Positions 1 through 64,000 of a stretch of DNA of 64,000 nt are shown here, piece after piece; positions within the stretch are counted from its first letter, which is position 1; each line of letters starts with the position of its first letter. The notes beneath the pieces were generated by a model. It made no database searches. It worked only from the letters and a program-made list of their open reading frames with translations, and was not told the origin of the DNA. The translations under genes and the position numbers were made by a program. Origin of the DNA: Streptomyces antibioticus. GTDB taxonomy: Bacteria; Actinomycetota; Actinomycetes; Streptomycetales; Streptomycetaceae. The stretch is taken from assembly GCF_001514065.1 (NCBI RefSeq), contig NZ_KQ948423.1, forward strand, positions 641,692 to 705,691, read 5' to 3'.

Positions 1-1
1 C

Positions 2-724
2 CAGGCGCATTACCAGGGCTTGGACACGAAGATCGTCGCGATCAACATCACCCGTAAGCCCAACTACGTCTTCGCCACCAAGCCCGGCAGTGACATCCGC
101 TCGGTCGAGGACTTCAAGGGGAAGAAGCTCGCGTTCTCGCAGGGCCAGGCCCAAGGGGTCGTGCTACTGAGGGCGTTGAAGAAGGCCGGGCTGGCCTACG
201 ACGACGTGAAGCTGGTCCCGCTGACCAGCAACCAGTTCCTCACCGCCCTCCAGTCCGGCCAGGTGGACATCGCCCCGCTCGGCAACACCCAGTCCCCGGC
301 CTACCTCGCGCAGTACGAGGCGAAGGGCGCCCGGGTCATCACCACCGACGTCGTCGACCTGCTCAACCTGCTCTGGGCGCCGACCTCCGTGCTGAACGAC
401 GAGGCGAAGGCCGCCGCGGTCGCCGCGTACATCCCGTACTGGGCGAAGGGCACGGTGTGGGCGTACGAGCACCCGGACGTCTGGAACCAGGAGTTCTACG
501 TCAAGACGCAGAACCTGACCGCCGCCCAGGCCAAGTCGATCTCGGACCTCGCCAACAAGCCGCTGTTCCCGCCGAGTTGGGACGAGGCGATCCGGTGGGA
601 GCAGGAGACCGCCGATCTGCTGGCGGAGGGCGGCTTCGTGAAGAAGTTCGACGTGGCCTCGCTCTTCGACCACCGCTTCGAGGGCATCGCCGCGAAGGCC
701 GTATCCGAGGAGTATCAGAAATGA
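2..724 (+). CDS. ABC transporter substrate-binding protein, sulfonate/taurine type (5' truncated)
   Basis: The reading frame is open from the left edge, so the N-terminus and signal peptide lie outside the window; the TTG at 20 is probably internal. The visible 240 or so residues are the C-terminal part of a type 2 periplasmic-type binding protein of the SsuA/TauA group. The segments around SVEDFKGKKLAF and LTSNQFLTALQSGQVDIAPL are the usual lobe-crossing and ligand-contact regions of that group. It would capture an organosulfur compound outside the membrane and deliver it to the permease. The stop overlaps the permease start as ATGA at 721-724, so the two are translationally coupled. The flavin monooxygenase and TauD-like gene downstream support a sulfonate or sulfate-ester substrate. 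The exact ligand cannot be read from the sequence. Confidence 0.85.
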   Translation, partial: QAHYQGLDTKIVAINITRKPNYVFATKPGSDIRSVEDFKGKKLAFSQGQAQGVVLLRALKKAGLAYDDVKLVPLTSNQFLTALQSGQVDIAPLGNTQSPAYLAQYEAKGARVITTDVVDLLNLLWAPTSVLNDEAKAAAVAAYIPYWAKGTVWAYEHPDVWNQEFYVKTQNLTAAQAKSISDLANKPLFPPSWDEAIRWEQETADLLAEGGFVKKFDVASLFDHRFEGIAAKAVSEEYQK

Positions 725-1560
725 GCGCCCTGACGACGACGGCCCCCGCCGTCACCGAGGCCCCGCAGGCGGTGCGCCGCAAGCGCCGCAGCCTCTCCCC
801 CGGTCGGCGGCTGCCCGCCGCCCGGCTCGTGGGCCCGGTGCTGCTGGTCGCCCTGTGGGCCGCCGCCTCCGCGGCCGGCCGGCTGGACCCGGGGGCGATC
901 CCGGCGCCCTGGACCGTGCTGAAGACGGGCGCCCGGCTGTGGACCGACGGCACCCTGCCGGACGACATCCTGACCTCGCTCCAGCGGGCCGCCTCCGGTT
1001 TCGCGATCGGGCTGGTCGCCGGGGTCGCGCTGGCGCTGGCGGCGGGGCTGAGCCGGGTCGGTGAGGCGTTGATCGACGGGACGGTGAACCTCAACCGGGC
1101 GATCCCCACCCTCGGTCTGATCCCGCTGTTCATCCTCTGGCTGGGCATCGGCGAGACCTTCAAGATCGCCATCATCGCGATCGTCGTCTACATCCCGATC
1201 TATCTGAACACCCATGCCGCGCTGGCCGGCATCGACAGCCGGTTCGTCGAACTCGCCGAGGTGCAGGGGCTGAACCGGTTCCAGTTCATCCGGCAGATCG
1301 TCATCCCCGGCGCGCTGCCCGGATTCTTCGTGGGACTCCGGCTCGGCGTCACCGGTTCCTGGCTCGGCCTGGTCGTGCTGGAGCAGATCAACGCCACCAG
1401 CGGACTCGGCTACATGATGTTCCAGGCCCAGAACTACGGCCAGTCGGACGTCATCCTCGTCGGCCTGGTCGTCTACGGCGTCTTCGGCCTCGTCTCCGAC
1501 AGCGCGGTCCGCCTCATCGAAAGGAGGGTGCTGTCGTGGCGACGCACACTGAGCAGCTGA
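721..1560 (+). CDS. ABC transporter permease, SsuC-like
   Basis: This is a 279-residue integral membrane protein of the BPD_transp_1 family. The ATG at 721 overlaps the previous stop (ATGA) and is preferred over in-frame codons further upstream inside the previous gene. A charged N-terminus (about residues 1-35) is followed by hydrophobic segments, among them [14 protein letters not shown] and [20 protein letters not shown]. The cytoplasmic EAA-type loop is seen around [20 protein letters not shown]. It forms the membrane channel of the sulfonate-type importer with the adjacent ATPase. The 3' end overlaps the ATPase start by 25 bases, so the cluster is a tight operon. Substrate specificity is inferred only from neighbours. 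Confidence 0.9.
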
Positions 1561-2261
1561 CCCGGCCTGCCGTCCAACTCCGTGGCCTCACCCGCTCGTT
1601 CGACGGCCGTACGGTTCTCGACGGCATCGACCTGGACATCCCGGCCGGACAGTTCGTGGCCCTGCTCGGGCACAGCGGCTCCGGCAAGAGCACCCTGCTG
1701 CGGGCGGTCGCGGGCCTGGACCACGAGGTCGCCGGGAGCGGGCAGTTCACCGCCCCCGAGCGGATATCGGTGGTCTTCCAGGACTCGCGGCTGCTGCCCT
1801 GGCGCCGGGTGCTGGACAACGTGCTGCTGGGCACCGACGGCGTCGACAGGGGGCGGGCCGCGCTCGAAGAGGTGGGGCTCAAGGGGCGGGAGCGGGCCTG
1901 GCCGAACGAGCTGTCCGGCGGGGAGGCACAGCGGGCCGCGCTGGCCCGGTCGCTGGTCCGGGAGCCCGAACTGCTGCTCGCCGACGAGCCGTTCGGGGCG
2001 CTGGACGCGCTGACCCGGATCAAGATGCACGCCCTGCTGCGGGAGCTGTGGGAGCGGCACCGGCCGTCGGTGCTGCTGGTCACGCACGACGTGGACGAGG
2101 CGATCGTGCTGGCCGACCGGGTGCTGGTGCTGGAGGAGGGGCGGATCGGCCTCGACCTGGCCATCGAGCCCCCGCATCCGAGGTCGTACCGCGATCCGCT
2201 GCTGGGCGAGTACCGGGAGCGGCTGCTGAAGGCGCTCGGAGTGACGGAGGACCACGCATGA
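1536..2261 (+). CDS. ABC transporter ATP-binding protein, SsuB-like
   Basis: This is a 241-residue nucleotide-binding subunit. The GTG start at 1536 is set by an excellent Shine-Dalgarno AAGGAGG at 1521-1527, inside the permease gene. Walker [10 protein letters not shown] is at residues 45-53. The signature [15 protein letters not shown], Walker [13 protein letters not shown] and the switch THDVDEA follow in order. The short linker and [11 protein letters not shown]-loop segment are typical of the nitrate/sulfonate/taurine ATPases (SsuB/TauB). It powers the importer formed by the two genes upstream. The stop overlaps the first codon of a 14-codon open frame at 2258. Confidence 0.92.
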
Positions 2262-2302
2262 CCACCGACCTGGGTTTTCCCGCGGAGGAGCACCACCGAT
2301 GA
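2258..2302 (+). other. 14-codon open frame bridging two operon genes
   Basis: ATG at 2258 overlaps the ATPase stop as ATGA, and the TGA at 2300-2302 overlaps the monooxygenase ATG at 2299, again as ATGA. Its first nine bases (ATGACCACC) are identical to those of the monooxygenase. GGAGGAG lies inside it at 2284-2290 and serves the monooxygenase. It may be a coupling mini-cistron that re-initiates ribosomes, or simply the remnant of an older start. Expression is not demonstrated. Confidence 0.25.
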
Positions 2303-3633
2303 CCACCAGACAGCTGCATCTCAACGCGTTCCTGATGAACACCGGCCATCACGAGGCCTCCTGGCGGCTGCCGGAGAGCGATCCGTACGCGCATGTCGAG
2401 CTGGAGCACTACGTCCGGCTGGCCCGGAGCGCCGAGCGCGGCACCTTCGACTCGCTCTTCCTCGCCGACGGCCCGCAGCTGTGGGGCTCGGTCTCGCAGC
2501 GGCCCGCGGGCGCCCTGGAGCCGTTGACGCTGCTCACCGCGCTGGCGACGGCCACCGAGCACATCGGCCTGATCGCCACCGCGTCGACGTCGTACAACTC
2601 CCCTTACAACCTGGCCCGCAAGTTCGCCTCGCTCGACATCATCAGCGGCGGCCGGGCGGGCTGGAACATCGTCACGACTGCCGGCGCCGAGGCGGCCCGC
2701 AACTTCGGCCTCGCCGCGGAACCGGCACACGCCGAACGGTACGCACGCGCCGCCGAGTTCCTGGACGTGGCGCTGAAGCTCTGGGACAGCTGGGAGGACG
2801 ACGCGATCGTCGCCGACAAGGCGACCGGCGTCTGGGGCGACGACACGAAGATCCACCCGCCTCGGCACCAGGGGACGTACTTCAGTGTCGAGGGCGCCCT
2901 CAACGTGCCGCGCTCACCGCAGGGTTATCCGCTGCTCGTGCAGGCGGGCTCCAGCGAGGACGGCAAGACGTTCGCGGCCCGGTACGCGGAGGCGGTGTTC
3001 ACCGCCCAGCAGACGCTGAAGGACGCGCAGGACTTCTACGCCGACCTCAAGTCCCGTGTCGTGCGGGCGGGCCGGGACCCCGAGCACCTCAAGGTGCTGC
3101 CCGGCATCGTCCCCGTCATCGGCTCGACGGAGGCCGAGGCGCGGGCGGCGGAACAGGAGCTGGAGGACCACATCGTGCACGAGCACGGCGTGGCCAACCT
3201 GGAACGCCTCTTCCAACTGCCCGCCGGAACACTGGAGCTGAACTCGGAACTCCCCGCCGACCTGCCCACCGAGGACGCCATCGAGGGCGCCAAGAGCCGG
3301 TACACGCTGGTCGTCGAGCTGGCCCGGCGCGAGCGGCTCACCGTACGGCAGCTGATCGGGCGGCTCGGCGGCGGGCGCGGGCATCTCACCTTCGCGGGGA
3401 CGCCCGAGCAGGTCGCCGACGCGATCGAGCGCTGGTTCACGCTCGGCGCCGCCGACGGCTTCAACATCATGCCGGCCGTGCTGCCCTCCGGCCTGGACCT
3501 CTTCGTCGACCACGTCGTCCCGATCCTGCGCGCCCGCGGCCTGCTCCGCGAGGAGTACGGCCCGCGCCGCACCCTGCGGGAGCGCTACGGCCTCCCCCGC
3601 CCCGCCAACCAGTACACCGCCACCCTGGTCTGA
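2299..3633 (+). CDS. LLM-class flavin-dependent monooxygenase, NtaA/SnaA/DszA group
   Basis: This 444-residue protein belongs to the luciferase-like FMN-dependent monooxygenases. The NtaA/SnaA/DszA subfamily uses FMNH2 from a separate reductase to oxidise nitrilotriacetate, pristinamycin precursors or organosulfur compounds. Family hallmarks are the N-terminal AFLMNTGHHEASWRLPES region, LEPLTLLTALATATEHIGL, GRAGWNIVTT and the late AGTPEQVADAIERWF segment. The full family length is present. The start is fixed by GGAGGAG about 9 bases upstream. Placed after a sulfonate-type ABC importer and before a TauD-like gene, it most likely oxidises an imported sulfonate or thio compound to release sulfite. 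No flavin reductase gene is visible in the window. Confidence 0.88.
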   Translation: MTTRQLHLNAFLMNTGHHEASWRLPESDPYAHVELEHYVRLARSAERGTFDSLFLADGPQLWGSVSQRPAGALEPLTLLTALATATEHIGLIATASTSYNSPYNLARKFASLDIISGGRAGWNIVTTAGAEAARNFGLAAEPAHAERYARAAEFLDVALKLWDSWEDDAIVADKATGVWGDDTKIHPPRHQGTYFSVEGALNVPRSPQGYPLLVQAGSSEDGKTFAARYAEAVFTAQQTLKDAQDFYADLKSRVVRAGRDPEHLKVLPGIVPVIGSTEAEARAAEQELEDHIVHEHGVANLERLFQLPAGTLELNSELPADLPTEDAIEGAKSRYTLVVELARRERLTVRQLIGRLGGGRGHLTFAGTPEQVADAIERWFTLGAADGFNIMPAVLPSGLDLFVDHVVPILRARGLLREEYGPRRTLRERYGLPRPANQYTATLV

Positions 3634-3647
3634 AAGGACTGACCGTC

Positions 3648-4538
3648 ATGACGCTCGACATCCGCAAGGTCACCGCCCACATCGGCGCCCGGGTCTCCGG
3701 CGTGGACATCGCCAAGCCGCTGGACGGCGAGACCGTCGCCGCCGTCCGCGAGGCCCTCAACGTCCACAAGGCGCTGGTCTTCGACGACGTCCACCTCGAC
3801 GACGAGGGCCAGCAGGCCTTCGCCCGCCACTTCGGCGACCTCACCACCGCCCACCCCACGGTCCCCGCCGTCGAGGGCGCGGCGAACGTGCTGCCCGTCG
3901 ACAGCGAGCAGGGCAGCGCCAGCCACTGGCACACGGACGTCACCTTCGTCCTCAACCCGCCGCAGGCCAGCACCCTGCGCAGCATCACGCTCCCGCCGTA
4001 CGGCGGCGAGACCCTGATCACCAACTCCGCGGCGGCGTACCGGAGTCTGCCCGAGCCGCTGCGCCGGCTGGCGGACACCCTGTGGGCCGAGCACACCAAC
4101 GACTACGACTACGCGGTCCCGGCGGAGGACATCGACGAGAAGAAGGCCGCCCAGCGCGCCCAGTTCACGTCGATCAAGTTCCGCACCGCCCACCCGGTGG
4201 TCCGCGTCCACCCGCTGACCGGTGAACGGGGTCTGTTCATCGGCGGGTTCGCGCAGCGCATCGTGGGCCTGTCGGTGACGGAGTCGCGCACGCTGCTGGA
4301 CCTGCTCCAGTCGTACGTGGTCAAGCCGGAACACATCCTGCGCCACCGCTGGTCGCCGAACCAGCTCGTCCTCTTCGACAACCGCATCACCCAGCACTAC
4401 GCCGTCGACAACTACGACCGCCAGGCCCGCCGTCTGCACCGGGTGACCGTCGCCGGTGACATCCCGGTCGGCATCGAGGGCAAGGAGAGCTACTCGGTGG
4501 AGGGCGACGCCTCGCACTACACGAGCGTGGCGGCCTGA
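3648..4538 (+). CDS. TauD/TfdA-family 2-oxoglutarate/Fe(II) dioxygenase
   Basis: This is a 296-residue non-heme iron dioxygenase. The ATG at 3648 sits 14 bases after the monooxygenase stop, with AAAGGA just before it. The iron-binding facial triad is visible: H95 and D97 in SHWHTDVTF, and H250 in RITQHYAVDNY. Arginines 261/262/265 in RRLHRVTV supply the 2-oxoglutarate carboxylate contact. Family members (TauD, AtsK) hydroxylate taurine, alkyl sulfate esters or similar, releasing sulfite, sulfate or an aldehyde with succinate and CO2. It is the last gene of the sulfur operon and is followed by a hairpin terminator. The precise substrate is unknown. Confidence 0.9.
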   Translation: MTLDIRKVTAHIGARVSGVDIAKPLDGETVAAVREALNVHKALVFDDVHLDDEGQQAFARHFGDLTTAHPTVPAVEGAANVLPVDSEQGSASHWHTDVTFVLNPPQASTLRSITLPPYGGETLITNSAAAYRSLPEPLRRLADTLWAEHTNDYDYAVPAEDIDEKKAAQRAQFTSIKFRTAHPVVRVHPLTGERGLFIGGFAQRIVGLSVTESRTLLDLLQSYVVKPEHILRHRWSPNQLVLFDNRITQHYAVDNYDRQARRLHRVTVAGDIPVGIEGKESYSVEGDASHYTSVAA

Positions 4539-4567
4539 TCACGGCCTGTACGGGCAGCGTCCGCATT

Positions 4568-4619
4568 CTGGGCAGGCTCTCCTTCTGAGCGGAGAGGCCG
4601 CCCAGACTGTGGGCGTTTT
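4568..4619 (+). terminator. Hairpin terminator of the sulfur operon
   Basis: CTGGGC (4568-4573) pairs with GCCCAG (4600-4605). GGCTCTCC pairs with GGAGAGGCC inside, with one bulged base on each side. A short TTTT run lies at 4616-4619. It is placed 30 bases after the dioxygenase stop. Confidence 0.6.
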
Positions 4620-4649
4620 GCCGTCTCACGTACTGGACGAATCGCGCTC

Positions 4650-6029
4650 ATGCCCAGCACCACCCCCGTCGAGGCCCCGCCCGAGCCCGGCACCTCCCTC
4701 TCCCACAGCCTCAAGCAGCGCCATCTGTCGATGATCGCCCTCGGTGGTGTCATCGGCGCGGGCCTGTTCGTGGGCTCCGGCGCGGGCATCGCCGCCGCCG
4801 GCCCGTCGATCGTCCTCGCCTACACGCTCTCCGGGCTCCTCGTGATGCTGGTGATGCGGATGCTGGGCGAGATGTCGGCCGCGTATCCCTCGTCGGGCTC
4901 CTTCTCCGCGCACGCCGAGCGCGCCATCGGCCCCTGGGCGGGCTTCACCGCCGGCTGGTCCTTCTGGGTGCTGCTCTGCACGGCCGTGGGCCTGGAGGGC
5001 ATCGGCGCGGCGAAGATCGTGACCGGGTGGCTGCCGGGGACGCCGGAGTGGGCGTGGGTGGCGCTGTTCATGGTCGTCTTCTGCGCGACGAACCTCACCG
5101 CCGTGAAGAACTTCGGCGAGTTCGAGTTCTGGTTCGCGGCCCTGAAGGTCGGGGCGATCAGCCTGTTCCTGGTGCTGGGGGTGCTGGCGATCGCGGGCGT
5201 CCTCCCGGGCACGGACTCGCCGGGGACGAGCCATCTGACGGAGTTCCTGCCGAACGGCAGCGAGGGGCTGATCATCGGAATCCTCGCCTCCGTGTTCGCG
5301 TACGGCGGTCTGGAGACGGTCACCATCGCGGCGGCGGAGTCGGAGGACCCGGTGAAGGGTGTGGCGAGTGCGGTCCGCACGGCCATGTGGCGCATCGCGC
5401 TGTTCTACATCGGTTCGATGGCGGTCATCGTGACGCTGGTCCCGTGGGACTCCGGGGCCGTGACGACCAAGGGGCCGTACGTCGCCGCCCTCGACTCCCT
5501 CGGCATCCCGGGCGCCGGACAGCTCATGAACGTGGTCGTCCTGGTCGCCCTGCTCTCCGCGATGAACGCCAACATCTACGGCTCCTCGCGCATCGCCTAC
5601 TCCCTCGTGGAGCGCGGGCAGGGCCCGAAGGCGCTGGGCCGGGTGTCGGGCGGGGTGCCGCGGGTCGCCGTACTGACGTCCTCGGTGTTCGGGTTCGCCT
5701 GCGTGGTGCTGAGCTACTGGCGCCCGGACGACGTCTTCTCGTGGCTGCTCAACATGATCGGCGCGGTGATCCTGGTCGTCTGGATCCTCATCGCCGTCTC
5801 GCAGCTGCGGCTGCGCCGGCAGTTGGAGCGGGAGGCGCCGGAGAGGCTGACCGTGCGGATGTGGGCGTTCCCGGTGCTGACGTGGGTGGCGCTGGCCGGG
5901 ATGGCCGGGATCTTCGTGCTGATGGCGCGGGAGGCGGACACCCGGGTGCAGTTGTACTCGACCGGCGTCATGACGGTGGTGCTGGCGGCCGTGGGCTACG
6001 CGTGGCAGCGCAGGCGGGCCGCGCGCTGA
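4650..6029 (+). CDS. Amino acid permease, APC superfamily (GabP/CycA-like)
   Basis: This is a 459-residue proton-coupled amino-acid transporter with about 12 membrane helices. After a 27-residue cytoplasmic head, helix 1 carries the APC fingerprint [20 protein letters not shown]. The next conserved elements are the helix 3 [14 protein letters not shown] region, the conserved loop [21 protein letters not shown], and [14 protein letters not shown]. Members of this AAT branch import GABA, D-Ser/D-Ala/Gly, aromatic or basic amino acids; the sequence seen does not decide which. No Shine-Dalgarno is obvious before the ATG. It is monocistronic: a terminator precedes it and another follows. Confidence 0.88.
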
Positions 6030-6045
6030 CGGGACCGCCCCGCCG

Positions 6046-6078
6046 AAAGCCCCCGTGTGGATCACACGGGGGCTTTTT
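6046..6078 (+). terminator. Strong intrinsic terminator between permease and sodF
   Basis: A perfect 14-bp stem AAAGCCCCCGTGTG / CACACGGGGGCTTT has a 3-base loop (GAT) and ends in TTTTT (6074-6078). It insulates sodF from permease read-through. Its T-tract is only 16 bases from the Nur-type operator. Confidence 0.92.
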
Positions 6079-6093
6079 GCTGTTAGCTTGTTG

Positions 6094-6110
6094 TTGCAAG
6101 CTACTTGCAA
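6094..6110 (+). promoter_or_regulatory. Nur box (nickel-responsive operator)
   Basis: TTGCAA-GCTAC-TTGCAA is an exact match to the Streptomyces Nur operator form tTGCaa-N5-ttGCAA. It lies inside a larger dyad, AGCTTGTTGTTGCAAG/CTTGCAACAAGCT, 22 bases before the sodF start. In S. coelicolor the Fur-family regulator Nur, with nickel bound, represses sodF through such a site. The same control is inferred here. Confidence 0.88.
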
Positions 6111-6132
6111 CAAGCTCTTGAGGGGACCCGTC

Positions 6133-6780
6133 ATGCCCGTCTACACGCTGCCCGAACTGCCCTACGACTACTCCGCGCTCGCCCCCGTGATCAGCCCCGA
6201 GATCATCGAGCTGCACCACGACAAGCACCACGCGGCGTACGTGAAGGGCGCCAACGACACGCTGGAGCAGCTCGCGGAGGCACGGGACAAGGAGCAGTGG
6301 GCGGCGCTGAACGGGCTGGAGAAGAACCTGGCCTTCCATCTGTCCGGGCACATCCTGCACTCGATCTACTGGCAGAACATGACCGGCCCGAAGGACGGCG
6401 GCGGCGAGCCCCTCGCGGCCGACGGGGTCGGGGACCTCGCCGACGCGATCGCCGAGTCCTTCGGCTCGTACGCCGGTTTCAAGGCGCAGCTCACCAAGGC
6501 CGCCGCGACCACGCAGGGTTCGGGCTGGGGCGTGCTCGCGTACGAGCCGGTGAGCGGGCGGCTGGTCGTCGAGCAGGTCTACGACCACCAGGGCAACGTC
6601 GGGCAGGGCGCGGTGCCGCTCCTCGTCTTCGACGCCTGGGAGCACGCCTTCTACCTCCAGTACCGGAACCAGAAGGTCGACTTCATCGACGCCATGTGGG
6701 CCGTCGTCAACTGGCAGGACGTGGCCCGGCGTTACGAGGCGGCCAGGTCCCGCGCGGATGTGCTGCTGCTCGTGCCCTGA
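6133..6780 (+). CDS. sodF: Superoxide dismutase, Fe/Mn family (Fe-SOD, SodF)
   Basis: This cytoplasmic enzyme dismutates superoxide to H2O2 and O2. It has 215 residues, the normal family length. Predicted metal ligands are H28 ([10 protein letters not shown]), H76 (GHILHSIYW), D167 and H171 ([12 protein letters not shown]). The ATG at 6133 follows GAGGGG with proper spacing and encodes the classic start [16 protein letters not shown]; the longer frame begins inside the operator and is rejected. The Nur box immediately upstream marks it as the nickel-repressed Fe-SOD of the sodF/sodN pair. Nickel-limited cells would switch from Ni-SOD to this enzyme. The Fe assignment over Mn rests on that operator and on Streptomyces precedent. 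Confidence 0.95.
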
Positions 6781-6883
6781 CGGGTGTATGAATACGTCCT
6801 GCTCGTGATCGTCTTCTCACCTTTCACGTGGCAGGCGGAATGACGGAAGGCCCCCGCGAGGACGTGACTCGCGGGGGCCTTCC
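6781..6883 (+). ncRNA. Candidate s-SodF-like small RNA from the sodF 3'UTR
   Basis: The 3'UTR between the sodF stop and its terminator end is 103 nt. In S. coelicolor a roughly 90-nt RNA processed from the sodF 3'UTR pairs with the sodN ribosome-binding region and destabilises it. Here TCACCTTTC (6817-6825) is perfectly complementary to a GAAAGGTGA Shine-Dalgarno, which fits that role. The target sodN is not in the window and processing is not shown. Confidence 0.45.
6845..6883 (+). terminator. Bidirectional terminator, sodF and methyltransferase
   Basis: A perfect 16-bp stem GGAAGGCCCCCGCGAG / CTCGCGGGGGCCTTCC has a 7-base loop. It lies between the convergent sodF (+) and methyltransferase (-) genes and can serve both strands. 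It would also be the 3' end of the candidate sRNA. Confidence 0.88.
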
Positions 6884-6898
6884 GGTGCGCGGGGCAGC

Positions 6899-7675
6899 CT
6901 ACGGCTTGCGGCCCACGCCGCCGTGCTGGCCGATCGGCTCCGGCGTGCTGCCGGCGTCCGGACGCCACAGGGGGACGGAGACGACGCCCGGCTCCACCAG
7001 TTCCAGGCCGTCGAAGAACGCGGTGATCTGCTCGACCGGGCGCAGGAAGTAGGGAACGGCGCCGGTCTCATTGTAGGCGTCCTGGGCCTGTTCGTAGTCC
7101 GGGTCGGTGCCGCGCGAGCCGTCGTTGACGCAGAGGTGGCTGCCGGAGGGCAGGCCCGCGAGGAGACGGGCGACGAGGTCCCGGGCCAGGTCGTGGTCGG
7201 CGACATGGCCGAGGATGCCGCTGAGGATCAGGGCGGTGGGCCGGGACAGATCCAGAGTCTTGGCCGCCTGCTCCAGGATGCGCTCCGGCTCGTACAGGCT
7301 CAGGTCCTCGTACGCCGTCACGCCCTCCGGGGTGGAGGTGAGCAGGGCGCGGGCGTGGGTCAGGACGAGCGGGTCGTTGTCGACGTAGACGATCCTCGAC
7401 TCGGGGGCGATCCGCTGGGCCACCTCATGGGTGTTGTCGACGGTCGGCAGGCCGGTGCCGACATCCAGGAACTGGCGCACGCCCGCCTCCTGCACCAGGT
7501 ACCGGATGCTGCGGCCGAGGAAGGCGCGGCTGCTGCGGGCGATGGTGACGATGCCGGGGAAGACGGCGGTGTAGGCGTCGCCGGCCTCCTCGTCCACCGG
7601 GTAGTTGTCCTTGCCGCCGAGCCAGTAGTTCCAGATGCGGGCCGAATGGGGTACCGAGGTGTCGATCTCCGTCAT
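6899..7675 (-). CDS. SAM-dependent methyltransferase, DUF574/Methyltransf_19 family
   Basis: This 258-residue protein belongs to an actinobacterial S-adenosylmethionine methyltransferase family that is greatly expanded in Streptomyces. The N-terminus has the family signature SARIWNYWLGGKDNYPVDEEAG. The SAM-binding motif I is QFLDVGTGLPTVDNTHEVAQ and the acidic loop follows in IVYVDNDPLVLTHARAL. A later conserved segment is ALILSGILGHV. Substrates of the family are not known. The gene stands alone, facing away from the histidine phosphatase start region and sharing a terminator with sodF. The ATG at 7675 matches the conserved N-terminus. Confidence 0.88.
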   Translation of the reverse strand: MTEIDTSVPHSARIWNYWLGGKDNYPVDEEAGDAYTAVFPGIVTIARSSRAFLGRSIRYLVQEAGVRQFLDVGTGLPTVDNTHEVAQRIAPESRIVYVDNDPLVLTHARALLTSTPEGVTAYEDLSLYEPERILEQAAKTLDLSRPTALILSGILGHVADHDLARDLVARLLAGLPSGSHLCVNDGSRGTDPDYEQAQDAYNETGAVPYFLRPVEQITAFFDGLELVEPGVVSVPLWRPDAGSTPEPIGQHGGVGRKP

Positions 7676-7687
7676 GTGCCCATGGTG

Positions 7688-8314
7688 CTACGGAAGGTGC
7701 AGGTCGCACGGCACATTGAGGGAGAGAAGTGCGGCGGATCCCGTGGCGGTCACACGGAGTTCGGTGACCGCCGCGTTCTGCAACCGCGGGAGGACCCGGC
7801 GGTACTCGCCGAGCGGGACGGACAGCAGCGTGCACAGGGCCAGCCGGAGCAGGGTGTTGTGGGCCACGACGAGGACGCGCTCGCCGGAGTGGGCCCGCGC
7901 GATGCGGCGCAGGGCGGCGACGCCGCGCTCCGCCGCCTCCTTCGGGTCCTCGGCGCCGGGGAACGGGTGCGCCACGGGATCGGCGCGGTACGCCTCCGCC
8001 GCCTGCGGGTTCTCCGCCGCGAACTCGGCGAGCGTACGGCCCTCCACCACCCCGAAGTCGCATTCGCGCAGGCCGGGTTCGGGGTGGGAGGTGAGGCCGA
8101 GGGCGCGGCAGACGGGGGCGGCGGTGGCGATGGCCCGCGAGACCGTGGACGTCCAGATCGCGTCCACGGGGTGGGCAGCGGCCCAGCGTCCGAGGGCCTC
8201 GGCCTGGGCGCGGCCCTCGTCGGTGAGGGCGATGTCGCTGACGCCGGCGTAGCGGTTCTCGGCGTGCCAGACGGTCTGGCCGTGGCGGACGAGGAGGAGG
8301 GTCGTACTGCTCAT
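7688..8314 (-). CDS. Histidine phosphatase family protein (phosphoglycerate-mutase-like)
   Basis: This is a 208-residue single-domain phosphatase. The catalytic RHG motif is at the N-terminus (LLLVRHGQTVWHAENRYAG), the second arginine is in the SRAIATAAPV region, the acid donor is in LRECDFGVVEGRT, and the second histidine is in VLVVAHNTLLRLAL. The short form resembles broad phosphatases such as CobC/GpmB-like enzymes more than cofactor-dependent glycolytic mutase. The ATG at 8314 overlaps the stop of the upstream FGGY kinase as ATGA (8311-8314), so kinase and phosphatase are co-translated. This suggests that both act on the same sugar or sugar phosphate. That link is inference. Confidence 0.9.
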   Translation of the reverse strand: MSSTTLLLVRHGQTVWHAENRYAGVSDIALTDEGRAQAEALGRWAAAHPVDAIWTSTVSRAIATAAPVCRALGLTSHPEPGLRECDFGVVEGRTLAEFAAENPQAAEAYRADPVAHPFPGAEDPKEAAERGVAALRRIARAHSGERVLVVAHNTLLRLALCTLLSVPLGEYRRVLPRLQNAAVTELRVTATGSAALLSLNVPCDLHLP

Positions 8315-9744
8315 GAGTCCGCAGTATCCCGGCCGAGGCGGGCGTGCGCGTGCGCTGCCACGGGTGGCGGCAGCCAGCCCCGGGTGGTGAGTTCGTCGAC
8401 GAGGCGGGCGTACGGCTCGGCGAAGCGGCCCCGGCGGTCCGGGCGTGGGGCCACGACGGTACGCACGCGCACCATGCGCTCCGCGATGTCCGGCAACGGA
8501 ACGCCGGTCACCCCGTGGGCGGCCAACGCGGCCATTCCCAGGGCCGGTTCGGTCTGTTCCGGTACCCGTGCCGCGCGGCCGAGGACATCGGCGCGGAGCT
8601 GGTTCCAGTACGGGCTGCGGGCCGCGCCGCCGGTGAAGGTGAGCGGGCCGTCGAGCGGGGCGCCGAGGTGGTCGAGGTAGTCCAGGCAGAGCCGCTCGGT
8701 GAAGGCGACGCCCTGGAGGAGCGCGGCCCACAGGTCGGCCTCGCCCGTGGGCTCGCCGAGCAGCAGGGCGGTCGCGCCGGGGGCCAGGAAGGGGAAGCGT
8801 TCGCCCGGGGAGACCAGGGGGTAGGCGATCGCCCCGGCCGGTTCGTGGCGCGCCGCCCGCTGGTCCATCGCCGCCGGGTCCGCCCCCGCGAACGCCGCCG
8901 TCAGCACACCCGCGCCCACACCGGAGGCGCCGCCGGGCAGCCAACTCCCGTCCGGGGCACGGTGGTTGTAGGCGACGCCGGTCGGGTCGTGGACCGGCGC
9001 AGGGGAGGCACCCTTGAGGACCAGGGTGGTGCCGAGCACCGAGTTCCACGAGCCCGCGCGCAGCGCACCGGACGCGATCTGGGCCGCGCAGCCGTCCGTC
9101 ATGCCGGCGATGACCGGAGTGCCGACGGGGAGGCCGGTGGCCTCGGCGGCACTCGCACGGACCTCACCGAGCCGGGTGCCGGGACGCACGACGTCGGGCA
9201 GTTCCGGCCCGGCCGGAAGGCGCGGCCAGGCCTCGCCCGCCACGTCGTACCCGGTCTTCAGGGCGTGACTGGAGTCGGTGGGGACGGGGCCGCCCGTGAG
9301 GCGGGCGGTGATCACGTCGGGCTGGTGGGTGATCCGGCCCGGGCCGTGCACGCGGCGCAGCCACAGGGCCTTCGGCAGCCCCCAGGTGTTCGGCACCGCG
9401 AGGCCCGCCACGCGCAGCCGCTCCCCCTCCGCCCACGCCCGCCCGTCGTCGTACATCAGCGCCGGGCTCACCGGCCGCCAGCCGCCGTCCGTCAGCAGCA
9501 CGGTCCCGGACGTCCCGCACACCGCGAGTCCGGCGACCCGGGCGGGCCGCTCGCGCAGCGCCATCCGGGACGCCGTGCACACCGCCGTCCACCACTCCCC
9601 CGGGTCCTGCTCGTGCCGTACGCCGTCACGCCGCCCGCGCAGCGGGGCCGAACCGCTGCCCAGGACCGTGCCGTCGGCCCTGACGAGCAGGGCGCGCACG
9701 CTCTGCGTCCCGAGGTCGATCCCGAGCCACGCTTCCTGCTCCAT
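8311..9744 (-). CDS. FGGY-family carbohydrate kinase (xylulokinase/gluconokinase-like)
   Basis: This 477-residue sugar kinase has both FGGY domains. The N-terminal phosphate-1 loop is LGIDLGTQSVRALLVRADG. The central region carries GTPVIAGMTDGCAAQI, and the C-terminal adenosine-binding segment is PLTFTGGAARSPYWNQLRADV. It would phosphorylate a pentose, pentulose or polyol in the cytoplasm using ATP. The ATG at 9744 is chosen because GGGAGG lies 5 bases upstream; the in-frame ATG at 9771 has only a poorly spaced site. It is the first gene of a two-gene operon with the histidine phosphatase. No sugar transporter is adjacent, so the substrate is open. Confidence 0.86.
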   Translation of the reverse strand: MEQEAWLGIDLGTQSVRALLVRADGTVLGSGSAPLRGRRDGVRHEQDPGEWWTAVCTASRMALRERPARVAGLAVCGTSGTVLLTDGGWRPVSPALMYDDGRAWAEGERLRVAGLAVPNTWGLPKALWLRRVHGPGRITHQPDVITARLTGGPVPTDSSHALKTGYDVAGEAWPRLPAGPELPDVVRPGTRLGEVRASAAEATGLPVGTPVIAGMTDGCAAQIASGALRAGSWNSVLGTTLVLKGASPAPVHDPTGVAYNHRAPDGSWLPGGASGVGAGVLTAAFAGADPAAMDQRAARHEPAGAIAYPLVSPGERFPFLAPGATALLLGEPTGEADLWAALLQGVAFTERLCLDYLDHLGAPLDGPLTFTGGAARSPYWNQLRADVLGRAARVPEQTEPALGMAALAAHGVTGVPLPDIAERMVRVRTVVAPRPDRRGRFAEPYARLVDELTTRGWLPPPVAAHAHARLGRDTADS

Positions 9745-9885
9745 CCCGGCCTCCCACACGTCCGCAACCATCTTCCGCCGTCGGGGCCGATCGAGCCCGG
9801 GTGCGGTAGCGGAGCGAGGGATTTCGGGGGCGGGTTCGGCGCGCACGCGCTGTACTACGAACTCGGAGAAGCCGAGGAGGGGCCG

Positions 9886-10113
9886 ATGTTCTTCGCGAAC
9901 AAGTACTGCCCGACCTGCAGGAAGTACGACCGGAAGTTCCGCAAGCTCGAAGGCCGGGAGTGGACGGTGGTCGAGCAGCGGCATCGCGGCAGGACCGACC
10001 TGTGGCGCTGCACCTCCGCGGGCTGCCGCTTCTACCAGCCCGCGCACAACCAGCGCGACGGCGCCCGGCTCCCGGAGGAGTTCCGGAACCCGGCCGCCGA
10101 GCCCGCGGAGTGA
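9886..10113 (+). CDS. Small four-cysteine protein, probable zinc ribbon
   Basis: This 75-residue protein is not assigned to a named family. GAGGAGG at 9874-9880 is well spaced from the ATG at 9886, and codon use is GC3-rich, so it looks genuinely coded. C8-x2-C11 (KYCPTCRKY) and C42-x4-C47 (WRCTSAGCRFY) make a plausible zinc site; the region between is basic and aromatic (KFRKLEGREWTVVEQRHRGR). This layout resembles small zinc-ribbon nucleic-acid or protein adaptors, but no function is claimed. It is divergent from the FGGY kinase and convergent with the DsbA-like gene, with only 3 bases between its stop and theirs. Confidence 0.7.
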   Translation: MFFANKYCPTCRKYDRKFRKLEGREWTVVEQRHRGRTDLWRCTSAGCRFYQPAHNQRDGARLPEEFRNPAAEPAE

Positions 10114-10116
10114 TCC

Positions 10117-10779
10117 CTACAGGTTGCTGAAGTCCGGACCCTTGGTCCGGGTGCGCTTGATCTCGTAGAAGCCGGGGACCGAGGCGACGGCCAGGGTGCC
10201 GTCCCAGAGGCGGGCCGCGTCGTCGCCCTTGGGGGCCGGGGTGACGACCGGTCCGAAGAAGGCGATCTGTTCGCCGTCGGGGCCGGGGACCGCGATCACG
10301 GGGGTGCCGACCTCCTGGCCGACCTTCTCTATGCCCTCCTTGTGGGAGGCGCGCAGCTCGGCCTCGAACTCGAAGTCCTCCTGGTCGGCGTAGTCGATCA
10401 GGTCGGCGGGGAGCCCGGCGTCGGCCAGGGCACCGGCGATGGCCTCCGGCGTGGGGCCTTCGCCGTTGTTGTGGAAGCGGGTGCCGAGTGCGGTGTAGAG
10501 CGGGCCGAGGACGTCCGCGCCGTGCTTCTGCCAGGCCGCGGTCACCACACGCACCGGCTTCCACGCCTTGGTCGCCAGCATGTCCCGGTACTCCTCGGGC
10601 AGCTGGTCGATCTTGTCCTCGTTGAGCACGGCCAGGCTCATGATGTGCCAACGCACCTCGATGTCCCTGACCTTCTCCACCTCCAGCACCCACCGCGAGG
10701 TCATCCAGGCCCAGGGGCACAGCGGGTCGAACCAGAAGTCGACAGGGGTCTTCGCGGAGGTGCTCGCGGTCTCGGACAT
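10117..10779 (-). CDS. DsbA-family thiol oxidoreductase, Rv2466c-like
   Basis: This 220-residue cytoplasmic thioredoxin-fold protein closely resembles the mycobacterial mycothiol-dependent enzyme Rv2466c. Shared features are VDFWFDPLCPWAWMTSRW, IMSLAVLNE, VLGPLYTALGTRFHN, the cis-Pro segment VGTPVIAVPG and the end FYEIKRTRTKGPDF. The active site is C21-P-W-A24: the second cysteine present in Rv2466c as I remember it (CPWC) is alanine here, which would make this a monothiol enzyme. It lacks an export signal. The ATG at 10779 follows AGGAG. A SigR-type promoter lies 36 bases upstream, so induction by thiol oxidation is expected. Confidence 0.88.
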   Translation of the reverse strand: MSETASTSAKTPVDFWFDPLCPWAWMTSRWVLEVEKVRDIEVRWHIMSLAVLNEDKIDQLPEEYRDMLATKAWKPVRVVTAAWQKHGADVLGPLYTALGTRFHNNGEGPTPEAIAGALADAGLPADLIDYADQEDFEFEAELRASHKEGIEKVGQEVGTPVIAVPGPDGEQIAFFGPVVTPAPKGDDAARLWDGTLAVASVPGFYEIKRTRTKGPDFSNL

Positions 10780-10814
10780 GCGTCTCCTAAGGAAAGTGTT
10801 CGATTCAAGACGAG

Positions 10815-10841
10815 AACGTCGTCCGTCCCCGTGCCATTCCC
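10815..10841 (-). promoter_or_regulatory. SigR-type promoter of the DsbA-like gene
   Basis: On the minus strand GGGAAT (10841-10836) is followed after exactly 18 bases by GTT (10817-10815). This matches the SigR consensus GGGAAT-N18/19-GTT of Streptomyces. The expected transcript start near 10808 leaves a leader of about 29 bases. The orthologous gene in mycobacteria is under SigH, the SigR counterpart. Confidence 0.8.
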
Positions 10842-10928
10842 TGCTCCCGACCGTCAGGGGCACATGGCAGGATCGGTGCTGTCCACATACCGAACACCAC
10901 CCGCTGTCGACTTCAGGGAGTGCCGCCC

Positions 10929-13502
10929 GTGCCCGGTGAGAATCTGTCCCGCGACGAGGCCCGGGAGCGGGCCGCCCTGCTCTCCGTCGACGGGTACGAC
11001 GTGTCCCTCGACGTGCGTTCGGCCGTCGAGGACGGCGACGAGTCCCCGCGCACCTTCCGGTCCGTCACCACGATCCGCTTCCGCTGCGCCGAGCCCGGCG
11101 CCACCAGCTTCGCCGACCTGATCGCGCCGAGTGTGACCTCCGTCTCCCTCAACGGCCGTGATCTCGACCCGGGTGAGGTCTTCGACGGTTCCCGGATCAC
11201 GCTGGAGGACCTCGCCGCCGAGAACGAGCTGGTGGTGGACGCCCGGTGCGCCTACTCCCGCACCGGCGAGGGACTGCACCGCTTCGTCGACCCCGAGGAC
11301 GGCGAGGTCTACCTCTACACGCAGTACGAGCCGGCCGACTCCCGCCGGGTCTTCGCCAACTTCGAGCAGCCCGACCTCAAGGCCCCGTTCCGCTTCGAGG
11401 TGCGGGCGCCGGAGGAGTGGACGGTCTGGAGCAACGGGGCCGGGGAGCGCGCGGACGGCGTGTGGCGGTTCGCGGAGACGAAGCCGATCTCGACGTACAT
11501 CACGTGTGTGGTGGCCGGCCCGTACCACTACGTGACCGACTCCTACTCCCGCACCCTCGCCGACGGCAGCACGCTGGAGATCCCGCTCGGCGCGATGTGC
11601 CGCAAGGGCCTCGCCCCGCACTTCGACTCCGACGACGTCTTCCTCGTCACCAAGCAGGGCCTGGACTTCTTCCACGACCACTTCGACTACCCGTACCCGT
11701 TCGGGAAGTACGACCAGGCGTTCGTGCCCGAGTACAACCTCGGCGCGATGGAGAACCCGGGACTGGTCACCTTCCGCGAGGAGTTCATCTTCCGCGGCAA
11801 GGTGACGCAGACGTCCTACGAGGGCCGGGCCAACGTCATCCTGCACGAGATGGCGCACATGTGGTTCGGCGACCTGGTCACCATGGTGTGGTGGGACGAC
11901 CTGTGGCTGAAGGAGTCCTTCGCGGACTTCATGGGCACGTTCGCCAACGTGGGCGCGACCCGCTTCAAGGACGCCTGGATCACCTTCGCCAACCGCCGCA
12001 AGGCGTGGGCGTACCGCGCCGACCAGCTCCCCTCCACGCACCCCATCACCGCCGACATCCGCGACCTCCAGGACGCGAAGCTCAACTTCGACGGCATCAC
12101 GTACGCCAAGGGCGCCTCGGTGCTCAAGCAGCTGGTGGCGTACGTCGGGCAGGACGCGTTCCTGGAAGGCGCGCGGCGCTACTTCAAGCGGCACGCGTAC
12201 GGCAACACGCGTCTCGGTGATCTGCTGTCGGTCCTTGAGGAGACCAGCGGCCGGGACATGGCGGCGTGGTCGCGGTCCTGGCTCCAGACGGCGGGCGTCA
12301 ACTCGCTCACCCCGCAGGTGCTGTTGAGCGCCGAGGGCCGGATCACCGAGCTGGCGGTGTTGCAGGAGGCCGCCGAGTCGCACCCCGAGCTGCGCCCGCA
12401 CCGGATCGCGGTGGGCCTGTACCGCAAGGGCGCCGACGGCGCCGTCGAGCGGTACGCGCGCGTCGAGGTGGACGTCGACGGGCCGCGTACGGTCGTGCCG
12501 GAGCTGGTGGGCGCCGAGGCGCCGGAGCTGGTGCTGGTCAACGACGACGACCTGACGTACTGCAAGACGCGTTTCGACACGGGGTCGCTGGAGACGCTGA
12601 AGGCGCACCTCGGTGATCTGACGGACCCGCTCGCCCGTGCCCTGTGCTGGTCCGCGCTGTGGAACATGACGCGGGACGCGCTGCTGCCGGCCCGCGACTT
12701 CGTGGACCTGGTGCTGCGCTTCGCGGGCCGCGAGTCGGACATCGGCGTGCTCCAGATGCTCCAGGCGTGGGCGCACTCCTCGCTGGTCAACTACGTGGCG
12801 CCGGAGTGGCGTGCGACGGGTGAGCGGCTGCTCGCCGAGGGGGCGCTGAAGGAGCTGCGGCTGGCCGAGCCGGGCAGCGAGCACCAGCTGGCGTGGGCGC
12901 GGTTCTTCGCGGCCGTGGCGTCCGGCGAGGCCGATCTCCAGCTGCTCCAGGGCCTGTTGGAGGGGTCGGCGAAGATCGACGGTCTGACGGTGGACCAGGA
13001 GATGCGCTGGGCGTTCCTCGGTCCGCTGGCCGCGCACGGCGTCGCGGACGAGGAGGTGCTGGCGGCCGAGCTGGCCCGCGACGACACCGCGTCCGGCAAG
13101 CGCCACCAGGTCCGCTGCCTGGCCTCGCGGCCGTCGGCGGCGGTGAAGGCGCAGGCGTGGGCACAGGTGGTGGAGTCGGACGCGCTGTCGAACGCGCTGG
13201 TGGAGGCGACGATCGGGGGCTGGAACCAGTCCTCGCAGCGGGAGTTGCTGGCGCCGTACGCGGAGAAGTACTTCGCGGCGATCGAGCGGGTGTGGGCGGA
13301 CCGGTCCATCCAGATCGGGATGGACGTGGTGCGGGGCCTGTTCCCCGCGCTCCAGGACTCGCCCGGCACCCTCGCCGCGACGGACGCGTGGCTGGCCGCC
13401 CACGAGGACGCGCCGCCAGCGCTGCGCCGGCTGGTCCTGGAGGCGCGGGACGACCTGGCGCGGGCGCTGCGCGGGCAGGCGTGCGACGCGAAGGCGGGCT
13501 GA
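10929..13502 (+). CDS. pepN: Aminopeptidase N, M1 family (paralogue 1)
   Basis: This 857-residue zinc metallopeptidase removes N-terminal amino acids from peptides in the cytoplasm; no signal peptide is seen. The exopeptidase motif GAMEN is at residues 272-276. The zinc site HEMAH is at 306-310, with the third ligand E329 in LWLKESFADF. The C-terminal half is the ERAP1-like helical domain. GTG 10929 is preferred over GTG 10920: GGGAG is correctly spaced for it, and the paralogue at 30569 starts with the same VPGxNLxRxEA pattern. It is divergent from the SigR-controlled gene and ends in a strong terminator. The second copy lies 17 kb downstream. Confidence 0.95.
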   Translation: MPGENLSRDEARERAALLSVDGYDVSLDVRSAVEDGDESPRTFRSVTTIRFRCAEPGATSFADLIAPSVTSVSLNGRDLDPGEVFDGSRITLEDLAAENELVVDARCAYSRTGEGLHRFVDPEDGEVYLYTQYEPADSRRVFANFEQPDLKAPFRFEVRAPEEWTVWSNGAGERADGVWRFAETKPISTYITCVVAGPYHYVTDSYSRTLADGSTLEIPLGAMCRKGLAPHFDSDDVFLVTKQGLDFFHDHFDYPYPFGKYDQAFVPEYNLGAMENPGLVTFREEFIFRGKVTQTSYEGRANVILHEMAHMWFGDLVTMVWWDDLWLKESFADFMGTFANVGATRFKDAWITFANRRKAWAYRADQLPSTHPITADIRDLQDAKLNFDGITYAKGASVLKQLVAYVGQDAFLEGARRYFKRHAYGNTRLGDLLSVLEETSGRDMAAWSRSWLQTAGVNSLTPQVLLSAEGRITELAVLQEAAESHPELRPHRIAVGLYRKGADGAVERYARVEVDVDGPRTVVPELVGAEAPELVLVNDDDLTYCKTRFDTGSLETLKAHLGDLTDPLARALCWSALWNMTRDALLPARDFVDLVLRFAGRESDIGVLQMLQAWAHSSLVNYVAPEWRATGERLLAEGALKELRLAEPGSEHQLAWARFFAAVASGEADLQLLQGLLEGSAKIDGLTVDQEMRWAFLGPLAAHGVADEEVLAAELARDDTASGKRHQVRCLASRPSAAVKAQAWAQVVESDALSNALVEATIGGWNQSSQRELLAPYAEKYFAAIERVWADRSIQIGMDVVRGLFPALQDSPGTLAATDAWLAAHEDAPPALRRLVLEARDDLARALRGQACDAKAG

Positions 13503-13583
13503 ACATCCGCTCTTCAAAGCCCGAGCTCTGGCCTGAGCTTGGGCGGTTGGTAGCCGTTACGAAGTTCAGTCAATAACGGCCGT

Positions 13584-13618
13584 AACCCCTGGTCCACCCC
13601 ATTCGGACCAGGGGTTTT
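13584..13618 (+). terminator. Intrinsic terminator of pepN copy 1
   Basis: A perfect 12-bp stem AACCCCTGGTCC / GGACCAGGGGTT has a 9-base loop and runs into TTTT at 13615-13618. It lies 81 bases after the stop codon. Confidence 0.88.
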
Positions 13619-13730
13619 CGCCGCCTACTCGGCATCCGAACACCCGTCCTTTAGTACCGTGTTGTCCGCATTTATCGACAGGCGCGTAACAGCGGTTAGA
13701 GGGCGGTCCGGGGGCGGGAATCCCCGCTGC

Positions 13731-14789
13731 ATGAACCACAACACCCCGGTCCCCCCGCTCTCCCCCCGCCCGGTCCGCCACCTCTCGGAGGTGCACCGCC
13801 GGGTGATGACGACGGCGCAGCTGCGCACGCACGGCGTCTCGCCGGCCGACGTGACCGAGCAGTGCCGCCCCGGCGGCCCCTGGCAGCAGATCCTCCCGGG
13901 CGTGATCCTGCTCCACCCGGGCCCGCCGACCAGCGAGGAGCGGCTGCACGCGGTCCTGATGTACGCGGCGAAGGAGCGCCCGGCGGGGGTCCCGGCGCAG
14001 CCCGGCGCGGAGGAGGCGCACGCCCCGACGTACACGGAGGCGATGGTGACCGGTCTCGCGGCCCTGACCCTGCACGGCTTCACGTCCTCGCCGCCGCTGA
14101 TGTCGGTCGACAAGATCGACGTCCTGGTCCCGCGACTGCGCCGGCTGCGCTCGACGGGCAGCGCGCGGATCGTCCGTACGGCGTCCCTGCCGACCCCGCA
14201 GCAGGTGACGGGCGTCCCGGTGGCGCCGGTGCCGCGGGCGCTGGCGGACGCGGTGTCGGAGCTGACGGACGCGGGCGCGGTACGCCGGCTGCTCACCGAG
14301 GCCGTCCGTGGCGGGCACTGTGAACCGGCGGCGGTGGTACGGGAGTTGAACGCGGCGAAGCTGTTGTCCCGCCCGCACGTGGTGGACGCGGTGGACTCGC
14401 TGCTCGCCGAGGGCCGGGCGATCGCGGAGGACCGGCTGTACCGCATGGTTCGCGAACACGGTCTGCCGGACCCGGTGTGGAACGTCGACCTGCGCCTGCC
14501 CGGCGGCCCGCACCTCGGCGGCCTGGACGCGTACTGGCCCGAGCAGGCGGTGGCCGTCGAACTGGACACTCGCGCACCGCGGCAAGGCCATCGGCAGGAC
14601 GACGACGCGCTGTGGTCGGAGTACGCCCGCAAGCGCGAGCACCTGGAGCGGCTCGGCATCACGGTCGTCCACATCACCCCGAGGAAGCTCCGCGAGTCGA
14701 TGGAACAGCAGGCGGCCGTGGTCCGCACGGCCCTGATGGCGTCCGGGGACCGCGACCCGGCCGCGTATGTCGTGGTGCTGCCCCGGTAG
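13731..14789 (+). CDS. AbiEi-like protein with C-terminal DUF559/Vsr-like nuclease-fold domain
   Basis: This 352-residue protein has two parts. Residues 10-110 resemble the N-terminal region of AbiEi-type antitoxins and DUF559 proteins: a winged-helix-like VMTTAQLRTHGVSPADV, then a PGVILLHPGPPTSEERLHAVLM block. Residues 240-345 carry a restriction-endonuclease-like core. There, LGGLDAYWPEQAVAVELDT supplies the spaced D and E-x-D acids, followed by REHLERLGITVVHITPRKL. The typical AbiEii nucleotidyltransferase toxin is absent, so a complete toxin-antitoxin pair is not supported. ATG 13731 lacks a strong Shine-Dalgarno, and the longer frame back to 13659 cannot be excluded. Function is unknown; DNA binding or nicking is a guess. 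Confidence 0.7.
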   Translation: MNHNTPVPPLSPRPVRHLSEVHRRVMTTAQLRTHGVSPADVTEQCRPGGPWQQILPGVILLHPGPPTSEERLHAVLMYAAKERPAGVPAQPGAEEAHAPTYTEAMVTGLAALTLHGFTSSPPLMSVDKIDVLVPRLRRLRSTGSARIVRTASLPTPQQVTGVPVAPVPRALADAVSELTDAGAVRRLLTEAVRGGHCEPAAVVRELNAAKLLSRPHVVDAVDSLLAEGRAIAEDRLYRMVREHGLPDPVWNVDLRLPGGPHLGGLDAYWPEQAVAVELDTRAPRQGHRQDDDALWSEYARKREHLERLGITVVHITPRKLRESMEQQAAVVRTALMASGDRDPAAYVVVLPR

Positions 14790-14818
14790 TGACGGACCGG
14801 GGCAGGGCCAGGAGGGGA

Positions 14819-14861
14819 GAGGAGGGGCCGCCGGGCGGAGGGGACCGGGCGGCCCCTCCTC
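14819..14861. terminator. Bidirectional hairpin between convergent genes
   Basis: A perfect 14-bp stem GAGGAGGGGCCGCC / GGCGGCCCCTCCTC has a 15-base loop. It sits between the AbiEi-like gene (+) and the glycosyltransferase (-). There is no T-run, as is common for Streptomyces terminators. Confidence 0.75.
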
Positions 14862-14895
14862 GTGCGCGCGGATCAGGACGCCGGGTCAGAGCCCT

Positions 14896-16110
14896 CTACA
14901 GCGGTTCCGGCAGGCTCGGGCGGGGGGTCGCGGACGTGTGGATGCCGTCCAGGAGGGCCGCGTACGACGCGATCATCCTCGTACGGCTGAAGCGTTCACG
15001 GCTCGCCGCGAGGGCGCCCGCCAGGTCCGGGCGGGCCGCCACCGCCTCCGTCCACGCCGTGGCGATGGCCGTCGGCTCCGGCGGGGTCACGAAGCCGAGG
15101 CCCGTCACGATCGCCGCGCTGTCGCCGACGTCCGTCGTCACCGGTACCGCGCCGCACATCATGCCCTCGATGAGACAGAGGGGGGCCGCCTCGCCCCAGG
15201 CGGAGGTGAGGGCGACCACGTCCGACGCCGCGTACACCGTCTCCATGTCCCGGCGCACGCCCAGCAGATGCAGACGGGCCCGGTCCAGTGCGTCCAGGTC
15301 CGCCATCAGGTCCGCGTTCGCCGCCGTCATGCCCGCCCCGCACATCAGGACGTGCCCGGCCGGCTCCCGCTCCAGCCACTCCTTCGCCGCCCGCAGGAAC
15401 AGCGGGACGTTCTTCATCGCGTCGTAGCGGGCGGCGAAGACGACCACGGGGGCCGACGCCGGAATGCGCAGCTCCTCGCGGAACGCCAGGCGGCGGGCCG
15501 CGTCCGGGCGGAAGCGGAGCAGGTCGACGCCGTTGGGGATGACGTGCAGCAGCTCGGCGGGGATGCCCGCCGCCTGGTACGCCGCTCTCGTCGACTCCGC
15601 GCAGCAGACGGCGGCCGCGACCGTGCCGTCGGCGATGGCCGCCTTCAGCGCGTCCAGCGCCTCGCCCTGGTTCTGCGGGTCCGAGCGGTGCAGGCAGACC
15701 ACAACAGGGCGGCGGGGCAGGCCCGACTGGTTCAGCAGGGCCAGCGGCTGTTCCTTCAGGGACAGGATGACGTCGGCCGCCGCCATCGCCCTCGCCGTTT
15801 CGGCCAGGTCCGGCCCGGTGAAGGCGGCCGGATCACCCTGCCTCCGGTCGAGTGCGGAGACCACCACGCCCGCGGAGGTCAGCGCGCGATGGCACGCGTC
15901 GTCCTGCATGCGCTGGCGGGTGGCCTCCCGGTACATCTCCGCGTGCACGCTGAGCACGTGGTGGTGCTGGCCGCCCTCCACCAGGCCCAGCACCACATCG
16001 GTGTGCACGATCCGGGCACCGCCGGAGAAGAACCCCTCGTAGACCGACAACACTCGTAGTCCGCGTCCCGTACGCACACGACCACCCGCCTTGCACTCAG
16101 ATCGAGCCAT
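14896..16110 (-). CDS. Glycosyltransferase, GT4 family
   Basis: This 404-residue protein has the GT-B fold. The N-terminal acceptor domain starts at LRVLSVYEGFFSGGARIVHTD. The donor domain contains VIPNGVDLLRFRPD, VVFAARYDAMKNVPLFLRAA, and the E-x7-E motif (EAAPLCLIE) of nucleotide-sugar binding in SAWGEAAPLCLIEGMMCGA. It would transfer a sugar from a nucleotide donor to an unknown acceptor at the inner face of the membrane. The ATG at 16110 has no separate Shine-Dalgarno; GTG 16077, closer to the conserved start, is an alternative. It stands alone on the minus strand, downstream of a serine hydrolase that could act on the cell wall, but no shared pathway is shown. Confidence 0.85.
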   Translation of the reverse strand: MARSECKAGGRVRTGRGLRVLSVYEGFFSGGARIVHTDVVLGLVEGGQHHHVLSVHAEMYREATRQRMQDDACHRALTSAGVVVSALDRRQGDPAAFTGPDLAETARAMAAADVILSLKEQPLALLNQSGLPRRPVVVCLHRSDPQNQGEALDALKAAIADGTVAAAVCCAESTRAAYQAAGIPAELLHVIPNGVDLLRFRPDAARRLAFREELRIPASAPVVVFAARYDAMKNVPLFLRAAKEWLEREPAGHVLMCGAGMTAANADLMADLDALDRARLHLLGVRRDMETVYAASDVVALTSAWGEAAPLCLIEGMMCGAVPVTTDVGDSAAIVTGLGFVTPPEPTAIATAWTEAVAARPDLAGALAASRERFSRTRMIASYAALLDGIHTSATPRPSLPEPL

Positions 16111-16146
16111 CCCCGTGAACTGCGGGTTAGCCGATATGAGGCGGTA

Positions 16147-16161
16147 CGGACGTTACGTCCG
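16147..16161. promoter_or_regulatory. Perfect 15-bp palindrome upstream of the glycosyltransferase
   Basis: CGGACGT-T-ACGTCCG has perfect 7-base arms. It is 37 bases upstream of the glycosyltransferase start and 36 bases after the serine hydrolase stop. It could be an operator or a weak terminator. Confidence 0.4.
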
Positions 16162-16196
16162 GATGAACGCAGTGCTTCGTATCCGGGTCGAGGTGG

Positions 16197-17321
16197 CTAC
16201 TCGCCGCAGAACTCCGCCTCGACCACCGCGACCGCGTCCCCCGACCAGTCGCCGTTGAAGTTGAAGGCGACGGAATGGCGGCCGTCGCCGCTGGTCAGCG
16301 CCACTGTCTGGGACCCGTGGATGCCGCCGTCGTGACCCCAGACGCGCAGGCCGCAGCTGAGCGGGACACCCGCGATGCCGAGACCGTACTGACCGGGTCC
16401 GCCGGTCGGCACGGTCGTCTTCATCTCCTTCAACTGCTTCGGCGGGAGCAGCCGTCCCTTCAGCAGGGCGGCGTAGAAGCGGTTCAGGTCCTTGGAGTCG
16501 GAGATCATCTCGCCCGCCGAGCCCGCGAGGGACGGGTTGAGCTTCGTGACGTCGTACGTCGGTCCCGTCGTCGTCTCCGCGAGCTTGGAGTAGGCGCGGC
16601 TGCTGGGCTGCGGGAGGGTGGCGCGGGTGCCGGGGACGGAGGTGGCGTGCAGGCCGAGCGGCTCGATCACCCGCCGCCGGATCTCGTCGCCGTACGGCGC
16701 TCCCGTCACCTTCTCGATCACCATGCCCGCGACGATGTAGTTGGTGTTGGAGTACTTCCACGTCGCGCCCGGCTCGAACTCCGGCTCGTGGGTCATGGCG
16801 ATCGCCACCAGGTCCCGCGGCGACCTGGTGTCGTAGCGGTGCTTGAAGAAGCCGTCCGCCGTGAAGTACGTCCGGACGAATTCCTCGTCCTCGGTGTAGT
16901 CGTAGATCCCGCTGGTGTGGTTGAGGAGTTGGCGGAGGGTGATCTTGCTGCCGTCGTGGCCGTTCCCCCGCACCACGCCCGGCAGCCACTTCTCCACCGT
17001 GTCGTCCAGCGACAGCCGTCCCTCGGCCTCCAGTTGGAGCAGCACGGTCGAGACGAAGGTCTTGGTGATGCTGCCGATGCGGTAGCGGTCGTCGGCCGAA
17101 CGGGGCGCGCCGGTGCGCAGGTTGCCGACGCCGGCGGTCGCCGACCAGTTGTCCGCCGTGAGCGTCACACCGGGCACGCCGTCCTTCACCGCGGCCTCGA
17201 TCGCCTCGCGGGTCGCCTCGTGATCGCCGTGACCTCTCGGGGCGGCGAACGCGGGGCCCGCCAGTGCCGCCGACAGCACCACCGCCGTCACCGCCACGAG
17301 AGTCGTCCGTACGGTCCTCAT
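16197..17321 (-). CDS. Secreted serine hydrolase, class C beta-lactamase/DD-peptidase fold (S12)
   Basis: This 374-residue exported protein has a signal peptide at residues 1-27 (MRTVRTTLVAVTAVVLSA, cleavage near AFA-A). The penicillin-binding triad is complete: S84-x-x-K87 in GSITKTFVS, Y-S-N in WKYSNTNYIVAG, and H-D-G in VWGHDGGIHGS. The length and motif spacing match the Streptomyces R61-type D-Ala-D-Ala carboxypeptidase family. It may trim peptidoglycan stem peptides or hydrolyse esters; these cannot be separated by eye. ATG 17321 follows AAGGGGAAG. It is 92 bases downstream of the phosphoesterase on the same strand and could share its transcript. Confidence 0.9.
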   Translation of the reverse strand: MRTVRTTLVAVTAVVLSAALAGPAFAAPRGHGDHEATREAIEAAVKDGVPGVTLTADNWSATAGVGNLRTGAPRSADDRYRIGSITKTFVSTVLLQLEAEGRLSLDDTVEKWLPGVVRGNGHDGSKITLRQLLNHTSGIYDYTEDEEFVRTYFTADGFFKHRYDTRSPRDLVAIAMTHEPEFEPGATWKYSNTNYIVAGMVIEKVTGAPYGDEIRRRVIEPLGLHATSVPGTRATLPQPSSRAYSKLAETTTGPTYDVTKLNPSLAGSAGEMISDSKDLNRFYAALLKGRLLPPKQLKEMKTTVPTGGPGQYGLGIAGVPLSCGLRVWGHDGGIHGSQTVALTSGDGRHSVAFNFNGDWSGDAVAVVEAEFCGE

Positions 17322-17413
17322 GCTCTTCCCCTTCCGGCCTTTGCTGCTGGTCGGGGAAGGAGACACGAGCGAATCGTCCGGGGGTTGAGAAGGGTGCTGC
17401 GGTTGAGCCGGTT

Positions 17414-19189
17414 TCAGCCCTTCTTCAGCACCAGCTCCGTGTTGCGGTCCCGCGCCGAGCCGCCCAGCGTGGTGCTGGCGCCCGGGGCGTTGAAGGACAG
17501 CTCGCGGTACAGCGCCGCCAGGCCCGTCTGGGAGAGGTCGGCGAAGTCGGTGCGGTGCGGGGCGGAGGACTCGACGCAGGTGGTGAACAGGGAGAGCGTG
17601 CCGTCCTTGTTGTCGACCAGCTCGATGACACGGGCGAGTTGGGGGTAGTCGACGTGGGAGGCGGTGGAGATCTCCCAGAAGCCATGGCCGCCGCCGGAGC
17701 CGCTGTGCGCGGTGATGTCGTTGCGGTGGATGTGGCCGTTGACCCAGGCCAGCACATTGCGCTGCCGGGACAACAGGGAGACGACCTCCGTACCGCTGTG
17801 CCGCCGCTCGCCGGGGCGGGCCGGGTCGGGGCGGGTGTTGTCCATCGACTTGCTGGTGTGGTGGCTGAAGACGATGGCGTACGAGTCCTTGTTGTCCTTC
17901 AGCGTCTTCTCCAGCCACTTCAACTGGGCGGTCCCCACGGACCCTTCGTAGTGGCCGCCGGCGTCGGTGGTGTCGAGGCTGATGCCGATGACGTCGTCGG
18001 CGATGCGGAAGGAGTAGTACTGGGTGCCCGCGTCGAGGTTGGCGGTGGAGTAGCCGTGGCCCACGGGTCCGAGGCCACGGTGGGCCGGGTCGAGGTGGGC
18101 CTTGAGGTACTCGGTCGGCGTGTACGGCGCCCGCGCCTCGTCCGGCGTGACCGAACGCATGTCACGGGCGTGCGCCTTGAGCAGCTCGCGGAAGCCGGCG
18201 CCCTTGGGGTCCTTGGCCGTCTTGATGGCGTCCTGAAGCTTCTTCGCCTCGGCGGCCGGCAGGCTCATGAGCTTCTTGCCGCCCATCGCGTACTCGGTGA
18301 GCCAGGGGTCGGCGTGGGAGCCGTAGCAGCCGAGCGGCATGGCGTCGTGGTTGCCGACCGTGGAGTACCACGGGAGGTTCAGGCCGGGGCTGTTGAGCTC
18401 GCGGATCGCGGCGGCGAGGAAGCCGTCGAGGTGCGGGAAGCCGCGCTGCTTGTCGGCGTCGCGGACGGTGGCGTCGGGCTGCCAGTACTGCTTGATGCCG
18501 CTGTTCTGGACGCCCTCGTAGTGCCGCGGGTCACCGGAGTTGGCGCTGATCCGGCCGCCGCTCATCACCGTCAGGAACCACTCCAGCTCCGTCTTGGCGT
18601 TGTTGTCGGTGTTGTCGCCGGTGGTCATCGCGAAGTGCAGCGGGGCACCGGTGACGGGGGCGCCGCGCAGGGCGTTGATCCGCTCGACGAGGGCGATCGC
18701 GCCGTGCACGGTCAGCGCCTCCTGGGGACGCCAGGCGTGCACGTCGGTCGAGCGCAGGTACTCCAGGCGCATCGGGTGCTGGGCGTCGATGATGTGCATG
18801 TCGGTGAGCTGCACGAACGCGGCGAGCGCGGTACGGCGGCCGGCCCGGCCGGACTTCGCGGCGGCCAGATCGCCGCGCACGACACGCGCCCAGCCGGGGC
18901 CGTCGCCGAGGCGGCGGAAGCCGGAGGAGCTGCGCGGGGCGGCGACGGTGGCGACCGTGGTGCCGCGCGTGTAGGGCGCGAGGGGGGCGGCCGCCGGGGC
19001 CCGCCGGGACTGGGCGACCGGTGCCTCGGCCGGGGTGCCGGCGGCGGGCGTGGTGGTGGCGGCCTGGCTGTCGGTGGGCCGCAGGGCGTAGCCGACACCG
19101 GCGGAGACGGCTGCGGCGCCGGTGGCGGCGAGGACGGTACGGCGGTTGACCGCCAGGGCGGAGGTGGCGACAGAGCGTATGCGCGACAT
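17414..19189 (-). CDS. Tat-exported metallophosphoesterase (TIGR03767-like)
   Basis: This 591-residue protein has the calcineurin-like phosphoesterase fold. The twin-arginine signal NRRTVLAATGAAAVSAGVGY shows export in folded form. Metal-site motifs appear in order: D-x-H in QLTDMHIIDAQHP, G-D in MTTGDNTDNNAK, GNHD in WYSTVGNHDAMPLG, a histidine in AIVFSHHTSKS and GHxH in WVNGHIHRND. The length and the long insert between GNHD and GHxH fit the TIGR03767 family. It would hydrolyse a phosphate mono- or diester outside the cell. PhoP-type direct repeats lie about 100 bases upstream, suggesting phosphate-starvation control. The natural substrate is unknown. Confidence 0.88.
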   Translation of the reverse strand: MSRIRSVATSALAVNRRTVLAATGAAAVSAGVGYALRPTDSQAATTTPAAGTPAEAPVAQSRRAPAAAPLAPYTRGTTVATVAAPRSSSGFRRLGDGPGWARVVRGDLAAAKSGRAGRRTALAAFVQLTDMHIIDAQHPMRLEYLRSTDVHAWRPQEALTVHGAIALVERINALRGAPVTGAPLHFAMTTGDNTDNNAKTELEWFLTVMSGGRISANSGDPRHYEGVQNSGIKQYWQPDATVRDADKQRGFPHLDGFLAAAIRELNSPGLNLPWYSTVGNHDAMPLGCYGSHADPWLTEYAMGGKKLMSLPAAEAKKLQDAIKTAKDPKGAGFRELLKAHARDMRSVTPDEARAPYTPTEYLKAHLDPAHRGLGPVGHGYSTANLDAGTQYYSFRIADDVIGISLDTTDAGGHYEGSVGTAQLKWLEKTLKDNKDSYAIVFSHHTSKSMDNTRPDPARPGERRHSGTEVVSLLSRQRNVLAWVNGHIHRNDITAHSGSGGGHGFWEISTASHVDYPQLARVIELVDNKDGTLSLFTTCVESSAPHRTDFADLSQTGLAALYRELSFNAPGASTTLGGSARDRNTELVLKKG

Positions 19190-19278
19190 GGCGCGATCTC
19201 CCCGAGTGCGAACGCGTCGGCAGTGGTCGCGGGTCGCTCGCTGCCGCGAATTCCCCGCTCACTCTGGATCGTTGGCAC

Positions 19279-19300
19279 CGGGGATGACCTGTACGTGAAC
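19279..19300 (-). promoter_or_regulatory. Candidate PHO box upstream of the phosphoesterase
   Basis: On the minus strand two 11-base direct repeats abut exactly: GTTCACGTACA (19300-19290) and GGTCATCCCCG (19289-19279). The PhoP repeat unit of Streptomyces is G(G/T)TCAYYYR followed by two less conserved bases. It is about 90 bases upstream of the phosphoesterase start. No binding evidence is available. Confidence 0.45.
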
Positions 19301-19387
19301 GAGGTGGCAACGCGCGACGCCGATCACCGTACGTGGATCTTGGGGGACCCTGGGCGTCTACGAGGGCTCGCCTGTCAACGGGGTGAT

Positions 19388-19409
19388 GGTCACGCCCTGT
19401 TCATCTCGC
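19388..19409 (+). promoter_or_regulatory. Second candidate PHO box, opposite orientation
   Basis: On the plus strand GGTCACGCCCT (19388-19398) is followed directly by GTTCATCTCGC (19399-19409), again with 11-base periodicity. It lies between the Nudix stop and the first box. Two head-on boxes in one 236-base gap is more than chance would readily give, but both are imperfect. Confidence 0.35.
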
Positions 19410-19425
19410 GGGGTACTGGAGGGGG

Positions 19426-19869
19426 CTACAGCCGTCCCGTCACCGGCCGCTCCCGCCACAGCGCGAGCCCCACGTCCACCAGTCCGACCCGGTTCAGCGC
19501 GGGCACCTCCGTCAGGGGGTGCCAGGCCGCCATGTCCGTGGAGCCGCCGATCTCGTGCCGGAGCTCACCGCCGGTGACGCGGGCCTCGTAGACGAGCCGT
19601 ACCTGATGCTGGTCGATGTCCTGGCCGAGGCCGCGGGGGATGGGGTGGCGGTAGGAGTTCACCCCGAGCAGGCCGGTGATCTCCACCAGGTACCCCGTCT
19701 CCTCCTCCACCTCCCGCAGCACGGTGTCGTAGGGGTCCTCGCCGTGTTCCGTCCCGCCGCCCGGCAGGGTCCACTCCGGCTTGCCGTCGTCGTCGATCCA
19801 GCGGGCGAGGAGGATCTGTTCGTCGCGGACGCATATGGCGTAGGCCGCCACCCTCAACTTCTTGCGCAT
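19426..19869 (-). CDS. Nudix hydrolase
   Basis: This is a 147-residue pyrophosphohydrolase. The Nudix box G-x5-E-x7-REVEEETG is complete in GGGTEHGEDPYDTVLREVEE followed by ETG. The protein consists of the single Nudix domain with no extra part. Members split nucleoside diphosphates linked to another moiety (oxidised nucleotides, ADP-ribose, NADH); the substrate cannot be chosen from sequence. It is 9 bases downstream of the PPOX-family gene on the same strand, so it is probably the third gene of a VOC-PPOX-Nudix transcript. ATG 19869 is supported by the conserved MRKKLRVAAYAICVRD start. Confidence 0.9.
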   Translation of the reverse strand: MRKKLRVAAYAICVRDEQILLARWIDDDGKPEWTLPGGGTEHGEDPYDTVLREVEEETGYLVEITGLLGVNSYRHPIPRGLGQDIDQHQVRLVYEARVTGGELRHEIGGSTDMAAWHPLTEVPALNRVGLVDVGLALWRERPVTGRL

Positions 19870-19878
19870 GCAGTGAAG

Positions 19879-20763
19879 TTAGCCCGCGGGGTCGGGATTG
19901 GCCGGGGAGTATTCCGGGGCCGACCAGCGCAGCGGGATCGCCGACGGCCGTTCGACGACCCGCGTGACGGTGAAGCGGACCCGGCGTTCGGTGCCCGCGA
20001 ACTCCGTCCGCGCCTCGCCCGTGAGCTGGAGGGTCGTGCCCGTGGTCCAGTCCAGGAACAGCAGGCCCGCCCTGGGGTCGGCGTCGAGGTTCCCCAGGGA
20101 GAGGAACATCGAGTTGCCGGGGTAGTCCCGCCAGCTGAGCTCGCGCGGTGAAGCGACGTGCACGAAACCGGGGTTGCCGCCGCGGTGGCTGGCGTCGGCG
20201 CCGCCCGGGTGGACGGTGGCCAGGAAGAAGGTGTCGGACGCGGTGATGAACTCCGCCTGGGATGAGGTCAGTTCGGAGCCGTGCCGGGGTTCCTCCGCGG
20301 TCCGGTCGGCCAGCACCTCGTACGCGTCCCTCTTCTGGAGGTACTTCGGGCAGTTGGCGAAGACCTGTTCCGCCGTCACCGTGAACCCCCGTTCCGTGGG
20401 CCGGAGTCGGCCGTTGAGGCGCATCCGGCGGCGGGTGCGGGGGTCGAGGGCGATCGTGCCGACCAGGGTGCCGTCGGCGGTAAGGGCCGGGGCGAGCGGG
20501 TCCGCGGCCGGCACCCCTTCCGTCACCGACATCTGGTGGGGGCCGGTCGCCCGCACGAAACCGGGCGGACCGTGCAGCGCGGATGCCCAGACCTCGCCCG
20601 TCGACGGGTCCGCGGCGCCCACGACCAGCAGGGGCTGCAAGCCGAGGAACGCGGCGGCGACCGGCTTGATGCCCTCGCCGATCGAGGCGCCCACATGATC
20701 TGCCCGCTCCCGCACGCCCACCCTGTCCTGCACGGCCCGCGAACCCGCGTGATAGGCGCCCAT
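19879..20763 (-). CDS. Pyridoxamine 5'-phosphate oxidase family protein (flavin-binding split barrel)
   Basis: This 294-residue protein resembles the two-part PPOX family proteins annotated in many actinobacteria and pseudomonads. A C-terminal split-barrel domain carries ITASDTFFLATVHPGG, the pattern RGGNPGFV, DYPGNSMFLSLGNLDADPRA and GLLFLDWTTGTTLQLTGEA. An N-terminal barrel-like half of about 130 residues precedes it, with LLVVGAADPSTGEVWASAL. Flavin or F420 binding and a role in redox detoxification are the usual inference. It starts 2 bases after the VOC protein stop, so the two are coupled. Cys and metal sites are not evident. Confidence 0.82.
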   Translation of the reverse strand: MGAYHAGSRAVQDRVGVRERADHVGASIGEGIKPVAAAFLGLQPLLVVGAADPSTGEVWASALHGPPGFVRATGPHQMSVTEGVPAADPLAPALTADGTLVGTIALDPRTRRRMRLNGRLRPTERGFTVTAEQVFANCPKYLQKRDAYEVLADRTAEEPRHGSELTSSQAEFITASDTFFLATVHPGGADASHRGGNPGFVHVASPRELSWRDYPGNSMFLSLGNLDADPRAGLLFLDWTTGTTLQLTGEARTEFAGTERRVRFTVTRVVERPSAIPLRWSAPEYSPANPDPAG

Positions 20764-20765
20764 GT

Positions 20766-21209
20766 CTAGAAGAACCCGCAGGTCGGAGCCGACTCCACCG
20801 GCGCCGGCGCGCCCTCCGCGCCGCTCGGCACGGAGATCTCCAGCCGGGTCCCGTCCGGGTCGTGGAAGAAGATGCCGCCGGACGCCGCGCCCTCACGGTG
20901 GGCGACGACCCCCTCGTAGGCGAAGTCCACGCCGTACGTCCGCAAGGCCGCCTCGTACTCCCGCACCCGCTCGATCGAGTCCGCCTCGAAGGCGAGGTGG
21001 TGCAGGCCTGCGCGGTCACCCTCGAAGCCGTTCGCCGCCTGCTGCCAGAGCGTGAGGACGAGGGCCGAGCCGTCACCCAGGAACGCGTACCGGCGGCCCT
21101 CCTCCTTGCCCTCGCCGATCAGCGTGAAGCCCAGGACGTCCCGGTAGAAGGCGAGCGAGCGGTCGAGGTCGGTGACGTTCAGGCCGACATGGCCGGTGCG
21201 CAAGGTCAT
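20766..21209 (-). CDS. VOC family protein (glyoxalase/dioxygenase fold)
   Basis: This is a 147-residue vicinal-oxygen-chelate protein. The two beta-alpha-beta3 modules are recognisable: GHVGLNVTDLDRSLAFYRDV at the start, and HHLAFEADSIERVREY leading to GIFFHDPDGTRLEISVP. The potential metal ligands are H7, the histidine of HHLAF and the glutamate of RLEIS. Members are glyoxalases, extradiol dioxygenases or drug-binding resistance proteins. It is the first gene of the VOC-PPOX-Nudix operon and is divergent from a CGNR regulator, which may control it. Its function is not resolved. Confidence 0.85.
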   Translation of the reverse strand: MTLRTGHVGLNVTDLDRSLAFYRDVLGFTLIGEGKEEGRRYAFLGDGSALVLTLWQQAANGFEGDRAGLHHLAFEADSIERVREYEAALRTYGVDFAYEGVVAHREGAASGGIFFHDPDGTRLEISVPSGAEGAPAPVESAPTCGFF

Positions 21210-21241
21210 GACTCTCCCCAGGGGAAACGGCCGCCCTCATG

Positions 21242-21314
21242 GCTAACCTCTCTTATTAAAGTTAAGGGTTAGGTACGGTTGTCGCAACCCCTCACGTACC
21301 CTTGAGGGGTTAGC
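21242..21314. promoter_or_regulatory. Divergent control region with repeated GGTTAG elements and inverted repeat
   Basis: Between the VOC and CGNR genes GGTTAG occurs three times: 21243-21248 (minus strand), 21277-21282 and 21308-21313 (plus strand). AACCCCTCA (21286-21294) and TGAGGGGTT (21303-21311) form a perfect 9-base inverted repeat with an 8-base centre. The layout suggests operator sites for the CGNR protein. Confidence 0.5.
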
Positions 21315-21331
21315 ACCGAAGGAGTCCTCAC

Positions 21332-21859
21332 ATGCCGGCCGACCCGCGCCCCCTCATCGGCGAGCCCCTCGCCCTCGACCTGCTCAACACGCGGTGGATG
21401 CGGGAAGGCGCCGTCCAGGACCTGCTCCGGGACGACGACGGGCTCGCCGTATGGCTGGCGGCCAACGCGCTCGACGGGCGGTTCGCGGCCGACGCACCGA
21501 CGCTGCGGCACACCCTCCAGGCGCGGGACGCGCTGCGGAAGGCCGTCGACGGGGGCGAGACGGGCCCGCTGGACGCCGTTCTCGATCATGGCCGCATCCG
21601 GGCCACCCTCACCGCCGAAGGACCCGGCGAGGTCCCGGAGTTCCGCGACCCCGCATGGGGGCCCGCCTGGCTCGCCGCCCGCAGCTACCTGGAGCTCCTC
21701 AGCACCGCGCCCGACCGCATCCGGGGCTGCGCCCACGAGGCGTGCATCCTGCACTTCTTCGACACGTCACGGAACGGGACGCGCCGCTGGTGCTCGATGG
21801 CGGCGTGCGGGAACCGGGCGAAGGCGTCGCGGCACTACGCGCGTACCAGAGAAGTCTGA
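21332..21859 (+). CDS. ABATE-CGNR zinc-finger transcriptional regulator
   Basis: This is a 175-residue protein. An N-terminal ABATE domain (LIGEPLALDLLNTRWMREG, about residues 8-120) is followed by a C-terminal CGNR zinc finger, IRGCAHEACILHFFDTSRNG to WCSMAACGNRAKASRHYAR. Its four cysteines bind zinc. The family is regarded as stress-linked DNA-binding regulators. GAAGGAG precedes the ATG by 7 bases. The gene diverges from the VOC-PPOX-Nudix operon across a repeat-rich gap, so it probably regulates that operon and itself. Confidence 0.9.
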   Translation: MPADPRPLIGEPLALDLLNTRWMREGAVQDLLRDDDGLAVWLAANALDGRFAADAPTLRHTLQARDALRKAVDGGETGPLDAVLDHGRIRATLTAEGPGEVPEFRDPAWGPAWLAARSYLELLSTAPDRIRGCAHEACILHFFDTSRNGTRRWCSMAACGNRAKASRHYARTREV

Positions 21860-22074
21860 GAACCAAGCGGGCGGTTCGCCCCTTTCATCACCCATCTCCC
21901 TAAAGGGGATCGCGGGTTTTCCCCATCCGCCCATATCGATTCGGTCAACTCTCCCTAAACATCCTTCCCATGCGTAAAGCTGTGCGATCGTCCGGGTCGC
22001 ATTTCCGGACCATCGCGGTCAGGACCGATCGGCCCGGCCGCATCCGCACGTTCCTTTACCTACAAGGGATGCCG

Positions 22075-25000
22075 ATGACCCACACCCCCCAGCGCGATCC
22101 GATATCGGGCGGCGCGAGACGCGTGGTGCGTATAGCCGTGGCCGCTGGTCTGGTGGCCGCGCTCTCCGCGGCCGGGCCCGTACCCATGGCCTTCTCCGCC
22201 GACTCCGACACCCCCGCCGCGGCCGACCCGGGCGTCAAGTCCGCAGCCGAGAAGCTCGGTTCGGACGACGCGGAGCTGCTCGCCGAGGCCAAGGCCGCCG
22301 GCGACAAGAACGTCACGCTGATGGTCGCGACCGCCCCCGGCAAGACCGAGCAGGTCGCCGCGGAGCTGGACGCGGTCAAGGGCGGCCTCGTGGGCAAGAC
22401 CTACGACAAGCTCGGTTACGTCCGCGCCACCGTGCCGACCGCCAAGGCGGACTCCGCCATCGCGGCCGCGGCCAAGCTCTCCTCCGTGCACGGCATCGAC
22501 CTGCGGCAGGAGATCGCGCTCGACGACCCGACGCCGGCCGCCGACACCGCCAAGGGTGCCGCCTCCGCCGCGTCGACGAAGACCTACCCGGCGCCGGACA
22601 AGAAGACCCCGGCCGTGAACCCGTACAACCCGTCCTTCGAGACGGGCGCCGTCGAGTTCGTGCAGGACCACCCGAAGGCGGACGGCCGCGGCGTCACCAT
22701 CGGCATCCTGGACTCCGGTGTCGACCTCGGTCACCCGGCGCTGCAGAAGACCACCACCGGCGAGCGCAAGATCGTCGACTGGGTGACGGCGACCGACCCG
22801 GTCAACGACCAGGACGCCACCTGGCGGCGGATGAACAACCCGGTCAGCGGCCCGACCTTCACCATCGCGGGCGCCACCTGGCAGGCCCCGGCGGGCGCCT
22901 ACCAGTTCAACCTGTTCCGCGAGTCGGCCACGGCCGGCGGTGACGCCAAGGGCGACGCCAACCGCGACGGCGACACCACCGACGTCTGGGGTGTGCTCTA
23001 CGACGCGGCCGCCGGCACGGTCCGGGTCGACCTGAACAACAACCACGACTTCTCCGACGACACGGCGATGAAGCCGTACAAGGACGGGTTCCAGATCGGC
23101 TACTTCGGTACCGACAACCCGGCCACGGACGTCGTCGAGCGCCAGCCGTTCGTCGTCGAGATCCGCAAGGACGTCGTCTTCAACGCCGCCGGTGACAAGT
23201 CCGACTACGTCAACATCGGCGTCATCGAGTCCGAGCACGGCACCCACGTCGCCGGCATCACCTCCGCCAACGGCCTGTTCGGCGGCAGGATGAACGGCGC
23301 GGCCCCGGGTGCGAAGATCGTCTCGTCCCGTGCCTGCACCTGGACCGGCGGCTGCACCAACGTCGCGCTCACCGAGGGCATGATCGACCTCGTCACCAAG
23401 CGCGGTGTCGACATCGTCAACATGTCGATCGGCGGTCTGCCGGCGCTGAACGACGGCAACAACGCGCGCGCCGAGCTCTACACGCGCCTCATCGACACCT
23501 ACGGTGTGCAGCTCGTGATCTCCGCGGGCAACTCCGGCCCGGGTGCCAACACCATCGGCGACCCCGGTCTGGCCGACAAGGTGATCTCGGTCGGCGCCGC
23601 CATCTCCAAGGAGACCTGGGCGTCCAACTACGGCTCCGCCGTGACGAAGCCGTACGCGCTGCTGCCCTTCTCCTCGCGCGGCCCGCGTGAGGACGGCGGC
23701 TTCACGCCGACGCTCGTCGCCCCGGGTGCCTCGATCAACACCACCCAGACCTGGCTGCCGGGCTCCCCGGTCGCCGAGTCGGGCTACACGCTGCCGGCCG
23801 GCTACTCGATGCTCCAGGGCACCTCGATGGCCTCCCCGCAGGCCGCGGGCGCCTCGGCGCTGCTGCTGTCCGCCGCCAAGCAGAAGCACATCGCCCTCAC
23901 CCCGGCGACCCTGCGCACGGCGCTGACCTCGACCGCCCACCACATCAAGGGTGTGCAGGCGTACGAGGAGGGCGCGGGCCGCATCGACATCGTCGACGCC
24001 TGGCACTCGATCCGGGAAGGCGCGACCGCCGCCGAGTACACCGTCAAGGCGCCGGTCGACACCGCGATCGACCAGTTCCTGAAGACGCCGGGCTTCGGCA
24101 CCGGCATCTACGACCGCGAGGGCGGCCTGAAGGCCGGCGTCAAGAAGTCGTACGACGTCACGATCACCCGTACGACCGGCGAGGCCAAGCCGATCCGGCA
24201 CCTGCTGAGCCTGGAGAACAACGCCTCCGGCACCTTCTCCATCGCGGGCTCCTCGGTGGTCAAGCTGGAGCTGAACAAGCCGGTCACCGTGAAGATCGTC
24301 GCCAAGGCGCCGTCCGCCGGCATCAAGAGCGTGATCCTGAACGTCGACGACCCGTACACCGAGGGCGTCGACAAGCAGATCCTGAACACGGTCGTGGTCT
24401 CGACGCCGGTGAAGTACACCTACTCGGCGTCCAGCACCGTGCAGCGCAACAGCTCGCAGTCCTACTTCGTGACCGTCCCCGAGGGCGCCAAGTCCCTCGA
24501 GGTCGCGATCGGCGGGCTGAAGGACAAGAGCCAGACCCGGTTCATCGCGATCCACCCGTACGGCACTCCGGTCGACAACACCGGCACCCCGTACTGCTAC
24601 AACAACTACCTCGACGGCAACGGCTGCAAGCCCGACGTGCGTGCGTACGCGGACCCGCAGGCCGGCGTCTGGGAGATCGAGGTCGAGTCGCGCCGTACGT
24701 CGCCGCTGCTCGACAACCCGTACAAGCTGGACGTCGCCGTCCTCGGCGCCGCCTTCGACCCCGAGGTCGTGACGGTTCCCGAGGCCAAGGTCGGCACGCC
24801 GGTCGCCGCCTCCTGGAAGGTGACGAACAACTTCGCCGCCCTCGACGGCAAGCTGGTCGGCGGCCCGCTCGGCTCGGCCAAGTCGGCCCGCCCGTCCATC
24901 GCCGAGGGTGCCACCCAGACCACCACGGTCGAGGTGCCCGAGGGCGCCAAGTCGCTCGACGTCGTCATCGGCAACGTCTCCGACGCCTCCGCGGACCTGG

Positions 25001-25374
25001 ACCTGACGGTCTACAACGCGGCGGGCACCCAGGTCGGTCAGTCCGCCGACGGTGACTCGGAGGAGGCCGTCTCCATCGCCTCCCCGGCCGCCGGGACGTA
25101 CACCATCGAGGTCGTCGGCTACTCGGTCCCGGCCGGGACCACCGCGTACGACTACCAGGACGTGTTCTTCTCCGCCGCCCTGGGCGCCGTCACGGTCGAC
25201 GACACGACCGCCGTCAAGCTCGGCACGGGCGCCTCGGCGAACGTCTCCGCGAACGTCACTGCCCTGGCGGCCGCTCCGGAGGGCCGTGAGTTCTTCGGCC
25301 AGGTCCAGCTGGTGAACACCCGCGGCACGGTCGCGGGCATCGGCAGCGTGAAGATCGAGAAGGTCACGCCGTAG
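22075..25374 (+). CDS. Secreted S8-family subtilisin-like serine protease
   Basis: This is a 1099-residue extracellular protease. A signal peptide (about residues 15-42: RRVVRIAVAAGLVAALSAAG) is followed by an Inhibitor_I9-like propeptide region up to about 150. The catalytic triad is D213 (GILDSGVDLGHPAL), H388 (ESEHGTHVAGI) and S584 (QGTSMASPQAAG), with the oxyanion Asn in VISAGNSGPG. An insert of about 175 residues separates D and H. After the protease domain, two similar pre-peptidase C-terminal-like beta modules each begin VPEGAKSL. ATG 22075 is chosen because AAGGG lies 6 bases before it; ATG 22069 and a frame from 21970 exist but lack support. Confidence 0.93.
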   Translation: MTHTPQRDPISGGARRVVRIAVAAGLVAALSAAGPVPMAFSADSDTPAAADPGVKSAAEKLGSDDAELLAEAKAAGDKNVTLMVATAPGKTEQVAAELDAVKGGLVGKTYDKLGYVRATVPTAKADSAIAAAAKLSSVHGIDLRQEIALDDPTPAADTAKGAASAASTKTYPAPDKKTPAVNPYNPSFETGAVEFVQDHPKADGRGVTIGILDSGVDLGHPALQKTTTGERKIVDWVTATDPVNDQDATWRRMNNPVSGPTFTIAGATWQAPAGAYQFNLFRESATAGGDAKGDANRDGDTTDVWGVLYDAAAGTVRVDLNNNHDFSDDTAMKPYKDGFQIGYFGTDNPATDVVERQPFVVEIRKDVVFNAAGDKSDYVNIGVIESEHGTHVAGITSANGLFGGRMNGAAPGAKIVSSRACTWTGGCTNVALTEGMIDLVTKRGVDIVNMSIGGLPALNDGNNARAELYTRLIDTYGVQLVISAGNSGPGANTIGDPGLADKVISVGAAISKETWASNYGSAVTKPYALLPFSSRGPREDGGFTPTLVAPGASINTTQTWLPGSPVAESGYTLPAGYSMLQGTSMASPQAAGASALLLSAAKQKHIALTPATLRTALTSTAHHIKGVQAYEEGAGRIDIVDAWHSIREGATAAEYTVKAPVDTAIDQFLKTPGFGTGIYDREGGLKAGVKKSYDVTITRTTGEAKPIRHLLSLENNASGTFSIAGSSVVKLELNKPVTVKIVAKAPSAGIKSVILNVDDPYTEGVDKQILNTVVVSTPVKYTYSASSTVQRNSSQSYFVTVPEGAKSLEVAIGGLKDKSQTRFIAIHPYGTPVDNTGTPYCYNNYLDGNGCKPDVRAYADPQAGVWEIEVESRRTSPLLDNPYKLDVAVLGAAFDPEVVTVPEAKVGTPVAASWKVTNNFAALDGKLVGGPLGSAKSARPSIAEGATQTTTVEVPEGAKSLDVVIGNVSDASADLDLTVYNAAGTQVGQSADGDSEEAVSIASPAAGTYTIEVVGYSVPAGTTAYDYQDVFFSAALGAVTVDDTTAVKLGTGASANVSANVTALAAAPEGREFFGQVQLVNTRGTVAGIGSVKIEKVTP

Positions 25375-25391
25375 TCGTTCCCACGGTGACG

Positions 25392-25424
25392 AGGGCGGGC
25401 GTCCGTTGGGGCGCCCGCCCTTTC
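25392..25424. terminator. Bidirectional terminator, subtilase and anti-sigma gene
   Basis: AGGGCGGGCG (25392-25401) pairs with CGCCCGCCCT (25412-25421), extended by a G-U pair, and is followed by TTTCT. It lies between the subtilase stop (+) and the stop of the minus-strand anti-sigma-like gene. Confidence 0.82.
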
Positions 25425-25438
25425 TCATGCCCGCGTTC

Positions 25439-26146
25439 TCACGCGCACGGCAGGCCGCGCGACTCCGGCAACGACGCCTGGATCCAGGCCCGTTCGCGGG
25501 CGACCTCCTTGTCGCCGACCACCCAGTGGTCGGGTACGGCGTCGCCCTGGAGCACCCCGAACAGCACCCGGTCGCCCTTGTGCAGGCCGTCGGCGAAGGT
25601 GTCGTCGACGACGTAGGTGAGCTGCTTCGGGCCCTTCGTGTCCTGCTTGTAGTAGCGGACCACGTCCACGGTGATCCGCAACTGCACCTGGTCCGAGAGG
25701 CGTTCGACCGAGGCGACCTTCCCCTCGACGACGAGCCGGGTGCAGGCCAGGTAGTGCGGGCTGCCGAAGCGGCCGGCTTCGGCGTCCAGCTGGGACTTCT
25801 GGGAGGAGCTGGCGCCGGAGTCCTCGTGGTTGTCGCCGCCCGTCGCGATCAGCCAGCCGAGCCCGGTCACCACGGAGGCCACCGTGGCGGCCACGAGGGT
25901 GCCGAAGGCGAGCTTGGGGGCCCAGACGCGGACTCGTGAGGGACGTACCGGAGCAGGTCGTGGCGCGGGGCGCGGATCCTGCGCCAACGCATCTCCGATG
26001 AGGCCGAGTTGCTCGCGCAGCAGCGTGATGTCATCGGTGGCCGCCCGGTGTTCGGCGCGGAAGGCGGGGTCGGTGTCGTCGGCCAGGGGCGTGCCGGTGA
26101 GCGCCGCCATCAGCGCGTCGTCGACATCCCGGTGTTCGGCGGTCAT
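25439..26146 (-). CDS. Membrane-anchored protein coupled to the ECF sigma factor, probable anti-sigma factor
   Basis: This is a 235-residue protein with one membrane helix around residues 70-92 (LAFGTLVAATVASVVTGLGWL). The cytoplasmic head (residues 1-65, DVDDALMAALTGTPLADD) is short and acidic. It lacks the H-x3-C-x2-C motif of zinc anti-sigma factors. The extracytoplasmic part carries KSQLDAEAGRFGSPHYLACTRLVVEGKV and a compact beta-rich domain to the C-terminus. Its ATG follows the sigma stop by a single base (TGA-C-ATG), the classic sigma/anti-sigma layout. Assignment as anti-sigma is by context and topology rather than by sequence motif. Confidence 0.72.
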   Translation of the reverse strand: MTAEHRDVDDALMAALTGTPLADDTDPAFRAEHRAATDDITLLREQLGLIGDALAQDPRPAPRPAPVRPSRVRVWAPKLAFGTLVAATVASVVTGLGWLIATGGDNHEDSGASSSQKSQLDAEAGRFGSPHYLACTRLVVEGKVASVERLSDQVQLRITVDVVRYYKQDTKGPKQLTYVVDDTFADGLHKGDRVLFGVLQGDAVPDHWVVGDKEVARERAWIQASLPESRGLPCA

Positions 26147-26147
26147 G

Positions 26148-26687
26148 TCACACCACCTCGTCCTCGTGCAGACGGGCGCGCAGCGCGCGGACCGCCGTGT
26201 GCAGCCTGCTCTTGACCGTGCCCTCGGGGACGCCGAGTTCCTGGGCGATGTCCCGGACCGGCAGGTCGGCGTAGAACCGCAGGACGAGGACCTGGCGCTG
26301 GGCGTCGGGGAGTTCGTCCAGTCCCTGGGCGACGGCGAGCGAGAGCACGCTGGTGTCCTCGCCGGAGGGGTGCTCCAACTGCCGCAAGGAGGCGAGGCGT
26401 TCACCGATGCGCTCCTGGCGACGCTTGGCGCGGTGCCAGTCCATGGCGAGGTTGGAGGCGACGACGGCCGCCCAGGCGGAGACGTCGCGTGGTGCCTCGT
26501 ACCCCTTGGCCGCGCGCTCCAGCAACCGCAGGCGGACCTGCTGCACCCCGTCCGGCAGGTCCGCCTGCGGTACGCCGCCGAGCGCGAGCACGGCTCGCAC
26601 CCGACGTTCCTGGGCCGCGTCGAGGGGGTCGTCCGGCCCGTCATGGACGCCCTCCCCCTGGCCGCGGCGGGCCTTTCTGCGCAGCAC
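26148..26687 (-). CDS. ECF-type RNA polymerase sigma factor
   Basis: This is a 179-residue sigma-70 family factor. The region 2 helices include VSAWAAVVASNLAMDWHRAKRRQERI. Region 4 is FYADLPVRDIAQELGVPEGTVKSRLHTAVRAL, a typical -35 recognition helix-turn-helix. The GTG start at 26687 follows GGGGGAG. No C-terminal extension is present. A candidate self-promoter, GAAC-N17-CGTC, lies about 33 bases upstream. It would direct an envelope or stress regulon under control of the co-transcribed membrane protein. The subgroup cannot be named with certainty. Confidence 0.9.
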   Translation of the reverse strand: MLRRKARRGQGEGVHDGPDDPLDAAQERRVRAVLALGGVPQADLPDGVQQVRLRLLERAAKGYEAPRDVSAWAAVVASNLAMDWHRAKRRQERIGERLASLRQLEHPSGEDTSVLSLAVAQGLDELPDAQRQVLVLRFYADLPVRDIAQELGVPEGTVKSRLHTAVRALRARLHEDEVV

Positions 26688-26719
26688 GGCTCCCCCTCTC
26701 CTCGCCGCGTTTCCTCTAT

Positions 26720-26744
26720 GACGCGGGTCCGGGCGGAAACGTTC
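26720..26744 (-). promoter_or_regulatory. Candidate ECF-type promoter of the sigma operon
   Basis: On the minus strand GAAC (26744-26741), 17 bases, then CGTC (26723-26720) resembles the general ECF form GGAAC-N16/17-CGTC, with the first G replaced by C. It suggests autoregulation. Confidence 0.4.
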
Positions 26745-26799
26745 GGCTCGATTCCCGGAATTCTTTCTTCACATGATCACCACTGTCAGCATGTGACCC

Positions 26800-29921
<3,122 letters not shown>

Positions 29922-29931
29922 ACCTCGGGGG

Positions 29932-30447
29932 TCAGGGCCTCCTGACCTCGTAGAGGAAACAGCCGTACTCGACGGCCCGGACGTGGACGAGCGCCACGGC
30001 CGGGTCGTCGAACGCGTTCCGGAAGGCGTCGTCGTCGAGGGTGCCGACCAGCTCGCCGCCGAGGATGTGCCCGTCGGAGGAGTAGCGGCGGACGGTCCGG
30101 TGGTCGTTGTCGAACGGGTATCCGTCGCCCTCGGGTCCCTGACATTCCTCGGCGTGGATGAAGACGGGCCCCTGCTCGTCGTAGGCCCCCGGCTCGGCGC
30201 CCGTCCGTGCGGCCCAGCGGCGCAGCGGGGCGTACGAGACCAGGGCGATCCGCTCGCCCGGCACGCTGCGCCGCAGACAGCACCGCAGGGGCGCGCCGCC
30301 CTCGTCGTCGGTCACGGGAACCATCTCGCGCCCCGAGTCGTCGGTGGAGCGGAGCTCTTTCAGAGCGGACGGGGGGACGGGGCGTGCGGTGTAGGTGGTC
30401 ATGTGCGTCAGGGGTGTCATGGGTGCCGTGGGTGTCATGGGTGCCAT
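29932..30447 (-). CDS. DUF1203 family protein
   Basis: This 171-residue cytoplasmic protein has the DUF1203 core: GGAPLRCCLRRSVPGERIAL, PLRRWAARTGAEPG, GPVFIHAEECQG and a C-terminal VHVRAVEYGCFLYEVRRP. The family has no known function; conserved Cys and His residues could bind a metal. ATG 30447 is preferred because GGGAGG precedes it by 9 bases. It gives an odd Met/Pro/Thr-rich head encoded by a short tandem repeat (MAPMTPTAPMTP). Homologues usually begin near the MTTYTARPVP at 30402. It is convergent with asd (only 10 bases apart) and divergent from pepN copy 2. Confidence 0.82.
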   Translation of the reverse strand: MAPMTPTAPMTPLTHMTTYTARPVPPSALKELRSTDDSGREMVPVTDDEGGAPLRCCLRRSVPGERIALVSYAPLRRWAARTGAEPGAYDEQGPVFIHAEECQGPEGDGYPFDNDHRTVRRYSSDGHILGGELVGTLDDDAFRNAFDDPAVALVHVRAVEYGCFLYEVRRP

Positions 30448-30568
30448 GTGCTCCACCCTCCCGCCTGTCTTCCCCGGTCACCGGCGGGTTCCGGACATCG
30501 CGTTTCGTCCGGCTCCCATGGAAGGATGGCGGAACCGCCGAACCTACCCATAACGAGGAGATGACCGC

Positions 30569-33145
30569 GTGCCTGGCACAAACCTGACTCGCGAAGAGGC
30601 TCAGCAGCGAGCAAAGCTGCTCACCGTCGAGTCCTACGAGATCGATCTCGACCTCTCCGGCGCGCAAGAGGGCGGTACCTACAGGTCCGTGACCACGGTG
30701 CGCTTCGACGTGGCCGAGAGCGGCGCGGAGTCCTTCATCGACCTGGTGGCCCCCGAGGTCCACGAGGTCACCCTGAACGGCGACGCGCTCGACCCGGCGG
30801 AGGTCTTCAAGGACTCCCGCATCGCGCTCCCCGGCCTGCTCCAGGGCCGTAACGTCCTGCGCGTGGCGGCGGACTGCGCCTACACCAACACGGGCGAGGG
30901 CCTGCACCGCTTCGTCGACCCGGTCGACCAGCAGGCGTACCTGTACACCCAGTTCGAGGTGCCGGACGCCCGCCGCGTCTTCGCCTCCTTCGAGCAGCCG
31001 GACCTGAAGGCCACCTTCCAGTTCACCGTGAAGGCGCCGACCGGCTGGACGGTCATCTCCAACTCCCCGACGCCGGAGCCCAAGGACGACGTCTGGGAGT
31101 TCGAGCCCACCCCGCGGATCTCGTCGTACATCACGGCGCTGATCGTCGGCCCGTACCACTCGGTGCACAGCGTCTACGAGAAGGACGGCCAGTCCGTCCC
31201 GCTCGGCATCTACTGCCGCCCCTCGCTCGCCGAGTTCCTCGACTCGGACGCGATCTTCGAGGTGACGCGGCAGGGCTTCGACTGGTTCCAGGAGAAGTTC
31301 GACTACGCGTACCCGTTCAAGAAGTACGACCAGTTGTTCGTGCCGGAGTTCAACGCGGGCGCGATGGAGAACGCGGGCGCGGTCACCATCCGTGACCAGT
31401 ACGTCTTCCGCTCGAAGGTCACGGACGCCGCGTACGAGGTCCGTGCCGAGACGATCCTCCATGAGCTGGCCCACATGTGGTTCGGCGACCTGGTCACCAT
31501 GGAGTGGTGGAACGACCTGTGGCTGAACGAGTCGTTCGCCACGTACACGTCGATCGCCTGTCAGGCGTACGCGCCGGACAGCCGCTGGCCGCACTCCTGG
31601 ACGACGTTCGCCAACTCGATGAAGACGTGGGCCTACCGCCAGGACCAGCTCCCGTCGACGCACCCGATCATGGCGGAGATCCGTGACCTGGACGACGTCC
31701 TGGTCAACTTCGACGGCATCACCTACGCCAAGGGCGCGAGCGTCCTCAAGCAGCTCGTGGCGTACGTCGGCATGGACGAGTTCTTCGCGGGCGTGCAGGC
31801 GTACTTCAAGCGGCACGCGTTCGGCAACACGCGCCTGTCGGACCTGCTGGGCGCGCTGGAGGAGACCTCCGGCCGCGACCTGGGCACCTGGTCGCAGAAG
31901 TGGCTCCAGACGGCCGGCATCAACATCCTGCGCCCCGAGATCGAGACGGACGAGCACGGCGTCATCACGTCGTTCGCCATCCGCCAGGAGGCCCCGGCGC
32001 TCCCGGCGGGCGCGAAGGGCGAGCCGACGCTGCGCCCGCACCGCATCGCGGTCGGCCTGTACGAACTCGACGAGGACAGCGGCAAGCTGGTCCGCGACGA
32101 GCGCGTCGAGCTGGACGTCGACGGCGAGCTGACGGCCGTGCCGCAGCTGGTCGGCAAGCGCCGCCCGGCGGTCGTGCTGCTGAACGACGACGACCTGTCG
32201 TACGCGAAGGTCCGCCTGGACGAGCAGAGCCTGGCGTTCGTGACGGAGCACCTGGGCGACTTCGAGTCGTCGCTCCCCCGTGCCCTGTGCTGGGCGTCGG
32301 CCTGGGACATGACGCGTGACGCGGAACTCGCGACCCGCGACTACCTCTCCCTGGTCCTGTCCGGCATCGGCAAGGAGTCGGACATCGGTGTCGTGCAGTC
32401 GCTGCACCGGCAGGTGAAGCTGGCGATCGAGCTGTACGCCGACCCGGCGGCCCGCGAGGCGCTGCTGACCCGCTGGACCGACGCCACGCTGGCGCACCTG
32501 CGGTCGGCGACCGCGGGCAGCGACCACCAGCTGGCGTGGGCGCGCGCGTTCGCGGCGACGGCCCGCACGCCGGAGCAGCTGGACCTCCTGGAGGCCCTGC
32601 TGGACGGTTCGCAGACGATCGAGGGCCTGGCGGTGGACACCGAGCTGCGCTGGGCGTTCGTGGAGCGCCTCGCGGCGGTCGGCCGCTTCGACGAGGCCGA
32701 GATCGCCGGCGAGTACGAGCGGGACAAGACCGCGGCCGGCGAGCGCCACGCGGCGACGGCCCGTGCGGCCCGTCCGACGGCGGAGGCGAAGGCGGAGGCC
32801 TGGGCGCAGGTCGTGGAGTCCGACAAGCTCCCGAACGCGGTGCAGGAAGCGGTGATCGGCGGCTTCGTCCAGACCGGCCAGCGTGAACTGCTCGCCCCGT
32901 ACACCGACAAGTACTTCGAGGTGGTCAAGGGCATCTGGGACACCCGCTCCCACGAGATCGCCCAGCAGATCGCGGTCGGCCTCTACCCGTCGATCCAGGT
33001 CTCGGAGGAGACCCTGGCCAAGACGGACACCTGGCTGACGTCGGCCGAGCCCAACGCGGCCCTGCGCCGCCTGGTCTCGGAATCCCGCTCGGGCGTGGAA
33101 CGCGCGCTGAAGGCGCAGGCTGCGGACGCGGCGGCGACGGAGTAG
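30569..33145 (+). CDS. pepN: Aminopeptidase N, M1 family (paralogue 2)
   Basis: This is an 858-residue cytoplasmic zinc aminopeptidase. The GAMEN motif lies near residue 264. The zinc ligands are H298 and H302 in the HELAH motif (ILHELAHMWFGDLVTMEWW) and E321 in LWLNESFATY. It matches copy 1 (10929-13502) over the whole length, for example both have TGEGLHRFVDP and SVLKQLVAYVG, but many positions differ, so this is an old duplication. The GTG start follows GAGGAG by 8 bases and begins VPGTNLTREEA, parallel to copy 1. It has its own terminator. The two enzymes may differ in substrate preference or in regulation. Confidence 0.95.
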   Translation: MPGTNLTREEAQQRAKLLTVESYEIDLDLSGAQEGGTYRSVTTVRFDVAESGAESFIDLVAPEVHEVTLNGDALDPAEVFKDSRIALPGLLQGRNVLRVAADCAYTNTGEGLHRFVDPVDQQAYLYTQFEVPDARRVFASFEQPDLKATFQFTVKAPTGWTVISNSPTPEPKDDVWEFEPTPRISSYITALIVGPYHSVHSVYEKDGQSVPLGIYCRPSLAEFLDSDAIFEVTRQGFDWFQEKFDYAYPFKKYDQLFVPEFNAGAMENAGAVTIRDQYVFRSKVTDAAYEVRAETILHELAHMWFGDLVTMEWWNDLWLNESFATYTSIACQAYAPDSRWPHSWTTFANSMKTWAYRQDQLPSTHPIMAEIRDLDDVLVNFDGITYAKGASVLKQLVAYVGMDEFFAGVQAYFKRHAFGNTRLSDLLGALEETSGRDLGTWSQKWLQTAGINILRPEIETDEHGVITSFAIRQEAPALPAGAKGEPTLRPHRIAVGLYELDEDSGKLVRDERVELDVDGELTAVPQLVGKRRPAVVLLNDDDLSYAKVRLDEQSLAFVTEHLGDFESSLPRALCWASAWDMTRDAELATRDYLSLVLSGIGKESDIGVVQSLHRQVKLAIELYADPAAREALLTRWTDATLAHLRSATAGSDHQLAWARAFAATARTPEQLDLLEALLDGSQTIEGLAVDTELRWAFVERLAAVGRFDEAEIAGEYERDKTAAGERHAATARAARPTAEAKAEAWAQVVESDKLPNAVQEAVIGGFVQTGQRELLAPYTDKYFEVVKGIWDTRSHEIAQQIAVGLYPSIQVSEETLAKTDTWLTSAEPNAALRRLVSESRSGVERALKAQAADAAATE

Positions 33146-33165
33146 TAGCGGCCGGTACGTGGACG

Positions 33166-33196
33166 GGGGCGCTCGGAGTTGTTCCGGGCGCCCCTT
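33166..33196 (+). terminator. Terminator of pepN copy 2
   Basis: GGGGCGCTCGGA (33166-33177) pairs with TCCGGGCGCCCC (33183-33194), with one G-U pair and a 5-base loop, then TT. It is 20 bases after the stop. Confidence 0.78.
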
Positions 33197-33225
33197 GTCG
33201 TGGGAACGCCGGCTCGCGTCGCGCG

Positions 33226-33283
33226 TGCGGGCCGGTGGGGGCGGTGGCGCCGGGTCGTATAACGGGTGCGGGCCGGTGGGGGC
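33226..33283 (+). repeat. Short direct repeat and GC-rich Streptomyces intergenic element
   Basis: TGCGGGCCGGTGGGGGC occurs at 33226-33242 and again at 33267-33283. The second copy runs into the GGTCGCGCAGTTCCCCGC block, which I recall as frequent in Streptomyces intergenic regions. No gene is supported in 33146-33439. Confidence 0.6.
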
Positions 33284-33331
33284 TGGTCGCGCAGTTCCCC
33301 GCGCCCCTTGGTCGCTCATGTGGACCTACTG

Positions 33332-33421
33332 AGCTGCGGGCAGTCGTGCCGCTGGGGCGGCACCCGGCCCAAAGAAGCGGCACCCCGCCAACGCGGGTGA
33401 GTGACACCCCCGCGACCTCAG
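33332..33421 (+). repeat. 90-bp dispersed intergenic repeat, copy 1
   Basis: This segment aligns without gaps to 39655-39744, with 82 of 90 bases identical. It starts AGCTGCGGGCAGTCGTGCCG and ends CCCCCGCGACCTCAG. It contains complementary blocks (CCGCTGGGGCGG, GCGGCACCCCGCC) that could fold. It lies downstream of pepN copy 2 and close to the LysR stop. It is intergenic and not coding; spurious frames across it explain similar predicted peptides. Confidence 0.85.
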
Positions 33422-33439
33422 CCTCACCCCGCCGCGCCC

Positions 33440-34342
33440 TCAGCCCACCCCCGCAGCAACCCCCTCCAACGCCCCCAGCACCCGCCCCACCACACCCCCC
33501 GCCTCACTACCCCGCCGTACCGCCGCCACCACATGCCGCACCGGCCGGTCCGCCCCCAGCTCCCGCATCACCACCCCACCCCTCCCCACCGCAGCCATCC
33601 GCGGCACCAACGCCACCCCCATCCCCGCCTCCACCATCGCCAGGATCGCCGTCCACCCCGCCGCCGAATGCCCCTGCCGAGGCGTGAACCCGGCCGCCTC
33701 GCACGCCCCGCGCGTGATGTCCGACCACGGCCCGCTCCCCCCGAAGATCCACGCCTCCCCGGCCAGATCGGCCAACCGCAGCCCCGCCGCATCCGCCAGC
33801 TCATGCCCCCGCGGCAGTGCCACATCCAGCGGGTCCGCCAGCAGCTCCACCCGCGTGAACCGCCCGTCCCCCACCACCGGCGCCTGCGCGGCCAGCGACA
33901 ACGCGAGGTCGACCTCCCCCGCGGCCAACAGCTCGTACGCCTCCCCCGCCTCCGCCTCCCGCACCCGCACACTCACCCCGGGAGCGGAATCCCGCAGCGC
34001 CCGCACCGCGGGTACGACCAGCGCGGGCACCGCGGTCGAGAAGGCGCCGACCCGCACCTCCCCCACCTCCCCCCGCAGATGCGCCGCCAACTCCGCGTCC
34101 GCCCGCTCCAGTTGCTCGAACACCGCCTCGGCATGCCGCAGCACGAGCTGCGCCGCGTCCGTGAGCCGCACCCGCCGCCCCCGCGCCTCCAGGAGCGGCA
34201 CCCCCAGCTGCTTCGCCAGATTGGTCAGCTGCTGCGACACCGCCGACGGAGTCATCCGCAGCGCCTCGGCCGTCGCGGTCACGGTGCCCTGCTCCCGCAG
34301 CGTCCGCAGGATGCGCAGTTTCCGGATGTCCCACTCGACCAT
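33440..34342 (-). CDS. LysR-family transcriptional regulator
   Basis: This is a 300-residue regulator. The N-terminal winged helix (residues 5-65) has the LysR form RKLRILRTLREQGTVTATAE, then TPSAVSQQLTNLAKQLGVPL. The rest is the effector-binding domain, starting near VRVGAFSTAVPALVVPAVRA. The ligand is unknown. It is the last gene of a minus-strand unit with two EamA exporters, and its start overlaps the preceding EamA gene by 64 bases. Being co-directional rather than divergent is unusual for LysR genes and suggests its targets include distant loci. GC is extreme near the 3' end. Confidence 0.9.
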   Translation of the reverse strand: MVEWDIRKLRILRTLREQGTVTATAEALRMTPSAVSQQLTNLAKQLGVPLLEARGRRVRLTDAAQLVLRHAEAVFEQLERADAELAAHLRGEVGEVRVGAFSTAVPALVVPAVRALRDSAPGVSVRVREAEAGEAYELLAAGEVDLALSLAAQAPVVGDGRFTRVELLADPLDVALPRGHELADAAGLRLADLAGEAWIFGGSGPWSDITRGACEAAGFTPRQGHSAAGWTAILAMVEAGMGVALVPRMAAVGRGGVVMRELGADRPVRHVVAAVRRGSEAGGVVGRVLGALEGVAAGVG

Positions 34343-35265
34343 GAGGGCAACCTACGCAAGCCAGGGCCGGCGCCCGACATCACCCCGCCGAGGATCAGCG
34401 CCATGCACAGCACCTGCAGCGGCCCGACCGTCTCCCCGAGCACCGCCCAGGACAGCAGGGCCACGCACACCGGCTGGAGGTAGTAGACGATCCCGGCACG
34501 GGCCGCGCCGATCAGGGCGATGGCCTTGTTCCAGGCGAAGAAGGCGACGGCCGAGGAGGCCACCCCGACGTACACCAGCGGCAGCACCGTCGCGGTCGTC
34601 GGGGTGAACCCGCCCTGGACCGCCAGGCTCACGCCCTGCGCGGGCAGCAGCAGCCCGGCCCCGACGAGGAACGTGGTGAACAGGAAGGCCGTACCCCCGA
34701 GTTCGGCGGGCCGGCGCCGCAACAGCGCGCTGTACGCGGCGAAGCAGCAGGCCGCGCCGATCATCCACAGGTCCCCGGCAGCGAACCCGGCACCCCCGCC
34801 CATCAGCAGCAGCACTCCCGCGCAGGCCACCAGCAGCCCCGCGACCCGGCGCCGCCCCAGCCGTACGCCGGACGCCCGCTCGAACACCGCCATGAGCACC
34901 GGCGACGCGGCCATGATCATGCCCATCGTGGCGGCGGAGGTGGTCACCCCGGCCTGATTCACCAGGGTGTTGTAGACGGTGACACCGAGGAGCGAGGCAA
35001 GGACGACGAAACGCAGATGCCGGCGGATCGCCGCCCGCTGCCGCCAGGCCTGCCGCGCCCCGAACGGGGCGACCGCCACGAGCGCGACGATCCAGCGCCA
35101 GAAGGCCTGTTGAACGGGCGGCACGCTGTCGTGCAGCGCACGGGAGGTGACGAAGCTGCCCGACCAGACGACGGTCGCGAGGGCGGCGCAAGCGACCCCG
35201 AGGGCGGCGGTCTGCGCGGCCCTCGGGGTCGTACGGGTGGGGGTCCTTTCGAGGACGTCGGTCAC
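34279..35265 (-). CDS. EamA-family (DMT) transporter
   Basis: This is a 328-residue drug/metabolite transporter with ten predicted helices in two EamA repeats. Repeat 1 is seen in ALATVVWSGSFVTSRAL to ASPVLMAVFERASGVRLG, and repeat 2 in YSALLRRRPAELGGTA to YLQPVCVALLSWAVLGE. Members export amino acids, nucleosides or small drugs. After the last helix (ALILGGVMSGAGPG) about 25 hydrophilic residues extend into the LysR gene. Another frame would stop at 34352 just before the LysR ATG, so a late frameshift is possible. It probably lies under the MarR-controlled promoter shared with the upstream EamA gene. Confidence 0.86.
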   Translation of the reverse strand: MTDVLERTPTRTTPRAAQTAALGVACAALATVVWSGSFVTSRALHDSVPPVQQAFWRWIVALVAVAPFGARQAWRQRAAIRRHLRFVVLASLLGVTVYNTLVNQAGVTTSAATMGMIMAASPVLMAVFERASGVRLGRRRVAGLLVACAGVLLLMGGGAGFAAGDLWMIGAACCFAAYSALLRRRPAELGGTAFLFTTFLVGAGLLLPAQGVSLAVQGGFTPTTATVLPLVYVGVASSAVAFFAWNKAIALIGAARAGIVYYLQPVCVALLSWAVLGETVGPLQVLCMALILGGVMSGAGPGLRRLPSWSSGTSGNCASCGRCGSRAP

Positions 35266-35300
35266 GCAGGTCCTTCCACTGCTCGGTGATCTCGGTGGAT

Positions 35301-36254
35301 CTACCGTCGCAGCGCCGGACCTGTCACGTCCATCGAATCTTTCCGGAGGTTCTTTTCAGTAGAACTGAACGATCGGATCGGGGCACCAGCCGTCGTCCCC
35401 GGGGTCCACTGCCGCAGCTGGCCGAACACCGTCGCCCCGAACGCCAGCGCCATGCCCGCCAGCTGGACCGGCGTCAGCTCCTGTCCGAGCGCCGCCCAGC
35501 CGACGACCGCCGCGGTCAGCGGGGAGAGCGGGCCGAGGAAGGTGACCTGGGTGGCGGTGAGACGGCCGATGCCGCGGAACCACAGCCAGTAGGCGACGGC
35601 CGTGTTGGCGAGCGCGAGGTAGAGGTAGCCGCCGATCGCCCGCCCGTCGAGCGCCGGCGGGGCGCCCTCGACCAGGAAGGCCAGTGGCGCGATGAGCAGT
35701 CCGCCCGCGGTCAGCTGCCAGGCGGTGAGCGCCAGCGGACCCACCCCCTCGGGCCGGCCCCAGCGCTTGGTCAGCACCGTGCCGGTGGACATGGAGGCGG
35801 CGGAGGCGAGCGCCGCCAGCACGCCGACGACATCGAGGGCCCCGGCCGCCTTCAGTACGACGAGACTGACGCCGAACGCCGCCACGACCCCGGTGAGCAC
35901 GCTCCGGGTGGTGGGCCGCTGCCCCAGCAGCACCGCCGAGAGCCCCACCACGAACAGCGGCCCGACCGATCCGACGACCGCCGCCATCCCGCCGGGCAGC
36001 CGGTAAGCCGACAGGAACAGCAGCGGGAAGAAGGCGCCGATGTTCAGCGCGCCGAGCACCGCGGCCTTGCCCCACCAGATGCCGCGCGGCAGCACCCGGG
36101 CGAGGGCGAGCAGGACGAGTCCGGCGGGCAGGGCCCGCATGAGGCCGGTGAACAGGGGGCGGTCGGCCGGGAGGAACTCGGTGGTGACGGCGTAGGTGGT
36201 GCCCCAGGAGACGGGGGCGAGGGCGGTGAGCAGGACGGTCGCGGCGCGGTTCAC
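35301..36254 (-). CDS. EamA-family (DMT) transporter, first gene of the MarR-controlled unit
   Basis: This 317-residue exporter has ten helices and two EamA domains (LAPVSWGTTYAVTTEFLPADRP; SVGPLFVVGLSAVLLGQRPT; FLGPLSPLTAAVVGWAALGQ). It resembles the branch containing RhtA/YedA-type amino-acid or metabolite exporters, with an unusual charged tail of about 35 residues (SFSSTEKNLRKDSMDVTGPA). The GTG start at 36254 follows AAGGG. It is divergent from a MarR regulator, and its promoter (TTGACA-N16-TAAGGT) is covered by a 30-bp palindrome. It is therefore probably induced when MarR binds the exported compound. Confidence 0.88.
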   Translation of the reverse strand: MNRAATVLLTALAPVSWGTTYAVTTEFLPADRPLFTGLMRALPAGLVLLALARVLPRGIWWGKAAVLGALNIGAFFPLLFLSAYRLPGGMAAVVGSVGPLFVVGLSAVLLGQRPTTRSVLTGVVAAFGVSLVVLKAAGALDVVGVLAALASAASMSTGTVLTKRWGRPEGVGPLALTAWQLTAGGLLIAPLAFLVEGAPPALDGRAIGGYLYLALANTAVAYWLWFRGIGRLTATQVTFLGPLSPLTAAVVGWAALGQELTPVQLAGMALAFGATVFGQLRQWTPGTTAGAPIRSFSSTEKNLRKDSMDVTGPALRR

Positions 36255-36282
36255 GACGACACCCTTCTGAAGGTCACTTGGT

Positions 36283-36312
36283 AGTAATTACCTTAGTGCT
36301 AAGCTACTTACT
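36283..36312. promoter_or_regulatory. MarR-type operator overlapping the EamA promoter
   Basis: AGTAATTACCTTAG-TG-CTAAGCTACTTACT has arms that match at 12 of 14 positions; the core CTTAG-TG-CTAAG is perfect. It overlaps the minus-strand EamA promoter, -35 TTGACA (36317-36312) and -10 TAAGGT (36295-36290), and is 15 bases upstream of the MarR -35. Binding would block the exporter promoter and modulate MarR. Confidence 0.75.
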
Positions 36313-36326
36313 GTCAACCCACTTTC

Positions 36327-36355
36327 TTGCGGGCGACCGGAACCGGGCGGATACT
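36327..36355 (+). promoter_or_regulatory. Promoter of the MarR gene, probably giving a leaderless mRNA
   Basis: TTGCGG (36327-36332), 17 bases, GATACT (36350-36355). The -10 ends 6 bases before the ATG at 36362 and no Shine-Dalgarno is present, so transcription probably starts at or next to the A of the start codon. Confidence 0.5.
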
Positions 36356-36361
36356 CTCCGC

Positions 36362-36871
36362 ATGAGTGCAGCGCGCAAGGACCCCGTCGACGCGATCGTC
36401 GACCAGTGGGCAGCCGTACGGCCGGACCTCGACACCAAGGCGATGGAGGTCTTCGGACGGATCTTCCGCCTCTCCCGCGCCATGGGCGACCGCATGGAAC
36501 GGGCGTACGCCCCCCATGGGATCTCCCGCGGCGAGTTCGACGTCCTGGCCACCCTGCGCCGGTCCGGCGAGCCCTACACCCTCTCCCCGCGCCAGCTGTC
36601 CGGCACGCTGATGCTCACCACCGGCGGCATGACCGGCCGCCTCGACAAGCTGGAACGCGCGGGACTGATCCGCCGCTCCCCCGACCCCCACGACCGCCGC
36701 GGCCTCCAAGTGACCCTGACGGAGAAGGGGTTGACCACCGTCGACGAGGCGGTCGGCGCCGGCCTGGCCGCCGAGACGACGGCCCTGTCGACCCTGAACG
36801 CCGAACAGGCCGACCAATTGGCCGACCTGTTGCGCGAGTTGCTCGCGGGCACGGAGGGGACGGGCCGCTAG
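36362..36871 (+). CDS. MarR-family transcriptional regulator
   Basis: This is a 169-residue winged-helix dimer. The DNA-binding part has PRQLSGTLMLTTGGMTGRLDKLERAGLIRR with the wing RSPDPHDRRGLQVTLTEKG. The long N- and C-terminal helices form the dimer. ATG 36362 is chosen; the longer frame from 36278 runs through the operator and promoter. It is divergent from two EamA exporter genes, with a 30-bp palindrome between. It therefore very likely represses them and itself until a small effector is present. It ends 8 bases before the convergent FAD monooxygenase stop. Confidence 0.9.
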   Translation: MSAARKDPVDAIVDQWAAVRPDLDTKAMEVFGRIFRLSRAMGDRMERAYAPHGISRGEFDVLATLRRSGEPYTLSPRQLSGTLMLTTGGMTGRLDKLERAGLIRRSPDPHDRRGLQVTLTEKGLTTVDEAVGAGLAAETTALSTLNAEQADQLADLLRELLAGTEGTGR

Positions 36872-36879
36872 GCCCCAGG

Positions 36880-38361
36880 TCAACCGCCGAGGTGGGCGGT
36901 GAGCGCTGCCTCGATCCGCTCCGGGGTCGCCGCGTCCGCCGCCCAGGCCACGTATCCGTCGGGCCGTACCAACACGGTCGTACGACGGTCGCTCGCCCAG
37001 CGGGCCACCGTCAGCCGGTCCTTGCGGGTGCCTTGGTCGTCGTACGCCTCCGGGGTGACCTTCGGGGTGATCAGTACGAACCGGCCGCCGCGCAGGGCCT
37101 CGTAGAGGCGGCCGCCGGCCAGGGCGACGTCGGGGACGCGGGTGCCGGTGAGGCGGTGGGCGCCGCGGGGGGCGGGGTAGCGGTAGCCGATGCCGGAGAC
37201 CTGGCCCAGCGCCTTGCGCTGCACCGGCCGGGCCACGTTGACGAAGGCCGACACCAGGCCTCGCAGCAGACGCACCGCGGGGTTCTGCGCGCGGGCCAGC
37301 CGGACCAGCCCGCCGCTGCTGCGCAGCACCGCCTTACCCACGGGGTGCCGCTCGGCCTCGTAGGTGTCGAGGAGCCCCTCGGGGGCCCGACCCTGGACGG
37401 CCGCGGCCAGCTTCCAGCCGAGGTTGGCCGCGTCCTGGAGGCCGGTGTTCATGCCCTGGCCGCCGGCCGGGGAGTGGACGTGCGCGGCGTCCCCGGCGAG
37501 GAAGACCCGGCCGACCCGGTACCGCGGCGCCTGGCGCTCGTCGCTGTGGAACCGGGAGAGCCAGCGGGCGTCGTGCATGCCGTGGTCGGTGCCCAGGGCG
37601 CGGCGCGTGACCTCCTTGATCTCGGCCAGGTCGAGCGGGGCGTCGTCGGGGACCTCGTGCCGGCGGTTCCAGCCCATCACCCGGTACCAGCCGTCACCGA
37701 AGGAGGCGATCATCGCGAAGGCGTCGTCCGCCCCGTTGACCGTGAGCACACCCTCGGGCTTCTCGGCGAGCCGGACGTCGGCGAGGAAGAGGGACTTGAT
37801 GACGGCGACACCGGGGAAGTCCACGCCGATCGCCTGACGCACGGCGCTGCGGTGGCCGTCGGTGCCGACGACGTAGTCCGCGCGGAGCGTGGCGGTCACC
37901 CCGTCCGGGCCGCGCACGTCGAGGTCGACCCCGGCGTCGTCCTGCCGCAGCCCTACGACCTCGCTCTCGTACCGGAACTCCACCCCGGCCTCCCGCGCCC
38001 GCCGCTCCAGCAGCCGCTCGACCTCGTACTGCGGGGTGATGAGCAGGAACGGGAAGCGGGACTCCAGCGTCCCGAGGTCGAGCGACAGCCGGCGGAAGAG
38101 ACGCAGGCCGGTGATGGTGTCGCCGGTGGCCAGGAGGTCGTCGGCGAGGCCGCGGGCGTCGAGCTGCTCCAGGGTGCGGGCGTGGACGCCGAAGGCCCGG
38201 GAGAGGTTGCTGATCCGGTGCGGGCGCTTCTCGACGAGGGTGACCGGGACGCCGGCGCCGGCGAGGTCACCGGCGAGGAGCAGGCCGGTGGGGCCGGAGC
38301 CGACGACGATCACGGGGTGCGTGGTGCTGTCAGTGCCGGTGCCGGTGCCGGTGCCGTTCAT
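36880..38361 (-). CDS. FAD-dependent aromatic monooxygenase (PHBH/TfdB-type)
   Basis: This 493-residue flavoprotein hydroxylase has the Rossmann motif VIVVGSGPTGLLLAGDL, then DG in YVVGTDGHRSAVRQ. The second GD motif with FAD ribityl contacts is RVFLAGDAAHVHSPAGGQG. A short C-terminal thioredoxin-like remnant follows. Members use NAD(P)H and O2 to hydroxylate phenols, polyketides or antibiotics; rifampicin and tetracycline-inactivating enzymes belong here. ATG 38361 follows AGGAGG. The N-terminus carries a Gly-Thr run (NGTGTGTGTDST) encoded by a hexanucleotide repeat. The divergent TetR and its operator array indicate substrate-induced expression, so detoxification is a reasonable inference. 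Confidence 0.9.
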   Translation of the reverse strand: MNGTGTGTGTDSTTHPVIVVGSGPTGLLLAGDLAGAGVPVTLVEKRPHRISNLSRAFGVHARTLEQLDARGLADDLLATGDTITGLRLFRRLSLDLGTLESRFPFLLITPQYEVERLLERRAREAGVEFRYESEVVGLRQDDAGVDLDVRGPDGVTATLRADYVVGTDGHRSAVRQAIGVDFPGVAVIKSLFLADVRLAEKPEGVLTVNGADDAFAMIASFGDGWYRVMGWNRRHEVPDDAPLDLAEIKEVTRRALGTDHGMHDARWLSRFHSDERQAPRYRVGRVFLAGDAAHVHSPAGGQGMNTGLQDAANLGWKLAAAVQGRAPEGLLDTYEAERHPVGKAVLRSSGGLVRLARAQNPAVRLLRGLVSAFVNVARPVQRKALGQVSGIGYRYPAPRGAHRLTGTRVPDVALAGGRLYEALRGGRFVLITPKVTPEAYDDQGTRKDRLTVARWASDRRTTVLVRPDGYVAWAADAATPERIEAALTAHLGG

Positions 38362-38373
38362 GGTGGCCTCCTG

Positions 38374-38499
38374 TTGCCAACATGCGTTTGCCAACGGTTG
38401 TTTGCCAACGCTTGTTGACGAGAGTAGGACTGGGCGCGCCGGGAAGTCAACAGCCGTTGGCAAACCAGGCCAACCGTTGTTGGCAAACAGATGTTGGCC
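38374..38499. promoter_or_regulatory. Operator array: six TTGCCAAC half-sites facing each other
   Basis: Three TTGCCAAC units at 38374, 38388 and 38402 are spaced exactly 14 bases apart. Reverse copies (GTTGGCAA) lie at 38456 and 38479, and GTTGGC at 38493, with 14 bases between the last two. The left set falls in the monooxygenase leader, the right set over the TetR start region. This is the expected binding platform of the adjacent TetR protein, arranged symmetrically about the divergent promoters. Confidence 0.78.
38421..38450 (-). promoter_or_regulatory. Promoter of the FAD monooxygenase
   Basis: On the minus strand TTGACT (38450-38445), 18 bases, TACTCT (38426-38421). Transcription would start near 38414, immediately before the left operator triplet, so bound repressor would block elongation. 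Confidence 0.55.
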
Positions 38500-38512
38500 T
38501 ACGCTCGTAGGC

Positions 38513-39127
38513 ATGACCGGCACCCCCACGCCCCCCAGCCCCACCAGCGGCCCCACCGCCAGCCCCCGCCCTCGCCCCCGCCGCTCCGACGCGACCCGTG
38601 ACGCGATCCTCGTCGCGGCCCGGGAGCGGTTCGCCACCGACGGGTACGAGCGGGCCACCATCCGTGCCATCGCCAAGGACGCCAACATCGACCCGTCGAT
38701 GGTGATGCGGTACTACGGCAACAAGGAGGGCCTGTTCGCGGCGGCCGTCGCCGTCGACCTACGGCTGCCGGACCTCGGCGGGCTGTCCCCGCAGGACGTC
38801 GGCGCGGTCCTGGTGCGGCACTTCCTCGACATGTGGGAGGACGACGAGGTCCTCACCGCCCTGCTCCGGGTCGGCGCCACGAATCAGGCCGGGGCCGAGC
38901 GCATGCAGGGCATCTTCCGGGACCAGTTGCTGCCGGTGGCCCGGCAGGTGTGCCCCGATCCCGAGCAGATCCCGGTGCGGGCCGCGCTCACGGCGTCGCA
39001 GCTCCTCGGGCTGGCGCTCACCCGGTACGTGCTGCGGATTCCGCCGGCGGTGGCGCTGCACCCCGAGGAGATCGTGGCGTGGCTGGGGCCGACGGTGCAG
39101 CGGTATCTCACGGCGCCGAACCCGTAG
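38513..39127 (+). CDS. TetR-family transcriptional regulator
   Basis: This is a 204-residue repressor. A Pro/Ser/Arg-rich head of 25 residues precedes the TetR helix-turn-helix (RDAILVAARERFATDGYERA, TIRAIAKDANIDPSMVMRYY, GNKEGLFAAAV). The remainder is a ligand-binding/dimer domain of the TetR_C-type seen with LTASQLLGLALTRYVLRIP. No Shine-Dalgarno precedes the ATG. A -35/-10-like pair TTGTTG-N17-TACGCT ends 7 bases before it, so a leaderless transcript is likely. A perfect hairpin GCCTAC-GCTC-GTAGGC (38497-38512) directly abuts the ATG. It probably represses itself and the divergent monooxygenase. Confidence 0.9.
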   Translation: MTGTPTPPSPTSGPTASPRPRPRRSDATRDAILVAARERFATDGYERATIRAIAKDANIDPSMVMRYYGNKEGLFAAAVAVDLRLPDLGGLSPQDVGAVLVRHFLDMWEDDEVLTALLRVGATNQAGAERMQGIFRDQLLPVARQVCPDPEQIPVRAALTASQLLGLALTRYVLRIPPAVALHPEEIVAWLGPTVQRYLTAPNP

Positions 39128-39150
39128 CGGCACAGCCCCGAGAACACACC

Positions 39151-39211
39151 GAGGGCGCCGACCTCACCCCGTACGGCGGAAGCGCGTACGGGGGACAGGG
39201 CCGGCGCCCTC
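39151..39211. terminator. Two-tier hairpin terminator between convergent genes
   Basis: An outer 10-bp stem GAGGGCGCCG / CGGCGCCCTC encloses a perfect inner 9-bp stem CCCCGTACG / CGTACGGGG with a 9-base loop. It lies between tetR (+) and the small membrane protein (-). Confidence 0.78.
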
Positions 39212-39241
39212 GTAAAACCTGTTGACCTGGGTGAACCCCGG

Positions 39242-39517
39242 TCAGGCGTTGGCCTTGGCCTTCGCCTTGCTCTTGGGCACGCTCACCCGGTGGTCCGCGT
39301 GCGACTTGTCCAGGACCATCACCAGGCCCGCGATGACCCCGAAGATCACGAGCGGGGCCGCGACGAAGAGACCCAGCGTCTCGATGACGCTCAGGCCGGA
39401 CCCGGGGTCGTCACCGTCGTCCCGGGTGAGCGCGAGCGCGGGAGACGTCATGAGCAGCATCATCAGCGTCGTACCGGCAGCCAGAGCACCGGCGCGCAGG
39501 GCGTTCTTCTTGTCCAC
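39242..39517 (-). CDS. Small membrane protein with signal-like N-terminus
   Basis: This 91-residue protein is not assigned to a known family. A hydrophobic N-terminal segment with possible cleavage after ALALA (KNALRAGALAAGTTLMMLLM) is followed by an acidic stretch (TRDDGDDPGSG). A second helix (LGLFVAAPLVIFGVIAGLVMV) follows, with a Lys/Ala tail (KSKAKAKANA). It is probably anchored with the basic tail inside. GTG 39517 is chosen because the homology-like basic start KKNAL follows. GATACT ends 8 bases before it without a Shine-Dalgarno, suggesting a leaderless mRNA. No partner gene is evident. Confidence 0.7.
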   Translation of the reverse strand: MDKKNALRAGALAAGTTLMMLLMTSPALALTRDDGDDPGSGLSVIETLGLFVAAPLVIFGVIAGLVMVLDKSHADHRVSVPKSKAKAKANA

Positions 39518-39654
39518 GGTGCCAAAGTATCGAACGCGGGTTGAGCCCGCGCGCCCGGGGGTGCGTATGAGGCGACCCCCGCGGTGAGTCACGGCCCCGA
39601 CCGTCGCCGTAGCTGCGGCCAGTCCCGCCGCTCGGGCAACCCACCGAGCCGCGT

Positions 39655-39744
39655 AGCTGCGGGCGGTCGTGCCGCTGGGGCGGCACCCGGCCCAAAGAGG
39701 CGGCACCCCGCCGGCGCGGGCAAGCGAAACCCCCGCGACCTCAG
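39655..39744 (+). repeat. 90-bp dispersed intergenic repeat, copy 2
   Basis: Gapless match to 33332-33421 (82/90), same orientation. It begins AGCTGCGGGCGGTCGTGCCG. Like copy 1, it ends within 25 bases of the stop codon of a minus-strand gene (malQ here, lysR there). Confidence 0.85.
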
Positions 39745-39768
39745 CGCCCTCCCCGCCGCGCCCCCGTC

Positions 39769-41850
39769 TCAAGCCCCGCCCCCGTCCAGCCCTCTCTCCC
39801 GCAACACCTCCACCAACGCATGCACCCGAGGCTCCCCCGCCAACTCCTCCAACGTCACCGCTCTCCCCTCCGCGTCCGCGATCGGCAACCGCCAGTTCGG
39901 GTACTGGTCCCACGTCCCCGGCAGGTTCTGCGGCCGCCGGTCCCCCACCGCGTCCGGCAGCCAGACGCCGACCAGCCGAGCGGGCGTACGCAGCAGGAAC
40001 CGGTGCACGGCCTGCACCTCGGCCTCCTCCGTCGACGTCCCGCGCCCGCCCCCCGCACCGTGCAGCAGCCCCAGCCGTGCCAGCACCTCCAGCCACTCCC
40101 CCGTGTCCGCGGCGGCCTCGGCCCGTTCCTCGGCCAGCCCGCGCGTCAACAGCCCCAGCCGGTGCCGCAGTTCGACGTGTTCACCGGTGAGCCGGGCGGC
40201 GGTGGACGGCAGGTCGTGGGTCGTGGCGGTGGCCAGACAGTCCGCGCGCCAGCGTTCCGGCGGCAGGGGCCGGCCGTCCCCCTCCCAGTCCCGCTCGAAC
40301 CACAGCACCGACGTCCCGAGCACCCCCCGCTCGCGCAGCGTCTCGCGCACCCCGGGCTCCACGGTCCCCAGGTCCTCGCCGATGACCATCGCCCCGGCCC
40401 GCGAGGCCTCAAGGACCAGGATCGCGAGCATGGCCTCGGCGTCGTAGCGGACGTAGGTGCCCTCGGTCGGCGGCAGCCCCTGGGGGACCCACCAGAGCCG
40501 GAACAGGCCCATCACGTGGTCGATGCGCAGCGCGCCGGCGTAGCGGAACAGGGCGCGCAGCAGGCGGCGGTAGGGCGCGTAGCCGGACTCGGCGAGACGG
40601 TCGGGGCGCCAGGGCGGCAGCCCCCAGTCCTGGCCGCGCGCGTTGAAGGCGTCCGGCGGGGCGCCCACCGACATCCCGGCGGCGAAGTACTCCTGCTGCG
40701 CCCAGGTGTCGGCTCCCTGCGGGTGCACGCCGACCGCGAGGTCGTGGACGACACCGACGCTCATCCCGGCGTCGCGGGCCGCGCGCTGGGCGGCGGCGAG
40801 TTGGGCGTCGGTGAGCCAGGCGAGCCACGACCAGAAGTCGACGCGGTCCATCAACTCGGCGCGGGCGCGGGCGGTTTCGCCGGAGCGGGGGTCGCGCAGC
40901 GCGGTGGGCCAGCGGCTCCAGTCGGAGCCGTGCACCTCGGCCAGCGCGCACCAGGTGGCGTGGTCCTCCAGCGCCTGGCCCTGCTGGGCGAGGAAGTCGG
41001 CGTAGGCGGCGCGCCGGCCGGGCCCGAGGGGGACTTCGTGGACGAGTTCGAGCGCCTCGCGCTTGAGCTCCCACACGGCGTCGCGGTCGATCAACGCCCC
41101 TTTCTCCAGGACCGATTCGCGCAGCAGCGCGGCCCGCTCCGTCAGCGCGCGGACGCGGTCGCGGTCGGTGACGTAGGGGTACTCGTCGACGTCCTCGACG
41201 CGCAGGTGCACCGGGTCGGGGAAGCGGCGGGAGGAGGGGCGGTAGGGCGAGGGGTCGGTGGGGGCGCCGGGCACGGCCGCGTGCAGCGGGTTGACCTGGA
41301 CGAATCCGGCGCCGAGCGCGCGTCCGGCCCAGGCGGTGAGTTCGCCGAGGTCGCCGAGGTCGCCCATGCCCCAGGAGCGGCGGGAGAGCAGGGAGTAGAG
41401 CTGGACGAGCAGTCCGTACGAGCGTGCGGTGGGGGTGGGGAGCCGGGCGGGGGCGACGACCAGATGGGCCTCGGCGGCTCGGCCGTCCGGCGCGGTGGCG
41501 GTCAACCGGTGGACTCCGGGCGGGAGTTGGTCGGTGGTGGAGCGGGTCTCGCCCTGCTCGGTCGTGATGCGCAGCCGGGTGCCGTCGGGGAGGGCGTCGA
41601 GGGCGGCGGAGGGGGTGCCGCTCCAGCACACGACCGTCGGCGGCAGCAGCCGCGCGCTCAGCTCGCGCTCCCGGGCGGCCAGCGCCGCCGCGGGGTCGGC
41701 GGTGTCGACGCCGAGCGCGGTGAGGGTGCGGGTGACGGCGGCGGCCGAGGCGGCGACCGTGCGGTCGGGGGCGGGGCTGTAGGAGGTGGCGACGCCGTGC
41801 AGCCCGGCAAGCCGGGAGAGGTCCTCGGACGGGGGCTCGGCAGCGGTCAT
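39769..41850 (-). CDS. malQ: 4-alpha-glucanotransferase (amylomaltase), GH77
   Basis: This is a 693-residue cytoplasmic disproportionating enzyme that transfers alpha-1,4-glucan segments between maltodextrins and releases glucose. An N-terminal extension of about 140 residues, common in actinobacterial MalQ, precedes the barrel. The nucleophile is D444 (ALRIDHVMGLFRLWWVP), the acid/base E492 (VIGEDLGTVEPGV) and the third acid D546 (TTHDLPSTAARL). The loop segment GLPPWRPDRLAESGYAPYRR fits the family. Its ATG immediately follows the TAG of the small upstream ORF, so translation is coupled. It acts in glycogen/maltodextrin turnover. No other mal gene is near. Confidence 0.95.
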   Translation of the reverse strand: MTAAEPPSEDLSRLAGLHGVATSYSPAPDRTVAASAAAVTRTLTALGVDTADPAAALAARERELSARLLPPTVVCWSGTPSAALDALPDGTRLRITTEQGETRSTTDQLPPGVHRLTATAPDGRAAEAHLVVAPARLPTPTARSYGLLVQLYSLLSRRSWGMGDLGDLGELTAWAGRALGAGFVQVNPLHAAVPGAPTDPSPYRPSSRRFPDPVHLRVEDVDEYPYVTDRDRVRALTERAALLRESVLEKGALIDRDAVWELKREALELVHEVPLGPGRRAAYADFLAQQGQALEDHATWCALAEVHGSDWSRWPTALRDPRSGETARARAELMDRVDFWSWLAWLTDAQLAAAQRAARDAGMSVGVVHDLAVGVHPQGADTWAQQEYFAAGMSVGAPPDAFNARGQDWGLPPWRPDRLAESGYAPYRRLLRALFRYAGALRIDHVMGLFRLWWVPQGLPPTEGTYVRYDAEAMLAILVLEASRAGAMVIGEDLGTVEPGVRETLRERGVLGTSVLWFERDWEGDGRPLPPERWRADCLATATTHDLPSTAARLTGEHVELRHRLGLLTRGLAEERAEAAADTGEWLEVLARLGLLHGAGGGRGTSTEEAEVQAVHRFLLRTPARLVGVWLPDAVGDRRPQNLPGTWDQYPNWRLPIADAEGRAVTLEELAGEPRVHALVEVLRERGLDGGGA

Positions 41851-42054
41851 CTACAGCTCCGCATCGGCATAGGACTCGCTGGTCAACGGGGCGGCGTCGG
41901 CCAGCGGCGGCTCGCTGGTCAGGGGCTCGGCGTCGGGGAGGGGCGGTTCGCTGGTCAGCGGGGTCTCGGCGCAGGCGCCCTCGGCGCTGAAGACACAGTC
42001 GTGCGGGCCGAGGAACGCCTCGGGTTTGGAGAGGGGGTGTGCCGGTGCGGCCAC
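41851..42054 (-). CDS. 67-residue repeat-containing small protein coupled to malQ
   Basis: This is a small protein of unknown function that looks truly coded. A perfect AAGGAGG (42061-42067) sits 6 bases before the GTG, codon use is GC3-rich, and its TAG abuts the malQ ATG. The first half (AAPAHPLSKPEAFLGPHDCV) has two cysteines, C20 and C27. The second half is a degenerate 12-residue repeat, about three copies: PLTSEPPLPDAE, PLTSEPPLADAA, PLTSESYADAE. It is acidic with no membrane segment. It could be a regulatory or adaptor peptide for MalQ, or a leader cistron. Resemblance to ribosomal peptide precursors is noted in the findings but not claimed. Confidence 0.7.
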   Translation of the reverse strand: MAAPAHPLSKPEAFLGPHDCVFSAEGACAETPLTSEPPLPDAEPLTSEPPLADAAPLTSESYADAEL

Positions 42055-42223
42055 GGGGGGCCTCCTTGTGGGGAGTGTCCTGTACGGCGTGCGGATACCG
42101 CAGCCCTACCCAGCGGAAGCGACGGCAGACGTGCGGAAGCGAACAACGCGGCTCTCGTCACATTCTGTCCGTTCCGAAGAGCCCCGCAAGATCACCGGAT
42201 CGCTCGACCACCCTCGGCCACTA

Positions 42224-42253
42224 TTCACTCAGTACATGTATCGAGTGCATAAT
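42224..42253 (+). promoter_or_regulatory. padR promoter with dyad; leaderless transcript expected
   Basis: TTCACT (42224-42229), 18 bases, CATAAT (42248-42253). The ATG at 42261 is 7 bases after the -10, so the mRNA probably starts at the AUG. The spacer holds an imperfect dyad, ATGTA-TCGAG-TGCAT (42236-42250), like PadR operators (ATGT-N8-ACAT). Confidence 0.55.
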
Positions 42254-42260
42254 GATCGCC

Positions 42261-42794
42261 ATGAGCACCCGCCACATCCTGCTGGGGCTGCTCGCCTCGG
42301 GGCCGAGCCATGGCTACGACCTGAAGCGGCGCCACGACGAACGCTTCCCGCAGGCCCGCCCGCTGGCCTACGGGCAGGTCTACACGACCCTTCAGCGCCT
42401 GGTCCGCGACGGTCTCGCCGAGGTCGACGCCACCGAGTCCGACGGCGGCCCGGAGCGTACGACGTACCGTGCGACGGCCGACGGGGAGCGGGAACTCACC
42501 CAGTGGGCCGCGGAGATCGCCCCGCCGGCCCCCTTCGTCACCAACGAGATCTTCGCCAAGGTCGTCGTCTCGATCCTCTCCGGCGGCGACCCGGACGCCT
42601 ATCTGCGCGCCCAACGCGCCGCCCACATGGGCCGGATGCGGGAGCTCACGCAGGTCAAGACCGCCAAGGGCGCCGATCTCGCCACCGTTCTGTCGGCGGA
42701 CTACGCCCTCAACCACCTTGACGCCGACCTCCGTTGGATGACCACCACGGCGGCCCGGCTGACCACTCTGACCGCGGAGGTCGACACAGCATGA
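42261..42794 (+). CDS. PadR-family transcriptional regulator
   Basis: This is a 177-residue PadR_N plus Vir_act_alpha_C protein. The winged helix is HILLGLLASGPSHGYDLKRR with YGQVYTTLQRLVRDGLAEVD. The C-terminal helices (EIFAKVVVSILSGGDPDAYL) form the dimer. ATG 42261 is preferred over ATG 42252 because it fits a leaderless start. Its stop overlaps the ABC ATPase start (ATGA), so it heads a three-gene operon with an ABC exporter. By analogy with PadR/LadR-type systems it represses the operon until a drug or peptide binds. Confidence 0.9.
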   Translation: MSTRHILLGLLASGPSHGYDLKRRHDERFPQARPLAYGQVYTTLQRLVRDGLAEVDATESDGGPERTTYRATADGERELTQWAAEIAPPAPFVTNEIFAKVVVSILSGGDPDAYLRAQRAAHMGRMRELTQVKTAKGADLATVLSADYALNHLDADLRWMTTTAARLTTLTAEVDTA

Positions 42795-43477
42795 GCACCA
42801 CAGTGCCGCTCCTGGCGGCGCGTGACCTCGTGAAGGCGCACGGCCCGACCGAGGCCCTGCGCGGCGCCTCCCTCGAACTGCGGGCCGGCGAGATCCTGGC
42901 CGTGACCGGTGCCAGCGGCAGCGGGAAGTCGACGCTGCTGCACTGCCTCGCAGGCATCGTCCGCCCGGACGAGGGCACGGTGAGCTACGCCGGGGACAAG
43001 CTCCACACCCTGCCCGAGAAGCGGCTGAGCGAGCTGCGGCGCACGGACTTCGGGGTCGTCTTCCAGTTCGGGCAGCTGATCCCGGAGCTGACGGCGCTCG
43101 ACAACGTGGCCCTGCCGCTGATGCTGGCGGGTACCGCCCGCAAGGACGCCCAGGTCCGGGCCCAGGAGTGGCTGGAGCGGTTCGGTGTGCTGGGGCAGGA
43201 GGCGCTGCGGCCCGGCGAGATGAGCGGTGGCCAGGCCCAGCGGACCGCGCTGGCCCGGGCTCTGGTCACCGGCCCGAAGGTGGTCTTCGCGGACGAGCCG
43301 ACGGGCGCGCTGGACTCGCTGGCGAGCGAACAGGTGATGACGGCCCTGACCCACACGGCCGGCGAACAGGGCACCGCGGTCCTGCTGGTCACCCATGACG
43401 CCCAGGTGGCGGCGTACGCGGACCGCGAGGTACGGCTGAGCGACGGCACGGTGGTTCCGCAGGAGGTGGCCGCATGA
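42791..43477 (+). CDS. ABC transporter ATP-binding protein (MacB/LolD-like)
   Basis: This 228-residue ATPase is of the type paired with FtsX-like permeases. Walker A GASGSGKST is at residues 40-48. The following motifs are FQFGQLIPELTALDNVALPL, the signature MSGGQAQRTALARAL, Walker B VVFADEPTGALD and the H-loop LLVTHDAQVAAYADR. ATG overlaps the padR stop and its own stop overlaps the permease start (both ATGA), so the three proteins are made from one transcript. It likely drives extrusion of an antimicrobial compound or acts in lipid or peptide handling. Confidence 0.92.
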   Translation: MSTTVPLLAARDLVKAHGPTEALRGASLELRAGEILAVTGASGSGKSTLLHCLAGIVRPDEGTVSYAGDKLHTLPEKRLSELRRTDFGVVFQFGQLIPELTALDNVALPLMLAGTARKDAQVRAQEWLERFGVLGQEALRPGEMSGGQAQRTALARALVTGPKVVFADEPTGALDSLASEQVMTALTHTAGEQGTAVLLVTHDAQVAAYADREVRLSDGTVVPQEVAA

Positions 43478-44865
43478 CGACGTCGTACACACCGTCCAGG
43501 ACGAGAGTGACGGCCGACCTCCGCCTGGCCTGGCTGCTCACCCGCGGCTCCGACCGGCGGGAGTGGTGGCGAGCGCTGCTGACCGGTGTCGGGGCGGCGC
43601 TGGCGACGGGGCTCGGGCTGGTGATCGCCGTGCTCCTGCCGATGCAGGGGCGGTACCACCTCAACGACACCTTCGACCTGCTGGAGGAGCCGGGGACACG
43701 CGCCGGGGTGATCGTCGCGCTGATGCTGTTGGTCCTTCCGGTGCTCGGCTTCCTCGGCCAGTGCGCCCGGGTCGGCGCCGTGCACCGCGACCGCAGGCTG
43801 GCCGGGCTGCGGCTCGCGGGGGCCACGCCCGGGCAGGTGCGGCGGATCGCGGCGCTGGAGTCGGGGCTGGCCTGTCTGGCCGGCTCCGCGGTGGCGACGG
43901 TGTTCTCCGTGCTGACCCTGCTCCGGCTGTGGAGCCACCCCGGCCCGCCGGCCTGGGCGGGCATCGCCGTCGTGGCCGTGCTGGTGCCGGTGCTGGGCGC
44001 GGGGGTGAGCGCGTTCGCGCTGCGCCACGTGGTGGCCTCGCCGCTCGGCTGGATACGGCGGGTGCGGCCCGCCCGGGGTCCGGGGCGGCTCTTCCGGCTG
44101 GCGACCGGCCTGCTCGTGCTGCTGGCGCTGTACATCGCGACGACCCCTGTCTTCGGCAACCCCGTCGGGTTCGCGCTCGGCCCGTTCACGATCTTCGCCA
44201 TGTGTCTGCTGGCGGGGGCGGTGGCGGTGTGGCTGACGGGTGCCTCGTCCCGGCAGCTGGGCGAGGGGCTCGCGGCCCGGGCCGGCCGCCCGGAGGTGCT
44301 GATCGCGGCGGAGCGGCTGCGCGCCGACCCGTGGGCGGCGGCCCGTACGCATGCCGCGGTGCTGCTGGTGACGGTCGTCGGCTCGGGTTTCATGGGCGTG
44401 CGGCAGGTGCTGCTCACGGATCTGCACACCATGGACCAGCAGTACTACGCGGAGGGCATCGGCTTCTACGAGCGGGGCCTGGACCTGACGGGCGCCGCGG
44501 TCCTCATCGGCCTCGGCCTGGTCCTGACCGCCCTCGCCGTCGGCACCGCCGAGTCCCTGGCCACCCGGCGCCGGGGTCTGGCCGCGCAGGCCGCCGCCGG
44601 GGTGCCGTACCGGGTGCTGGGCCGGGCGATGCTGCTGGAGACGGCGCTGCCGCTGCTGCCGGCGCTCGCGGTGGCGGGCCTGGGCGGCATGACGATCGGT
44701 ATCTGGTACGCGTCGATCGCCACCGAGAACGGCTCGGCGCAGACGCTGCCCTGGACGGCGCTGCTGGTCCCGGTGGTCGTCTACGCCGCCTGTCTGCTGG
44801 CCGCGGCCACGTCGCTGCCGCTGCTGCGCCGCTCACTGCGCCCTGCCGAACTTCGGTACGTGTGA
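43474..44865 (+). CDS. FtsX-like ABC transporter permease
   Basis: This 463-residue membrane protein has about ten helices. Two FtsX-type segments are recognisable: VALMLLVLPVLGFLGQCARV with the following RDRRLAGLRLAGATPGQVRR loop, and a second copy VLTALAVGTAESLATRRRG, LAAQAAAGVPYRVLGRAMLL. The pairing of an RLAG(L)R-type loop with two half domains is typical of Streptomyces drug or lipid exporters of the MacB type. No large extracytoplasmic domain is present. It works with the ATPase encoded directly upstream and ends before a terminator. The substrate is unknown. Confidence 0.88.
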   Translation: MTTSYTPSRTRVTADLRLAWLLTRGSDRREWWRALLTGVGAALATGLGLVIAVLLPMQGRYHLNDTFDLLEEPGTRAGVIVALMLLVLPVLGFLGQCARVGAVHRDRRLAGLRLAGATPGQVRRIAALESGLACLAGSAVATVFSVLTLLRLWSHPGPPAWAGIAVVAVLVPVLGAGVSAFALRHVVASPLGWIRRVRPARGPGRLFRLATGLLVLLALYIATTPVFGNPVGFALGPFTIFAMCLLAGAVAVWLTGASSRQLGEGLAARAGRPEVLIAAERLRADPWAAARTHAAVLLVTVVGSGFMGVRQVLLTDLHTMDQQYYAEGIGFYERGLDLTGAAVLIGLGLVLTALAVGTAESLATRRRGLAAQAAAGVPYRVLGRAMLLETALPLLPALAVAGLGGMTIGIWYASIATENGSAQTLPWTALLVPVVVYAACLLAAATSLPLLRRSLRPAELRYV

Positions 44866-44880
44866 GGCGCCCATGACTGT

Positions 44881-44911
44881 TGTCCCGGGGGCACGGGGGA
44901 CCCCCGGGACA
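44881..44911 (+). terminator. Terminator of the padR-ABC operon
   Basis: A perfect 11-bp stem TGTCCCGGGGG / CCCCCGGGACA has a 9-base loop, 15 bases after the permease stop. It also faces the convergent HNH gene. Confidence 0.82.
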
Positions 44912-44948
44912 GCACACCCACGGGACAACACGAAGGCCCGGATCGTCG

Positions 44949-45485
44949 TCAGGCGGAGATGCCGTCGATCCGGGCCAGAGCGTCGTCCGCGCCGTACGGC
45001 TGCAAGTACGGCAGCCAGCGCGGGTCCCTGTGCCCGGTCCCGATGATGCGCCAGGCCAGGCCGGTGGGCGGAGCGGGTTTGTGGCGCAGCCGCCAGCCGA
45101 TCTCGAACAGATGTCGGTCGGCCTTCACGTGGTTGCAGCGGCGGCACGAGGCCACCACGTTGTCCCACACGTGCTTGCCCCCGCGGCTGCGCGGGATGAC
45201 GTGGTCGACGCTGGTTGCGACGCCACCGCAGTACATGCACCGGCCCCCGTCCCGCGCGAAGAGCGCACGACGGGTAAGAGGAACGGGCCCCCGATAGGGA
45301 ACCCGGACGAATCGCTTGAGCCGGACCACGCTTGGTGCGGGGACTGTGACGGTTGCGCTGTGCATGAAGGCGCCGGATTCCTCCAGGGAGACCGCTTTGT
45401 TCTCCAGGACGAGGACGAGCGCGCGGCGAAGCGGTACGACGCCCAGTGGCTCGTACGACGCGTTGAGGACCAGGACATGCGGCAC
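44949..45485 (-). CDS. HNH endonuclease family protein
   Basis: This is a 178-residue protein. The N-terminal half (VLVLNASYEPLGVVPLRRAL, VSLEESGAFMHSAT) is the conserved lead-in seen in actinobacterial HNH proteins. The C-terminal half is a zinc-stabilised HNH fold: GRCMYCGGVATSVDHVIPRS, with DH and the later N and CxxC in WDNVVASCRRCNHVKADRHL. Such proteins are conserved in actinobacteria outside mobile elements; their cellular DNA target is not established. GTG 45485 follows AAGGAGG by 5 bases. It is divergent from mscS. Confidence 0.9.
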   Translation of the reverse strand: MPHVLVLNASYEPLGVVPLRRALVLVLENKAVSLEESGAFMHSATVTVPAPSVVRLKRFVRVPYRGPVPLTRRALFARDGGRCMYCGGVATSVDHVIPRSRGGKHVWDNVVASCRRCNHVKADRHLFEIGWRLRHKPAPPTGLAWRIIGTGHRDPRWLPYLQPYGADDALARIDGISA

Positions 45486-45777
45486 GGATGCCTCCTTGGG
45501 CGTCGGCGGCGCGTGGCTCGCGCCGGGACGATCTGTAGTCAGTCTCCCCTCATGCCTGGTGGAAGCGCCACCATCTCCCGGTAACGGGCTGGGAGTGTTT
45601 TCGACCACACCTGCGACCACTGCTTTCAGCATCCCCAGGTGAGCACGGTCTCTCCCTCGAACATTGCAACGATCCCCACACGATGCACCGTTAGTGTGGT
45701 GGGTCTGCCGCCCGGTGACCTTTCCGTGACCTTGCCCATCCGCCGGGCGGCGGACGCTGCACCTGGAGGTTCCCGCC
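45486..45777. other. Divergent intergenic region between HNH and mscS genes
   Basis: This 292-base gap contains the Shine-Dalgarno sites of both genes (AAGGAGG at 45491-45497 on minus, TGGAGG at 45764-45769 on plus). It also has a perfect 6-bp hairpin TGGTGG-AAGCG-CCACCA (45557-45573) and a CACAC/GTGTG pair around 45680-45700. No clear -35/-10 pair and no small gene were found. Confidence 0.4.
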
Positions 45778-46872
45778 GTGTCCTTGCCCGCCGTCCTACT
45801 GGCCGCGACCGCGACCCCGTCGCCCTCTCCGTCGGAGAGCGGGGCCGCCACCGTCCCCTCGCTCCAGGACGCCCAGGAGAGCGCGACGAACGCCGCGAGC
45901 TGGGTCGAGCAGAACTGGTCGACCTGGCTGGCGATCGGTCTGCGCGTGCTGCTGATCCTGGTGATAGCGGCGGTGCTGAGAGTGGTGGTGCGGCGGGCGA
46001 TCACCAAGCTGATAGACCGCATGAACCGCACGGTCCAGGCGGTCGACGGCACGAGCCTCGGCGGTCTGCTGGTGAACGTCGAACGCCGCCGTCAGCGCTC
46101 GCAGGCGATCGGCTCGGTGCTGCGCTCGGTGGCCAGCTTCCTGATCATGGGCACGGCAGCGCTGATGATCCTCTCCACCTTCGCGATCAATCTGGCCCCG
46201 CTGCTGGCCTCCGCCGGTGTCGCGGGTGTCGCGATCGGTTTCGGCGCCCGCAACCTCGTCACGGACTTCCTCTCCGGCGTCTTCATGATCCTGGAGGACC
46301 AGTACGGCGTCGGTGACACCATCGACGCGGGCGTGGCCGCCGGTGAGGTCATCGAGGTCGGCCTGCGCGTGACGAAGCTGCGCGGCGACAACGGCGAGAT
46401 CTGGTACGTCCGCAACGGCGAGGTCAAGCGCATCGGCAACCTCTCCCAGGGCTGGGCCACGGCCGGCGTCGACGTCACCCTCCGCGCGTCCGAGGACCTG
46501 GACAAGGTGAAGGCGACGATCGACGAGGTCGCCGAGCGGATGAGCAAGGAGGAGCCCTGGAACGAGCTCCTGTGGGGCCCGATCGAGGTCCTGGGCCTCG
46601 ACAGCGTCCTCCTCGACTCGATGGTCGTGCGCGTCTCCGCGAAGACGATGCCGGGCAAGGCCCTGACGGTGGAACGCGAACTCCGCTGGCGCCTCAAGCA
46701 CGCCTTCGACGCGGCCGACATCGACATCGTCGGCGGCCCGGCCGCGGCGGCGGACCCCGAGCCGGCCCCCGACCCGACGGCAGCCGTGGCGGCCCCCTCG
46801 GTCTACTCCAACGCGTCGTCCCCCCAGGCCGAGGCGGCCACCCCGCTGGCCCCGCCGAGCGTGCCGAAGTAG
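45778..46872 (+). CDS. Mechanosensitive ion channel, MscS family
   Basis: This 364-residue channel opens under membrane tension to release solutes on osmotic downshock. After a 45-residue head there are three helices: LAIGLRVLLILVIAAVLRVV, LRSVASFLIMGTAALMIL and the Gly/Ala-rich pore helix PLLASAGVAGVAIGFGARNL. The cytoplasmic beta domain follows (DTIDAGVAAGEVIEVGLRVT; GEIWYVRNGEVKRIGNLSQG) and a Pro/Ala-rich tail of about 55 residues. GTG 45778 follows TGGAGG. It is monocistronic with a strong terminator. The N-terminal Ser/Pro stretch before helix 1 has a weak signal-like character. Confidence 0.92.
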   Translation: MSLPAVLLAATATPSPSPSESGAATVPSLQDAQESATNAASWVEQNWSTWLAIGLRVLLILVIAAVLRVVVRRAITKLIDRMNRTVQAVDGTSLGGLLVNVERRRQRSQAIGSVLRSVASFLIMGTAALMILSTFAINLAPLLASAGVAGVAIGFGARNLVTDFLSGVFMILEDQYGVGDTIDAGVAAGEVIEVGLRVTKLRGDNGEIWYVRNGEVKRIGNLSQGWATAGVDVTLRASEDLDKVKATIDEVAERMSKEEPWNELLWGPIEVLGLDSVLLDSMVVRVSAKTMPGKALTVERELRWRLKHAFDAADIDIVGGPAAAADPEPAPDPTAAVAAPSVYSNASSPQAEAATPLAPPSVPK

Positions 46873-46886
46873 CAGCCGGTACGAGG

Positions 46887-46920
46887 AGGGCGGCACCCGG
46901 CGTGATCCGGGTGCCGCCCT
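46887..46920. terminator. Bidirectional terminator after mscS
   Basis: A perfect 14-bp stem AGGGCGGCACCCGG / CCGGGTGCCGCCCT has a 6-base loop, 15 bases after the mscS stop and 5 bases before the stop of the minus-strand neighbour. Confidence 0.88.
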
Positions 46921-46924
46921 TCCG

Positions 46925-47575
46925 TCATCCCGCGGCCGTCCCCCTCAGCTCCAGCTCCCGCGCCAGCTGGCACATCGCGACGTAGGACGTGCCCTTGCGC
47001 AGGCCGGCCACGCCGAGGTGGTGGTCGCCTTCGCGGAGGTCGACGAGGACCGTTCCGGCGGCCGCGTCGAAGGACAGGGAGCCGTGCACCGAGTGGTCGG
47101 CGCGGCGACCCGGGCGCCACCGGAAGCGAATCTCCTCCCGGCCCTTCCCGGCGACCTCCTGGCTCTTCCCGGCCACCTCCTGGCTCTTCCCGGCCACCTC
47201 TTGGCTCTTCCCGGCGGCCTCCTGGCTCTTCCCGACGATGAGGAAGGCCCGGTCGGAGGAGGTCAGCCGGTCGCGTGTGCGCTGTTGCCAGCCGTCGGAG
47301 ACGTCCGCCGAGCGCAGCAGATGCGTCTGTCTGTCGTCCAGGACCCGCTCGGAGAACGCGAGTCCGGCCGTCCGCGACCGGCGCCGGAGCCACGCCCACA
47401 CCAGCGCCGCCCAGAGCAGGCTGACGGTGCCCCACGCGAGCAGCGCGGTCACCAGTTGCCGCCCCAGGTTGCTCCAGGTGAACCCATGGTCGACGAGCCC
47501 GGCCAGCAACTGGACGACGATCAGCGGCGACTGGATGGTCACGGCCGCCCGCCAGCACGCCAGGAGCAGCTTCAC
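46925..47575 (-). CDS. Membrane protein with KSQEVAG heptad minisatellite
   Basis: This 216-residue protein is not assigned to a family. One or two N-terminal membrane helices (residues 10-30 and 42-63: AVTIQSPLIVVQLLAGLVDH, LVTALLAWGTVSLLWAALVW) are followed by a cytoplasmic part. Residues 115-143 are four nearly identical heptads (GKSQEAA, then GKSQEVA three times), predicted helical and charged. After this comes a beta-type domain (SVHGSLSFDAAAGTVLVDLR). The GTG start overlaps the stop of the lipoprotein gene (GTGA), so the two are co-translated and may form an envelope complex. Function is unknown. Confidence 0.72.
   Translation of the reverse strand: MKLLLACWRAAVTIQSPLIVVQLLAGLVDHGFTWSNLGRQLVTALLAWGTVSLLWAALVWAWLRRRSRTAGLAFSERVLDDRQTHLLRSADVSDGWQQRTRDRLTSSDRAFLIVGKSQEAAGKSQEVAGKSQEVAGKSQEVAGKGREEIRFRWRPGRRADHSVHGSLSFDAAAGTVLVDLREGDHHLGVAGLRKGTSYVAMCQLARELELRGTAAG
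47147..47233 (-). repeat. 21-bp coding minisatellite, four copies
   Basis: Four in-frame 21-base units encode GKSQE(V/A)A heptads within the membrane protein at 46925-47575. The units differ by only a few bases, indicating recent expansion. Copy number may vary between strains without shifting the frame. Confidence 0.85.
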
Positions 47576-48201
47576 GAGCCGTCTCCGCAGGCCAGGGTGT
47601 ACGCCTCGGTCACCCACTGCTCCTTGTTGCCGTGCTCGGCGGGGTCCCAGCCGCACTGCAACGAGGCGCCGCTGCTGCCGTACCAGGTGCTGACGCTGCC
47701 GTACACCGGTGTCGTACCGCCGCAGTCCGCCGTGAACGTCGCCTCGACGGCGCGCACGCCCCAGGCGGACACGAAACGGCCCGAGTTGCCAAGGAAATCG
47801 GTGACGTCGACGTGCTCCACGGCCGCGGAGGACCGGCCGGGCCGGGCCACCTCGAACGCGTCCCCGAGGCGCTTGTCGAGGGACGCCAGGACCCGCTCGG
47901 TCGACGGCCCGGCCCCGCTCGTCTCGACCCGCGGCACCAGCTCCCGCACCCGGATCGGCGACAGCCGCACCTCCCCGTCGTCCTTGCGCACCGTGACGAC
48001 CCGGGACACCGCGATGAGAGTCCGTTCCTGACTCACCCGCCCCCACCGGATCGCCCCCGTACAAGCCGAGGCCGAGGCCGAAGGGTTCACCCGCGTCGCC
48101 GCCCTCGTGTCGTCCCCGCCGACCCGGCACCCGGACACACCGGACGCCACCGCGCATGCCAGCACCACCACCGGCACGGCACGTCGCACCGAATTCCTCA
48201 C
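47572..48201 (-). CDS. Putative lipoprotein of unknown function
   Basis: This is a 209-residue exported protein. The N-terminus RRAVPVVVLACAVASGVSGC ends in a lipobox (VSG-C), so it should be lipid-anchored outside the membrane. The rest has no recognised domain: KDDGEVRLSPIRVRELVPRV, a helical AGPSTERVLASLDKRLGDAF, and a C-terminal beta region with three cysteines (TADCGGTTPVYG, LQCGWDP, LACGDGS). GTG 48201 is supported by a GGGGGTGGGG stretch; GTG 48228 is the alternative. It is the first gene of a pair with the heptad-repeat membrane protein. Confidence 0.7.
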   Translation of the reverse strand: MRNSVRRAVPVVVLACAVASGVSGCRVGGDDTRAATRVNPSASASACTGAIRWGRVSQERTLIAVSRVVTVRKDDGEVRLSPIRVRELVPRVETSGAGPSTERVLASLDKRLGDAFEVARPGRSSAAVEHVDVTDFLGNSGRFVSAWGVRAVEATFTADCGGTTPVYGSVSTWYGSSGASLQCGWDPAEHGNKEQWVTEAYTLACGDGS

Positions 48202-48328
48202 ACCCCACCCCCACCGCGCCCCGAACACACGCTCGCAGCCGAACCATGAAAAGCCGGAAGCCTGTGAAGAAGCACGCCCCTACCTGCGTAAAGGCGTGAT
48301 CGTGATGAAGTAGTGACGCCCCCGGTAC

Positions 48329-48354
48329 CGGAGTCGCAGGTAACGACTCCGTTT
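48329..48354 (+). terminator. Hairpin followed by TTT upstream of the ROK promoter
   Basis: A perfect 8-bp stem CGGAGTCG / CGACTCCG has a 7-base loop, then TTT. No plus-strand gene ends nearby. A 17-codon frame (48246-48299) precedes it but has no supporting evidence. It may insulate the ROK promoter or be a regulatory structure. Confidence 0.4.
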
Positions 48355-48381
48355 CCCGCGAGGGCGGTTTCCTTCACCCCC

Positions 48382-48436
48382 TTGACTCCCCCACGGTCCA
48401 GACCTATGTTCCCTGCATCCAACAGGAAACTTTCCT
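48382..48436 (+). promoter_or_regulatory. ROK operon promoter and palindromic operator
   Basis: TTGACT (48382-48387), 17 bases, TATGTT (48405-48410) forms a good promoter with a start near 48417. Just downstream, AGGAAA-C-TTTCCT (48424-48436) is a perfect palindrome of the AT-centred type bound by ROK regulators. Binding there would block transcription of the regulator gene and the operon behind it. Confidence 0.72.
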
Positions 48437-48490
48437 AACAGTCACGGTCCGTAGAGTCTGCTGCGGAACACTCCCGGGAGAGGGGCACAC

Positions 48491-49684
48491 ATGGCCGGCA
48501 CCCCGCGCACACTCCGCGCGATGAACGACCGTGCCGCGCTCGACCTCCTCCTGGAGCACGGGCAGCTGTCCCGCACCCGCATCGGCAAGCTCACCGGCCT
48601 GTCCAAGCCGACCGCCTCCCAGCTCCTGGCCCGCCTCGAAGCGGCGGGCCTGGTGCTCGCCGGCGGCACCACCGAGGGCCGCCCCGGCCCCAACGCCCAG
48701 TTGTACGAGGTGAATCCGGCCGCCGGGTACGCCGCCGGCCTCGACGTCACCCCCGAACGCATCCTCGCCGCCGTCGCCGACATCACCGGCCGCACGATCG
48801 GCTCGTACGCACTGCCCGCCCCGGGCAGAAGGACCGGCACCCCGGTCGTCCAGCAGGTCACCGACGCCCTCGACGGCGCCGTGAAGGCGGCCGGGCTCGC
48901 CCGTGCCGACGTCCACCGGCTCGTCATCGGCACCCCCGGCGCCTTCGACCCGGGCACCGGCCGGCTGCGCTACGCCTCCCACCTCCCGGGCTGGCACACC
49001 CCGGCCCTCCTGGGCGAACTCGCCGCCGCGCTGCCGATGCCGGTGGAGTACGAGAACGACGTCAACCTCGTCGCCGTGGCCGAACAGCGGCTCGGCGCGG
49101 CCCGCGGCCACGACGACTTCGTCCTGCTGTGGAACGAGGGCGGCCTCGGCGCGGCCCTCGTCCTCGGCGGCCGGCTGCACCGCGGCTGGACCGGCGGCGC
49201 GGGCGAGGTCGGTTTCCTGCCGGTACCGGGCACCCCGCTGGTACGGCAGGTCACCAAGGCCAACAGCGGCGGCTACCAGGAGCTGGCCGGTTCGCAGGCG
49301 GTCCCCCGGCTCGCCCGCGAACTCGGCATCGACGACATCCCGAACGGCCCGTACGCCGAGGTCGCCGCCGCCCTCGTCGCCCGCGCCGCACACTCCGAAG
49401 ACCCCGCCCACCAGCAACTGCTGGAGACGTACGCGACCCGCCTCGCCACCGGTCTGGCCTCGCTCGTCTCCGTCCTCGACCCGGAACTCGTCGTCCTGAG
49501 CGGCGCTTCCCTCACCGCCGGCGGCGAGCCGCTGCGCGCCCTCGTCCAGTCCGAACTGGCCGAGCTGGCCGCGGCCCGCCCCCACCTCGTCGTCGGCGAC
49601 GTACACGAACAACCCGTGCTGCGCGGCGCGTTGGAGAGCGCGCTGGCAGCCACCCGCGACGAGGTCTTCGACACCTCGCGCTGA
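48491..49684 (+). CDS. ROK-family transcriptional regulator (NagC/XylR-like)
   Basis: This is a 397-residue sugar-responsive regulator. The N-terminal winged helix is DLLLEHGQLSRTRIGKLTGL with SKPTASQLLARLEAAGLV. The ROK sugar-binding fold follows (YAAGLDVTPERILAAVADIT; VIGTPGAFDPGTGRLRYASH; EYENDVNLVAVAEQRLGAAR; GGAGEVGFLPVPG). The CxCGxxGC zinc motif typical of ROK kinases and NagC is absent at the expected place. Phosphate-loop residues are weakened, as in regulators that only bind sugar. It heads the carbohydrate operon and is probably autoregulated through the palindrome 55 bases upstream. Confidence 0.9.
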   Translation: MAGTPRTLRAMNDRAALDLLLEHGQLSRTRIGKLTGLSKPTASQLLARLEAAGLVLAGGTTEGRPGPNAQLYEVNPAAGYAAGLDVTPERILAAVADITGRTIGSYALPAPGRRTGTPVVQQVTDALDGAVKAAGLARADVHRLVIGTPGAFDPGTGRLRYASHLPGWHTPALLGELAAALPMPVEYENDVNLVAVAEQRLGAARGHDDFVLLWNEGGLGAALVLGGRLHRGWTGGAGEVGFLPVPGTPLVRQVTKANSGGYQELAGSQAVPRLARELGIDDIPNGPYAEVAAALVARAAHSEDPAHQQLLETYATRLATGLASLVSVLDPELVVLSGASLTAGGEPLRALVQSELAELAAARPHLVVGDVHEQPVLRGALESALAATRDEVFDTSR

Positions 49685-49726
49685 GCCCTTCCCTCATCCC
49701 CTTCCCCGCCCCAGGGAGACTTCGCC

Positions 49727-51058
49727 ATGCCCAACCGTGCCCGAACAACGGCTTTTGCCCTGCTTTCCTCCGTCGCCCTTCTGACCACGGCCTGTACCGG
49801 CCAGTCGAGCTCCGGCGCCGACGACGACGCCTCCAAGGAGACGACCATCAACTTCTGGCACGCCTGGAGCGCGGACTCCGAGGTGAAGGCCGTGAAGACG
49901 CTGGTCGCCGGTTTCGAGAAGGCGCACCCCAACATCCACGTCAACGTCGTCGGCAACATGACCGACGACAAGATCAACCAGGCGCTGCGCGCGGGCGGTT
50001 CCAAGGCGCCCGACGTGATCTCGTCCTTCACCACCAACGCCGTCGGCAAGTTCTGCTCCTCCGGCGCCCTGGTCGACCTGGGCCCCTTCTTCGAGAAGGC
50101 GAAGATCGACCCGGACAAGACGTTCCCGGCGGCGATGAACGAGTACACGCAGTTCGACGGCAACCGCTGCTCGGTCCCGCTCCTCGGCGACGCCTACGGC
50201 CTCTACTACAACAAGACGGCCTTCGAGAAGGCGGGCATCAGCTCACCGCCCAAGACCTGGTCCGAATTCGAGGCCGACGCCAAGAAGTTGACGATCCCGC
50301 AGGGCGACAGCTTCAAGCAGCTCGGCTTCATGCCGAACTACCACGGCTGGGAGACCACGACCGAGCACTACCTGGGCCAGTTCTCGCCCACGTACTTCGA
50401 CAAGGACGGCAAGTCGACGATCGCGAAGGACCCGGCCGTCGCCGCCGCCTTCACCGTCCAGAAGAAGCTGGTCGACGCCCTCGGCGGCTACCGCAAGCTG
50501 GAGACGTACCGCGCCAAGCTCGGCGACGAGTGGGGCCCCAAGCACCCCTTCCACACCGGTCAGGTCGCCATGCAGCTCGACGGCGAATGGCGCCTGGGCA
50601 TGGCCCTGGACGCCAAGCCCGGCTTCGACATCGGCGTCGCCCCGCTGCCCGTCCCGGACGACCAGGCCGACCAGTACGGCAAGGGCTACATCACCGGCAC
50701 GATCGCCGGCATCGCCGCCACCAGCAAGAAGCAGAACGCGGCCTGGGAGCTGGTCAAGTACATCACCACGGACACCGACGCGGTGGTGAACTTCTCCAAC
50801 GCCATCCACAACGTGCCCTCCACGCTCGCCGCCCTGAAGTCCCCGAAGCTGAAGTACGACCCGCGTTTCAAGACCTTCCTGGACATCGCAGCGAACCCGG
50901 ACTCCACGACCGCCCCGTCCTCGGTCAACGGCGGCGTGTACCTCACCACGGTCCAGGAACTCGGCTACGCCTACGAGAGCGGCAAGGTCACCGACCTCGC
51001 CAAGGGCCTCGCGGACGCGGCGAAGCAGATCGACACGGACATCGCGCAGGCGAAGTAA
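49727..51058 (+). CDS. Sugar ABC transporter substrate-binding lipoprotein
   Basis: This is a 443-residue family 1 (MalE-like) binding protein. The signal ends with lipobox LTTAC (C23), so the mature protein is lipid-anchored outside. Typical segments are NFWHAWSADSEVKAVKTLVA, HPNIHVNVVGNMTDDKINQA, LGDAYGLYYNKTAFEKAGI, PKTWSEFEADAKKLT and GQVAMQLDGEWRLG. It would bind a disaccharide or oligosaccharide, probably a beta-glucoside given the GH4 enzyme encoded downstream. GGGAG precedes the ATG. Its TAA overlaps the next ATG (TAATG). Confidence 0.92.
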   Translation: MPNRARTTAFALLSSVALLTTACTGQSSSGADDDASKETTINFWHAWSADSEVKAVKTLVAGFEKAHPNIHVNVVGNMTDDKINQALRAGGSKAPDVISSFTTNAVGKFCSSGALVDLGPFFEKAKIDPDKTFPAAMNEYTQFDGNRCSVPLLGDAYGLYYNKTAFEKAGISSPPKTWSEFEADAKKLTIPQGDSFKQLGFMPNYHGWETTTEHYLGQFSPTYFDKDGKSTIAKDPAVAAAFTVQKKLVDALGGYRKLETYRAKLGDEWGPKHPFHTGQVAMQLDGEWRLGMALDAKPGFDIGVAPLPVPDDQADQYGKGYITGTIAGIAATSKKQNAAWELVKYITTDTDAVVNFSNAIHNVPSTLAALKSPKLKYDPRFKTFLDIAANPDSTTAPSSVNGGVYLTTVQELGYAYESGKVTDLAKGLADAAKQIDTDIAQAK

Positions 51059-51999
51059 TGGCCACGATCACCCTGGCGTCGAAGCGCCGCAGGTCGGCGC
51101 TGCGCACCCTCGCCTTCATGTCCCCCTGGCTGATCGGCTTCGCGGTCTTCTTCGCGTACCCGCTGATCTCGACGATCTACTTCTCGTTCATGCACTACGA
51201 CGGCTTCAAGCCGCCGACGTGGAGCGGCACCCAGAACTGGACGTACGTCTTCCAGCACTACCCCTTCTTCTGGCCGGCCCTGCGCAACACCCTGTGGCTG
51301 GTCGTGGTGATGGTCAGTCTCCGGGTCGTGTTCGGCCTCGGGATCGGCCTGCTGATCACGAAGATCAAGACGGCGACGGGGGTCTTCCGCACCCTCTTCT
51401 ACCTGCCCTACCTCGCCCCGCCGGTGGCGGCGACGATGGCCTTCGCCTTCCTGCTCAACCCCGGTACGGGCCCGGTCAACTCGATCCTGGAGAAGGTCGG
51501 CATCCCGGCGCCGGGCTGGTTCAACGACCCCACCTGGTCCAAGCCGGCGCTCACCCTGCTCGCCCTGTGGGGCATCGGCGACCTGATGGTCATCTTCATG
51601 GCCGCGCTGCTCGACGTTCCCCAGGAGCAGTACGAGGCGGCCGAGTTGGACGGCGCGTCGGCCTGGCAGCGGTTCCGGTACGTCACGCTCCCGAACATCT
51701 CACCGATCGTCATGTTCGCGGTGGTGACCGGCGTGATCCAGACGATGCAGTACTACACCCAGCCCCTGATCGCCGGGAAGGTCGCCTCGGGCGTGATCCA
51801 GGGCGCCGGCACCCAGTTCGAGCCCGGCTACCCGGACAAGTCCACGCTCACCCTCCCCCAGCTCGTCTACAACCTCGGCTTCCAGCGCTTCGACTACGGC
51901 TCGGCCTGTGTGGTGGCCCTGGTGCTCTTCGCCCTCTCCATGGCCTTCACCGCGTTCCTGATGCGGCGCCGGGGCGGCCTGATCCAGGCAGGTGACTGA
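51058..51999 (+). CDS. Sugar ABC transporter permease, MalF type
   Basis: This 313-residue protein has six helices, the first in LAFMSPWLIGFAVFFAYPLI. The CUT1-family EAA loop is QEQYEAAELDGASAWQRFRY with VTLPNISP following. The start ATG overlaps the preceding TAA. It forms a heterodimeric channel with the next gene. A dedicated ATPase is missing from the operon, which is normal in Streptomyces, where the shared ATPase MsiK energises CUT1 sugar importers. That dependence is inferred from the genus. Confidence 0.92.
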   Translation: MATITLASKRRRSALRTLAFMSPWLIGFAVFFAYPLISTIYFSFMHYDGFKPPTWSGTQNWTYVFQHYPFFWPALRNTLWLVVVMVSLRVVFGLGIGLLITKIKTATGVFRTLFYLPYLAPPVAATMAFAFLLNPGTGPVNSILEKVGIPAPGWFNDPTWSKPALTLLALWGIGDLMVIFMAALLDVPQEQYEAAELDGASAWQRFRYVTLPNISPIVMFAVVTGVIQTMQYYTQPLIAGKVASGVIQGAGTQFEPGYPDKSTLTLPQLVYNLGFQRFDYGSACVVALVLFALSMAFTAFLMRRRGGLIQAGD

Positions 52000-52002
52000 C
52001 CG

Positions 52003-52896
52003 ATGACCCAAGTACTGGACAGGCCGACGCAGGTGCGCACCCCGGCGACCCCCGCCGAACGCACGGCCCGCCGCAAGGCGCTGCTCGAATGGATCGCGAT
52101 CCACTCCCTCGGCCTCGCCGCCGCCCTCTTCTTCACCCTCCCCTTCGTGTTCGTGTTCCTGACCTCCCTGATGAGCGACACCCAGGCCCTCAGCCGGGAC
52201 CTGATCCCGCACACCTGGGAATGGGGCAACTACCGCAGGGTCTTCGACACCCCGGGCTTCCTGACCTGGTGGCGCAACACGCTGCTCTACGCGGGCGCAG
52301 GCACGGCGCTCACCGTCGTCTCCTCGCTGCCCGTGGCGTACGCGCTCGCCAAGTTCCGCTTCCGGGGCCGCAATCTGTCCCTGATGCTGGTCATCTCGAT
52401 GATGATGCTGCCGCCGCAGGTCGTCATCATCCCGATGTACCTGTTCTGGGCGAAGCAGCTGGACCTCTCCGGCACGCTGTGGCCGCTGATCATCCCGATG
52501 GCGTTCGGCGACGCGTTCTCGATCTTCCTGCTGCGCCAGTTCCTGATGACGATCCCGAACGAGTACGTGGACGCGGCGAAGGTCGACGGCTGCGGCGACC
52601 TGCGCACCCTCCTGCGCGTAGTGGTCCCCATGGCGAAGCCAGGCATAGCAGCCGTAGCTCTCTTCCAGTTCTTCTACGCCTGGAACGACTACTTCGGCCC
52701 CCAGATCTACGCCTCGGAGAACCAGAACGCCTGGACCCTCAGCTACGGCCTGGAGTCCTTCAAGGGCATGCACCACACCGACTGGAACCTGACCATGGCC
52801 GCGACCGTGCTGGTCATGGCCCCCGTGATCCTCGTGTTCTTCTTCGCGCAGAAGGCGTTCGTGGAGGGTGTCACGCTCACCGGAGTGAAGGGTTAG
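52003..52896 (+). CDS. Sugar ABC transporter permease, MalG type
   Basis: This 297-residue protein has six helices. It starts 3 bases after the MalF-type gene. Features are AALFFTLPFVFVFLTSLMSD, the conserved YRRVFDTPGFLTWWRNTLLY region, and the EAA loop EYVDAAKVDGCGDLRTLLRV with VVPMAKPGIAAV following. It pairs with the upstream permease to import the sugar delivered by the lipoprotein. The next gene starts 6 bases later, supporting a single transcript. Confidence 0.92.
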   Translation: MTQVLDRPTQVRTPATPAERTARRKALLEWIAIHSLGLAAALFFTLPFVFVFLTSLMSDTQALSRDLIPHTWEWGNYRRVFDTPGFLTWWRNTLLYAGAGTALTVVSSLPVAYALAKFRFRGRNLSLMLVISMMMLPPQVVIIPMYLFWAKQLDLSGTLWPLIIPMAFGDAFSIFLLRQFLMTIPNEYVDAAKVDGCGDLRTLLRVVVPMAKPGIAAVALFQFFYAWNDYFGPQIYASENQNAWTLSYGLESFKGMHHTDWNLTMAATVLVMAPVILVFFFAQKAFVEGVTLTGVKG

Positions 52897-52902
52897 TCCC
52901 GT

Positions 52903-54168
52903 ATGAAACTCACCGTGGTCGGCGGAGGATCGACCTACACCCCCGAACTCATCGACGGCTTCGCCCGCTTGCGGGACACCCTGCCCATCGAGGACCTGGT
53001 CCTGGTCGACCCGTCGGCCAAACGCCTCGACCTGGTAGGCGGCTTGGCCCGCCGCATCTTCTCCAAACAGCACCACGACGGCCGTATCACCACCACCTCC
53101 GACCTGGACGCGGCCGTGGACGGCGCCGACGCGGTGCTGCTCCAGCTCCGCGTGGGCGGCCAGGCGGCCCGCGAACAGGACGAGACCTGGCCCCTGGAAT
53201 GCGGCTGCGTGGGCCAGGAGACGACGGGCGCGGGCGGCCTCGCCAAAGCCCTGCGCACGGTCCCCGTCGTCCTGGACATCGCGGAACGGGTCCGCCGCAC
53301 CAACCCCGACGCCTGGCTGATCGACTTCACCAACCCGGTCGGCATCGTCACCCGGGCCCTCCTCCAGGCGGGCCACAAGGCGGTGGGCCTGTGCAATGTG
53401 GCGATCGGCTTCCAGCGCAAGTTCGCGGCCCTGCTCGACGTCGCCCCCGCCGAGATCCACCTCGACCACGTGGGCCTCAACCACCTCACCTGGGAGACGG
53501 CGGTACGCCTGGGCGGCCCCGAGGGCCGGGACGTCCTCCCCGACCTCCTGACCCACCACGGCGAGGCGATAGCGGCGGACCTGCACCTCCCCCGCCCCCT
53601 CCTCACCCACCTCGGCACGGTCCCCTCCTACTACCTCCGCTACTTCTACGCCCATGACGAGGTCGTACGAGAACTACGCACCAAGCCCTCCCGGGCCGCC
53701 GAAGTAGCCGCGATGGAAGCCCAGTTGCTGTCGCTCTACGCCGACCCCGCCCTGGACGAGAAGCCGGAGCTCCTCGCCAAGCGCGGCGGCGCCTACTACT
53801 CGGAGGCGGCGGTGGACCTGGCCGCGGCCCTGCTCACCGGCGCGGGAAGCCCGTACCAGGTGGTGAACACCCGCAACAACGGCACGCTCCCCTTCCTCCC
53901 CGACGACGCGGTGATCGAAGTGCAGGCGGCGGTGGGCCAGAAGGGCCCCACCCCCCTCCCCGTCGCCCCCCTGGACCCCCTCTACGCGGGCCTGATCGCC
54001 AACGTGACGGCCTACGAGGACCTCGCCCTGGAAGCGGCCCTGCACGGCGGCCGGAACCGCGTCTTCAAGGCGCTGCTCGCCCATCCCCTGATCGGCCAGT
54101 ACGAGTACGCCGACCACCTCACCGACCGACTGATCGCACACAACCGGGAGCATCTCGCGTGGGCATGA
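52903..54168 (+). CDS. GH4 family glycosidase (6-phospho-beta-glucosidase type)
   Basis: This is a 421-residue NAD+- and metal-dependent glycosidase that works by oxidation-elimination. The nucleotide motif is KLTVVGGGSTYTPELIDGF. The family markers are CGCVGQETTGAGGLAKALR, LIDFTNPVGIVTRALL, and the metal ligands C164 (VGLCNVAIGFQRK) and H194 (GLNHLTWE). Family members usually need a 6-phosphorylated substrate, normally supplied by a PTS. Here the importer is an ABC system, so the substrate would have to be phosphorylated in the cytoplasm, perhaps by the kinase encoded next, or the enzyme accepts unphosphorylated sugar. It would cleave beta-glucosides such as cellobiose or an amino-sugar analogue. 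Confidence 0.9.
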   Translation: MKLTVVGGGSTYTPELIDGFARLRDTLPIEDLVLVDPSAKRLDLVGGLARRIFSKQHHDGRITTTSDLDAAVDGADAVLLQLRVGGQAAREQDETWPLECGCVGQETTGAGGLAKALRTVPVVLDIAERVRRTNPDAWLIDFTNPVGIVTRALLQAGHKAVGLCNVAIGFQRKFAALLDVAPAEIHLDHVGLNHLTWETAVRLGGPEGRDVLPDLLTHHGEAIAADLHLPRPLLTHLGTVPSYYLRYFYAHDEVVRELRTKPSRAAEVAAMEAQLLSLYADPALDEKPELLAKRGGAYYSEAAVDLAAALLTGAGSPYQVVNTRNNGTLPFLPDDAVIEVQAAVGQKGPTPLPVAPLDPLYAGLIANVTAYEDLALEAALHGGRNRVFKALLAHPLIGQYEYADHLTDRLIAHNREHLAWA

Positions 54169-55130
54169 CCGCACGTGTCCTCGCCATAGACGCGGGCAAC
54201 AGCAAGACGGACGTCGCCGTCCTGGCCCCCGACGGAACGGTCCTGGCCACGGCGCGAGGAGGCGGCTTCCGCCCCCACACGACAGGCGTCGAGGCGGCCC
54301 TGGACACCGTGGCCGAAGCAGTGACCGAAGCCTTCATCGCAGCCGGAGTCACCACCGCACACCACATCTCGGCGTGCCTGGCGAACGCCGACTTCCCCTT
54401 CGAGGAGGAACAACTGGCCGCGGCCCTGCGAGCCCGCGCCTGGGGCACCACCGTCACGGTCCGCAACGACACCTTCGCCATCCTCCGCGCCGGCGCCGCC
54501 GAACCCCGCGGCGTGGCCGTGGTCTGCGGCGCCGGCATCAACTGCGTCGGCATGCGCCCCGACGGCCGCACCGCCCGCTTCCCGGCGGTGGGCCGCATCT
54601 CCGGTGACTGGGGCGGCGGTTGGGGACTGGCGGAGGAGGCCCTGTGGCACGCGGCCAGGGCAGAGGACGGCCGCGGCGCCCCCACCGCACTGGCCCACAC
54701 CCTGCCCGCCCACTTCGGCCTCCCGTCCATGTACGCCCTGATAGAGGCCCTGCACCGGGAGGACATAGACCCCGCCCGCCGCCACGAACTCACACCCGTC
54801 CTCTTCACCACGGCAGCCGACGGCGACCTCACGGCCCGCGCCCTGGTCGACCGCCTGGCCGAAGAGGTGGTGGCGATGGCCAAAGTGGCCCTGACCCGCC
54901 TGGACCTCCTGGAGGAGGAGACCCCGGTCCTCCTGGGCGGCGGCGTACTGGCGGCACGCCACCCCCAACTGGACACGGCCATACGCAACTTGCTCACCAC
55001 ACAGGCCCCCAAGGCCGTCCCCCGAGTGGTCACGGCAAGCCCGGTACTGGGAGCGGCACTGCTGGGCCTGGACGACGTAGGGGCACCCGCAGAGGCCCAG
55101 ACCCGTACACGAGACCACTACGAGCCCTGA
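54159..55130 (+). CDS. BadF/BadG-type ATPase, N-acetylglucosamine-kinase-like sugar kinase
   Basis: This is a 323-residue protein with the actin-like ATPase fold of GlcNAc kinases (NAGK). The phosphate-1 loop is VLAIDAGNSKTDVAVLAPDG. Further motifs are VTVRNDTFAILRAGA, VAVVCGAGINCVGM, the DWGGGWGLAEEALWHAAR region, and adenosine-site VLLGGGVLAAR. It should phosphorylate the 6-position of an amino sugar or hexose. GTG 54159 has a well-spaced GGGAG; ATG 54165, overlapping the GH4 stop as ATGA, is an alternative. It is the last gene of the ROK-ABC-GH4 operon and could provide the 6-phosphate needed by the GH4 enzyme. Confidence 0.85.
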   Translation: MGMTARVLAIDAGNSKTDVAVLAPDGTVLATARGGGFRPHTTGVEAALDTVAEAVTEAFIAAGVTTAHHISACLANADFPFEEEQLAAALRARAWGTTVTVRNDTFAILRAGAAEPRGVAVVCGAGINCVGMRPDGRTARFPAVGRISGDWGGGWGLAEEALWHAARAEDGRGAPTALAHTLPAHFGLPSMYALIEALHREDIDPARRHELTPVLFTTAADGDLTARALVDRLAEEVVAMAKVALTRLDLLEEETPVLLGGGVLAARHPQLDTAIRNLLTTQAPKAVPRVVTASPVLGAALLGLDDVGAPAEAQTRTRDHYEP

Positions 55131-55394
55131 CGGGGGCGCACCCCCGCGGCGCGGCCCCGACCCACCCCCAACCGGCACCGCACAACGCGAACCCCCACCG
55201 CCCCGAACCGGGAACCGGGAACCGAACAGATTGCCCCCGCGTGTGAATGGGCAGGGGGTGGTGCGGGCCGCTGTGTGGTGCCGGAATGTCGGCATACATA
55301 CTGCGATCCGATCAAGATCGAGTGAAGGCCGGTGCGCATTGTCGGTCCCGGCAGCGATACTTGCGGCGACAGATGACCATGGGGGAGGTCAACA

Positions 55395-56864
55395 GTGACA
55401 CACCCGCCGAAAAGCAGCGCGGCACCACCACCGAGCCTCGGCATGCCCACGATGCCGGCCGTACCACCTCAACCAGCACCCCAGGCGCAGGGCAACGGCA
55501 CCCCCACCCCGGCCGCCCCCGCCCCCCAGGAACCCCGCCGCACCGCGTTCGCCGAGGGCCTCGACCGTCTGCGCCACGCGGCCACCACCGAACCCGGCCG
55601 GCTCCGCATCATCGGCGCCTTCCTCGCCGCCCTGGTCATCGCGTTCGGCGCGGTCACGGCCTGGCAGACGAGCGACCGCGCGGCCGCCGCCGACGACGTC
55701 CTCAACAAGAGCCAGCCGCTCAGCAGCGCCGCCGCCGACATCTACCGCAGCCTCGCCGACGCCAACACCGCCGCCTCCAGCGGCTTCCTCGCCGGCGGCC
55801 AGGAGACGGCGACCTCCCGCGACCGCTACGAGAAGGACATCGACAAGGCGGCCGCCGGCCTCGTCAAGGCCGCCGCGAACTCGGACCCCGACTCCCCGGC
55901 CGCGGCCACGGTCACGAAGCTCAACCGCCTGCTGCCGGAGTACAAGGGCCTCGTGGAGCGCGCCCGCACCTACAACCGCCAGGGCTTCCCGGTCGGCGGC
56001 GCGTACCTGCGCTACGCCAACGAGAAGATGCAGAACGACATGCTCCCGGCGGCGGAGGACCTGTACACGAGCGAGAACGAACGCCTCCGCGCCGACTACG
56101 ACGACGCGACGCCCTACCCGTGGGCGGCGATAGCCCTCGGCGTCCTGGTCCTCGCCGCGCTCGCCTGGGCCCAGCACCGCAACTACCGGCGCACCAACCG
56201 GGTCATGAACCACGGCCTGGTCGCGGCGACGGCCACCACGACCGTCGTCCTCCTGTGGCTGGTCGTCGGTCACACCGTCGCCCGCGCGGGCCTGAACGAC
56301 TCCTACGACCACGGCGTCCGTTCCCTCAACGTCCTGCACGACGCCCGCATCGCCTCCCTGAAGGCGCGCGGCAACGAGAACCTCACCCTGGTCGCCCGCG
56401 GCGCCGAGACGGTGACGGTGAAGGACGCGAACGGCGTGGAGCAGACGCTGGACGCGTACGACAGCGACTTCCAGAAGGACATGAAGACCCTCGGCGCGGG
56501 CCTGGCCGAAGCGGCGAAGCTCGCCGACGACAACTCCGGCGAGAAGCCGGTCACCGAGGCCCAGGGCAACATGAAGGAGTGGCAGAACCGCCACAAGGCG
56601 GCCCGCGACGAGGACGACAACGGCAACTACGAGGCGGCGCTGAACCGGGTCATCGGCCCCGAGAACGCCACGGGCGAGTGCTTCGACAGCGTCGACGACA
56701 ATCTCGCCAAGGCGATCGCGCACGAGGAGACCGAGTTCGAGCAGGCGGCCGGCGACGGCCTGGACGCGATGACGGGCCTGACCGTGGGCGCGGCGGTGCT
56801 CGCCGTCCTGGGCGCGGCCGGCGCGGTCCTCGGCATCGGCCGCAGGCTGTCGGAGTACCGGTGA
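55395..56864 (+). CDS. glnX: GlnX-like membrane sensor protein
   Basis: This is a 489-residue protein with four membrane helices: about 68-90 (LRIIGAFLAALVIAFGAVTA), 237-258 (YPWAAIALGVLVLAALAWAQ), 270-292 (GLVAATATTTVVLLWLVVGH) and 455-478. Two helical outside domains sit between helices 1-2 and 3-4, similar to CHASE3-type sensor modules. This topology and the neighbouring GlnH- and PknG-like genes match GlnX of mycobacteria and corynebacteria, which relays amino-acid status from GlnH to PknG. The N-terminal 55 residues are a Pro-rich cytoplasmic tail. The GTG start follows GGGGGAGG. It heads the signalling locus. Confidence 0.85.
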   Translation: MTHPPKSSAAPPPSLGMPTMPAVPPQPAPQAQGNGTPTPAAPAPQEPRRTAFAEGLDRLRHAATTEPGRLRIIGAFLAALVIAFGAVTAWQTSDRAAAADDVLNKSQPLSSAAADIYRSLADANTAASSGFLAGGQETATSRDRYEKDIDKAAAGLVKAAANSDPDSPAAATVTKLNRLLPEYKGLVERARTYNRQGFPVGGAYLRYANEKMQNDMLPAAEDLYTSENERLRADYDDATPYPWAAIALGVLVLAALAWAQHRNYRRTNRVMNHGLVAATATTTVVLLWLVVGHTVARAGLNDSYDHGVRSLNVLHDARIASLKARGNENLTLVARGAETVTVKDANGVEQTLDAYDSDFQKDMKTLGAGLAEAAKLADDNSGEKPVTEAQGNMKEWQNRHKAARDEDDNGNYEAALNRVIGPENATGECFDSVDDNLAKAIAHEETEFEQAAGDGLDAMTGLTVGAAVLAVLGAAGAVLGIGRRLSEYR

Positions 56865-56878
56865 AAGGGGGCGTGACG

Positions 56879-57946
56879 ATGAACGTACGACGTCTGCGGG
56901 CCGGTCTGAAGGGCTGGGGCGGTGTGGCCGCGATGGCGGTGGTCTGCGCCCTCGCGCTCGCCTTCGTGCTGCTGCTGCCGCTGACGCAGTCGAAGGGCGC
57001 CGACGGCACGGCGACCGGCGGCCCCGGTGTGGCCCACGGCAGCCAGGCGCGGGCCGAGGACGACCCCTGCCAGGACCCGCAGATCGTGAAGGCGCCGGAG
57101 AAGCAGACGCTGTCCCCGTCGGGCGCGGACGGCGACACCATCAAGAAGATCAAGGCCCGGGTGGGCGACAAGCGCAAGCTGATCGTCGGCGTGGACCAGA
57201 ACAGCTACCGCTGGGGCTACCGCAACCCGAACGCCGGCACCAGCGGTGAGCTGGAGGGCTTCGACATCGACCTGGTGCACCGGATCGCCGCCGAGATCCT
57301 CGGCGACCCGAACGCGGTGCTGTTCAAGGCGATCCCCACCAACCAGCGCATCCCGGCGCTCCAAGAGGGCCGGGTCGACATGGTGGTGCGCACGATGACC
57401 ATCAACTGCAAGCGTCTGGGCCAGGTCGCGTTCTCCGCCCCGTACTTCAAGACCGGCCAGCAGGTCCTCGCCCCCAAGTCCTCGCCGATCAAGGGGTACG
57501 ACGACACGCTCGCCGGCAAGAGGATCTGCACGGCGGAGGGTTCGACGGCGAACACCACGCTGACGGACGACCAGAAGGCGGGCAAGCTCCCCGCGACGGC
57601 GAAGATCGTCGAGCCGGTCCCCAACCAGCTCGACTGCCTCGTACGCCTCCAACTCGGCGAGGTGGACGCCGTGGTGACCGACGGCGCCCTCGCCGCGAGC
57701 CAAGCGGCCCAGGACCCGACGGTCCAACTGAAGGGCGAGCCGTTCACGACCGAGTACTACGGCGTGGCGATGAACCTGAAGGCCGACGATCTGGTACGCC
57801 GGGTCAACCAGATCCTGGCGGACTACCGCAAGGACACCGCGAACGGCTGGCAGGCGTCCTACGACAAGTGGCTGTCGGCGACACTGGACAAGGACTCCGC
57901 GAAATCGAAGCCGCCGACACCGGCGGAGTACCTCCGCACGGGCTGA
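56879..57946 (+). CDS. glnH: GlnH-like solute-binding sensor protein
   Basis: This is a 355-residue type 3 amino-acid binding protein. A single N-terminal helix (VAAMAVVCALALAFVLLLPL) leads to the binding domain (RKLIVGVDQNSYRWGYRN; GELEGFDIDLVHRIAAEILG; VDMVVRTMTINCKRLGQVAF; GKRICTAEGSTANTTL; CLVRLQLGEVDAVVTDGALA). There is no lipobox cysteine at the helix end, so it is probably tethered by the helix rather than by lipid. In mycobacteria GlnH binds Asp/Glu-type ligands and signals through GlnX. ATG 56879 follows GGGGG by 7 bases; the longer frame overlaps glnX. Confidence 0.88.
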   Translation: MNVRRLRAGLKGWGGVAAMAVVCALALAFVLLLPLTQSKGADGTATGGPGVAHGSQARAEDDPCQDPQIVKAPEKQTLSPSGADGDTIKKIKARVGDKRKLIVGVDQNSYRWGYRNPNAGTSGELEGFDIDLVHRIAAEILGDPNAVLFKAIPTNQRIPALQEGRVDMVVRTMTINCKRLGQVAFSAPYFKTGQQVLAPKSSPIKGYDDTLAGKRICTAEGSTANTTLTDDQKAGKLPATAKIVEPVPNQLDCLVRLQLGEVDAVVTDGALAASQAAQDPTVQLKGEPFTTEYYGVAMNLKADDLVRRVNQILADYRKDTANGWQASYDKWLSATLDKDSAKSKPPTPAEYLRTG

Positions 57947-58028
57947 GGCAGGCACAGACAGGCACCGCCGGGCAGCTGAACGGCGAGCAACCACCCCCGA
58001 CAACCAGACCAGCAGCGAGAGGTGATCG

Positions 58029-59363
58029 ATGGGCGTCACGGGACCCCCCGGGCCGGTGATGGACCGGGACGAGGTGGACCGTGCGCTGGCGCGGCTCGGC
58101 GCGGAGTACGAGGCGATCGAGACCTCGCTCCTCGCCCTGCAGGACCACTCCGGCCGCAGGCTCCTGGAGGGCGCCGCGCTCACGGGTGTCACCAAGGAGC
58201 GCTGGGCGTCCGCGGAGGCGTCGATCACGCTGCTGTGGGCGTACTTCGACGCGTACACGGACGCGTTGCGCAGCGCCCGGGAGATCAGGTCGCGGCGCCG
58301 CTGGTCCAGCCGTGAGGACCTGGCGGAGCTGACGGAGCTGCTGCGCGGCGAGTCGGTGACGGTCGCGGGAAGCGCCACGGCGACGGCCAACGCCCCGACC
58401 CTGCACGGCGGTTCGGGCAAGCTCAGCGAGCGGTTCAGCCTGGCCACGCTGGTCGACCGGATGAACGAGCTGTACGCGACCTCGCTCGACATGGTGGTCG
58501 CCGCCGACGCGGTGTGGTCGGCGCTGCCCGCGCGGATAGATTTACTGGCCGCCGAGCTCCAGCGCACCCGCAAGCTCGCGCACTCGGTGGGCGTCCGCCC
58601 GGGCGAGCACCCGGCGGGCGACGACCTGGAGCGCATCACGCGCACGCTGACGCACCTGCGCGAGCAGGTGGTCTCCGACCCGCTCGCCTACTGGAACCCC
58701 ACCCCGGGCAGCTCGGCCCCGGGCGGCGGCCGTCCGGACACGACGGTGTACGACCGTGAGGCGCGCGCCCTGGAGGACGTACGCCGGGAGATCGACGCAG
58801 TGCTGACGGTGCGTCAGGACGCGGAGCAGCGGCTGATCAGGCTCCGTGACGTGCTCTCCCGCGCGGACCGCACGCTCGCCGAGGCCCGGACCGCGCGCGG
58901 CGAGGTGCTGGCAAAGATCGCGGCCACGGAGGTGCCGGTCGTCAGCGGTCCGCCGACCGTGCTCCAGGAGCAGCTGGCGACGGCCGCCGAGTACCGCAGA
59001 CACGCCCAGTGGCACCGCCTGTCCCCGCTCCTGGAGTCCCTGGAGCAGAAGGCGGAGGACGAACTGCTGCGCGCCCGCGAGTCGTTGACCGCGGTCACCC
59101 AGCCACTGGCGGTCCGCGCGGAGCTGCGCGGCCGCCTCGACGCGTACAAGGCGAAGGTCGCCCGGCACGGCCTCGCCGAGGACCCGTTCCTGATCGAGCG
59201 CTACGACGCGGCGCGCCGCATGCTGTGGAGCGCGCCCTGCGATCTGCGCGTCGCCGAACAGGCCGTGCTGCGCTACCAGCACGCGGCCGCCGAGCTGCTC
59301 CGCGCCCCGCGGGTGCCGGAGCAGAGCGGGCCAGAGGACCGTAGGGGGGAGGACCGGGCATGA
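58029..59363 (+). CDS. Coiled-coil-rich cytoplasmic protein of the PknG locus
   Basis: This 444-residue protein has no recognised catalytic domain. It is largely helical with heptad-like stretches (VDRALARLGAEYEAIETSLL; DREARALEDVRREIDAVLTV; DAEQRLIRLRDVLSRADRTL; RAELRGRLDAYKAKVARHGL) and has no signal peptide. It starts after GAGAGGTG. Its stop overlaps the pknG start (ATGA), so the two are made together. A scaffold or kinase partner role is likely from position, but this is inference. Such a gene is not part of the mycobacterial glnH-glnX-pknG operon as I know it. Confidence 0.75.
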   Translation: MGVTGPPGPVMDRDEVDRALARLGAEYEAIETSLLALQDHSGRRLLEGAALTGVTKERWASAEASITLLWAYFDAYTDALRSAREIRSRRRWSSREDLAELTELLRGESVTVAGSATATANAPTLHGGSGKLSERFSLATLVDRMNELYATSLDMVVAADAVWSALPARIDLLAAELQRTRKLAHSVGVRPGEHPAGDDLERITRTLTHLREQVVSDPLAYWNPTPGSSAPGGGRPDTTVYDREARALEDVRREIDAVLTVRQDAEQRLIRLRDVLSRADRTLAEARTARGEVLAKIAATEVPVVSGPPTVLQEQLATAAEYRRHAQWHRLSPLLESLEQKAEDELLRARESLTAVTQPLAVRAELRGRLDAYKAKVARHGLAEDPFLIERYDAARRMLWSAPCDLRVAEQAVLRYQHAAAELLRAPRVPEQSGPEDRRGEDRA

Positions 59364-61918
59364 GTCAGGCAGCACAGCAGACCTGTCAGCGACCGGACTG
59401 CGACGGGACGTACGAGGATGTCGGCGGCGGTGAGCTGTACTGCGACACCTGCGGACTCGCGCCGGTGGTGTCGGCCTCCGGCATGGTGAGCTCCCCGCCG
59501 ACCGGCATGACGGGCGGCGGCAAGGGCTCGCGGGGTTCGGGCAGCGGCAGCGCCCGCTCCGGCAGCAGCCGCAGCACCTCGCGCAGCACGTCCCAGTCGT
59601 CGAAGTCCCGGCGCTCGGTGTCGGGGCGCCTGTCCCGCTCCCTGTCGGGCCGTACGACGGGCCGCTCGGTGTCGGTGCGCAGCTCCGGTTCCAGCACCGG
59701 GTCGAGCACCCGCGGGCGGCTGGGTGCCGGCCTGGTGCAGGTGCCGAACGTGCCGCGTCCCGACCCGAGCGCGATGGTGCTGGAGAACCCCGAGGTCCCC
59801 GAGCGCAAGCGGTTCTGCTCCCGCTCGGACTGCGGTGCGCCGGTGGGCCGCTCCCGCGGCGACCGCCCGGGGCGCACGGAGGGCTTCTGCACCAAGTGCG
59901 GCAACCCGTACTCGTTCGTGCCGAAGCTGACGTCCGGCGACATCGTGCACGGCCAGTACGAGGTCGTGGGCTGCCTGGCGCACGGCGGCCTCGGCTGGGT
60001 CTACCTCGCCGTCGACCGCGCGGTCTCCGACCGCTGGGTGGTCCTCAAGGGCCTCCTCGACACCGGCGACCAGGACGCGATGGCGGCGGCGATCTCCGAG
60101 CGGCGCTTCCTCGCGGAGATCGAGCACGCCAACATCGTGCGGATCTACAACTTCGTGGAGCACCTCGACCAGCGGACGGGTTCGCTGGACGGGTACATCG
60201 TCATGGAGTACGTGGGCGGCAAGTCCCTCAAGGAGATCGCCAACGACCGCCGCACCCCGGCCGGCAAGCGCGACCCGCTCCCGGTGGAACAGGCCTGCGC
60301 GTACGGCATCGAGGCCCTGGAGGCGCTCGGCCACCTGCACAGCCGCAACCTGCTGTACTGCGACTTCAAGGTCGACAACGCCATCCAGACCGAGGACCAG
60401 CTCAAGCTCATCGACATGGGCGCGGTCCGCAGGATGGACGACGACGAGTCGGCCATCTACGGCACCGTCGGCTACCAGGCGCCGGAGGTCGCCGAGGTCG
60501 GCCCGTCGGTGGCCTCCGACCTCTACACGGTCGCCCGCACCCTCGCCGTCCTCACCTTCGACTTCCAGGGCTACACGAACGTCTTCGTGGACTCCCTGCC
60601 CGACCCCGACAACATCGAGGTCTTCCGCCAGTACGAGTCCTTCTACCGTCTCCTGGTCCGCGCCACCGACCCCGACCCGGCCCGCCGCTTCGCCTCCGCC
60701 CAGGAGATGGCGGAGCAGCTGACGGGTGTGCTGCGCGAGGTCGTGTCGCTCCAGACGGGGCGGGCGCGGCCTGCCCTGTCGACGCTGTTCGGGCCCGAAC
60801 TGCGGCTCACGGACACGGAGTTGTTCCCGAAGCTGGACGGGGAGGTCTCGCGGCTGGGGGCGCGGGTGGTCGTTCCACGACGCTCCGCCCGGGTCGCTCT
60901 TCCCGCGGCCGCGGGGGGCGCGGCCGTCCCGGTGTCCGTGGGTGCCGCTGCCGTCCCGGTGCCCGGGGGTGCCGCGGCGTTGGTCAAGCCGGTCGCGACG
61001 CCCGCCGCGGCGCTGGCCCTCCCCGTTCCGCGGGTCGATCCCTCCGATCCCAACGCGGGCTTCCTCGCCGGGCTCATGGCGACCGCCGCCGCGGAACTGC
61101 TGGGGGCGCTCGCCGCCGCGCCGGCGCCGTCCGTCGAGACGCGGTTGCGGCAGATCCGGGCATGGCTGGAGAACGGCGACGCGCACACCGCGCTGGAGGC
61201 GCTGGCGCGGGTCGAGGACGAGCGGCCCGACGACTGGCGGGTGGTCTGGTACCGCGGGGTCGCCGCCCTCGTCACCGGCGATCACGAGGCCGCCGCGCTC
61301 GCCTTCGACGCCATCTACGACGCCTTCCCGGGCGAGCCCGCGCCGAAGCTGGCGCTCGGCCTGTGCGCGGAGGTGCTGGGCCAGCTCGACAACGCCGCCG
61401 AGTACTACCGCCTGGTCTGGGCGACCGACCCCAGCTATGTCAGCGCCGCCTTCGGGCTCGCGCGGGTCCAGCTCGCCGCCGGCGACCGCGGCAGTGCCGT
61501 ACGGACCCTGGAGTCGGTGCCGGAGTCGTCCATCCACTACACCGCCGCCCGGGTGGCCGCCGTACGGGCGCGACTGCGTCAACGCACGGCCGCCGCCGGT
61601 GACGTACCGTTCCTTGACGACCTGACCGCCGCCGCCGGGCAGGTCGAGGCGCTGGACGCGTACGGACTGGATCCGGCACGCCGGGAGCAGTTGTCCGCCG
61701 AAGTCCTCGGCTGCGCGCTGGACTGGGTACTCTCCGGTGGCCAGGGCGCCGACCCGGCCGCCCGCCGGGTGCTGCTCGGCAGCGAGCTGGACGAGCGGGG
61801 ACTCCGCTTCGGACTGGAGCGTTCGTACCGCACGCTGGCCCGGCTCGCGCGGGGCGGCGAGGAGAGGATCGACCTGGTGGAACGTGCCAACCGTTACCGC
61901 CCCCGGACGTGGGTGTAG
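59360..61918 (+). CDS. pknG: PknG-like serine/threonine protein kinase with zinc-ribbon and TPR domains
   Basis: This is an 852-residue soluble kinase. An N-terminal cysteine module (C9, C14, C28, C31) precedes a Ser/Arg-rich linker. A second module (C153, C158, C177, C180) is rubredoxin-like, as in PknG. The kinase domain runs from about 198 to 460: ATP lysine K230 (RWVVLKGLL), catalytic D335 and N340 in YCDFKVDNAI, metal-binding D352 in IDMGAVRR (DMG in place of DFG), then GTVGYQAPEV. The C-terminal third is TPR-like helices. In mycobacteria PknG phosphorylates GarA/OdhI to control 2-oxoglutarate flux; the same output is inferred here, though no garA gene is visible. Confidence 0.93.
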   Translation: MSQAAQQTCQRPDCDGTYEDVGGGELYCDTCGLAPVVSASGMVSSPPTGMTGGGKGSRGSGSGSARSGSSRSTSRSTSQSSKSRRSVSGRLSRSLSGRTTGRSVSVRSSGSSTGSSTRGRLGAGLVQVPNVPRPDPSAMVLENPEVPERKRFCSRSDCGAPVGRSRGDRPGRTEGFCTKCGNPYSFVPKLTSGDIVHGQYEVVGCLAHGGLGWVYLAVDRAVSDRWVVLKGLLDTGDQDAMAAAISERRFLAEIEHANIVRIYNFVEHLDQRTGSLDGYIVMEYVGGKSLKEIANDRRTPAGKRDPLPVEQACAYGIEALEALGHLHSRNLLYCDFKVDNAIQTEDQLKLIDMGAVRRMDDDESAIYGTVGYQAPEVAEVGPSVASDLYTVARTLAVLTFDFQGYTNVFVDSLPDPDNIEVFRQYESFYRLLVRATDPDPARRFASAQEMAEQLTGVLREVVSLQTGRARPALSTLFGPELRLTDTELFPKLDGEVSRLGARVVVPRRSARVALPAAAGGAAVPVSVGAAAVPVPGGAAALVKPVATPAAALALPVPRVDPSDPNAGFLAGLMATAAAELLGALAAAPAPSVETRLRQIRAWLENGDAHTALEALARVEDERPDDWRVVWYRGVAALVTGDHEAAALAFDAIYDAFPGEPAPKLALGLCAEVLGQLDNAAEYYRLVWATDPSYVSAAFGLARVQLAAGDRGSAVRTLESVPESSIHYTAARVAAVRARLRQRTAAAGDVPFLDDLTAAAGQVEALDAYGLDPARREQLSAEVLGCALDWVLSGGQGADPAARRVLLGSELDERGLRFGLERSYRTLARLARGGEERIDLVERANRYRPRTWV

Positions 61919-61921
61919 TTG

Positions 61922-63193
61922 ATGTCGCAGATGCCCCAGCAGGCCGCCCTGACGAACTGCCCGAGCTGCGAGGAGCCGCTCGAGTCGGGTGACCGCTTCT
62001 GCGGTGCGTGCGGATACGACCTGTCCGCCGTACCGGCACCTCCCGACGACCACCCGACGCTCGCCGTGAACGGCTCGGCGCCGGTGCCACCGGTCGCCCA
62101 CGACCCCGCGGGCACCGCCCCCGGCGACCACGGCCTGACCCCACCGGCACCGCCGAGCGGCTCGCCCGTCTCGCCGGCCTCCGGGGTGCGCTTCGACCGG
62201 CCCCCGGAGCCCGACGACTATCCGCTCCAGGCGCCGGACCCGCGGGTGGCCGCCGAGACGCCCACGCCGGCGGAGGGCGTGAAGGTGTGCGTGGCCTGCC
62301 GCGCGGGCCACGTCGACCTCGACGGGTACTGCGAGAACTGCGGGCACGCCCAGCCGCGCGAGCGCGACCACATGGAGCAGGAGTGCGGCCCGATGGCGGC
62401 CGTCAGCGACCGCGGCCTGCGCCACCACCGCAACGAGGACGCCTTCGCCGTCGGCACCGCCGCCCTGCCCGACGGCTCGCCCGCGTCCGTGGCGATCGTC
62501 TGCGACGGCGTCTCCTCGGCGACCCGCCCCGACGACGCGTCCCTCGCCGCGTCCCGGGCGGCGAGCGAGGCGCTGCTGACCGCCCTGCCGCGCGGCACCC
62601 ACCCGCAGCAGGCGATGCACGACGCGATCGTCGCCGCCTCCCGCGCGGTCAACGCCCTGGCCGCCGAACCCCAGACGGCCCGCGAGCACGCCCCGCACCA
62701 GAACGCCCCGGCCTGCACCATCGTCGGCGCCGTGGTGACGTCCGGGCTGCTGGTCGTCGGCTGGGTCGGCGACAGCCGCGCCTACTGGGTGCCGGTGGAC
62801 CGCAGTTCGCTGCCGGCCCGTCTCACCGAGGACGACTCGTGGGCCGCGCAGATGGTCGCGGCGGGCCTGATGAACGAGGCGGAGGCGTACGCCGACGAGC
62901 GCGCCCACGCGATCACCGGCTGGCTCGGCGCGGACGCCTACGAACTGGAGCCGCACACCGCTTCCTTCAAGCCGGACCGGCCGGGTGTAGTGGTGGTGTG
63001 CACCGACGGACTGTGGAACTACGCGGAGGCCGCCCAGGAGATGGCCGAGGCCGTACCGCTCGACGCCGCCGTCCGCCCCCTGCACGGCGCCCAGGTCCTG
63101 GTCGGTCACGCGCTGGACGGCGGCGGCCACGACAACGTAACAGTGGCCCTCGTGCCGTTCCCCGCCCCGTCTCAGGGGGCAGGATCGGCCTGA
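61922..63193 (+). CDS. PP2C-family phosphatase with two zinc ribbons
   Basis: This is a 423-residue metal-dependent Ser/Thr phosphatase. Two zinc-ribbon-like motifs precede the domain: C13/C16/C27/C30 (NCPSCEEPLESGDRFCGACG) and C123/C126/C137/C140, separated by a Pro-rich linker. PP2C metal motifs follow in order: SDRGLRHHRNEDAFAV, AIVCDGVSSATRPDD, VVGWVGDSRAYWV, VVVCTDGLWNY and GGHDNVTVALV. It starts 3 bases after the kinase stop (TTG at 61919 is in frame; ATG 61922 chosen). It probably reverses the kinase or dephosphorylates a common target. The ribbons echo those of PknG, perhaps for redox or partner recognition. Confidence 0.9.
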   Translation: MSQMPQQAALTNCPSCEEPLESGDRFCGACGYDLSAVPAPPDDHPTLAVNGSAPVPPVAHDPAGTAPGDHGLTPPAPPSGSPVSPASGVRFDRPPEPDDYPLQAPDPRVAAETPTPAEGVKVCVACRAGHVDLDGYCENCGHAQPRERDHMEQECGPMAAVSDRGLRHHRNEDAFAVGTAALPDGSPASVAIVCDGVSSATRPDDASLAASRAASEALLTALPRGTHPQQAMHDAIVAASRAVNALAAEPQTAREHAPHQNAPACTIVGAVVTSGLLVVGWVGDSRAYWVPVDRSSLPARLTEDDSWAAQMVAAGLMNEAEAYADERAHAITGWLGADAYELEPHTASFKPDRPGVVVVCTDGLWNYAEAAQEMAEAVPLDAAVRPLHGAQVLVGHALDGGGHDNVTVALVPFPAPSQGAGSA

Positions 63194-63240
63194 GGCCGAT
63201 TCGTACGGGGATGCCTCGCAGGACCGGAGGGGACCGGTCC
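63184..63240 (+). terminator. Hairpins at the end of the PP2C gene
   Basis: ATCGGCC-TGA-GGCCGAT (63184-63200) is a perfect 7-bp hairpin whose 3-base loop is the stop codon. GGACCGG-AGGGGA-CCGGTCC (63221-63240) is a second perfect 7-bp hairpin. Neither has a T-tract. They could attenuate transcription into the vWA gene or stabilise the upstream mRNA. Confidence 0.4.
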
Positions 63241-63295
63241 GCACACAGTCGTATGCCCTGCAACCGTGGGGTTCTCAAGGGGGATTCGATCAGGC

Positions 63296-64000
63296 ATGGC
63301 CAATTTCTCGAAGTCCAACGTGCCGCAGTTCTCGGTCGACGTGTACCAGAACGAGTACCTGCCGGAGGGCGGCCGCGAGGTCAACGCCATCGTCACGGTG
63401 AGCGCGACCGGCGGTGGCACCATCGGCACCGCGGTCGGGGCGCCCCATCTCTACACGCCGGGACAGGGCCCGGACGCGGCCGTGGCGATCATGGTCGACT
63501 GCTCGGGGTCGATGGACTACCCGCCGACCAAGATGCGCAACGCGCGTGACGCCACGGCCGCAGCCGTCGACACCCTGCGCGACGGCGTGCACTTCGCGGT
63601 GATCGGCGGCACGCATGTCGCCAAGGAGGTCTATCCGGGCGGCGGGCGGCTCGCGGTCGCCGACGCCACCACCCGCGAGCAGGCCAAGCAGGCCCTGCGC
63701 AAGCTCAGCGCGGGCGGCGGCACCGCCATCGGCACCTGGCTGCGGCTCGCCGACCGGCTGCTGTCCTCGGCGGACGTCACCATCCGGCACGGCATCCTGC
63801 TCACCGACGGCCGCAATGAACACGAGTCACCCGAGGACCTCAAGGCGGCCCTCGACTCCTGCGCCGGGCGCTTCACCTGTGACGCACGGGGCGTGGGCAC
63901 CGACTGGGAAGTGAGTGAAGTCACAGGCATCGCCTCGGCGCTGCTCGGCACCGCCGACATCGTCGCCGACCCGGCCGGACTCGCCGCCGACTTCACGCAG
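63296..64000 (+). CDS. VWA-domain protein (3' end beyond the window)
   Basis: The first 235 residues are visible and the frame is open to the window edge. The protein begins MANFSKSNVPQFSVDVYQNE and has a von Willebrand A domain. The metal-ion-dependent adhesion site is D68-C-S70-G-S72 (AIMVDCSGSMDYPP), with the threonine in GGGTAIGTWL and the acidic residue in ILLTDGRNEHESPEDL. There is no signal peptide, so it is probably cytoplasmic. Related Streptomyces proteins often carry a C-terminal FHA domain that reads phosphothreonine. Whether this one does lies outside the window. It follows the phosphatase by 102 bases. Confidence 0.85.
   Translation, partial: MANFSKSNVPQFSVDVYQNEYLPEGGREVNAIVTVSATGGGTIGTAVGAPHLYTPGQGPDAAVAIMVDCSGSMDYPPTKMRNARDATAAAVDTLRDGVHFAVIGGTHVAKEVYPGGGRLAVADATTREQAKQALRKLSAGGGTAIGTWLRLADRLLSSADVTIRHGILLTDGRNEHESPEDLKAALDSCAGRFTCDARGVGTDWEVSEVTGIASALLGTADIVADPAGLAADFTQ

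Follow-up and report, generated by a model that had tools for sequence, protein, structure and literature searches.

A GlnX-GlnH-PknG locus of Streptomyces with adjoining coiled-coil-like, phosphatase, vWA, and FHA genes as a putative phosphorylation module

The GlnX-GlnH-PknG locus of Streptomyces antibioticus adjoins genes for a coiled-coil-like protein (CC), a PP2C phosphatase, and a vWA protein, as the original prediction had proposed, and these are followed by an FHA gene that lies beyond the window, the 64,000-nucleotide stretch of contig NZ_KQ948423.1 that was analyzed. We consider it fairly probable (about 60%) that the locus constitutes a single Ser/Thr phosphorylation module, coupled to the membrane and equipped with a writer, an eraser, and a reader of its own. 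This reading is built on the identities of the parts, motifs that are intact in most copies, linkage across several gene orders, the overlap of the CC and PknG genes, and the distribution of zinc ribbons, which are read directly from sequence; from these we infer adaptor, docking, reader, and scaffold roles, as well as the ligand and the substrates.

Gene content and motifs

All six genes that had been predicted are present in place and on the plus strand (Table 1). From glnX to vWA, the intergenic distances are, in order, 14, 82, -4, 0 or 3, and 102 bases, with the fourth value being 0 for a TTG start of PP2C and 3 for an ATG start. In the fetched genome, 25 N bases directly follow window base 64000 within the vWA gene. 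A pattern scan of positions 1500-13400 of the fetched stretch L002 revealed no terminator-like site on the plus strand and no promoter-like site, so a single expression unit for the locus is plausible as judged from its sequence. The same scan found 3 terminator-like sites on the minus strand, where 2.7 are expected.

Table 1. Features of the S. antibioticus locus. Positions are those of the window unless another stretch is named.
Feature	Position	Strand	Evidence
glnX, membrane signal-transduction protein	55395..56864	+	NCBIfam GlnX subfamily NF058618, 4.8e-155, above cut-off
glnH, extracytoplasmic amino-acid-binding protein	56879..57946	+	SBP_bac_3 3.2e-25
CC, all-helical "coiled-coil" protein, 444 aa	58029..59363	+	conserved C-terminal block 59115-59186
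CC/pknG overlap, ATGA	59360-59363
pknG, Ser/Thr kinase with N-terminal ribbon, rubredoxin, kinase, and TPR domains	59360..61918	+	PknG_TPR 6.7e-86, PknG_rubred 9.7e-31, Pkinase 5.3e-25
PknG extra N-terminal zinc ribbon, C-x4-C + C-x2-C	59384..59452	+	sequence reading
PknG rubredoxin-type ribbon	59816..59899	+	PknG_rubred 9.7e-31
PknG catalytic lysine, D-K-N, and DxG motifs	60038, 60356, 60407
PP2C Ser/Thr phosphatase	61919..63193	+	PP2C_2 3e-13, above cut-off; zinc ribbon 9.5e-7
PP2C two N-terminal zinc ribbons	61958-62011, 62288-62341	+	sequence reading
PP2C (PPM) metal-binding motifs	62429, 62501, 62768, 63002, 63128
vWA protein, N-terminal part; ATG 63296, continues past window end	63296..64000	+	VWA_3 4.4e-10
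vWA MIDAS motif D-C-S-G-S	63497-63514	+
FHA gene with N-terminal ribbons, seventh gene, beyond window	fetched stretch L002:11419-13017		FHA 1.2e-16

PknG matches PF16919, PF00069, and PF16918 (rubredoxin, kinase, and PknG TPR), all above cut-off, and it matches the solved structure 2pzi, which is a PknG (2.5e-167). The NED, DG, GDS, TDG, and DN motifs of PP2C are all present. The remainder of the vWA gene had been proposed as a place to look for an FHA domain; complete homologues (L013, L011) possess VWA_3 and VWA_3_C only, which rules out such a domain within it, and the FHA domain belongs to the next gene. Thus, the possible phospho-reader or scaffold of the original prediction holds insofar as a reader exists, but it is a separate FHA gene and not a domain of the vWA protein. 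A solved vWA protein, 4fx5, matches a complete Streptomyces homologue (residues 7-450, 1.7e-144); it is labelled only "von Willebrand factor type A", and its listing gives no function.

In 117 of 160 loci, the FHA gene forms part of a core together with PknG, PP2C, and vWA, and motifs were counted by a simple motif search in the 117 loci that carry all four. The kinase retains its catalytic lysine in 114, D-K-N in 106, and DxG in 112. Likewise, PP2C retains TDG in 117 and NED in 116, the vWA protein its MIDAS in 113, and the FHA protein GR in 116 and SxxH in 102. The paired cysteine ribbons that had been predicted for the kinase and the phosphatase are both present in the sequence: at least two ribbons precede the kinase domain in 106 of these 117 loci, and PP2C carries two in 103. 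Beyond these two proteins, ribbons are also common to the FHA protein (at least one of CxxC type in 102 of 117) and to the Streptomyces GarA orthologue.

CC matches no Pfam or NCBIfam family above cut-off. Its AlphaFold2 model has a mean pLDDT of 89.3 and a pTM of 0.71; a fold search of the PDB returned no match at E <= 0.001 (best 0.48), and a profile search of PDB sequences gave nothing stronger than 3.3e-4, all of its weak matches falling on helical or coiled-coil chains of designed or generic type. The model indicates that CC is a confident helical fold without a PDB counterpart, and the idea that it is a known domain or simply an ordinary coiled coil was rejected given the lack of a family or fold match. 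In 98 of the 125 loci that have CC, its stop codon overlaps the start codon of PknG within an NTGA whose first base is A, G, or T.

Conservation and evolutionary direction

A gene-order comparison had been set beforehand as the test that could refute the prediction. In all 20 Streptomyces loci fetched (from 58 PknG-positive genomes among 61), the seven genes are adjacent, on the same strand, and in the order GlnX-GlnH-CC-PknG-PP2C-vWA-FHA, so the predicted linkage withstands this test. We also compared 80 named loci, which are the best 80 of at least 593 confirmed PknG candidates ranked by likeness to the PknG of an extended locus. This best-80 set spans 17 assigned families, two of them cyanobacterial; PknG, PP2C, vWA, and FHA occur together in 68 of the 80 loci and the full seven-gene set in 57, and 9 of the 12 without the complete core end at contig ends.

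The order found in Streptomyces is exact in 78 of 160 loci, CC-PknG-PP2C-vWA-FHA-GlnX-GlnH is exact in 12, and vWA-FHA-GlnX-CC-PknG-PP2C is seen once. GlnX-GlnH is therefore placed either before or after the core, with linkage retained despite the rearrangement. Six cyanobacterial module loci keep GlnX (L183, L188, L201-L204), of which L201 lacks a PP2C call. PP2C is absent from several paralogous loci (L097, L099, L100, L101, L060). Three Streptomyces (L251, L252, L253) have lost the kinase and vWA genes or keep them only in fragments, while CC, PP2C, and FHA are still open. The pN/pS of these retained genes resembles the values for intact pairs of similar distance, which is compatible with selection on them as well as with its absence. 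Their retention without the kinase suggests that PP2C and FHA may serve other kinases, and these three genomes count against a strict functional unit.

The original prediction regarded the cluster as a module expanded in Streptomyces. The named loci and the class sample contradict this, since the same set is shared by many actinobacterial families beyond Streptomyces and by some cyanobacteria, and it is the mycobacterial trio that looks derived. The GlnX-GlnH-PknG trio alone was seen in genomes resembling those of mycobacteria and in two further lineages. On the unrooted PknG tree, three changes are needed between extended and minimal loci, with losses the simplest; when the tree is rooted on the f3 branch, one gain plus two losses is equally short as three losses. 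A single clade of minimal loci was rejected (AU test, p 0.0007). Taken at the level of sequence comparison, the three genes of mycobacteria look like what is left of the seven-gene block after reduction. The N-terminal ribbon of PknG is present in 28 of 30 extended rows and 1 of 10 minimal rows; loss of this ribbon together with the module was not adopted as a conclusion, given only three independent pairs (p 0.5). We found no description of PknG with PP2C, vWA, and FHA neighbours in open-licence PMC text, as far as that text was available, and the operon-across-genomes figure of PMC6069109 may draw extra genes.

The ligand pocket and the link to GarA

GlnX adjoins a GlnH-like binding protein and PknG, as in the GlnH-GlnX-PknG amino-acid cascade, and scores 183.9 of 780 bits against the mycobacterial equivalog NF041460, below cut-off. 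The closest solved relative of GlnH is M. tuberculosis GlnH (6h1u, 4.1e-43), whose Trp232 contacts the aspartate side chain according to the available part of PMC6069109. Of the pocket residues given there, Arg147, Thr162, Arg169, and Asp250 are retained in 20 of 20 Streptomyces, and in these same sequences Ser164 is replaced by Thr, Lys161 by Arg, and Trp232 by Gln. Given the replacement of Trp232, ligand identity with M. tuberculosis cannot be assumed. No obvious lipobox was seen on reading the GlnH sequence.

A GarA orthologue matching NF041660 was found in 61 of 61 Streptomyces at 178-197 bits, all below the 200-bit cut-off, and the copy in the S. antibioticus genome carries the motif SETTST. 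All ten Streptomyces GarA sequences read have the ETT motif region and an N-terminal ribbon, including five from genomes without PknG. The ribbon is also present in family f75 (10/10), f76 (5/5), and f71, f7, and f90 (1/1 each), and is absent from f81 (0/1), f3 and Nocardia (0/12), and f94 (0/2). The ribbon and the extended module do not go strictly together: of 21 named genomes with the module that were read, 10 carry the ribbon (L239 is unreadable by pattern), and it persists in PknG-less Streptomyces. At a threshold of E <= 1e-20, one search matched GarA in all 32 actinobacterial genomes but in none of four cyanobacterial genomes that carry the module. This suggests that GarA control is one probable output of the module and not a defining one.

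Proposed mechanism and its alternatives

In the proposed module, GlnH would bind a small molecule outside the cell, probably an amino acid, and GlnX would carry its state across the membrane to PknG, the putative writer. CC, presumably co-made with the kinase via translational coupling, is a likely adaptor between the membrane relay and the kinase. PP2C would act as the local eraser, the FHA protein as a local phosphothreonine reader, and the vWA protein as a metal-dependent assembly partner with a scaffold role, with docking as the likely role of the N-terminal zinc ribbons on the kinase, phosphatase, and FHA protein. GarA would be one probable substrate in actinobacteria, and the module's own FHA protein would be the output shared by organisms that have GarA and those that lack it.

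Relative to the GlnH-GlnX-PknG-GarA/OdhI cascade of mycobacteria and Corynebacterium glutamicum, the Streptomyces locus shares GlnX, a GlnH-like protein, a PknG with rubredoxin, kinase, and TPR domains, a one-strand cluster, and an ETT-motif GarA orthologue in the genome. It differs in adding the CC, PP2C, vWA, and FHA genes, in the extra N-terminal ribbon of its PknG and the ribbon of its GarA, and in a GlnH that lacks the aspartate-contacting Trp and an obvious lipobox. TerY-P triads are of the kinase-PP2C-vWA type, and the PpkA-PppA-Fha pathway acts on type VI secretion. As in this locus, both combine a kinase, PP2C, and vWA or FHA in one gene cluster, but the kinase here is of another family and the input would come from a solute-binding protein and GlnX; no tellurium or secretion genes were noticed beside the locus, nor any GAP1/GTPase or Ter partner in the open reading frame lists of the window end and L002. 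The kinase, PP2C, and vWA genes are adjacent here, as they are in the TerY-P and GAP1-N2-theme triads. The latter theme, in the available part of PMC7159879, also has an active zinc-ribbon kinase with an adjacent active PP2C and an adjacent vWA; its kinase differs from the present one, a PknG with TPR that is linked to GlnX/GlnH, FHA, and CC, and neither of the terms GlnX and PknG occurs in the text of that paper.

It is conceivable that GlnH-GlnX-PknG acts on GarA exactly as in mycobacteria and that CC, PP2C, vWA, and FHA form a separate, merely co-located phosphorylation pathway, but we regard this as unlikely. In mycobacteria and corynebacteria, the trio does work on its own (available parts of PMC6069109 and PMC9769921), Streptomyces has a GarA with the ETT motif, and CC, PP2C, and FHA outlast the kinase in the three genomes described above. 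A separate pathway is harder to reconcile with linkage that persists in several gene orders, whether GlnX lies before or after the core, with the start-stop overlap of CC and PknG, and with co-occurrence in the six cyanobacterial loci that keep GlnX. Far less probable is a core that functions as a kinase-PP2C-vWA device for stress or conflict, like TerY-P or the GAP1-N2 theme, with nutrient sensing incidental to it. Zinc-ribbon kinases beside PP2C and a lone vWA do occur in 10% of GAP1-N2 neighbourhoods, in actinobacteria only (available part of PMC7159879), and among 194 cyanobacterial genomes the module's vWA has a patchy distribution, with 5 carrying it; however, in the class sample all 47 Streptomyces have CC and 45 have PknG, unlike patchy defence islands, no GAP1-N2 GTPase gene was noticed at the locus, and PADLOC gives only general kinase and phosphatase matches.

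By analogy with PpkA-PppA-Fha, the main target might be envelope or developmental machinery reached through the FHA protein, and not central metabolism. The frequency of the FHA gene in the core and the four cyanobacterial genomes without a GarA match are consistent with this, whereas the presence of GarA with its phosphorylation motif in all Streptomyces searched, together with PknG TPR and kinase domains that are those of the GarA kinase, argues against it, and we give such a target a modest, minority weight. We propose tentatively, and with clearly less than even confidence, a fuller history: the trio would have arisen by reduction from a seven-protein signalosome that is old and was transferred now and then. 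In that signalosome, CC would be a dedicated GlnX-PknG coupler, paired zinc ribbons would assemble the kinase, phosphatase, and FHA reader, and the response would be self-contained owing to its resident eraser and reader, with GarA control added in actinobacteria and left as the sole output in mycobacteria.

PknG is among the best-known bacterial Ser/Thr kinases. The route from GlnX to PknG is called an open question in the available part of PMC9769921, as is the regulation of the phosphatase opposing PknG in that of PMC10581250. In the cluster, the same sensor and kinase have a candidate adaptor and a vWA partner as neighbours, together with a dedicated phosphatase and a phospho-reader, which makes both questions testable in common laboratory strains of Streptomyces. 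Its conservation points to the mycobacterial system as a minimal, derived form and not as the model for the family.

The seven-gene locus in Streptomyces

The window lies at G000:C2:641692-705691 in a 10.1 Mb Streptomyces-like genome. Its GlnX, GlnH, CC, PknG, PP2C and vWA genes are all encoded on one strand, and the open frames and domain matches found in the window confirm this part of the original prediction, which had described a six-gene, one-strand locus. The vWA gene runs past the window end, after 25 bases that read N, and the open frames differ on either side of these bases. A seventh gene, FHA, follows it. The gene past FHA is on the opposite strand, indicating that the same-strand run stops at FHA. 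A homologue of the sugar-kinase-like gene listed below was called close to the module in 17 of the 20 fetched Streptomyces loci.

Coordinates of features in the window, in the window genome's own locus reaching past the window end (L002) and in the Streptomyces locus L026
Feature	Coordinates	Strand	Description
Sugar-kinase-like gene	window 54159-55130		upstream of GlnX; end of the upstream sugar-use cluster
GlnH	window 56879-57946	same as the other module genes	
Bases reading N	L002:10693-10717		within the vWA gene, immediately beyond window 64000
FHA	L002:11419-13017	same as the other six genes	seventh gene; N-terminal ribbons, Pro/Gly-rich middle, FHA domain
GarA/OdhI orthologue	L026:1206-1737		N-terminal four-cysteine zinc ribbon, then SETTST motif

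A PknG_TPR match is present in 58 of the 61 Streptomyces genomes searched. Twenty of these 58 loci were fetched, our own locus among them, and all 20 carry the seven genes in a single order on a single strand, with CC split across two frames in one (L015, genome G011). Among the 47 Streptomyces genomes of the class sample, CC is present in all 47 and PknG_TPR in 45, including one remnant. Loci L251 and L252 (Streptomyces genomes G546 and G574) have open CC, PP2C and FHA frames but no called PknG, vWA, GlnX or GlnH; locus L253 (Streptomyces genome G297) has fragments of PknG, vWA, GlnX and GlnH alongside open CC, PP2C and FHA genes. Synonymous and non-synonymous differences in the retained CC, PP2C and FHA genes of these three loci gave no decision for or against selection. 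The loss of PknG with PP2C and FHA kept open argues against PP2C and FHA serving PknG only.

Distribution and gene order beyond Streptomyces

PknG was found in 156 and CC in 106 of the 394 genomes of the class sample. Loci were taken from eight coded groups of this sample, of which f75 is the family of Spirillospora and f3 presumably corresponds to the Mycobacteriaceae in the GTDB sense. The identity of f75 follows from genome G635, whose GarA match has the same position and score as that in the genome of the named Spirillospora locus L184. Gene calls in the resulting 160-locus table used profiles built from the loci themselves. All seven genes are present in 96 of the 160 loci, PknG, PP2C, vWA and FHA together in 117, and GlnX-GlnH-PknG alone in 17.

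Loci carrying PknG, PP2C, vWA and FHA together
Source of loci	Loci	Remark
Streptomyces	20/20	
Named set	68/80	best 80 of 593 confirmed PknG candidates, ranked by likeness to extended-locus PknG, so that extended forms are over-represented
f75	14/17	
f76	4/9	
f7	4/4	
f71	1/1	
f81	1/1	
f90	1/2	
f94	0/2	
f3	1/20	
Cyanobacterial loci	3/4	fetched separately

The 68 named loci, among the best 80 of 593, come from 17 assigned families and from unassigned MAGs. The other 12 named loci do not hold all four genes; nine of them stop at a contig edge, and three (L155, L161 and L184) do not. Second, diverged PknG-vWA loci without PP2C occur in f76 (L097, L099, L100 and L101) and f75 (L060), some with extra GlnX and GlnH copies alongside on the opposite strand.

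The exact order GlnX-GlnH-CC-PknG-PP2C-vWA-FHA occurs in 78 of the 160 loci, and CC-PknG-PP2C-vWA-FHA-GlnX-GlnH in 12, from f75 and Actinomadura. Five loci, four of them cyanobacterial, have CC-PknG-PP2C-vWA-FHA-GlnX without GlnH, and one cyanobacterial locus (L204) has vWA-FHA-GlnX-CC-PknG-PP2C. The CC stop codon overlaps the PknG frame (ATGA, GTGA or TTGA) in 98 of the 125 loci with CC. Linkage that is unbroken despite rearrangement, along with this retained overlap, is the strongest evidence that the genes form a functional unit.

Two of the 17 families are cyanobacterial (Tolypothrix L183 and Phormidium L188). At E <= 1e-40, matches to the vWA protein encoded in the Phormidium cluster occur in 5 of 194 cyanobacterial genomes, so the cluster is patchy among cyanobacteria. 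This patchiness, together with the position of cyanobacterial PknG among actinobacterial PknG in trees, points to horizontal transfer. In one search at E <= 1e-20, GarA was matched in none of the four module-bearing cyanobacterial genomes but in 32 of 32 actinobacterial genomes, from which we conclude that the module does not need GarA.

The minimal form

The 20 f3 loci comprise 14 with GlnX-GlnH-PknG alone, five with PknG but neither GlnX nor GlnH, and one that is fully extended (L217); L255 (genome G551, f3) is likewise extended. The five (L209, L210, L215, L218 and L219) are additional PknG copies in mycobacteria-like genomes. Nocardia colli L181 has every module gene except a called CC. 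In an unrooted tree of 40 PknG proteins, starred branches force three changes between the minimal and extended states, and a single origin was recovered in 0% of 200 bootstrap trees. Grouping of the minimal rows as one clade was ruled out by the AU test (p 0.0007). Placing the root on the f3 branch permits one gain and two losses. We infer that the minimal form is derived, because Acidimicrobiales MAGs, which lie outside the class, are extended.

Zinc ribbons, ligand pocket and the CC protein

Extended PknG carries at least two ribbons upstream of the kinase domain in 106 of 117 loci. Among 17 minimal PknGs, 15 have one ribbon and two have none; in the minimal f75 locus L047, the sole ribbon is the N-terminal one and the rubredoxin is broken. 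PP2C has two ribbons in 103 of the 117 loci, and the FHA protein has at least one CxxC-type ribbon in 102 and an N-terminal CPxGH motif in 99. These ribbons are probably docking tags, redox sensing being a possible role. No N-terminal ribbon was seen in 14 GarA proteins read from mycobacteria-like genomes, Nocardia and f94, and the GarA ribbon fails as a tracer of the module across actinobacteria.

PMC6069109 includes a prediction of Asp/Glu specificity for Actinomycetales GlnH. We aligned 134 module GlnH proteins to M. tuberculosis GlnH. The amino- and carboxyl-binding residues are kept (Arg169 in 130 and Asp250 in 128 of 134), as is side-chain Arg147 (133/134). At the position of Trp232, an aspartate side-chain contact in M. 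tuberculosis, Trp is present in 15 of the 17 minimal proteins, 4 of the 97 others and none of the 20 from Streptomyces, all of which have Gln. Judged from this alignment, the Streptomyces pocket departs from the predicted Asp/Glu type at this position, and its ligand may therefore differ from that of M. tuberculosis GlnH.

The CC protein was modeled with AlphaFold2 from the window protein and 21 relatives (mean pLDDT 89.3, pTM 0.71), giving long helices and a few short strands, for which Foldseek returned no PDB match at E <= 0.001. The most conserved block is C-terminal, around RxELRGRLDAYxAK. CC may be an adaptor, a role that its position and stoichiometry fit.

We found no description in the open-licence papers listed by our searches of a PknG with a resident PP2C, FHA and vWA protein and a helical CC. 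From the original interpretation, the linked eraser and linked reader stand, but the proposed expansion in Streptomyces does not: this is a PknG system with a resident phosphatase, FHA and vWA proteins and a new helical protein, and it is widespread in actinobacteria.
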